Notes under the pieces: generated by a model
What the model was told of the DNA's origin: nothing
The model's input: the letters and a program-made list of their open reading frames with translations, nothing else
Database searches by the model: none
Shown: positions 1 to 34,267 of the stretch, piece after piece
How positions within the stretch are numbered: the first letter of the stretch is position 1
Layout of the letters: each line of letters starts with the position of its first letter
Assembly: GCA_945872365.1 (NCBI GenBank)
Contig: CAMBZJ010000031.1
Coordinates: 1-34,267, forward strand
DNA: 34,267 nt
Source: Klebsiella pneumoniae
Lineage (GTDB): Bacteria > Desulfobacterota > Binatia > UBA12015
Direction of reading: 5' to 3'
Made by a program: the position numbers and the translations under genes

Positions 1-1335
1 GTCGATGTAGCGCGGCAGGTTGAGGTTGAAGTCGTTCTTCGGGTCGGCGATCTCGGTGAGCGGCACCATGCGGGCATAGCGCGGCACGTCGGCCTGCCGG
101 GTGAAGGTGTCGACGATCTTGTGCAGGTCCTGCTCGCGCAGCCGGTTCTTCGGGCCGTCTTTGCGGAAGCCCTTGGAGGCGTCGATCATGAACACGCCCT
201 TGCGGGCGGCGGCGTTCTCCTTGTCGAGCACCACGATGCAAGCGGGGATACCGGTGCCGTAGAAGAGGTTGGCGGGCAGGCCGATGATGCCCTTCAGGAT
301 GCCGGAGCGGACGAGCTGAGTTCGGATGAGGCCTTCCGCGCCGCCGCGGAAGAGCACGCCGTGGGGCAGGATGCAGGCGCCTTTGCCCGCGCTCTTGAGC
401 GAGCGGATGATGTGCAGCAGGTAGGCGTAGTCGCCCTGCTTGGTGGGCGGCTCACCCCAGGCGAAGCGCTGGAAGGGGTCGTTCGAGGTGTTAAGGCCGG
501 TGGTCCAGGTCTTGTCGGAGAAGGGCGGATTGGCGACGACGTAGTCGTAGGTGCGGAGCTGCTCGCCGTCCTTGAACTTGGGCTCGGCGAGCGTGTTGCC
601 CGAGACGATGTTGGCCGTGGGGAAGTCGTGCAGGATCATGTTCATGCGGGCGAGGCCCGCCGTGGTCACGTCCTTCTCCTGCCCTTCGAGCGTGATGTGC
701 TTGCCCGCCTCGGCGGCCACCTTGAGCAGCAGCGAGCCGGAACCGCAGGTGGGGTCGTAGGCGGTGGTGGACGCCTTCGTGTTCTGCGGCGAGATGCCGA
801 TCGCCTTGGCGATGATGCGGCTGACCTCGGCGGGGGTGTAGAACTGCCCCTTGCTCTTGCCGCTCTCGGTGGCGAAGTGCCGCATCAGGTACTCGTAGGC
901 GTCGCCGAGGATGTCGTCGTGCTCGGCGCGGTTCTGCGAGAAGTCGAGCTGCGGGCGGGCGAAGATGTTGATCAGGTTGGTCAGCTTCTCGACCTTGGCC
1001 TGCCCCTCACCGAGCTTGTTGGAGTCGTTGAAGTCGGGGAAGTCGCTGCGGGCGAGCCGGGCGTTGGCGTTCACCAGCGGCGCGATGACCTGCGTGTTGA
1101 TCTTGTCGCCGATGTCGCTCTTGCCGCGCAGGTCGAGCATGTCCTTGAAGCTCGCGCCCTTCGGGATGGTGACCGGCGGGGCGAAGTCGGTGCTGTTGCC
1201 GTACTTGTCGGTGATGTACTTGATGAACAGCAGGAACAGGACGTAGTCCTTGTACTGGCTGGCATCCATGCCGCCGCGCAGCTCGTCGCAGGAGGCCCAG
1301 AGGGAGGAGTAGAGGTCGGATTTCTTGATGGGCAT
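1..1335 (-). CDS. hsdM: Type I restriction-modification DNA methylase subunit HsdM (3' partial)
   Basis: N6-adenine DNA methyltransferase subunit of a type I restriction-modification system. It would modify host DNA together with a specificity subunit, HsdS, and support restriction with HsdR; neither partner is in view, so they may lie beyond the left edge. The protein starts MPIKKSDLYSSLW, which is the typical HsdM N-terminal helical domain (about residues 5-150). The SAM-binding motif DPTCGSG is at residues 194-200 and the catalytic NPPF motif at 269-272. The reading frame is open for 445 codons to the window edge, ending in LPRYID, so the last few tens of residues of a normal ~480-520 aa HsdM are missing because of the window boundary. 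No Shine-Dalgarno is evident before the ATG. It lies 36 bp after the end of the helicase fragment on the same strand, so coupling is possible. Confidence 0.93.
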   Translation of the reverse strand, partial: MPIKKSDLYSSLWASCDELRGGMDASQYKDYVLFLLFIKYITDKYGNSTDFAPPVTIPKGASFKDMLDLRGKSDIGDKINTQVIAPLVNANARLARSDFPDFNDSNKLGEGQAKVEKLTNLINIFARPQLDFSQNRAEHDDILGDAYEYLMRHFATESGKSKGQFYTPAEVSRIIAKAIGISPQNTKASTTAYDPTCGSGSLLLKVAAEAGKHITLEGQEKDVTTAGLARMNMILHDFPTANIVSGNTLAEPKFKDGEQLRTYDYVVANPPFSDKTWTTGLNTSNDPFQRFAWGEPPTKQGDYAYLLHIIRSLKSAGKGACILPHGVLFRGGAEGLIRTQLVRSGILKGIIGLPANLFYGTGIPACIVVLDKENAAARKGVFMIDASKGFRKDGPKNRLREQDLHKIVDTFTRQADVPRYARMVPLTEIADPKNDFNLNLPRYID

Positions 1336-1336
1336 G

Positions 1337-1359
1337 GGTTGTTCGCTCAGTGGGATTGA
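1337..1359 (-). repeat. Bipartite leader repeat, copy before hsdM
   Basis: On the minus strand this reads TCAATCCC, a 7-nt spacer, then GAACAACC, ending one base before the hsdM ATG. The same two 8-mers in the same order, with a 1-nt spacer, lie upstream of the helicase fragment at 1699-1715. This copy occupies the place where a ribosome binding site would be expected. Confidence 0.6.
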
Positions 1360-1371
1360 TTGGGCATCAGT

Positions 1372-1686
1372 TCAGGGGTCCACGAGCGACGTGTGGACGG
1401 CAAGGACCGGGTCGAAGAGGTGGGCCAGGCGAATCCGGTGGGCCTCGGCGACGAGCCGGTAGAGATGGCCATCGCCGTCGAAGCTGCACGGCCTTCCGAC
1501 TTCGACGATGTCGAGCCGTGCTTGGTCGTGGCGGTAGAAGATCTCCTCGGCCACCCGGCCCGAGGGGCTCTGGTAGACGAGGGTGAGGGCATCCGAGCCG
1601 TGCCACTGGGTGCCGACGACGGAGACGGCTGTTTCGGGGAGGATGCCGCCGACGGTGGTGCCGGGGGTGAGATCTTCGAGTCGCAT
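1372..1686 (-). pseudogene. N-terminal fragment of a large defence-island helicase (104 aa)
   Basis: A 104-residue ORF starting MRLEDLTPGTTVGGILPE and ending HLFDPVLAVHTSLVDP. From memory of the family, this closely matches the first ~100 residues of ~1,000-aa SNF2/DEAD-type helicases found in defence islands beside DNA methylases. In those proteins the text runs on directly into the first helicase motifs (LPHQ..., then the Walker A loop). Here a stop codon follows VDP, and hsdM begins 36 bp later. No helicase motif is readable in the other frames downstream, so this is not a simple frameshift. It is most likely the remnant of a deletion or recombination that joined the helicase 5' end to hsdM. 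A functional stand-alone domain cannot be excluded, since the remaining frame is intact and has no internal stop. No Shine-Dalgarno is seen before the ATG. Confidence 0.7.
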
Positions 1687-1698
1687 GCGGGATGGTCC

Positions 1699-1715
1699 GG
1701 TTGTTCAGGGATTGA
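1699..1715 (-). repeat. Bipartite leader repeat, copy before the helicase fragment
   Basis: On the minus strand this reads TCAATCCC, one spacer base, then GAACAACC, ending 12 nt before the ATG of the helicase fragment. It is the partner of the copy at 1337-1359. It could be a shared regulatory element or a relic of a duplicated leader. Confidence 0.6.
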
Positions 1716-1837
1716 CTGGCCGCCTGCCGAGTCTCGAGTGCGACTGCACCCTTCAGATCACAAATCGGACTGACAACGCCAGAGATGGCCGGAGCTCGCG
1801 CTTTTGGCGCAGCCAGGGGCCATGCCCGGCGGGCTGA

Positions 1838-2494
1838 TCACAGTCGCTTCGGCGAGTCCGAGCGGGCGGCACACTCCGTAAGAAACTTCGAGTCCTTCCC
1901 GATCTCCGAAACGACCTTCGCCGCCGCGCGGTCGATCACGCTCGCAGAGAGCTCGCCTACGGCCTTGTTGATCTGGCCGATCCCGATGGCGGACGAATCC
2001 CCGCTTTCGGTGACGGCAAACGACCGCCGCTCGGCATTATCGCAGATCGCCTCGAGGTTCACCGCGAGCCGGTAGTCGTAGGAGTACGGGAGCACTGGCG
2101 TCAAAAGGAACATCGTGAAGCCCGTGAAGAACGCCTTAGTCCCGTTCGCTGCGTCGTGAGTATCCAGGTCCTCCTGTGCGGTGATTCGGATCGTCACCAC
2201 GCCCGCCCGCCCGATCGGATAGGACGTCACCACGTGCTCGAAGATGTTGGCGTCCGAGAGCTTCCGCACGAACTTCTCCTTGAAGCCCGAGCTCGGGAGA
2301 GCTGGCGCAGCGGCTCCGCTTCCGCTCTGGACCTCGATGGCGTCGACGAAGCCAATCGGGCAGTTCGTGCATGGAGTCGTCGCAGTCGGAGGCAGAGCAG
2401 GCGCCTGCGAATCATGGAGCCGTACCGTGTGGGTGCACCCGGACAGGACGACGAGGGCGGCGGCGATCGGGAGGAGCCCTGCCCTGCCTGGCAA
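1838..2494 (-). CDS. Orphan lipoprotein of unknown function (218 aa)
   Basis: Function not recognised. The N-terminus has a short basic start, a hydrophobic stretch at residues 7-18 and a lipobox LSGC at 17-20, so Cys20 is the predicted lipidated residue and the mature protein would be membrane-anchored. A Pro/Thr-rich segment (30-47) contains a CTNC pair at 42-45. Residues 121-137 form a strongly hydrophobic segment (AFFTGFTMFLLTPVLPY) that could be a membrane-inserting hairpin or a buried core. The rest is mixed alpha/beta-looking with conserved-style charged patches. The frame opens at TTG; no in-frame ATG or GTG precedes the lipobox, so TTG is the only plausible start. It follows the homocysteine methyltransferase-family gene by 63 bp on the same strand, with a GC hairpin between them. 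Confidence 0.7.
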   Translation of the reverse strand: MPGRAGLLPIAAALVVLSGCTHTVRLHDSQAPALPPTATTPCTNCPIGFVDAIEVQSGSGAAAPALPSSGFKEKFVRKLSDANIFEHVVTSYPIGRAGVVTIRITAQEDLDTHDAANGTKAFFTGFTMFLLTPVLPYSYDYRLAVNLEAICDNAERRSFAVTESGDSSAIGIGQINKAVGELSASVIDRAAAKVVSEIGKDSKFLTECAARSDSPKRL

Positions 2495-2514
2495 GCGGCG
2501 GACTCTGCGGCTGG

Positions 2515-2528
2515 CCCCCTCGCGGGGG
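2515..2528 (-). terminator. Short GC hairpin after the homocysteine methyltransferase gene
   Basis: A five-base-pair C5/G5 stem with a 4-nt loop lies about 30 bp beyond the stop at 2558 and before the lipoprotein start. There is no U-run, so this is weak terminator evidence. Confidence 0.28.
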
Positions 2529-2557
2529 GTTGTGGTGAGAGGTCGGATGGACGTCGA

Positions 2558-3511
2558 TCAAGCCCTCGTGCGGCGCACCCCGACCACGTTTCTCGCGATC
2601 TCGCCGAGATGCTCGTCCCAGGTGCCGCAGCATCCCCCCAGGATGTCGAGGTGCGGATATCGGCTTGCGATCTCGCCCATGCGCCGTCCGAGGTCGACCG
2701 GGTCGCCCGACTCGAGGTGGCCGAGCGAACAAAGGGAGACCTTGTCCATCGAGGCCGCGTTCGGGCGCAGGCACCGGACCCGCTCGAACCAGCCGCCGGG
2801 CTCGATCGCCGGGAGGAACTCCAGCGGGTGCGAGCAGTTGATACCGTAGAACGCGGGACGCGCCTCTCCGGCGAGCGCGTCGACCTCGAGCACGGCCTCG
2901 CGCAGCGTCGGGCCCGACGGGAGGCGATGGCTCGCATCGAGCGTGAACGAGATCGAAACCGCGAGCCCCGCAGCCGCACCGGCCCGGGCCACGCCCACCG
3001 CCTCGGGTACGCCGTTGAAGGTCATCGCCTCGGCGAGGTCGACACCGGCCCGGACGAGATTCGCCATCTGCACCGAGTGGTATTCCTCGGCACTCGCGGC
3101 GGTGATCGTCTCGTTGCGCGAGTAGGCGTCGCCGCGCGGGCCGACGACTCCGGCGTAGTAGAGGGCGGGAAGCCGGCCGCGATGGGGTTCGGCGACCTCT
3201 CGCAGGAAGTCGATCGCGCGCACCTGCACGTCGGCGAGCGCCTCGGGCGGGTAGCCGACGCGGCTCGCCCAGTCGGGGCTCGCCCGGTAGTCGAGACCGC
3301 CGAGCAGCACGCCGCAGCCGTGCTCGACCGCCGTCTCGAGCACGGCCGTGTACATCTCGCGCAACTTCGCAACACCCGCGGGGTCGTCGAGCAGCGGGAA
3401 CATCGCGAACTCCGGGAGTTCGAAGCCGTGCTTGTACATGACCTCGGTCTCCTGCCCGCCTTCGGTCAGGTAGACGAGGCCACTCCTTCGCGGCGGGAAC
3501 GCTGTCTTCAC
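2558..3511 (-). CDS. Homocysteine S-methyltransferase family protein (MmuM/BHMT-type barrel)
   Basis: Zinc-dependent methyltransferase of the homocysteine S-methyltransferase (pfam S-methyl_trans) family. It probably moves a methyl group from a donor such as S-methylmethionine or a betaine to a thiol, in the cytoplasm. The three zinc cysteines are present: Cys226 in GINCSHP and Cys294-Cys295 in GGCCGT. The N-terminal barrel motif reads LTEGGQETEVMY, where MmuM relatives have DGGLET. The start is set at the GTG at 3511 because a perfect Shine-Dalgarno (GAAGGAGGT) sits 6 nt upstream of it; a GTG 12 codons earlier has none. The result is 317 aa, normal for the family. It begins 55 bp after the porin stop on the same strand, so it may be co-transcribed with the porin. 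The methyl donor cannot be read from the sequence. Confidence 0.88.
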   Translation of the reverse strand: MKTAFPPRRSGLVYLTEGGQETEVMYKHGFELPEFAMFPLLDDPAGVAKLREMYTAVLETAVEHGCGVLLGGLDYRASPDWASRVGYPPEALADVQVRAIDFLREVAEPHRGRLPALYYAGVVGPRGDAYSRNETITAASAEEYHSVQMANLVRAGVDLAEAMTFNGVPEAVGVARAGAAAGLAVSISFTLDASHRLPSGPTLREAVLEVDALAGEARPAFYGINCSHPLEFLPAIEPGGWFERVRCLRPNAASMDKVSLCSLGHLESGDPVDLGRRMGEIASRYPHLDILGGCCGTWDEHLGEIARNVVGVRRTRA

Positions 3512-3566
3512 GATTCGACCTCCTTCGGGCAGGGCCCCCCGGGTCAAACTCCGAAACCGAGAGCCC

Positions 3567-5294
3567 TCAGTAGTTCAGCTGCACCTGGAGACGGAAGATC
3601 TGGCCGTTCCAGTCGCGGTAGGAGGTCTGGCCCGCCTTGTTGGCGGTGACCCCGTTGATGCCGTCGACGATCGCGTACTCGCCGGTCAACTCCAGTTCGC
3701 GCAGGATCTGCCACTCGACGCCCATGTCCCACTCGGTGCTGGTGCCGTAGGGCGCGTTGGCCAGCGAGCGGTAACCGCCCTTGTAGTACTGGTAGCGACC
3801 GTAGGGCGTGATGATGCCGAAGCGGTCGGTGTCGAACTTGTAGGATGGCATCACGTAGCCGCCCCAGAGGGAGCGTACATCGACCTCGGTCTGCAGGTTG
3901 TTCAGGCCGGGTCCCTCGCCCCAGTTCCACTCGGTCTCCAGGCCGATCGGCTGCGGGTACCAGATGAAGCTGCCGGCGACGCGCCGGTCGGTCAGCCCCT
4001 TGTTGCCGCCGGTGCCGGCCGGCGTGATCTGGTCGGTACCGCCGTTCGGATAGAACTGGCTGCCACTCACGACGTACTTGCCGGTGTAGCCCTGGACGCT
4101 CGCTTCCACGACCTGACCGTTCGAGAACTGGACGGGCCAGGTCGCGCGGGCGACCACGTTTACGTTCTGGTTGAGCTCGATCTGGGAGCCGCCTTGGCCG
4201 TCGTAGACGCCGAAACCCAGAATGCCGTAGTTGCCCGAGCCCTTGAGCCCGCCGTCGACCAGCTCCTTCAGGAGCTTCTGCTTCGCGACCGGCGTGAAGT
4301 AGTAGAAGACGCCCAGGTCGCGCTCGTTGGGAGACACGCCGGTGTTGATCGAGACCGCGCGGTCGAGCGGCACGCGGTTCTGGCTCGACTGCATGTTCTC
4401 CCAGCCGTAGGGCACCTTGGAGAGGCCGACCCGGAAGCGGTGGACCTTCGTCTTGTCGATGTAGACGTCGCCGTAGAGGTCGCGCAGCTGTGCAAAGTAG
4501 GTCGAGTTCGAGCTCGGCGATGTCGATCCCGCGAACTCCGGCTGGATGTAGACGAAGAGGTGGTCGCTCACGTCGGACGAGAAGATGAGACGAGCACGGC
4601 GGATACCGAAGTTTTCGGCGTTGCCGTTGATGAAGCGGTCGGAGAACATCCAGGGATCGGCTTCTTCACGGTCCCACTGGATGCTGCGGTCGAAGCGAAT
4701 CTGGGAGTAACCGCGCAGCGACATCTTCTCGTACCAGGGCTTGCTCTTGTGGTCCTGCGGATGCAGCGAGTCCCACAGGCTCTTCAGGCCGTACTGGTCG
4801 CTCCGGTGCATGTTGTCGTAGAGCCGCGCGTCGGGCGCCGGGACGGCCGCGTCCGCAACCTTCGTGATGCCGTCCTGGGCGGCGCCGGCGGTGACCGCCT
4901 TCGGCGTGCCCTCGGCGGGTGCGGGCTTCGCTTCGCGTGCCACGGCCGACGCCTCCGCTGGCGGTCCCGCCTCCTCGGCGACCGCGGTCGACGGAGCCTC
5001 GGGGCCGGTGCGCTTGGCGGCGGTCGCTGCCTCGGGCTCCCTCCCGGGAGACTTCAGCACGGACTGCCGCTGGAGCTGTTCCTTGAGCTCGCCGATCACG
5101 CTGTTCTGCTGCCGGATCAGCGCGCGCATCTCGTCGAGCTGCGACTGGACCTCGGGAGGTACGGACCCTGAACTCCGGGCGAGTGCACCTGCCGGAATCG
5201 CGAGGGCGCTCCACAGGGCGAGCAAGGCGAGGCCCGAACGGGTGCATGCCCCGCGGCGGAGTTCTCGGCGGGTCGACGCGGGCTTCGTGTCCAT
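3567..5294 (-). CDS. Phosphate-selective porin, OprO/OprP family
   Basis: Outer-membrane anion porin of the Porin_O_P family, which takes up phosphate or polyphosphate during starvation. The 575-aa protein has a signal peptide (hydrophobic core around 20-37, cleavage probably after ALA at 39). A short coiled-coil follows (PPEVQSQLDEMRALIRQQ), as is typical for trimerising porins. Then comes an Ala/Pro-rich linker and a long beta-rich barrel starting near YEKMSLRGYSQIRFDR. It ends in a C-terminal aromatic, QLNY, the usual outer-membrane assembly signal. The ATG at 5294 is chosen because GGAGGGG lies just upstream; the frame stays open a further 44 codons but without a signal-peptide-like start. 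A Pho-box-like site lies 61 bp upstream. It diverges from the PhoD phosphatase gene. Substrate (phosphate rather than pyrophosphate or another anion) is inferred from this context. Confidence 0.9.
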   Translation of the reverse strand: MDTKPASTRRELRRGACTRSGLALLALWSALAIPAGALARSSGSVPPEVQSQLDEMRALIRQQNSVIGELKEQLQRQSVLKSPGREPEAATAAKRTGPEAPSTAVAEEAGPPAEASAVAREAKPAPAEGTPKAVTAGAAQDGITKVADAAVPAPDARLYDNMHRSDQYGLKSLWDSLHPQDHKSKPWYEKMSLRGYSQIRFDRSIQWDREEADPWMFSDRFINGNAENFGIRRARLIFSSDVSDHLFVYIQPEFAGSTSPSSNSTYFAQLRDLYGDVYIDKTKVHRFRVGLSKVPYGWENMQSSQNRVPLDRAVSINTGVSPNERDLGVFYYFTPVAKQKLLKELVDGGLKGSGNYGILGFGVYDGQGGSQIELNQNVNVVARATWPVQFSNGQVVEASVQGYTGKYVVSGSQFYPNGGTDQITPAGTGGNKGLTDRRVAGSFIWYPQPIGLETEWNWGEGPGLNNLQTEVDVRSLWGGYVMPSYKFDTDRFGIITPYGRYQYYKGGYRSLANAPYGTSTEWDMGVEWQILRELELTGEYAIVDGINGVTANKAGQTSYRDWNGQIFRLQVQLNY

Positions 5295-5330
5295 GGATTC
5301 CCCTCCGGCGCGTGGGCGTGGGCCAACCCG

Positions 5331-5336
5331 CGACCG
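5331..5336 (-). promoter_or_regulatory. -10-like hexamer of the porin promoter (approximate)
   Basis: On the minus strand a TAGGGT hexamer follows the Pho box after exactly 10 bp, the spacing seen in PhoB-activated promoters where the box replaces the -35. The match to TATAAT is only 3 of 6. Position is approximate, lying between about 5331 and 5345. Confidence 0.3.
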
Positions 5337-5354
5337 GCACCCTAGGAGTGCCAT

Positions 5355-5372
5355 GTTACAACAGCGTGACAG
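5355..5372 (-). promoter_or_regulatory. Pho box (PhoB-type operator) upstream of the porin
   Basis: The minus strand reads CTGTCAC, GCTG, TTGTAAC. This is the 7-4-7 layout of the enterobacterial Pho box (two CTGTCAT-like repeats, 11-bp period), with 6/7 and 5/7 matches. It is 61 bp upstream of the porin ATG. The genes on both sides (phosphate porin, PhoD phosphatase) are classic Pho regulon members. No equally good box was seen pointing toward phoD. Confidence 0.6.
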
Positions 5373-5401
5373 GATCCGTCGGATTTGGCGAAAACGGATC
5401 C
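5372..5401. promoter_or_regulatory. Perfect 8-bp inverted repeat in the porin/phoD intergenic region
   Basis: GGATCCGT at 5372-5379 and ACGGATCC at 5394-5401 are exact inverted repeats separated by 14 bp. The left arm shares its first base with the Pho box. A dimeric repressor or activator site for one or both divergent genes is possible; no regulator can be named. Confidence 0.45.
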
Positions 5402-5528
5402 CGACCGGGCGGGTAGGCCGCGCCAAAGCGGTGGGTCAACGCGATTTTCCGATCGGTCGCGAAACCCTCTGGGCAAGTCACCGGGTCCCGGGGTAAGGGA
5501 GAATCCGGCCCCGGCCGAGGAGGAAGCG

Positions 5529-7142
5529 ATGGGAATCACCCGAAGAGAATGGCTCAAGACGGCAGGGGCGGCAATCGTGGCCGGCCTTCTTCCGAACCTC
5601 ACTGCGTGCGGCGACGAGGCGAGCGGTCTGCCGCGCTACGACTGGACCGGACCGCTCGGGCCCGAATCGACGTTCGAACTCGGCGTCGCGAGCGGCGATG
5701 CGCTCGCCGACGCGATCGTGCTCTGGACCCACGTCTCGCCGGGCTTCGACGTGGGCCCCGTCGACGTCTGGGTCGAGGTCGCGGTCGATCCCGGGTTCGC
5801 ACGCCGCGTGGTTGCGCGCAGCGTTCCCGTGGACCAGTCGACCGACTACGCGCTCAGGGTGGATGTCGACGGCCTCGAGGCCGGCCGGACCTACTACTAC
5901 CGCTTCTTCGCGCTCGGCGTGGAGTCGCCGACCGGGCGCATGCGCACGCTTCCGCTCGGCCCGGTCGAAGAGCTGCGCCTCGCCGTCGCGAGCTGCTCCA
6001 ACTACGGCTACGGGTACTTCCACGCCTACCGGAGGATCGCGGAGCGGGCCGATCTCGACGGCGTGATCGGCCTTGGCGATTACATCTACGAGTATGCGCA
6101 GGGGTTCTATCCCTTTGGCAACGAGATCGTGCGCGAGACGGCTCCTGCCGGGAAATGCGTCGACCTCGACGGATACCGGGCGCGGTATCGCAAGTACCGC
6201 AGCGACCCGGACCTCCAGGAGGCACATCGGCAACACGGCTGGTTCGTGGTCTGGGACGACCACGAACTGATCAACGACGCGACCTCCGACGGCACCGACC
6301 TGCTCTCGCACAACCCGGCAACCGACGGCGACTACTTCGAGCGGCTCGCCGCTGCCAAACAGGCCTACCACGAGTACATGCCCATCCGGGGAGGGGCGGC
6401 GGACTCGATCTACCGAAGCGTGCGCTTCGGCGACCTCGTGGAGCTCCGGCTCCTCGACACCCGCGGCGAGGTGCGGTCCGGCGCGATCGGCGACGTCGCC
6501 CTGGACACGCCGGAGCGGACCATGCTCGGACCCAGCCAGGAAGCCTGGCTCGATGCGGAACTCGCCGCCGGGCAGGCGACCTGGCAGATCCTGGGGCAGC
6601 AGGTCCCCGTCGCCCACTACACCTACGACGAAGTCGAACATCGACCGGTATTCTTCGACCAGTGGGACGGTTACCCGGCCGCGCGCCAGCGGCTGTACGA
6701 CTCGCTGGGGCGCCACGGTCGTGGCAACGTCGTGGTGCTGACCGGCGACCTGCACGGAGCGTGTGTCTTCGACCTCCCGCGTGACCCGTGGTCGGGCTAC
6801 GTCGCCGCGACCGGCGAAGGCTCGCTCGCGGTCGAGTTCATCTGTACGTCGGTGTCCTCGCCCTACCTCCCGTTCGTCCCGGTCACGACCGAGGAGGAGC
6901 AGCTCGCGCGCGCCTGTCCGCACCTCGCGTGGACCAACCTCGTCGCGAAGGGCTACTCGGTCGTGACGGTCACGACCGAGTACGTGCAGAACGACTTCTA
7001 TGCCGTCGAGGACGTGCGCTCGCCCTCAGGCGGCGCGGAGCGGCACCTGGCCGGCTACCTCGTGCCGCTCGGCAGCACGCATGCGCTCCAAGCGATGGCG
7101 CCGGCCGCGGCCGCCGAGGCGCCTGCCTCGCTCGCGCCCTGA
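5529..7142 (+). CDS. phoD: PhoD-family alkaline phosphatase/phosphodiesterase, Tat-exported
   Basis: Secreted metallophosphatase of the PhoD family, releasing phosphate from phosphomonoesters and diesters outside the cytoplasm. The N-terminus MGITRREWLKTAG is a twin-arginine signal, followed by a lipobox-like LTAC (Cys27), suggesting a Tat-exported lipoprotein. The PhoD N-terminal domain motif GVASGDALADAIVLWTHVSP follows. Metal-site motifs are in order: SCSN (155-158), GDYIYEY (from 183), WDDHE (242-246) and GDLHG (406-410). At 537 aa the length is normal. The ATG at 5529 is preceded by GAGGAGG; upstream in-frame codons lack the Tat motif. It diverges from a phosphate porin, which supports a phosphate-scavenging role. 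A strong hairpin lies 30 bp after the stop. Confidence 0.93.
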   Translation: MGITRREWLKTAGAAIVAGLLPNLTACGDEASGLPRYDWTGPLGPESTFELGVASGDALADAIVLWTHVSPGFDVGPVDVWVEVAVDPGFARRVVARSVPVDQSTDYALRVDVDGLEAGRTYYYRFFALGVESPTGRMRTLPLGPVEELRLAVASCSNYGYGYFHAYRRIAERADLDGVIGLGDYIYEYAQGFYPFGNEIVRETAPAGKCVDLDGYRARYRKYRSDPDLQEAHRQHGWFVVWDDHELINDATSDGTDLLSHNPATDGDYFERLAAAKQAYHEYMPIRGGAADSIYRSVRFGDLVELRLLDTRGEVRSGAIGDVALDTPERTMLGPSQEAWLDAELAAGQATWQILGQQVPVAHYTYDEVEHRPVFFDQWDGYPAARQRLYDSLGRHGRGNVVVLTGDLHGACVFDLPRDPWSGYVAATGEGSLAVEFICTSVSSPYLPFVPVTTEEEQLARACPHLAWTNLVAKGYSVVTVTTEYVQNDFYAVEDVRSPSGGAERHLAGYLVPLGSTHALQAMAPAAAAEAPASLAP

Positions 7143-7172
7143 GACCCGCCCCCGGAGTCCGATCTCCCCGGG

Positions 7173-7202
7173 TTTCGCGGCGCGTCAGGGCGCGTCGCGG
7201 AA
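7173..7202 (+). terminator. Hairpin terminator candidate downstream of phoD
   Basis: A 12-bp stem (7173-7184 with 7191-7202, including two G-T wobbles) with a 6-nt loop starts 30 bp after the phoD stop. No clear U-run follows. It separates phoD from the VOC-fold gene. Confidence 0.5.
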
Positions 7203-7308
7203 TTCCGGCAAGAAACTCGAGCGGTGAGTGGTCTCCGCGCCGCAATGGAGAAGCATTCGGATCCGCGGCATGCTCACAGGCCGAGAGTCAGTCTCCAGAA
7301 GGAATCCC

Positions 7309-7833
7309 ATGGCGGCACCCATCAAGTTCGCTCACATCGTCCTCAAGACCACCCGCTACGGCGAGATGGTGGCCTGGTGGAAGAGCTTCCTCCAGGGCGA
7401 GGCCCGCCACGAGAACGAGTTCATCTCGTTCATCTCCTATGACGACGAACACCACCGTATCGCGATCGCCCACATCCCGAATCTGGAGCACCAGACACCC
7501 GTGCGGGACGGCGTCGAACATTTCGCCTTCACCTACGCGACTCTCGATGACCTGTTCGATCAGTACGAGCGGATGAAGGCGAAGGGCGTCTCTCCGTACT
7601 GGACGATCAACCACGGCATGACGTTGTCGGCCTATTATCGCGACCCGGATGGCAACCAGGTGGAGACGCAGGTGGACTCGATGAACATGGAGGAGGCCGA
7701 TGCGTTCATGGCTGGTCCGTTATTCGCGGCCAACCCCATCGGCCGGGACGTCGACTTCGACGCACTGATCGCTCGCTACCGCGCAGGCGACCCGGTTGGG
7801 TCGATCACCGACTACGCCACGGCCGGAAAGTGA
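7309..7833 (+). CDS. VOC-fold metalloenzyme, extradiol dioxygenase/glyoxalase-like (174 aa)
   Basis: Vicinal-oxygen-chelate superfamily protein. The metal triad typical of glyoxalase and extradiol ring-cleavage dioxygenase relatives can be read: His9 in KFAHIVL, His71 in GVEHFAF and Glu119 in DGNQVETQ. There are thus two beta-alpha-beta-beta-beta modules in a single short chain. The DPDGNQVE stretch is characteristic of the second module. The substrate is unknown; small single-domain members act on aromatic diols, glutathione adducts or drugs. The ATG at 7309 has AGAAGGAA just upstream. A TetR-family regulator gene lies convergently 58 bp away and may or may not be related. It could equally be a non-enzymatic binding protein, although the intact metal ligands argue for catalysis. 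Confidence 0.85.
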   Translation: MAAPIKFAHIVLKTTRYGEMVAWWKSFLQGEARHENEFISFISYDDEHHRIAIAHIPNLEHQTPVRDGVEHFAFTYATLDDLFDQYERMKAKGVSPYWTINHGMTLSAYYRDPDGNQVETQVDSMNMEEADAFMAGPLFAANPIGRDVDFDALIARYRAGDPVGSITDYATAGK

Positions 7834-7857
7834 CCTCCGTCGTCGGCGAACTGCACT

Positions 7858-7883
7858 CGGCCATGCGGGCACCCGCGATGCCG
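7858..7883. terminator. Imperfect hairpin between convergent genes (bidirectional terminator candidate)
   Basis: An imperfect GC-rich inverted repeat (GCGG/CCGC core, flanked by CAT/ATG and CGG/CCG with single bulges) sits between the VOC gene stop and the TetR gene stop. There is no U-run. Confidence 0.4.
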
Positions 7884-7891
7884 GCTTCGGG

Positions 7892-8500
7892 TCAGCCGCG
7901 CAGCGCCGGAAACGTGTGCTCGATCGTGGCGAGGAGATGGGCCAAGGCAACCCTCTCGGCTTCGCGCCGTTGGATCCGGCCGGTCACGAAGAGCCAGAGC
8001 AGCTCGTCGAGCGCCCGAAGCTCGATCCGCATCGCGAGGCGCACGGAGTCCGAATCCTTGACGACGTGGCGCATCCACTGAAGCCAGGCCTGCGCGATCT
8101 CGCCTCGTAGCAGCACTCGCTTCAGGCCCACCTCGTGCGACATGGACGAGGCCTCGCCGGCAAAGATCCATGGTGCTTCGATCGACTTCGCGAAGTCGAA
8201 GAAGAAGGTGAGGACACCGGGGAGCGACTTCTTGAGCTCCCTGAGGTTGCGCGGACGTTCCCCCGCCGCCGCTTCCACGAGAAGGCTGAACTGCTCGCCG
8301 AAACGGGTGATCAACTCCAGATGCATCGGGGTGACGCCACCCCCGGGAAAGTACAGCGACACGAGTTGGCGGGTCACGCCGGCTTCCTTCGCGACGTCGG
8401 CCAGCGACGCGTCCGGGTTCTTGATGAAGACCCGCATCGCCGCCGCGAGGATGAAATCCTTGCGCTCGCTGGGGGACAGGCGCTTGCGTCGCTCCTTCAT
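7892..8500 (-). CDS. TetR/AcrR-family transcriptional regulator (202 aa)
   Basis: One-component DNA-binding repressor. The N-terminal helix-turn-helix is clear: residues 10-28 (SERKDFILAAAMRVFIKNP) form helix 1, and ASLADVAKEAGVTRQLVSLYF (31-51) is the HTH with recognition helix. The ligand-binding helical domain fills the rest and is not diagnostic. The ATG at 8500 is chosen over an upstream in-frame ATG because GGAGA lies 8 nt before it and because basic residues MKERRKR right before the HTH are typical. It is the last gene of the leftward series after the TPR protein (93-bp gap) and is convergent with the VOC gene. Its targets cannot be deduced; no palindromic operator stood out upstream. 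Confidence 0.88.
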   Translation of the reverse strand: MKERRKRLSPSERKDFILAAAMRVFIKNPDASLADVAKEAGVTRQLVSLYFPGGGVTPMHLELITRFGEQFSLLVEAAAGERPRNLRELKKSLPGVLTFFFDFAKSIEAPWIFAGEASSMSHEVGLKRVLLRGEIAQAWLQWMRHVVKDSDSVRLAMRIELRALDELLWLFVTGRIQRREAERVALAHLLATIEHTFPALRG

Positions 8501-8593
8501 TGCTCTGCTCTCCTGCTTTCCGCGGGCATCCCGTGCTACGTCCATCACTCCACGCAGGCTATCGGGCCGGAACAATCGGCGATCCCCCGCCGC

Positions 8594-9325
8594 CTACTCG
8601 ACCTGGACCTGCGGTTCAGACAACATGGCCTTGGGTGCCTCGGGCGGAGGTGTGCCGCCCATTGCGAGGATTCGGGCGCGAGCCAGGTCGCGTACCGCGC
8701 CATCGGGTTCGTCCTTGAGGTAACGCAAGTAGGTTTCGACCGCTGCGTCCTTCGCGCCGGCAGACTCGTGAACGCGCGCTAGCGCGATCAGCGCCTCCCC
8801 GTGCGCCGGCCCGGTCATCTCGACTGCCTTGTTCGCCTCCGCAAGCGCCGCGTCACCCTGGCCCTGGCTGCCGAGCGCGAGCGCGAGGTTGACGTGCGCC
8901 AGCTGCTCGAGCGCCGGGTCGGGCACCGGGCTCGACAGGAACTCCTGGAGGCGCGAAATGGCTTCTGCCGGCTTGCCGGCGCGCAGCCCGGCGCGGCCGG
9001 CATACAGCCTTGCGATACGACCGTAGGCCGTCCCCGGGTAGGATGCCGCCAACTCGTCGAAACTCTTGGCGGCGGCCGGCCACTGTTCGCGTCGGAAGAG
9101 CTCGTTGGCCGCGTAGAAATCGGTTGTCGACCTGGCAGCCCGTGACTGCTGGAGCCACTGCCAGCCGGCGATCCCGAGCAGGAGTCCGGCGAGCACCGCG
9201 GCGATCGCCATGACCGTGCTCTGGTTCTGCTTCGACCATTCGACGATCCGGCTCGTCAGGGTGACGAACTCGTCGGGCTCGCCGAGGTGGAGATCCTTGC
9301 GTCGCAGTTTCTTCGTTTCGCTCAT
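8594..9325 (-). CDS. Membrane-anchored TPR protein, YfgM-like (243 aa)
   Basis: Inner-membrane protein with a periplasmic tetratricopeptide domain (TPR_21/YfgM type). Residues 1-36 are cytoplasmic and basic; a single transmembrane helix spans about 37-57 (STVMAIAAVLAGLLLGIAGW). Helical repeats follow from about residue 70 (AANELFRREQWPAAAKSFDELAASYPG and similar units). Such proteins act as chaperone-like partners of the Sec translocon and outer-membrane biogenesis in enterobacteria; the role here is inferred from that. The ATG at 9325 lies 37 bp after the DUF151 gene stop on the same strand, so the two are probably co-transcribed. Its C-terminal tail is Pro/Glu-rich and outside the repeats. 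Confidence 0.82.
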   Translation of the reverse strand: MSETKKLRRKDLHLGEPDEFVTLTSRIVEWSKQNQSTVMAIAAVLAGLLLGIAGWQWLQQSRAARSTTDFYAANELFRREQWPAAAKSFDELAASYPGTAYGRIARLYAGRAGLRAGKPAEAISRLQEFLSSPVPDPALEQLAHVNLALALGSQGQGDAALAEANKAVEMTGPAHGEALIALARVHESAGAKDAAVETYLRYLKDEPDGAVRDLARARILAMGGTPPPEAPKAMLSEPQVQVE

Positions 9326-9362
9326 GTTCGGGGCTCGCTCGTCTCGATCGGGGCCGGCCCGA

Positions 9363-9878
9363 CTACATCTTGTACTTGAAATCGTCGGGGGCCATCTTCT
9401 CGAGGATGTCGGCCCACTGGTCGGGCGAGACGTTGGAGAGGTTCTGGTCGCCGGTGCTCTCGCACTCCTGCACGTAGCTCGACTGGACGAGCACCTGCTT
9501 GGCGACGTGGATCGGGGCCCGGGTGCGCAGCGCCAGGGCGATCGCGTCGCTCGGACGCGCATCGAGCTCGATCGTGCGGTCGTCGGCCCGGACGAAGACC
9601 CGGGCGTAGTAGGTGTTCTCTCGCAACTCGCTGATCTCCACCGCCTCGACCCGCCCGCCCAGATTTCCGATCGCACTCCGGAGCAGGTCGTGGGTCATGG
9701 GACGCGCCGGACGCACCCCCTCGAGCTCGCTCGCGATGGCGGCCGCCTCCAGCAGGCCGATCCAGATGGGTAGGTGGAGCTTGTTGTCGGCGTCGCGCAG
9801 CACGACGATCGGCGCCTTGGTCGCCGGGTCGAGCGTCAAGCCTCCCACGCTCATGGCAATGGAGTCGGGGCGGGTCAT
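9363..9878 (-). CDS. Bifunctional nuclease family protein (DUF151/BFN domain)
   Basis: A 171-aa BFN-domain protein (DUF151). The hallmark run GGLTLDPATKAPIVVLRD, then LPIWIGLLEAAAIASELEGV and the RPMTHDLL segment, identify the family at once. Plant BFN members have DNase and RNase activity linked to defence and development; bacterial ones are widespread with poorly defined roles, so nuclease activity is inferred. The conserved DARPSDAIALALR block near residues 106-118 is intact. The ATG at 9878 is preceded by GGGGAAGGG. The gene lies between the VWA gene (110-bp gap containing a hairpin) and the TPR gene (37-bp gap). Confidence 0.9.
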   Translation of the reverse strand: MTRPDSIAMSVGGLTLDPATKAPIVVLRDADNKLHLPIWIGLLEAAAIASELEGVRPARPMTHDLLRSAIGNLGGRVEAVEISELRENTYYARVFVRADDRTIELDARPSDAIALALRTRAPIHVAKQVLVQSSYVQECESTGDQNLSNVSPDQWADILEKMAPDDFKYKM

Positions 9879-9913
9879 CCGCCCTTCCCCTACCCGCCCC
9901 GTCCTGCCCGGTC

Positions 9914-9962
9914 AAACCCGGAAAGCCCTCAGAAACCCGAGCCCAAGCAGGCTTTTCGGTTT
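9914..9962 (-). terminator. Two-part hairpin after the VWA gene
   Basis: An inverted repeat with a 6-bp inner stem (AAAGCC/GGCTTT) and a 5-bp outer stem (AAACC/GGTTT), separated by a small internal loop, lies 27 bp beyond the VWA stop. It may end the MoxR-VWA transcript or attenuate into the DUF151 gene. Confidence 0.4.
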
Positions 9963-9988
9963 CCGACCGACGGTCGCCCGGGGAAGCG

Positions 9989-11407
9989 TCAGTCGAGGAC
10001 CATCCGATCGACCACCCGGTAGAGTTGGTTCAAGTTGCGGCACTCCTCCACCACGTCGCAGAAGGGCATGTAGCGGTCCATCTCGCTATCGCCGAAGCCC
10101 CAGGTCGCGCGGCTCTCCGGGTTGAGCCAGATCACCTGCTTGGCGCGTCGCTGCACGTCGCGCAGCACCCACTCGTGGGCCAGGTTGTAGTTGTTCCGGG
10201 CATCGCCGAGGATGATGACCGTCGTGCGCCCGTTCACCGCGGAGAGCGAGTCGCGATGGAAGGTCTTGAAGGCCCGGCCGAAGTCGGAGTGGGCGAAGAC
10301 GTTGATCACGTCGCCCCGCAGCGACAGGTCGATGGCTTGGTTGATCTCGTTATCGTCGAAGAGACGCGTCACCTCGCCGATGTCGGAGACGAAGATGAAG
10401 CTTCGGACCTTCGAGTAGAGATCCTGCAGGGAGTAGACGAACTGCAGCATGAAGCGCGAGACGTTGCGGACCGAGTCGGAGACATCGCAGAGCACGACGA
10501 TCTGCGGCCGATGCTTCTTGCGTCGCTCGAGCTGTACGTCGAACGGAACGCCCCCGAACTGGAGATTCTTGCGCAGGGTGCGCTGGAGGTCGAAGCTGCC
10601 GCGCTTGGCCCGCGCCCGCTTGATCGCAACGACGTGCCTGAGCCGCTGCGCGAGCCGGGTGACGGCCTCCTGCATGCGGCGGATGTCTTCCTCCGAGAGG
10701 TAGTAGAAGCTCTTCTCGGCGAGTGCGGCGAGCTTGGTCGCGTCGCGGCGGCGGGGGTCGCCGCGATCGCCCTCGAGACGTGCGACGCGCTTCAGCAACT
10801 CGGCGAGGTCGGCGAGGCGCTGCTTCACGAGTTCGCGCAGGCGGCGCTCGGTCTCGGGGTCGAGCCCCTGCCCCTCTATCTGGTCGGCCAACTCCTCGAG
10901 CTGCCGGGTGATCTCGCCGAGGCCGATCTCCTGTGACAAGGCGTGCGCGAACTGGCCCTCCTGGAAGCTGCGATTGCCCTGCTGCTGTCCGGTGCGGACC
11001 CGCTCGGCCGCCTCGCGCAATCGCTTTTCGAGCGTGCCGTCGTCGTTGCGCAGAAGTGCTTCGGCGATCTCGGACAGCTTCTGTTCGCGGCCGCGGAGCA
11101 TCGCTTCGAGTTGCTCGAGGAGCTTCTGGTAGTCCTCGGCGGATGCCGAGAGGCTCTTCCCGGTTGCCTCCGATGCCTCGCGGATCGCCTGGCCGAGGGC
11201 TGAAAAGTAGAGGTCGAAGAGTTCGTCGAAGGCCGGCAGGTCGACCGAGCGCTTCACCATCGTCGCCCGCAGGACGTCCTTCACGACCTGGCGAGAGCCG
11301 AGGCCGGCCTGCCCGAGAGCTGCCAGCGCATCGAGACTCTCGGCCGGCGAGATTCGCAGGCCGTGTTGTCTCAGCAGCGCGCCGAATTCGAGGATCCGCT
11401 CGTCCAC
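9989..11407 (-). CDS. CoxE-like von Willebrand factor A domain protein (472 aa)
   Basis: VWA-domain protein of the CoxE/YehP group, working with the MoxR ATPase encoded directly upstream. Such pairs act as metal-insertion or assembly chaperones, the best known being CoxD-CoxE for CO dehydrogenase; no carbon-monoxide genes are seen here. The N-terminal ~200 residues are long charged helices, with probable coiled coil around 90-220. The VWA domain begins near 295, and its metal-ion-dependent adhesion motif DVSDS is at 308-312. The start is a GTG at 11407 with GGGAG 7 nt before it. The gap to the MoxR gene is 45 bp. Confidence 0.88.
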   Translation of the reverse strand: MDERILEFGALLRQHGLRISPAESLDALAALGQAGLGSRQVVKDVLRATMVKRSVDLPAFDELFDLYFSALGQAIREASEATGKSLSASAEDYQKLLEQLEAMLRGREQKLSEIAEALLRNDDGTLEKRLREAAERVRTGQQQGNRSFQEGQFAHALSQEIGLGEITRQLEELADQIEGQGLDPETERRLRELVKQRLADLAELLKRVARLEGDRGDPRRRDATKLAALAEKSFYYLSEEDIRRMQEAVTRLAQRLRHVVAIKRARAKRGSFDLQRTLRKNLQFGGVPFDVQLERRKKHRPQIVVLCDVSDSVRNVSRFMLQFVYSLQDLYSKVRSFIFVSDIGEVTRLFDDNEINQAIDLSLRGDVINVFAHSDFGRAFKTFHRDSLSAVNGRTTVIILGDARNNYNLAHEWVLRDVQRRAKQVIWLNPESRATWGFGDSEMDRYMPFCDVVEECRNLNQLYRVVDRMVLD

Positions 11408-11452
11408 CCGCTCGCTCCCTGCGCCAACCGGACGCCACCCGCCGGGCGCGGG

Positions 11453-12424
11453 CTAGTGAAGGACGTCCTTGTCGTCGGGATTCGCACCGCCCTCGGGGCG
11501 AGGCGCCTTCGCCTTCTGGCGGGCCACGAAGTCGCGCATGTCGCCCTGGGCCTTGCGGATGTCCCCCTCGTGCTTGAAGATCGTGGCAAGAGTGTCGGTC
11601 ACGATCTCCTCGCCGAGGCTCTCGACGTTCAGGATCGCCAGCGCGCGCGCCCAGTCGAGGGTTTCGCTGATGCTCGGCGACTTTTTCAAGTCGAGTTTGC
11701 GTACGCTCTGGACGATGGCGACCACGTCCTCTGCGAGGGCCTCGCGCAACTCGGGGACCTTCAGCTTGATGATCTCGAGTTCGTGGCTCGCGCTCGGGAA
11801 GTCGATGAAGAGGTGCAGGCAGCGCCGCTTGAGCGCGTCCGAGAGTTCGCGACTGTTGTTGCTCGTCAGGATGACGATCGGGATGTGCCGCGCCGAGATC
11901 GTGCCGAGTTCCGGGACGCTCACCTGGAAGTCGCTCAGGATCTCGAGCAGGAAGGCCTCGAACTCGTTGTCGGACTTGTCGATCTCGTCGATGAGCAGCA
12001 CCGCCTGACGCTCGGAGCGGATCGCCCGCAGGAGAGGCCGCGGCAGGATGAACTTCTCGGAGAAGAAGATGCCGTCCTGCTTCGAGATGCGGTCGACAGC
12101 CTCCGCGAGGGTGCCGGTGCCGGCGAGAACCTCGCCGATCTTGTCCTTGAGGATCTGGGTGTAGAGCAGTTGCTTGCCGTACTCCCATTCGTAGAGTGCC
12201 TTGGCCTCGTCGAGGCCCTCGTAGCACTGCAGACGGATCAGTTCCTCGCCTAGCGCCCCGGAGAGCACCTTGGCCAGCTCGGTCTTTCCGACACCGGCCG
12301 GGCCCTCCACGAGGATGGGCTTGCCCATTCTCGCCGCGAGGTAGACCACCGTCGCGATGTTCCGGTTGCAGATGTACTTCTGTTCGGCGAAGCGGCGGGA
12401 GACGTCGTCGATGGACTCGAACAT
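11453..12424 (-). CDS. MoxR-family AAA+ ATPase (323 aa)
   Basis: AAA+ ATPase of the MoxR family, CoxD-like branch, probably remodelling a partner or client protein with the neighbouring VWA protein. Walker A is GPAGVGKT at 41-48, Walker B LLIDE at 143-147 and the sensor-1 stretch LTSNN at about 187-190. The signature YEWEYGKQLLYTQ (78-90) between them is typical of this branch. The C-terminal tail (about 295-323) is charged and Pro-rich. The ATG at 12424 is preceded by GAGG. A promoter match with extended -10 lies just upstream. The client is unknown. Confidence 0.9.
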   Translation of the reverse strand: MFESIDDVSRRFAEQKYICNRNIATVVYLAARMGKPILVEGPAGVGKTELAKVLSGALGEELIRLQCYEGLDEAKALYEWEYGKQLLYTQILKDKIGEVLAGTGTLAEAVDRISKQDGIFFSEKFILPRPLLRAIRSERQAVLLIDEIDKSDNEFEAFLLEILSDFQVSVPELGTISARHIPIVILTSNNSRELSDALKRRCLHLFIDFPSASHELEIIKLKVPELREALAEDVVAIVQSVRKLDLKKSPSISETLDWARALAILNVESLGEEIVTDTLATIFKHEGDIRKAQGDMRDFVARQKAKAPRPEGGANPDDKDVLH

Positions 12425-12457
12425 GGAACCTCGTGGGGGAGCGCGGGCGACGGCGCG

Positions 12458-12486
12458 AGACTATCACCCGCTCCCGAGCCCGACAA
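12458..12486 (-). promoter_or_regulatory. Sigma-70-like promoter of the MoxR-VWA genes
   Basis: On the minus strand TTGTCG, a 17-bp spacer and TAGTCT with an upstream TG (extended -10) lie so that transcription would start about 27 nt before the MoxR ATG. Hexamer matches are 4/6 and 3/6. Confidence 0.42.
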
Positions 12487-12515
12487 CGCGGCGCCCAGCG
12501 TAGGGTTCGATCGCC

Positions 12516-13292
12516 ATGTGCACGCTCGCCCTATTCTTCCGCGCCCTCCCCGGGCTGCCGCTGGTTGTCGCGGCCAACCGCGATGAGTTCCTCGCTCGGC
12601 CGTCGACCGGGCCGACGCTGCTCGCCTCTGCTCCGCCCATCGTCGGGGGGCGCGACCTGGTCGCCGGCGGCACCTGGCTCTGCCTGCGCGAGACGGGACT
12701 TGTGGTGGGCGTCCTGAACCGGCGGACCGGTGTGCCCGCGGACCCGACGCGAGCCTCGCGTGGCGCCCTCTGTCTGGCGCTCGCCCATGCCCGGTCCGCC
12801 GCTGAAGCGGCCCGGCTTCTCGCGGACACCCCGGGCAACGCCCACAACCCGTTCAACCTTCTCGTCGCCGATGCCCGGGCGGCGTTCGTCGGGCAGAATC
12901 GCGGCGACCGTACGGTCGTCGAGGCCTTGCCCGCAGGCCTCCATCTGCTGTCGAACCTGAACCTGAACGACCCGACCTGTCCGCGGATCTCGCACTCCTC
13001 GAAACTCTTTGCCGCGGTCGGACGCCGCTTCGCCGCCGACCCGGTTCGCCCGGCCCTGCTCGACGGCCTGCGCGTCGTGCTTTCCGACCACGAAGTCGCC
13101 GTCGACGATCGCCAGCCGACCGACCAACTCTGCATCCACACGCCGGCGTATGGCACCCGCTCCTCGAGCATCGTGCTCGTCGACGACGGGGGCGCTACCT
13201 CGCTCTTTCACGCGGAAGGTCCGCCCTGTCGCGAGGGCCACCAGCCCGTGACGCTGCCGTGGAGCCCCGAACACCTGCAAGGAGTTCCCTGA
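12516..13292 (+). CDS. NRDE-family protein (TANGO2 relative, 258 aa)
   Basis: NRDE protein, homologous to eukaryotic TANGO2, which has been linked to haem/lipid handling and organelle maintenance. The family signature is complete: an N-terminal MCT with Cys2, which can become the terminal nucleophile as in Ntn-hydrolases, and NRDE at 21-24. The following conserved runs GGRDLVAGGTWLCL and NPFNLLVAD are also present. The biochemical activity in bacteria is not established. The length is normal. It diverges from the MoxR operon with a 91-bp gap, and converges on the phosphatase-like gene with a 36-bp gap. No strong Shine-Dalgarno is seen, but the ATG placement of Cys2 fixes the start. Confidence 0.9.
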   Translation: MCTLALFFRALPGLPLVVAANRDEFLARPSTGPTLLASAPPIVGGRDLVAGGTWLCLRETGLVVGVLNRRTGVPADPTRASRGALCLALAHARSAAEAARLLADTPGNAHNPFNLLVADARAAFVGQNRGDRTVVEALPAGLHLLSNLNLNDPTCPRISHSSKLFAAVGRRFAADPVRPALLDGLRVVLSDHEVAVDDRQPTDQLCIHTPAYGTRSSSIVLVDDGGATSLFHAEGPPCREGHQPVTLPWSPEHLQGVP

Positions 13293-13328
13293 CCGGCCCC
13301 GTCGGGGTCGCGTCGGCTCGCCGGGGGT

Positions 13329-14129
13329 TCAGCGGCGGCGCACTCGCGCGAGTACGCCCGGCGTGGCTCCCTCGCGCGCGGCGACCAGGACGTCGCGGGA
13401 CAGCGCGCCGTCGGTGAGCGATCGCAGGTCGACGGGTTCACCGGAGCGCAGCGAGACGAGTTCGCCGCCGGTCGCCGCGAGCAGCGCGGCGCCGGCGGCG
13501 ACCTCCCAGAGATGAACCCTCCCGACGACTGCAGCCTCGGCCGCGCCGCGCGCGACCAGCGCCAGGTGGTAGGCGGTCGACCCCAGCGAGCGTATCTTTC
13601 GGCTTCCCGGGGAGAACCGTAGCGCAACCCGACGGTGGAACTCCGAGAACGCCAGTACGAACCCCTCATGTCGCGGCGCCAGGCCGCCGAGCGGAACTTC
13701 CGTGCCGTTCCAGCGCAAGACCCCGCCGTGCGCGACGTAGAGGTCGCGGAAGGCCGGCAGGTACACCACCCCCGCCACCGGCCTGCCCGCATGCAGCAGG
13801 CCGATCGAGATCGCCCAGGTGGGCAGCCCGGCGACAAAGGCGTCGGCCCCGTCGATCGGATCGATTGCGAGCGCCCAGCCCTCCGACGGACTGCCGCTGG
13901 TGCCGAATACCCCGCCGACGAGCGCGACGTCGGGAAGAGCGGCGGCGACCTCCTCGCGGACCATCTGTTCGATCGCGCGATCGACGACGGTCACGATACC
14001 CGCCTCCGCGATGCCCTCGCCCTCGGCCCGGCGAAAGTGTGCCAGCGCGAGTTCCCCGCCGCGCCGGGCGAGTCCGACCATCGCCCGCGCACCCAGCGGC
14101 GGTCGTCCGGTTCGCTCGGCCCGGCTCAT
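13329..14129 (-). CDS. Inositol-monophosphatase-like protein with altered active site (266 aa)
   Basis: Protein of the IMPase/FBPase/CysQ fold. The second metal motif reads DPIDGADAF (90-98) against the usual DPIDGT, and the following GLPTWAISIGL matches the family well. However, the motif normally written GEE reads GGVFG at 72-76, so the glutamate that binds the first metal is absent. The C-terminal WDxAAG motif reads WEVAAG (Trp208-Glu209). It may be a pseudo-phosphatase or have a shifted substrate or metal use. The ATG overlaps the stop of the LolA-like gene (ATGA), so the two are translationally coupled; the same frame is open much further upstream, but only this start fits the family length. 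Substrate unknown. Confidence 0.8.
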   Translation of the reverse strand: MSRAERTGRPPLGARAMVGLARRGGELALAHFRRAEGEGIAEAGIVTVVDRAIEQMVREEVAAALPDVALVGGVFGTSGSPSEGWALAIDPIDGADAFVAGLPTWAISIGLLHAGRPVAGVVYLPAFRDLYVAHGGVLRWNGTEVPLGGLAPRHEGFVLAFSEFHRRVALRFSPGSRKIRSLGSTAYHLALVARGAAEAAVVGRVHLWEVAAGAALLAATGGELVSLRSGEPVDLRSLTDGALSRDVLVAAREGATPGVLARVRRR

Positions 14130-15010
14130 CCGCCCGCTTCGTCTCCGGCGCTCTCGAGGGCGTGCTGGGTGAAGGAGTCGGGCGAAAACCCCTGGTCGTA
14201 GTGCACGTCGGAGACGTCGACGACGGTGGAGGTGCTGGCGGCCGGCTGTGACATCTCGAGCCGCCGCGCCGTCGGAACGACCCCGACCATCTCGATGCCG
14301 TCGAGGCGCAAGACCTTGCGCGGTGCTTCGCCCTCGCCGAAGAATTCCATGCGGCGGATCACCAGGTCGGGGCGCGACAGCGCAAGTCTGATCCGGCGAT
14401 AGCCCACGTCCTTGCGCACAGGGACAAGCTCGATCTTCACGAGCTCGGTGCCGTCGAGGGTCTCGGATCCGAGCAGGCTCGACCGCGCCTCCTCCTCGTT
14501 CCATTCCAGTACGTCGGTGAGCAGCTCCAGGTCGCGATAGCTGAAGTCGGTCCCGACGAAGCTCTCCTCCTTGGAGCGCGAGGAGATCTGCCGCGAACGT
14601 CCGAGCGCCGGAAGCCAAAGCCACTGTTCCGCGTCGCGATCGCGGTGCGCGAACTGCAGGAACGAGGTCCCGCGGATCTCGACCGGGGAGACGAACACCG
14701 TGAGCGTCTTGTCTTCGCCGCCCTCGCCCCGCAGCGTCTTCATGACGAGCTCTCGCCGTCGCTCGCCGCCGCGACCGTCGCGGATCACCAGGGCGAGCTT
14801 CTGCCGGCGGTCCTTCCATGCTCGACTGGTGTGGTCGAGGGATCTCGCATGGTCGAGCAGTTCGCGGGCGGTCTCGGGCGAGCCGCTCGCCGTCGAGCCG
14901 GCCCCGGCGATGGCGACCGCGAGACCGAGGGAAAGGCCCCCGGTTGGGCGTCCCGCGAGCAGGACGGCGAAGCACGCCAACGCGAGCAGCGGGCGAAGAC
15001 GGCCGGCCAT
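14126..15010 (-). CDS. Outer-membrane lipoprotein-sorting-like (LolA-like) protein (294 aa)
   Basis: Periplasmic protein of the LolA-like family (pfam LolA_like, often annotated outer-membrane lipoprotein-sorting protein). It is probably a lipid or lipoprotein carrier. A signal peptide is evident (MAGRLRPLLALACFAVLLAG, then a further hydrophobic stretch). The mature part has the typical run of beta strands: MKTLRGEGGEDKTLTVFVSP, then EQWLWLPALGRSRQISS, then FSYRDLELL. In relatives the gene often sits beside an RND/MMPL exporter; none is present here. The ATG at 15010 is preceded by GAAGGAGG. It starts 95 bp after the phosphatidyltransferase stop and overlaps the phosphatase-like gene by 4 bp. 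Confidence 0.85.
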   Translation of the reverse strand: MAGRLRPLLALACFAVLLAGRPTGGLSLGLAVAIAGAGSTASGSPETARELLDHARSLDHTSRAWKDRRQKLALVIRDGRGGERRRELVMKTLRGEGGEDKTLTVFVSPVEIRGTSFLQFAHRDRDAEQWLWLPALGRSRQISSRSKEESFVGTDFSYRDLELLTDVLEWNEEEARSSLLGSETLDGTELVKIELVPVRKDVGYRRIRLALSRPDLVIRRMEFFGEGEAPRKVLRLDGIEMVGVVPTARRLEMSQPAASTSTVVDVSDVHYDQGFSPDSFTQHALESAGDEAGG

Positions 15011-15105
15011 GGAAACCTCCTTCGGAGCCGCTCCCCGGCACCGGACGGCGACCCTAGGCCCGAGGCGACTGCCGTTCAAGCCCAAAACCTGCCGTCCGAG
15101 CCCAT

Positions 15106-15657
15106 TCAGGCAGGCCGTGACTGGTACCATGTCAGCCCACGCATGACGTACTGGACACCGGCGATCGCCGTGCAGGCCGCCGCGAGGCTGAAGATCGCAT
15201 CGAGCGGGATCTTCGGGCCGACGGCCGGGTGGGAAAGGACGAAGAGCGCGCTCGCGACCCCGGCCAGTTGCAGGACGGTCGCCGTCTTTCCGGTGAGAGT
15301 CGGCCGGATCTCGATCCGCTCGCCGGTCAGGAAGAAGAGCAGCGCGTAGCCGGTGAGGCAGACGATGTCGCGCGTGAGGATGATCGTCAGCACCCAGCCG
15401 GGCACCTTGCCGAGCAGCGTGAGCTTGATCAGCAGGCTGACGACGAGCCCCTTGTCGGCGAGCGGATCGAGGTAGGCACCGAGGGCGGTGCGGCTGTCGG
15501 TGAGTCGCGCGATCGCCCCGTCGAGGCCATCGGTGATGCTGGCGGCGACGAAGAGCCAGAAGGCGAGACCGAACCGTCCGCCGTCGAGCGCGATCAGCAC
15601 CGCCGGGATCGCGAGGATGCGCAGGAGCGTCAGGGTGTTCGGGACGTTCGGTAGCAT
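15106..15657 (-). CDS. CDP-alcohol phosphatidyltransferase family protein (PgsA-like, 183 aa)
   Basis: Integral membrane enzyme that transfers a phosphatidyl group from CDP-diacylglycerol to a small alcohol. The full motif D-xx-DG-xx-AR-x8-G-xxx-D-xxx-D is visible with D43, D46-G47, A50-R51, G60, D64 and D68. Five to six hydrophobic helices cover most of the chain. The N-terminus NVPNTLTLLRILAIPAVL is typical of phosphatidylglycerophosphate synthase, so PgsA is the best guess, though the alcohol acceptor (glycerol phosphate, inositol or other) cannot be proved from the motif. The start is 8 nt after the hflX stop codon with GAGAGGG between, so the genes are coupled. Confidence 0.87.
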   Translation of the reverse strand: MLPNVPNTLTLLRILAIPAVLIALDGGRFGLAFWLFVAASITDGLDGAIARLTDSRTALGAYLDPLADKGLVVSLLIKLTLLGKVPGWVLTIILTRDIVCLTGYALLFFLTGERIEIRPTLTGKTATVLQLAGVASALFVLSHPAVGPKIPLDAIFSLAAACTAIAGVQYVMRGLTWYQSRPA

Positions 15658-15664
15658 CGCCCTC

Positions 15665-16987
15665 TCAGCGCTCGATCCCCAGCGCCTTCTGGATCCGGCC
15701 CTTGAGCTTCGGTGTCACCATGGCCGAGACCGTCGTGCCCCTCCCGTCGATTTTCTCCTCGACGACCACTCCCTCGCGGTGAAGCTGGGCGAGGACCTCG
15801 CCGCGCGAGAACGGGATGCGGAACCGGACCTTTTCGGTGCGATCGACGAGGTGGTCGTCGATCGCCCGCAAGAGGTTGGCCGTGCCCCGGCCGGAGCGTG
15901 CCGAGACGACGATCGCGCCGGCGCGCGTGGCCTCCCGTTCGATCGCCGCCGCCGCCGCAGGCTCCAGGCGGTCGACCTTGTTCAGGACGAGGATGGTCGG
16001 CAGCTCATGGGCGCCGATCTCCTCCAGCACGCCCTCGACGACGTGCTGATGGGTCTCGTAGGCCGGATTCGAGACGTCGATCACGTGGAGCAGCAGGTCG
16101 GCCTGGGCGACTTCGTCGAGCGTGCTCTTGAAGGCCTCGACGAGTTGGTGCGGTAGCTTGTGGATGAAGCCGACGGTGTCGGAGAGCAGCGCCATACCGC
16201 CGCGCTTCAAGTCGATCCGCCGGACCGTCGGGTCGAGCGTCGCGAACAGGCGGTCGTCGATCAGCACGTCGGCCCCCGTGAGCCGCTTCATGAGCGTCGA
16301 CTTGCCCGCGTTCGTGTAGCCGACGAGAGCGACAGCCGGGAAGGGCACGTCGGCGCGCTCCCGACGGTGGAGCTCCCGCGTTCGCGAGACCTCGACCAGG
16401 CGCTTCTTGAGCATCGTCACCCGCTCGCGGAGTCGTCGGCGGTCGGACTCGAGCTGCGATTCGCCGGGGCCGCGCGTTCCCACGCCGCCGCCACCGAGCC
16501 GCGAGAGGTGCGTCCAGTGCCCAGTCAGTCTCGGCAGCAGATATTCGAGCTGCGCGAGTTCGACCTGCAACTGTCCGGCGACGCTGTGCGCCCTCTGCGC
16601 GAAGATGTCGAGGATGATCTGGCTGCGGTCGAGCACCTTCACCACGGGCTCGTTGCCCGGCCCGAGGCCGATCATCTTCTCCAGGTTGCGCTGCTGCCCC
16701 GGGGAGAGCGGGTCGTCGAAGACCACGACGTCGGCGCAGTGTTCCTGGACCAGCGCCCGGACCTCTTCCGCCTTGCCTGCGCCGATGAACGTCCGCACGT
16801 CGGGGACGGCTCGTCGCTGTGAGGTTCGTGCAACCACGCCCACCCCCGCCGTGTCGCAGAGCCGCTCCAACTCATCGAGCGATTCGTCGACGTCCGGTCC
16901 GGACCGAGAGCCACGCCCCAGTTCCAGCGCGACGAGCACGGCGGTCTCAGGACCGCGTCGGACCGCAACCGTCTTCTTGCGACTCAC
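15665..16987 (-). CDS. hflX: HflX GTPase, ribosome-splitting/rescue factor
   Basis: Cytosolic GTPase that binds the 50S ribosomal subunit and splits or rescues stalled ribosomes under stress. The N-terminal HflX domain is clear (FIGAGKAEEV, VVFDDPLSPGQQRNLE). The glycine-rich linker GGGGVGTRGPGESQLE precedes the G domain. G1 is GYTNAGKST at 223-231, G3 DTVGF, G4 NKVD. The C-terminal extension is present, so the 440-aa chain is full length. Two in-frame GTG codons lie at 16993 and 16987; the second is preferred because GGAGG lies 5 nt before it and overlaps the first. The dnaE stop is 16 bp upstream. Confidence 0.94.
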   Translation of the reverse strand: MSRKKTVAVRRGPETAVLVALELGRGSRSGPDVDESLDELERLCDTAGVGVVARTSQRRAVPDVRTFIGAGKAEEVRALVQEHCADVVVFDDPLSPGQQRNLEKMIGLGPGNEPVVKVLDRSQIILDIFAQRAHSVAGQLQVELAQLEYLLPRLTGHWTHLSRLGGGGVGTRGPGESQLESDRRRLRERVTMLKKRLVEVSRTRELHRRERADVPFPAVALVGYTNAGKSTLMKRLTGADVLIDDRLFATLDPTVRRIDLKRGGMALLSDTVGFIHKLPHQLVEAFKSTLDEVAQADLLLHVIDVSNPAYETHQHVVEGVLEEIGAHELPTILVLNKVDRLEPAAAAAIEREATRAGAIVVSARSGRGTANLLRAIDDHLVDRTEKVRFRIPFSRGEVLAQLHREGVVVEEKIDGRGTTVSAMVTPKLKGRIQKALGIER

Positions 16988-17003
16988 CGTCACCTCCGAT
17001 GCC

Positions 17004-20000
17004 TCACGAGATGAAGCGGGCTTCGGCGCCCGCGACCCGTTCCGCGAGCGCCGTGATCAGTTCATGGGTCGCCGCTACCGGGTGCTTGCCCAGAGCGATC
17101 CGGGTCTCGTACTGCTCCCGCACGACGTGGACGTAGGCCGGGCATGGCCCGCGGAAGCGCGCGAGAGTCTGCCCGAGCAGCAGGAGATCGTCGCGGGTCA
17201 CGCGCTGGCCGTCGAGCAGGATCTGCACCTCGCGCACGGTACGGGCACGCGCCTCGTCGAGTTTCACGACTTCGTCGGCGATGATCTGGCAGCGCTCCTC
17301 GGACACCTCGAGCTTGCCCGTAAGGCAGAGCGGATCCTGTCCGACGAGCAACGCCTCGTTCTTGCGGAAGCACTCCGGCCAGGCGACCACTTCGACGATC
17401 CCGTGTCGATCCTCCAGGAAGAAGGTCGCGTAGCGATCCCCCTTCTTGCTGTTCTTCAGCTTCAGGTTCTGCACCACGCCGGCCACGGTGACCTTCTGCT
17501 GGGACGGGAGGCTGCGGAGCGCGTTCGTGTGGCAGGTGACGAGTCTCTCCAACTGCCGGGCAAAGCGGTCGAGGGGATGGGCCGTGATGAAGAAGCCGAG
17601 CGTCTCCTTCTCCGCCACGAGGAGCTCCTGTTGGCTCCAACCCACCGTCTGGCCGAAGACGAAGCGCTCGGGGCCGCCCCCCGCACCGCCGAACAGGCTG
17701 TGCTGGTCGACCTCGGTGGCGATCTTGCCCGCCCAGCGGACGAGGTCGTCGAGCGCCGAGATCAGGTTGCCGCGATCCTGGCCGGTCGAGTCGAAGGCAC
17801 CGCACTTGGCGAGGCTTTCCAGTACCCGTCGGTTCACGTGAGCGGAGCGGATGCGGCGAACGAAATCGTCGAGTCCGAGAAAGGGCCCTTCCCGATCGCG
17901 ACTCTCGAGGATCGCCTCGATCGCCTTCGCGCCGACGCCCTTCACGCCTCCAAGCCCGAAGCGGATCTTGCGCTCTTCGCCGGAGAGCACGACCGTGAAG
18001 TCTTCGCGACTTTCATTCACGTCGGGCGGGAGGACCGGGATCTTGCGCTCGCGGGCCTCGGCGATGTTCTTGTGCGTCCGGTCCGCGTCGTCCATTTCCA
18101 GCGTCATGAGCGCCGCGATGAACTCCTCGGGGTAGTGCGCCTTGAGCCAGGCCGTCTGGTAGGAGATCAGCGCGTAAGCCGCTGCGTGCGACTTGTTGAA
18201 GCCGTAGCCGGCAAAGGTCTCCATCTGGTCGAAGACGTCGCCGCCGACCTTCTCGGCGATGCCTTTCTTCGCCGCCCCCTCGACGAAGCGCGAGCGCTCC
18301 TGGGCCATGACGACCTTGTCTTTCTTGCCCATCGCGCGTCGAAGGTTGTCGGCGTCTCCGAGCGAGTAGCCGCCCATGACCTGCGCCGCCTTCATGACCT
18401 GCTCCTGGTAGACCATGATGCCGTAGGTCTCGCGCAGGATCGGCTCGAGCAGCGCATGCGGATAGACGGTCTCCTCACGGCCGTGCTTGCGCTGGATGAA
18501 ACGCTCGACCATTCCCGAGTCGAGCGGGCCAGGACGGTAGAGGGCGTTGATCGCGACGATGTCCTCGAAGCAGTTCGGCTTGAGGCGCGTGACGAGTTCA
18601 CGCATGCCGCTCGATTCCATCTGAAAGATACCGACCGTCTCGCCGCGCGAGAGCAGCTTGTAGGTCTTCTTGTCGTCGAGGGCGAGAGACGCGACGTCGA
18701 CCTCGACTCCCCGCCCCACGCGAATGCGCCGAACCACGTTCTGGATGAGCGTGAGGTTCTTCAGGCCGAGGAAGTCGAACTTGATCAGTCCCACCTTCTC
18801 GACGTCGCCGCCCGAGAACTGGGTGAGGACCGCGCCCTCCTTGTCGACACAGAGCGGAACCGTCTCGACCAGCGGCTTCGGCGCGATCACGATCCCTGCC
18901 GCGTGCTTGGAGTGGTGACGCATGAGGCCTTCGAGCTTGAGCGCGTAGTCGAAGAGCTTCGCCTCGCGCTCCCCGCGGTCGCGCACCTCCCGCAGCTTCG
19001 GCTCCATTTCTAGAGCCTTCTCGAGCTTGAACTCGACGCCTTGGCGGGCCGTCGGATAGAGCTTCGCGAGGCGGTCGGTATCGGCAAAGGTGAAGTCGAG
19101 TACGCGGCCCACGTCCTTCAGTGCCGCCTTTCCCTTGAGCGTTCCGAAGGTGATGATCTGTGCGACGCGGTCGTCGCCGTACTTTTGTCGAACGTATTCG
19201 ATGACCTCGTCCCGACGCTCGAAGCAGAAGTCGACGTCGATGTCGGGCATCGACTTGCGCTCCGGGTTGAGGAAGCGCTCGAAGAGCAGGCCGTGGCGGA
19301 TCGGGTCGAGATCGGTGATCCGCAGCACCCAGGCGACCAGACTCCCGGCGGCCGATCCGCGACCGGGCCCGACCGGAATACCCTTGCGCTTGGCCCAGTT
19401 GATGAAGTCCGAGACGATCAGGAAGTAGCCCGCGAACCCCATCCGGTGGATCACCGCGAGTTCGTCGCGAAGCCGGTCGCGGTAGGCGGTCGCCCGCCCT
19501 TCGTTCCACGCCTTGCGCTCGCGATCGGCGATCACGGCCAGTCGCTCCTCGAGGCCGGTGGCCGCCTCCTGGTCGAGCGTCTCCTCGAGCGTACGACCCT
19601 CCTCCACCTCGAAATTGGGGAACTGGTACTGGCCGAAGCTCATCTTGAAGTCGCAGCGACGTGCCACGTCCACCGTGTTGTCGATGGCCTGCGGAAACTC
19701 GGCGAAGGCCGCGCGCATCTCCTCCGGCGACTTGACGAAGAGCTGATCGGTCCCGAATTTCCAGCGCTTCGGGTCGGAGAAGGTCTTTCCGGTCTGGATG
19801 CAGAGCAGTGCCTCGTGAGCCTCCGAGTCGCGGCTTTCGAGGTAGTGGCAATCGTTGGTCGCGATGAGCGGAAGGCCCAGGTCGCGGGCGAGCGAGACGA
19901 GTTCGCGGTTGGCCGCGACCTGCTCGGGGAGGTGGTTGTCCTGGATCTCGACGTAGTAGCGATCGCCGGCGAAGATGCCGGCGAAGTCCGCCGCCACCTC

Positions 20001-20480
20001 GCGGGCGCGCTTCGTGTCGCCGCGCGAGATCGCCTGGTTCACCTCGCTCGCGAGGCAACCGGAGAGGCAGAAGAGGCCCTCGTTGAGTTCGCGCAGGAGT
20101 TCCTTGTCGATGCGGGGCTTGTAGTAGAAGCCCTCGCGATAGCCCGACGTGACCAGCCTGCAGAGGTTGCGATAGCCGACCTCGTTCTGCGCGAGCAGGA
20201 TCAGGTGGAAGTTCCCGCCCGCCTCGGGATCGTCGGCGCGGGCCGAAGTCTTGTCGAAGCGTGAGCGGGGCGCGACGTAGACTTCGCAGCCGATGATCGG
20301 CTGTAGGCCGGCTTCCTCGGCCTTCTTGTAGAAGTCGACCGCCCCGAACATGTTGCCGTGGTCGGTCATGGCGACCGCCGGCATACCGAGCGCGGCCACG
20401 CGCGGCATGAGTTCCTTGACCTTGTTCGCCCCGTCGAGGAGCGAGTACTGGGTGTGCAGATGCAGGTGCACGAAACTCAA
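17004..20480 (-). CDS. dnaE: DNA polymerase III alpha subunit
   Basis: Main replicative DNA polymerase (C family), 1158 aa, of DnaE1 type. The N-terminal PHP domain starts FVHLHLHTQYSLLDG with His7 and His9 and continues MTDHGNMFGA, so its metal motifs look largely intact. Catalytic aspartates lie in PDIDVDF at 412-418 (Asp413, Asp415). The HHSKHAAGIVI and GYGFNKSHAAAY motifs of the palm/fingers are present, as is the internal clamp-binding motif QHSLF (926-930). The OB domain (KVTVAGVVQ) and a C-terminal tau-binding-type region follow. The only start matching the family N-terminus is a TTG at 20480; a purine-rich stretch (AGAGGGGG) lies upstream. It sits in a leftward run guaB-guaA-dnaE-hflX-pgsA-like. 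Confidence 0.96.
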   Translation of the reverse strand: MSFVHLHLHTQYSLLDGANKVKELMPRVAALGMPAVAMTDHGNMFGAVDFYKKAEEAGLQPIIGCEVYVAPRSRFDKTSARADDPEAGGNFHLILLAQNEVGYRNLCRLVTSGYREGFYYKPRIDKELLRELNEGLFCLSGCLASEVNQAISRGDTKRAREVAADFAGIFAGDRYYVEIQDNHLPEQVAANRELVSLARDLGLPLIATNDCHYLESRDSEAHEALLCIQTGKTFSDPKRWKFGTDQLFVKSPEEMRAAFAEFPQAIDNTVDVARRCDFKMSFGQYQFPNFEVEEGRTLEETLDQEAATGLEERLAVIADRERKAWNEGRATAYRDRLRDELAVIHRMGFAGYFLIVSDFINWAKRKGIPVGPGRGSAAGSLVAWVLRITDLDPIRHGLLFERFLNPERKSMPDIDVDFCFERRDEVIEYVRQKYGDDRVAQIITFGTLKGKAALKDVGRVLDFTFADTDRLAKLYPTARQGVEFKLEKALEMEPKLREVRDRGEREAKLFDYALKLEGLMRHHSKHAAGIVIAPKPLVETVPLCVDKEGAVLTQFSGGDVEKVGLIKFDFLGLKNLTLIQNVVRRIRVGRGVEVDVASLALDDKKTYKLLSRGETVGIFQMESSGMRELVTRLKPNCFEDIVAINALYRPGPLDSGMVERFIQRKHGREETVYPHALLEPILRETYGIMVYQEQVMKAAQVMGGYSLGDADNLRRAMGKKDKVVMAQERSRFVEGAAKKGIAEKVGGDVFDQMETFAGYGFNKSHAAAYALISYQTAWLKAHYPEEFIAALMTLEMDDADRTHKNIAEARERKIPVLPPDVNESREDFTVVLSGEERKIRFGLGGVKGVGAKAIEAILESRDREGPFLGLDDFVRRIRSAHVNRRVLESLAKCGAFDSTGQDRGNLISALDDLVRWAGKIATEVDQHSLFGGAGGGPERFVFGQTVGWSQQELLVAEKETLGFFITAHPLDRFARQLERLVTCHTNALRSLPSQQKVTVAGVVQNLKLKNSKKGDRYATFFLEDRHGIVEVVAWPECFRKNEALLVGQDPLCLTGKLEVSEERCQIIADEVVKLDEARARTVREVQILLDGQRVTRDDLLLLGQTLARFRGPCPAYVHVVREQYETRIALGKHPVAATHELITALAERVAGAEARFIS

Positions 20481-20538
20481 GTTGCCGCCCCCTCTTCCCT
20501 TCCTGCCATCCGGCCGTCCGGGAACCGCTCGACCCGCC

Positions 20539-22068
20539 TCACTCCCACTCGATCGTCGCCGGCGGCTTCGACGAGATGTCGTACACCACCCGGTTCACCC
20601 CGCGCACTTCGTTGGTCACCCGCCGTCCGATCGTCTCGAGCGTCTCGTGCGAGAGGCGGGCCCAGTCGGCCGTCATGCCATCGACGCTCTCGACCGCACG
20701 CACCGCGATGACGCGGTCGTAGGTCCGCTCGTCGCCCTGCACGCCGACGGTGTGGATCGGCAGTAGCACGCCGAAGCCCTGCCAGAGCCGCTTGCCCTCG
20801 GGGGCGGCGGCGAGGACCTCGCGAACGACCGCGTCGGCGGCGCGAAGCAATTCGGCGCGATCCGGGGTGACCTCGCCGAGGATGCGCACCGCGAGGCCCG
20901 GCCCCGGGAACGGCTCACGCTCGATCAGTTCGGCGGGGAGACCGAGTTGGCGACCGACGCGGCGCACCTCGTCCTTGAAGAGTTCCCGAAGCGGCTCGAC
21001 CAGTTTCAGCTTCATCCGCTCGGGCAGACCGCCGACGTTATGGTGCGTCTTGATCGTGGCGGAGGGGCCGCGCACCGAGACCGACTCGATGACGTCGGGA
21101 TAGAGGGTGCCCTGCGCGAGCCAGCGCACGTCCTCGAGCTTCGCGGCCTCCTCCTCGAAGACCTCGACGAAGAGGTTGCCGATCCGCTTGCGCTTGACCT
21201 CGGGGTCGACGACGCCGTCGAGGGCGGCGAAGAAGCGGGTCGCCGCATCGACGACGCGTATGTCGAGCCCGAGCGGCCGCAGCGACTCCTCGACCATGCG
21301 GCGGTCGCCCGCGCGCAGCAGGCCGTTGTCGACGAAGATGCAGGTGACCCGGGGGCCGAGGGCGCGATGCAGCAGGGCCGCGGCGACCGTCGAGTCCACG
21401 CCGCCGGAGAGCGCGCAGAGCACCCGACCCTCGGGCGCGAGCGCACGCAGGCGCTCGATCGTCGAGTCGACGAAGGACGCGGCCGTCCAGTCCGGCTTCA
21501 CCTTGCAGACCTGAAAGAGGAAGTTCGCGAACATTTCGGCGCCGCGCTCCGAATGCACCACCTCGGGATGGAACTGTACGCCGAAGAGCCGATGGGTGGG
21601 ATCGCGAAAGGCCTGGATCGGAGCGTTGGGGCTCCGCGCGAGCAGCGTCCAGCCGTCGGGCAGGCTCTCCATGCGGTCCCCGTGCGACATCCAGACGGTC
21701 GTCTCCTCGCCGGCGGTGAAGCCGTGGAACAGGTCGCTCGAATCGAGCACCGTGACCGCGGTCCGTCCGTACTCGCGGCGATCGGCCTTGCCGACGTCGG
21801 CCCCGGCTTCGCGGTTCAGAATGCCCATGCCGTAACAGATGCCGAGGACCGGGACGCCGAGTTCGAGGATCCCCGCGGCGAGTTTCGGCGCGCCGGGCAC
21901 GTAGACGCTCGCCGGACCGCCGGAGAGGATGATCCCCGCGGGCTTGCGATCGGCGACGGCCTCGACCGAGGCCGTGCATGGGAGGATCTCGCAGTACACG
22001 CTGGCCTCGCGCACGCGGCGCGCGATCAACTGCGTGTACTGGCTTCCGAAGTCGAGGATGATGATCAT
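20539..22068 (-). CDS. guaA: GMP synthase (glutamine-hydrolysing)
   Basis: Converts XMP to GMP using ATP and glutamine, the last step of guanine nucleotide synthesis. The class I amidotransferase domain covers about 1-190 with the nucleophile Cys78 in GICYGM and the His-Glu pair in FGVQFHPEVVHSE. The ATP-pyrophosphatase domain has the PP-loop LSGGVDST, and the dimerisation domain ends properly in KPPATIEWE. At 509 aa it is full length. The GICYGM motif is followed by GILNREAGADVG where most members have a Q-containing stretch and GG; this is a mild departure. It follows guaB by 72 bp, with a hairpin in the gap. Confidence 0.96.
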   Translation of the reverse strand: MIIILDFGSQYTQLIARRVREASVYCEILPCTASVEAVADRKPAGIILSGGPASVYVPGAPKLAAGILELGVPVLGICYGMGILNREAGADVGKADRREYGRTAVTVLDSSDLFHGFTAGEETTVWMSHGDRMESLPDGWTLLARSPNAPIQAFRDPTHRLFGVQFHPEVVHSERGAEMFANFLFQVCKVKPDWTAASFVDSTIERLRALAPEGRVLCALSGGVDSTVAAALLHRALGPRVTCIFVDNGLLRAGDRRMVEESLRPLGLDIRVVDAATRFFAALDGVVDPEVKRKRIGNLFVEVFEEEAAKLEDVRWLAQGTLYPDVIESVSVRGPSATIKTHHNVGGLPERMKLKLVEPLRELFKDEVRRVGRQLGLPAELIEREPFPGPGLAVRILGEVTPDRAELLRAADAVVREVLAAAPEGKRLWQGFGVLLPIHTVGVQGDERTYDRVIAVRAVESVDGMTADWARLSHETLETIGRRVTNEVRGVNRVVYDISSKPPATIEWE

Positions 22069-22088
22069 GCGTCGATTGCCCCGCGTCG

Positions 22089-22114
22089 GGTCCCGGGCCG
22101 ACGATCTCGGGACC
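22089..22114 (-). terminator. Hairpin in the guaB-guaA gap
   Basis: A perfect 7-bp stem (GGTCCCG/CGGGACC) with a 12-nt loop lies 26 bp past the guaB stop and 20 nt before the guaA ATG. It could attenuate or stabilise the guaB transcript; there is no U-run. Confidence 0.4.
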
Positions 22115-22140
22115 GTCGTTCTCCCGACCCCTCGGCCGCG

Positions 22141-24311
<2,171 letters not shown>

Positions 24312-24322
24312 AGTGGCGGTGT

Positions 24323-24357
24323 CCGATGCACCGCGCGTCCCCCGCGCGCTGCATCGG
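24323..24357. terminator. Strong bidirectional hairpin terminator
   Basis: CCGATGCA (24323-24330) pairs with TGCATCGG (24350-24357). After one mismatch, CGCGCG pairs with CGCGCG around a 5-nt TCCCC loop: 14 paired bases in all. It lies between the convergent gamma-carbonic anhydrase and lipase-like genes, 12 and 22 bp from their stop codons. Confidence 0.6.
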
Positions 24358-24378
24358 CCGGCCCGTGGTGGCCGCGGC

Positions 24379-26433
24379 TCACTTGGGCGTGACGCAGGGT
24401 TGGCCGTTGCACACGTCGGCGATTCCGCCGTCGGGCGCGAGGAACTCCGAGACCAGGAGAAGCACTTCGGGCACCCTCCCGCCGGCGCCGTGCGGGTCGT
24501 CGCCCGCGCGCGGCGGCAGGTTCACGTCGGGCGGCGCCGGTGCATCGAAGTCCCACGCCACCACCCCGGAGCCTGGGAACGGGTAGGAGGGGATCGCAGG
24601 CAAGCCGTAGTACGGTTCGACCGAGGTCGACCGGCCCGGCCGAAGCGCCGGCTGCCGGACGCTGATTCCCATGGTGCGGGCCGCCGTCTCGGTACCGATA
24701 TTCGCGACCTGATGGTCGCCGAAAGCCTCGAAGTAGACGATCTCGTGGTGCGGGGTGTTCGGATATTCGTCGGACACCATGTGCTGTAGGTAGCCGTTGG
24801 CCTCGCCACGGTCCCAGAGTATCTGGGCGATCGCGAGCAGGAAGGACTGTTCGAGTGGGTCCGGATAGGCCGCGTTCTCGATCGCCGCGAACTCGTCGAA
24901 GTCCACGCTGCGCGGGATGAGCAGGCTGTAGTTGGACGCCCCCACGGCGAGTACGCTCCGCGTGAACTCCTGAGCGATCGCGGTGGTCGCGCCGCCGAGG
25001 ATCCCGCCCTGGCTCGCGCCGAGGAAGTAGAGGTCGCCTGCGAAGGGGTTCGTGCCGTCGCTCTGGAAGGCCGGATCGCTGCCGAAGCCGTCGCGATGGA
25101 TCATCAGGCGGCCGAGGAAGAGGAAGTTCAGGTGTCCCTGCTGCAGGCGGTCGGCGAGGGTGTGGAAGGTCGAGAGGTCGGCGATGATCTTCGCGGCATT
25201 GGGGACGTCCTCGCCGGCCATGCCGATCCAGTCGGTCGCGCAAGAAATGATGTTCACGAGCGCCGCGCTGCCACCCGTACCGACGACCTGCGAGGCGGTC
25301 CCGAGGAGCCCGTGGCCGTAGAGGAAGGCACGGGCCGGGTTCGCCGACGTCGCACTCGACGGCACCGTGCAGACGAAGTTCGCCGTCTGCGTCCCGTTGC
25401 GCTGCGGCAGGCCGTCGATGCCCGGCCCGTAGTTGAAACCGTTGCCCGGCTTGCCGTCACCCGTCAGGTAGCGCGGCACCTCGAAGGTGCCCGAAACCAC
25501 CCGCACGAGCGCGCTCGCCTGCGACGTGCCGGTGACCCGGAAGGCAGGTGAAGCGGACCCCAAAGCGGCGAACGCGTCGTCGCGGACGTGGAGCAATCGC
25601 TCGGAGAGCGAGCGCTGGCTCGCGACGGTAAAGTCCCATGCCAGATAGAGATCGGTGCGGCTGACACCCGCGCGTTCCAGGTCAGCGAAGATCCGCTCCA
25701 TGGCGGGACGGCGCTCCTCGATCGCGTCGGCATCGGTGCGGAGCTGGTCGCGATAGGCTCGGAAGACGTCCGACGGGGGGATCGTCGCGCCGGTGGCATC
25801 GACTAGTCGCCGCAGCGCCACCACGTGGCGGTGGCCTTCCCGGAGGTTGCGCGCGGGGTGGATCAGCAGTCCTCGCCGGGCGTCGTCGTTCGAATGGGCA
25901 TCGAGTTCGGCCCACGACAGCACCCGCTCGCCCGTGTCCGCATCGAGGACGAGGACGTTTGCGTCGGCCTCGAGCGAGCGTGCGAGATCGGTGATCGGCG
26001 GCAGGTTCGACTTCTTCGGGTCGAGCCCGGGGACGAACGTGGTCATCTGCGAGCCAGGACTGAAGCCGTCGTTCCTGTTCCACTCGGTCGGGTCGATGTG
26101 GACGCCCCGGGAGTTCGCCGGGAGCGTCGTCGCGGCGAAGGCGACGCGCAAACCGGTGTCCGTCGCGGCATCCGCCACGGTGAAGCGGTCGCTCGGGAAG
26201 GGCAGCACGCAGAGAGACTGGTCGAGGATCTCGCAGTTCTGCGGATCGACCAGATCCACGCGCAGCGGCGGCGCGCTGCTCGTGTCGCCACAGGCGGCGA
26301 AGAGCCATGCCAAGGGCAGCGCCCATAGCAGCGCCGGGCGACATACGATGGGTCGGCCGGCTCCGGGATGATGCGCGGCGGTGACGGGGGTGACGGGGGT
26401 GACGGGGTTCGGGGTGCGCATGGGCCGGACCAT
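24379..26433 (-). CDS. Large lipoprotein, probable alpha/beta-hydrolase lipase (VolA-like, 684 aa)
   Basis: Predicted surface or periplasmic lipoprotein. A hydrophobic stretch (residues 34-47) ends in the lipobox FAAC with Cys48. Early in the mature chain, LCVLPFPSDRFT and the following HIDPTEW region resemble the N-terminal domain of bacterial virulence lipases such as VolA. In the hydrolase part, the FLYGHGLLG segment and the nucleophile elbow GASQGG (Gly-x-Ser-x-Gly) support an esterase/lipase reaction; a possible His in FGDHQV fits the triad. The n-region is unusually long and carries a 3x VTP repeat from a 9-bp DNA repeat. Two ATGs (26433, 26421) are equally plausible, with no clear Shine-Dalgarno. 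Substrate unknown. It lies 49 bp after the cyclophilin gene on the same strand. Confidence 0.75.
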   Translation of the reverse strand: MVRPMRTPNPVTPVTPVTAAHHPGAGRPIVCRPALLWALPLAWLFAACGDTSSAPPLRVDLVDPQNCEILDQSLCVLPFPSDRFTVADAATDTGLRVAFAATTLPANSRGVHIDPTEWNRNDGFSPGSQMTTFVPGLDPKKSNLPPITDLARSLEADANVLVLDADTGERVLSWAELDAHSNDDARRGLLIHPARNLREGHRHVVALRRLVDATGATIPPSDVFRAYRDQLRTDADAIEERRPAMERIFADLERAGVSRTDLYLAWDFTVASQRSLSERLLHVRDDAFAALGSASPAFRVTGTSQASALVRVVSGTFEVPRYLTGDGKPGNGFNYGPGIDGLPQRNGTQTANFVCTVPSSATSANPARAFLYGHGLLGTASQVVGTGGSAALVNIISCATDWIGMAGEDVPNAAKIIADLSTFHTLADRLQQGHLNFLFLGRLMIHRDGFGSDPAFQSDGTNPFAGDLYFLGASQGGILGGATTAIAQEFTRSVLAVGASNYSLLIPRSVDFDEFAAIENAAYPDPLEQSFLLAIAQILWDRGEANGYLQHMVSDEYPNTPHHEIVYFEAFGDHQVANIGTETAARTMGISVRQPALRPGRSTSVEPYYGLPAIPSYPFPGSGVVAWDFDAPAPPDVNLPPRAGDDPHGAGGRVPEVLLLVSEFLAPDGGIADVCNGQPCVTPK
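26381..26407. repeat. Three tandem copies of a 9-bp repeat (GTGACGGGG)
   Basis: Exact triplicate of a 9-bp unit inside the N-terminal coding part of the lipase-like lipoprotein, giving VTPVTPVT on the coding strand. The unit length keeps the frame, so copy-number change would alter only the length of the signal-peptide n-region. Confidence 0.7.
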
Positions 26434-26482
26434 AGGCCGGGCCCGCCACCCCTGGCAAGCGCGTTTCGCCCGGTCCCGGGTC

Positions 26483-27124
26483 CTATTTCTTCAAGCGCAC
26501 GCTTTCGATCATGACCGGCTTCTTGGGGGCGTCGGGCTGCGCACCGGAATCCCCCGTCGGCACGGCCTCGATCTTGCGGACCACGTCCATCCCCGAGATC
26601 ACCTTGCCGAAGACCGTATAGCCCCATCCGGTCGGGGTCTTGCCCTTGTGATCGAGGAAGACGTTGTCCTTGGTGTTCACGAAGAACTGGCAGGTGGCAC
26701 TGTCGACGACGTTGGTGCGCGCCATCGCGACCGTCCCGACGGTGTTCTTGAGCCCGTTGTCGGCCTCGTTCTTGATCGGGGGATTGGTCGGCTTCTGGTG
26801 CATGTCCGGGGTCATGCCGCCCCCCTGGATCATGAAGTCGCGGATGACGCGGTGGAAGATCGTGCCGTCGTAGTGCCCCGCCTGGACGTAGTCGAGGAAG
26901 TTCTTCACGGTGACCGGCGCCTTCTGCGGGTCGAGTTCCAGGTCGAAACTCCCGAGGCTGGTCTTCACCTCGACGACCGGGTTCTTGCCCGGCGTCGTCG
27001 CCTCGGCTGCCCCCTTCGCCTTGGCGGGGGCTGCGGTCGGCGTCGGCTCGGCTGCGCGGACGACGGACGTCGCGAGCAGGAGCGTTGACAGAAGCGTTGC
27101 GAGCCCGATCGTACGTGTCTTCAT
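26483..27124 (-). CDS. Periplasmic peptidyl-prolyl cis-trans isomerase, cyclophilin type (213 aa)
   Basis: Cyclophilin that accelerates proline isomerisation during folding of exported proteins. A signal peptide ([24 protein letters not shown], cleavage after Ala24) is followed by an Ala/Pro/Lys-rich spacer. The catalytic core is clear: FHRVI with Arg92 (90-94) and FMIQGGG (97-103), then a [10 protein letters not shown] stretch. C-terminal [15 protein letters not shown] is typical for PpiA/PpiB-type proteins. The ATG at 27124 has GAGGAGG upstream. A promoter match is directly upstream (27155-27183), and the lipase-like gene lies 49 bp downstream. Confidence 0.93.
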
Positions 27125-27154
27125 CTGCCCTCCTCGTGGCCTCGACCCGCCGGT

Positions 27155-27183
27155 TTCCTAGCCGCCGTCCCGGGGCCGGTCAA
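27155..27183 (-). promoter_or_regulatory. Sigma-70-like promoter of the cyclophilin gene
   Basis: On the minus strand TTGACC, exactly 17 bp and TAGGAA (matches 5/6 and 3/6). The expected start is about 24 nt before the ATG. Confidence 0.45.
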
Positions 27184-27232
27184 TCATTCGCAGGCCGGCG
27201 CGTCGTCACCCCTATCCCGCGCCACGACCCGG

Positions 27233-27261
27233 TTGTCAGGCCGGGCGCGCCTTCGTATGGA
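27233..27261 (+). promoter_or_regulatory. Sigma-70-like promoter of the LLM oxidoreductase gene
   Basis: TTGTCA, exactly 17 bp and TATGGA (matches 5/6 and 3/6). The expected start is about 29 nt before the GTG start codon. Confidence 0.45.
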
Positions 27262-27296
27262 GGTAGCGCCCGCCCACCCGTTCCGAAGGAGTTCTC

Positions 27297-28301
27297 GTGG
27301 CACGTCGCATCTGCATCACGCTCGACTGGCAAAACCTCGCCGATCGCGACCGCCTGTTCCGGGGCGTCGAGATCGCCGACCGCGTCGGGGTCGACACGGT
27401 CTGGGTGGCCGAGGCCTGGGGGCGCGACGCCTTCAGCATCCTCACCCTGCTCGCCGAGCGCACCAAGCGCATCAAGCTCGGGACCGGCATCGTCAACGTC
27501 TACTCGCGGACGCCGGCGGCCCTGGCGCAGCATTTCGCGACCCTCGACGAACTCTCCGGCGGCCGCGCGATCGCCGGCTTCGGCACGAGCGGCCCCCAGG
27601 TGATCGAGCACTTCCACGGCGTGCCGTTCAAGCCGACGCTCGCGCGGATGCGGGAGACGATCGAGATCTTCAATGCGCTCGTCGCGGGCCGCCCGCTGCA
27701 CCACCACGGCGAGGTCTTCCACCTCGATCGCGGTTTCACCCTGCGCTTCAAGCCCGTTCGCGAACACATTCCCGTGTGGATCGCGTCGCTGAACCCCCGC
27801 TCCCTCGACCTGACGGCGAAACTCGCCGACGGCTGGATGCCGATCATGATCCCCCAGGGGCAACTCGAGGCGGAGATCGCTGCCTTCCGGTCGCGGCTTG
27901 TCGCCGCGGGCCGCCCAGCCGACGCGGTGGCGGTCCGCTCGCCCGACCGGGTCGTGGTCGCCCTCGAGGATCCCCGGCGCGCGCGACGTCAGGCGGCCGG
28001 GTCGCTCGCCTTCTACATCGCGCGCATGGGTACGTTCTACGGGGCACAACTCGAGCGCTTCGGCCACGGCGAGGCGGTCGCTGCCGTGCGCCGGGCCTGG
28101 AACGAGAACGGCGCCGAAGCCGGCATCGATGCCGTCCCCGACGAACTCCTCGACCAGATCACCACCGTCGGCTCGGTCGCCGAGTGCGCGGCCCGCATCG
28201 ATGCCGAACACCGCTCGGGTGTCGACATGCACAACGTCACGGTCCAGTCGCGTTCCGAGGCCGATCTCGAGCGTGCACTCGGGGACCTTGTCGGCGCATG
28301 A
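27297..28301 (+). CDS. LLM-class flavin/F420-dependent oxidoreductase (334 aa)
   Basis: TIM-barrel oxidoreductase of the luciferase-like monooxygenase superfamily, using F420 or FMN. Family features are the N-terminal [40 protein letters not shown] and the central ELSGGRAIAGFGTSGPQV stretch, then PVWIASLNPRSLDL and LADGWMP. The start is a GTG at 27297 with AAGGAG 6 nt upstream. The C-terminus ends in a stop overlapping the next gene's ATG. Substrate unknown; the cofactor choice cannot be decided from these motifs alone, although LLM enzymes of this subgroup in actinobacteria and Myxococcota-like organisms often use F420. Confidence 0.88.
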   Translation: MARRICITLDWQNLADRDRLFRGVEIADRVGVDTVWVAEAWGRDAFSILTLLAERTKRIKLGTGIVNVYSRTPAALAQHFATLDELSGGRAIAGFGTSGPQVIEHFHGVPFKPTLARMRETIEIFNALVAGRPLHHHGEVFHLDRGFTLRFKPVREHIPVWIASLNPRSLDLTAKLADGWMPIMIPQGQLEAEIAAFRSRLVAAGRPADAVAVRSPDRVVVALEDPRRARRQAAGSLAFYIARMGTFYGAQLERFGHGEAVAAVRRAWNENGAEAGIDAVPDELLDQITTVGSVAECAARIDAEHRSGVDMHNVTVQSRSEADLERALGDLVGA

Positions 28302-28621
28302 GCGATCCGGCGAGCGACGCGCAGCACCCCTGTGAACTCTGCCGGCTGGTCCGTTCGACGCGCTGGTATGCGGAGTTCCACGAGCCGCTGCGCTTCACCG
28401 TCCTCGACTGCGACTCCTGCGACGTGCCGATGGCGGTCCTCGGCGCTCACCGGGCGACAGCGACCGTTGACGAGAAGGCCTACATGACCGCGGCGCTGCG
28501 CACCGTCGCCGACGCACTGGGGCTCGGCGACGTCACCTTCGACGACCACATGCGCCAGATCCCCGACCACTACCACGTGCACGCCCGACCGCTTCCCGCG
28601 TGGTGGCCTAAGCCCCGCTGA
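28298..28621 (+). CDS. Small HIT-like protein with two CxxC pairs (107 aa)
   Basis: Translationally coupled to the LLM oxidoreductase by an ATGA overlap. The sequence has the HIT-type catalytic pattern H-Y-H-V-H (His91, His93, His95) near the C-terminus, followed by ARPLP. Two CxxC pairs, Cys12/Cys15 and Cys38/Cys41, look like a structural zinc site. HIT proteins are nucleotide hydrolases or transferases (Fhit, HINT, GalT), often about 110-150 aa, so this is a compact version. The function is not known and the homology claim rests on the histidine triad plus the general layout, so other zinc-binding small proteins are possible. It ends 61 bp before the convergent typA stop. Confidence 0.72.
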   Translation: MSDPASDAQHPCELCRLVRSTRWYAEFHEPLRFTVLDCDSCDVPMAVLGAHRATATVDEKAYMTAALRTVADALGLGDVTFDDHMRQIPDHYHVHARPLPAWWPKPR

Positions 28622-28682
28622 ACGAAGCTCCGGCTTGCCCCGGGGTGACAGGTCGCGTGGTGACCGGGCCGGGCCGGCTGCC

Positions 28683-30536
28683 TCAGGCCCCCGAGGTCTT
28701 GCGCTTGGGGCGAAACGCTTGCTTCAGCACCCGCTTGCGGACTCGGATCGACTTCGGCGTCACCTCGACGAGTTCGTCCTCGGCGATCCAGTCGAGCGCG
28801 TCCTCGAGACCCATCTGGCGCGGCGGCGTGAGGCGGATCGCCTCGTCGTGCCCGGCCGCGCGAACGTTCGTCAGCTTCTTCTCGCGGCAGATGTTCACGT
28901 CGAGGTCGCCTGCACGCGAGTACTCGCCGATCACCATGCCTTCGTAGACGGGAACGGACGATCCCACGAACATCGAACCGCGCTCCTGCAGGTTGAAGAT
29001 CGCGTAGGCGGTCGCGACGCCCTCGCGGTCGGCCACCATCGCCCCGTTCACGCGGCGCTGGATCTCACCGGCCCAAGGCACGTAGCCGTCAAAGACGGTG
29101 TTGATGATGCCAAGGCCGCGGGTGTCCGTGAGGAAGGGCGAACGGAACCCGATGAGCCCACGGGATGGGACAGCAAATTCCAGTCGTACGCGGCCGGAGG
29201 CCGGCGGCGACATCTTCGTCATCACACCCTTGCGTATGGCCAGCAGCTGGGAGACCACCCCGATGTAGTCCTCCGGCAGGTCGATGAGGGCGACCTCCAT
29301 CGGCTCGAGCGTCTGACCGTCCTCCTCGCGCAGCAGGACGGTCGGCATGGAAACCTCGACCTCGTAGCCCTCCCGCCGCATCGACTCGATCAGGATCGCG
29401 AGCTGCAGCTCGCCACGACCGGAGACCCGCAGGCGGTCGGGGGTCTCGGTGTCGTCGATCCGGATGCTCACGTTGCGCCGCGACTCGTTCTCGAGGCGCT
29501 CGCGGAGCTTGCGCGAGGTGACCCAGGTTCCCTCGCGGCCGGCCCACGCAGAGGTGTTCACCCCGAAGATCATCGCGATCGTCGGCTCGTCGATGCGCAG
29601 GCGGGGCAGTGCCAGGGGACGCTCGACGTCCGCGACCGTGTCGCCGATCTGGATGTCCTCGACCCCGGCGATCGCGACGATGTCCCCGGCGGAGGCCCGG
29701 GTAAGCGGAATGCGCTTGAGCCCGAGCCACCCGAAGAGGTTCGTGAGCTTGAAGGTCTTCGACGCGTCGTCGGCCCCGAGCAGGGAGTAGGTCGTACCCG
29801 AGACGAGTTCGCCGCCGACGATGCGCCCGAGCGCGAGGCGCCCGACGTAGTCGTCGTAATCGAGGTTGTTCGCCTGGAACTGGGTCGGAGCGCCCGCGTC
29901 GACGAGCGGCCCGGGCAGCTTGCCGACGATGAGGTCGAAGAGCGGTTCGAGACCGGTCCCGGGTACGGCGAGATCCCGCGTCGCCGTGCCGGCCCGGGCG
30001 TTCGTGTAGACGACCGGGAATTCGAGCTGACCCTCGGTCGCATCGAGGTCGATGAACAAGCCGTAGACCTCGTCGAGCACCTCGGCGATGCGGGCGTCAC
30101 TGCGGTCGATCTTGTTGATGCAGAGGACCGGTCGAAGGCCCTTTTCGAGTGCCTTGCGCAGGACGAATCGGGTCTGCGGGAGCGGCCCCTCCGAAGCGTC
30201 GACGAGCAGGAGGACACCGTCCACCATCGCGAGTGTCCGCTCCACCTCACCGCCGAAGTCGGCGTGGCCGGGCGTGTCCATGATGTTGATGCGGACGTCG
30301 CCCCAGTTGATCGCCGTGTTCTTGGCGAGGATGGTGAGGCCCCGCTCGCGCTCGATGGCGTTGGAGTCCATCACCCGCTCGGCCACGTTCTCGTTCGCAC
30401 GGAAGATGCCGCTCTGTCGCAGGAGAGCGTCGACGAGGGTCGTCTTCCCGTGGTCGACGTGGGCGATGATCGCGATGTTGCGGATGTCGACGCGGCGCTC
30501 GTCGCCCGTGGCAGGACCTGTTTCTGAAACTTGCAC
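28683..30536 (-). CDS. typA: Translational GTPase TypA/BipA
   Basis: Ribosome-associated GTPase acting in 50S assembly and stress adaptation, full length at 617 aa. G1 is HVDHGKTT (26-33), G3 DTPGH and G4 NKID. Switch and domain II elements follow ([11 protein letters not shown]). The domain III/V motif [20 protein letters not shown] and the TypA-specific C-terminal [18 protein letters not shown] are present. The tail is basic (KRKTSGA end). The start is a GTG at 30536 with a G-rich stretch upstream and no better in-frame start. It diverges from the topoisomerase gene. Confidence 0.95.
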
Positions 30537-30687
30537 CCCCGCGGGCTACCAGACCGCGGCGGGAGCCGCCACGGCCGCGGGCGCCCGGACAGGGCCTCGG
30601 GCGGCCTGCCGCGTCGCGCTTCACCTCTGGCGAAACCGCGGCCCGCGTCCTACGAGAAGAGCCGGTCATGCGGATCGGGGGTGGACG

Positions 30688-33039
30688 ATGAATCCAGCGG
30701 CGGGCGAAGCGGACCTGAGATCGGAGGCGGAGCACCGCTACCTCTCCTACGCGCTGTCGGTCATCACCTCGCGCGCTCTTCCCGACGTGCGCGACGGCCT
30801 GAAGCCGGTTCAGCGTCGCATCCTTTTCGCGATGTTCCAGAACCTCCGGCTGGTCGCCGGGGCGAAGCCGCGCAAATCCGCGCAGATCGTCGGCGAGGTC
30901 ATCGGCAAGTACCATCCGCACGGCGACACGGCGGCCTACGACGCCATGGTGCGCATGGCCCAGGATTTTTCGCTGCGCTACCCGCTGGTCCACGGCGAGG
31001 GCAATTTCGGATCACTCGATGGCGACGAGGCCGCTGCCTACCGCTACACGGAGGCCAAGCTCACCGCGATCGCGGAGGAGATGCTGGCCGATCTCGGTGC
31101 GGACACCGTCGAGTGGCGCCCCAACTACGACGCGACGCTCGAAGAGCCCGTCGTCCTGCCGAGTCACCTCCCGCAGCTGCTCATGAACGGCTCGACCGGG
31201 ATCGCGGTCGGCATGGCGACGAACATCCCGCCGCACCACCTCGGCGAGGTGACCGACGCGCTGCTCGCCATGATCGACGAACCCGAGATCGATGTGAAGG
31301 GCCTCCTCAAGCATGTGAAGGGCCCCGACTTCCCGACCGGGGGAGAACTGCTGTCGACCCGCGCAGAGGTGCGCGCCGTCTACGAATCAGGCCAGGGTCC
31401 CCTGCGGGTGCGGAGCACGTTCCGCGTCGAGAACCTGCCGCGCGGGCGACGCCAGGTCATCGTGACCTCGATCCCCTATGCCGCGAACAAGGCGACGATC
31501 ATCGAGCAGATCGCGGCGCAGATTATCGAGCGCAAGCTGCCGCAACTCGTTGACGTCCGAGACGAGTCGACGACCGACGTCCGGATCGTGCTCGAACTCA
31601 AGCCGGACGCGGAGCCGGAGGTGGCGATGGCCTACCTCTTCAAGCACACCGATCTCCAGGTCTCGTTCAACGTGAACCTGACCTGCCTCGTGCCGTCGCC
31701 AACGAACCCGCTCGGGCAGCCGGCGCGGGTCTCGTTGCGCGATCTCTGCCGCCACTTCCTCGACTTCCGCATGACCGTCGTCACCCGGCGGCTCGAATAC
31801 GAGAAGAAGAAACTCCTCGAACGGCTGCACATCCTCGACGGCTTCGTGCTCGTCTACGACGACCTCGACCAGGCGATCCGCATCATCCGCAAGTCCGAGA
31901 ACAAAGCCGACGCCTCCGAGAAACTCCAGGCCGCCTTCGGGCTCGACGACCTCCAGGCGGACGCGATCCTCGAGCTTCGTCTCCACCACCTCGCGAAGCT
32001 CGAGATCGGCAAAATCCGGGCGGAGCGCGACGAGAAGCGCAAGCGCCTCGCGGAGGTCGACCGTCTCTTGCTGCGCGACGACGACCGCTGGAAGCTCATC
32101 CGCAGCGAGTTGCTCGAGATCAAGCGCAAGTACGCCGATAAGCGGCGCACGGCGGTATACGCCTCGGGCGCCGAGGAACTCGTCTACGACCCCGAGGCCT
32201 ACGTGGTGCACGAGGAGGCGACCGTGCTGCTTTCCCGCGACGGCTGGATCCGCCGCGTGCGCGAGCTGAAGGACCCCGCCACCGCGCGCCTGCGCGAAGG
32301 GGACGCCCTCTCTGCAGTCCACGCCGGCTCGACCCGCGACCGCTTGGCGCTGTTCTCGAGTCGCGGCGTGGTCTACGTCGTCGCCGTCTCCGACATCCCC
32401 GCGACCACGGGTTACGGAGAGCCGGTGCAGTCGCTGTTCCGCTTCACGGACGGCGAGAGAGTGGTGACGAGCACGCTCGTCGTCGGGCGTCCGCCGGAGG
32501 GTGCGCTGGTCGAGGCACTCCCGCCCCCGCCGGGAAGGAAGGTGCGGGCCTCCCAGCAGGAGCTCTTCGGCGGCAAGGCGCCGGTCGTGGAACTCGTGGA
32601 CGAGACCCGTTCCCTGCTCGTCGCCTCGCGCCAGGGGTACGGCTTCCGGACGGCTCCCGACCTCTCGCCCACGACCCGCAGCGGACGGCGCTTTGCGCGA
32701 GTGGCCGACGGCGACGAACTCGTGTCGATCGTCGAACCCGCCGGTCCGACGGTCTTCTGCCTCGCTCGCTCGGGCAAGGGAACCGCCTTCCCGCTCGACG
32801 AGGTCGCCGAGCTTTCGGGCGCGGGACGCGGCGTGATCCTCATGCGACTCGAGGACGACGATCGCCTGCTCGGTGCCGTCGCCACCGGCAGGAAGGCGAA
32901 ACTGCTCGCCCCGATCGAAGGGGCCGGGGAGCGCGAACTCTCGACCGCGGACTTTCCCGCCGCGCACCGCGGCGGCAAGGGGCACAAGGTCATCAAACGC
33001 GGCACGCCGGCCGGGTTGCGCCTTCCCGACCCCGCCTGA
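30688..33039 (+). CDS. parC: Type II topoisomerase subunit A (ParC/GyrA family, 783 aa)
   Basis: DNA-cleaving A subunit of topoisomerase IV or gyrase. The breakage-reunion domain starts [26 protein letters not shown]; catalytic Tyr120 lies in AAAYRYTE, with the neighbouring Arg119. The quinolone region reads [11 protein letters not shown] (residues 75-85), with Thr81 and Asp85 at the positions of E. coli GyrA Ser83 and Asp87. The C-terminal beta-pinwheel (about 500-783) lacks a canonical GyrA box but ends with HRGGKGHK. A Pro-rich loop at about 610-630 carries QQELF (623-627). Start ATG at 30688, preceded by GGGGGTGG. The ParE/GyrB partner is not in the window, so assignment to ParC rather than GyrA is by length and the missing box. 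Confidence 0.9.
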
Positions 33040-33136
33040 GCGACCTCTCCGCTTGCCGGCGACGCCTTTTCCGATAAGCACGGGGCGACCCCCGAGCCGT
33101 TGCCCTCCCCTTTCGACCCATACCGCGAGGACGAGC

Positions 33137-34267
33137 ATGGACTTCACCCTGAACGACGAGGACCGCCAACTCCGCGACACCGTCAAGGACTACGTGGAGG
33201 AGGTGGTGAACCCGGTCTGGACCGAGATCGAGCGCACCGATCGCCTGCCGCAGAACGTCGTCGACCGGGCGCGCGACCTGGGCTTGTTTGGCCTCGCCAT
33301 CTCGCCGGAGTACGGCGGGCTCGGGCTCTCTGTCGTCCAGAAAGCGGTCGTGCACGAAATGCTGGGTCGCGGGCCGTGGGGGCTCGCGAGCTACATCAGC
33401 GTGCACACCGGGATCGGCTGCACCGGCATCAACCTCTTCGGAACGAAGGAGCAGAAGGAGCGCTACTTGCCGAAGATGGCGAGCGGCGAGTGGCTCGGCT
33501 CCTTCGGGCTGACCGAGCCGAATGCCGGGTCCGACGCGAGTAGCCTCGAGACCCGCGCCGAGCGCGACGGCGACCACTGGGTGCTCAACGGCCGCAAGAT
33601 CTTCATCACGAACGCGCCCTATGCTCACCATGTCATGATCTTCGCCCGGGCCCCCAAGGGCATCAGCGCCTTCATCGTCGACACGGACACGCCGGGTTAC
33701 GCGGTCGGCCAGATCTTCGACACGCTGGGCCACAAGGGTTCTGCGATCTGCGAACTCGTCATCGACGACTGCCGCATCCCTGCGGGGCAACTCGTCGGCG
33801 AAGAAGGCAAGGGCTTTGACATCGCCAAGCGGGTTCTCTCCGAGGGGCGCACCATGCTCTCCTCTCGCGCCGTGGGCTCTGCCCAGAAGGCGATGGAGCT
33901 CGCGATCGAACACGGCGAGGCGCGCAAGACCTTCGGCAAGCCGCTGCTCGATCACCAGGCGCTCGCCTTCCGACTCGCGCAGATGAGCGCGCGAACCGAG
34001 GCGGGTCGCCTGCTCGCCTACCGCAGCGCCTGGCTGCTCGACCGCGGGTCGCCGGCGATCCGAGAGTCGTCGACCGCGAAGTACTTCTGCGGCGAGGGGC
34101 TCTGGCAGACCGTGGACGACGCGATCCAGATGCTCGGCGGCTACGGCTACATCAAGGGCGAGTACATGATCGAACGCATCTGGCGCGACTCCCGGGTGGT
34201 TCGTGTCTACGACGGATCTTCGGAGGTGCAGCAGATCCTGATCGCACAACGCCTGCGCAAGGGGGAC
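33137..34267 (+). CDS. Acyl-CoA dehydrogenase (377 codons in view, 3' end off the window)
   Basis: FAD-dependent acyl-CoA dehydrogenase, introducing the alpha-beta double bond of acyl-CoA with electrons passed to ETF. Family features include the N-terminal MDFTLNDEDRQLRDTVKDYV, the FAD-binding LTEPNAGSDAS, the GRKIFITNAPYAH stretch and the C-terminal MLGGYGYIKGEYMIERIWRD. The catalytic-base motif, usually Tyr-Glu-Gly, reads VYDGSSEVQQ, so Asp replaces Glu. All 377 codons are open; the chain has typical length and probably ends a few residues beyond the edge. The ATG at 33137 has GAGG upstream. It follows parC by 97 bp. Substrate unknown. Confidence 0.9.
   Translation, partial: MDFTLNDEDRQLRDTVKDYVEEVVNPVWTEIERTDRLPQNVVDRARDLGLFGLAISPEYGGLGLSVVQKAVVHEMLGRGPWGLASYISVHTGIGCTGINLFGTKEQKERYLPKMASGEWLGSFGLTEPNAGSDASSLETRAERDGDHWVLNGRKIFITNAPYAHHVMIFARAPKGISAFIVDTDTPGYAVGQIFDTLGHKGSAICELVIDDCRIPAGQLVGEEGKGFDIAKRVLSEGRTMLSSRAVGSAQKAMELAIEHGEARKTFGKPLLDHQALAFRLAQMSARTEAGRLLAYRSAWLLDRGSPAIRESSTAKYFCGEGLWQTVDDAIQMLGGYGYIKGEYMIERIWRDSRVVRVYDGSSEVQQILIAQRLRKGD

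Follow-up and report, generated by a model that had tools for sequence, protein, structure and literature searches.

A Pho box, the 7-4-7 direct repeat CTGTCAC-N4-TTGTAAC, lies on the minus strand at positions 5355 to 5372 of the window (the whole 34,267-nt stretch of DNA that was analyzed), ahead of a gene for a Porin_O_P outer-membrane porin. The repeat is conserved in both congeners compared and, judged from sequence, is very probably a PhoB operator that would activate the porin gene under phosphate scarcity. This reading was drawn from the repeat itself, its conservation, the pairing with pstS in congeners, the recognition-helix sequence of the congener PhoB, and the porin family. The window belongs to genome G000 (3.1 Mb, 57 contigs, 97% complete), and the congeners were G001 (4.0 Mb) and G002 (3.8 Mb, 81% complete). 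The original prediction had described a PhoB-controlled locus embracing the genes on both sides of the box; the congener boxes, the pstS pairing, and a PhoB encoded beside phoU uphold this for the porin, and it was not supported for the PhoD-family phosphatase on the other side.

Read from 5372 to 5355 of the minus strand, the box is CTGTCAC-GCTG-TTGTAAC with heptamer starts 11 bp apart, which bears out the predicted 7-4-7 layout and 11-bp period. A 10-nt spacer follows (5345 to 5354, minus strand), beginning with AT in all five boxes of the genus, and then a weak −10-like hexamer, TAGGGT (5339 to 5344, minus strand). The hexamer stands at the distance that had been predicted, but it is a poor putative −10, matching TATAAT at three of six positions, and a σ70 consensus scan of 5290 to 5540 identified no promoter. 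Though the hexamers are weak, TA is kept at the same 10-bp distance from the box in 5/5 genus boxes while the remaining positions vary. A Pho box stands in for the −35 element, 10 to 11 nt upstream of the −10. According to excerpts of PMC10294691, the spacing between the two is strict. The porin start codon lies ∼45 nt beyond TAGGGT and is preceded by a putative Shine-Dalgarno-like sequence, GGAGGGGA (5299 to 5306, minus strand), read directly in the sequence.

According to excerpts from PMC3465305, the E. coli Pho box consensus is CTGTCAT-A(AT)A(TA)-CTGT(CA)A(CT), and the window box agrees with it at 12 of 14 heptamer positions. It departs from it twice: the first repeat ends in C where the consensus has T, and the second opens with T in place of C, a substitution that the same source also lists for the phoA box of E. 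coli. As far as the relevant portions of PMC3465305 and PMC4415409 describe them, E. coli boxes such as those of pstS and phoA share with the window the CTGTCA-type heptamers, the 4-nt spacer, and the 11-bp period, and likewise precede pstS and other phosphate genes. The genus differs from E. coli in a first heptamer that ends in C rather than T (5/5), a GC-rich spacer, and a weak −10. Using a CTGTMAY-type score, the box reached 24.7 of 26, and no other site in the window scored above 18.0.

The porin gene was found in both congeners, with 84% identity in G001 and with 81 and 89% identity in G002, where it is split into two pieces on two contigs. A box was present at the matching place in each (CTGTCAC-GCCG-CTGTCAC in G001 and CTGTCAC-GGAC-CTGTCAC in G002), so that the box of G000 is two mismatches away from the genus form. 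Across the three genomes, 12/14 heptamer columns were invariant, compared with 1/4 in the spacer and 51/130 in the rest of the upstream region (heptamers versus remaining columns, Fisher P = 0.001). Conserved repeats around a free spacer are the pattern expected of a 7-4-7 operator.

Genome-wide searches with CTGTCACNNNNCTGTCAC, allowing at most one mismatch, identified two sites in G001 and two in G002, and all four lay before the porin gene or pstS; each congener had one strong site ahead of the porin and its sole other site ahead of pstS. The pstS box reads CTGTCAC-GGAA-CCGTCAC and is followed 10 bp on by TACCTG in G001 and TAGGGT in G002. In G001, it heads the operon pstS-pstC-pstA-pstB-phoU-phoB-phoR. 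PstS, PstC, PstA, PstB, and PhoU of this operon passed the curated cut-offs of their NCBIfam models; PhoB and PhoR scored below theirs, the best model for PhoR being PnpS. Among pstS loci of the class (28 of the 30 fetched were covered), sites scoring at least 22 numbered three on the coding strand versus none on the other, and at a score of 19 the counts were six versus two. The pstS box of G002 falls outside these counts, because the scan took the far end of its frame, which stays open for a long way upstream.

With two mismatches allowed, 14 genomes of the family gave 147 sites versus 125 for the reversed pattern (4 versus 3 in G000, 6 versus 2 in G001, and 2 versus 3 in G002), so weak matches carry no signal and weight was given only to sites with zero or one mismatch. 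Outside the genus, six family-genome sites with at most one mismatch were not obviously placed before Pho genes, judged from their contexts only. Enrichment is therefore clear solely for strong sites inside the genus: the genome-wide enrichment before phosphate genes looked for on the strength of the original prediction was present in the congeners and vanished among two-mismatch sites. In G000, the strict pattern gave one exact site and three one-mismatch sites, compared with none in the reversed control. The three extra sites were set aside, each overlapping an open frame 177 residues or more in length, which is weak evidence in GC-rich DNA.

The porin gene (3567 to 5294, minus strand) encodes 575 amino acids matching PF07396 (E value, 1.1e−25; 91.2 bits against a cut-off of 20.9), with the model covering residues 205 to 575. 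The protein has a signal peptide-like start, a predicted helix at residues 47 to 80, a low-confidence linker, and a barrel from residue ∼190. The helix and the long linker (residues 47 to 182) fall outside the Porin_O_P match. The predicted structure had a mean pLDDT of 63 and a pTM of 0.60, with low values up to residue 180 and again near residues 300 to 320. Its best fold matches were OprP (Z = 25.2; rmsd, 3.4 over 315 residues) and OprO (Z = 24.9; rmsd, 3.6 over 320 residues), the next other protein being OprB (Z = 23.0); sequence searches of the PDB with the porin found no porin. OprP and OprO, the phosphate and pyrophosphate porins of Pseudomonas aeruginosa, belong to the same Porin_O_P family, but identity in the structural alignment was 14 to 15% and the window's porin has the additional N-terminal helix and linker. 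By family and predicted fold, the protein thus appears OprP/OprO-like, a fold alone being no proof of phosphate selectivity. Under phosphate limitation, OprP and OprO of P. aeruginosa increased 82- and 87-fold, respectively, according to excerpts of PMC9769906.

On the other side of the box, and divergent from the porin gene, lies a gene for a PhoD-family phosphatase (5529 to 7142, plus strand) with a Tat-like leader recognized by eye. It matched PF09423 (E value, 6.2e−94; 315.4 bits) and PF16655 (87 bits) and scored 278.1 against a cut-off of 1000 with the NCBIfam PhoD equivalog model. The two genes appear to have been brought together at a synteny junction at 5423 to 5432, where the left half corresponds to the porin locus of G001 and the right half to PhoD loci. 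Window positions 3549 to 5422 aligned with the G001 porin contig, 5433 to 7260 with the G002 PhoD contig, and 5457 to 7260 with the G001 PhoD contig. In both congeners, porin and PhoD are on different contigs, and the G001 upstream flanks of the two genes were found in G000 on contigs C11 (21601-23242) and C30 (1548-3596). The junction thus exists in one genome of three, that of the window, and the adjacency may have arisen by rearrangement or misassembly. No tRNA gene was found in the window.

A single box driving both the porin and PhoD would be a compatible addition to the PhoB reading, and it could be argued from the divergent arrangement, in which 157 bp separate the box from the start codon of PhoD. 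PhoD-family phosphatases are, moreover, often Pho genes. Such bidirectional control is nevertheless quite unlikely, as the box and its downstream TA face the porin only and the junction is private to G000. The upstream regions of PhoD in the three genomes contain no box, and the congener orthologs, located on their separate contigs (L208 and L209), have no site scoring at least 17.5. In place of a box, the PhoD upstream region (5433 to 5528) keeps blocks common to the three genomes, GGGTCAACG-GAT and CCCTCTGGGCA, which form a candidate promoter or operator. Separate contigs, boxless upstream regions, and a private junction mean that PhoD is not evidence for the box, and it is most likely an incidental neighbor with its own promoter, probably not controlled by the box. 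The original prediction had counted Pho-type genes on both sides in its favor; the porin retains that role, and PhoD does not. That a recent rearrangement placed PhoD beside the Pho-controlled porin promoter, and that the box now also induces it, is very unlikely; if true, PhoD would be a natural case of stress-regulon gene capture through promoter sharing. Weak box-like sites near two PhoD paralogs (L212 at 5108, score 21; L215 at 8964, score 19.7) were rejected, as neither is conserved in the orthologous upstream sequence of the other genome compared.

The regulator itself was sought in all three genomes. In each congener, one OmpR/PhoB-type DNA-binding domain was detected, beside phoU. The G001 PhoB and E. 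coli PhoB (entry 1gxp) share an identical stretch, RTVDVHIRRLR, and from the PhoB-DNA structure we take this helix to be the one that reads the box. PhoB binds direct repeats head to tail, as stated in excerpts of PMC4415409, which cite the PhoB-DNA structure. Profile searches of G000 detected no match to PF00486 (Trans_reg_C), PF01895 (PhoU), or PstS.

These negative results coincide with a break in the assembly. Along G001 contig C109, G000 contig C17 aligned within 52 to 4851, C56 with 4704 to 8383, and C47 with 18356 to 19994; the intervening stretch from 8384 to 18355, carrying phoB, phoU, and the pst genes, had only matches of <100 bases on other contigs of G000. Contig C56 of G000 (L095; 3,572 bases) stops inside an open phoR frame at the point where phoB comes next in G001, and C47 (L102) starts on the far side of the missing stretch. 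With phoR cut at a contig end and C47 resuming beyond, an assembly gap is the simplest reading and most likely accounts for the missing PhoB, PhoU, and Pst proteins; phoB would then lie in the unassembled gap. A true loss of PhoB, PhoU, and Pst from the species would instead leave the box a decaying relic, its second heptamer now TTGTAAC rather than CTGTCAC. The lack of all three matches in a genome that is 97% complete favors such a loss, but it is highly improbable given the gap-like contig ends, and TTGTAAC fits the E. coli consensus, as excerpted from PMC3465305, almost as well. The case cautions that the absence of a regulator from a 97% complete assembly can be an artifact of contig breaks.

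Repeats of this kind are also read by another regulator of the OmpR family: M. tuberculosis PhoP recognizes 7-bp repeats with a 4-bp spacer, according to excerpts of PMC4832192. That the box serves such a PhoP-like protein and not the phosphate regulator is extremely improbable, since the only OmpR-type domain detected in each congener (G002 being 81% complete) is encoded beside phoU and the second site stands before pstS. As for chance, CTGTCACNNNNYTGTMAC with at most two mismatches matched the window once, with zero mismatches, against 0.46 expected in shuffles, a count that is not significant by itself. In dinucleotide-matched simulated sequence, one site scoring like the box occurred in 34 Mb of one strand, giving an expectation of ∼0.002 for the window and 0.18 for a genome of 3.1 Mb, a rough and flattering estimate that rests on a count of one and on a score table drawn up once the box was known. 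A chance repeat without function is the least probable explanation of all: the motif is short for a 3-Mb genome and two-mismatch sites are common, but the position-specific conservation in three genomes, the pairing with pstS, and that low expectation argue against it.

If the element is a PhoB operator, PhoR would phosphorylate PhoB, and a PhoB dimer would sit head to tail on the two 11-bp direct repeats. From this −35 position, PhoB could recruit RNA polymerase to the weak −10 sequence 10 bp downstream, activating the porin gene in response to low phosphate. The OprP/OprO-like porin might then pass phosphate or polyphosphate across the outer membrane towards PstSCAB, whose operon is preceded by a box of this kind in the congeners. 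This mechanism is the classic PhoB switch, ordinary in kind, and literature searches, judged by title, identified no report on Pho boxes of this genus. The box extends the classic operator, nearly unchanged, to a GC-rich genus represented by draft assemblies. Sinorhizobium meliloti and Streptomyces coelicolor are likewise GC-rich. Both are named among Pho-box organisms in excerpts of PMC4415409, where differing GC content is remarked upon for S. coelicolor, and the earlier view thus overstated how seldom Pho boxes have been reported from GC-rich lineages.

To place the box among related porins, the regions upstream of homologous genes were scored; upstream sequence was available for 61 of 66 loci, both congeners included (L113, L116, L120, L123, and L160 had none). 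Sites scoring at least 22 were identified on the coding strand in 11/61, with none on the reverse strand and 0.0 in shuffles, and were absent from the coding strand of the remaining 50. At a threshold of 20, the forward and reverse counts were 18 versus 0, and at 19 they were 23 versus 7 (n = 61); given the seven reverse-strand sites, weight was placed only on scores of at least 20. Nine of the 11 high-scoring upstream regions were from outside the genus: two from Hydrocarboniphaga, one from Novosphingobium, four from Sphingobium, and two from Erythrobacteraceae metagenome-assembled genomes (MAGs). The four Sphingobium boxes are closely related and hence not independent.

Porins of Hydrocarboniphaga, Novosphingobium, and Sphingobium (L119, L121, L124, L126, L129, and L162) shared 39 to 47% identity with the window's porin and, as in the window, had a coding-strand box before the gene, scoring 25 to 26. 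Among Planctomycete homologues (L106 to L112, L114, L115, L117, L118, L131, L163, and L165), 0/14 usable upstream regions reached 20 on the coding strand, and several of these porins are nearer in sequence to that of the window yet scored <20. Boxes thus precede homologous porin genes in this genus and in Hydrocarboniphaga, Sphingobium, and Novosphingobium but not those in the Planctomycetes examined, a distribution that makes a phosphate role of these porins testable. Outside the genus, a scan of named genomes gave its best porin matches in Planctomycetes, with up to 51% identity, which hints that the gene may have been transferred between phyla.

The heptamers before the porins of Hydrocarboniphaga, Novosphingobium, and Sphingobium differ from those of the window in being mostly CTGTCAT, and in the sphingobia a third, degenerate repeat follows at a further 11 bp. 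This third repeat (TCGCCAT or GCGACAT), in the same 11-bp period, was observed in the upstream regions of porin loci L126, L129, L135, L152, and L162 and suggests that sphingomonads may use a longer operator.
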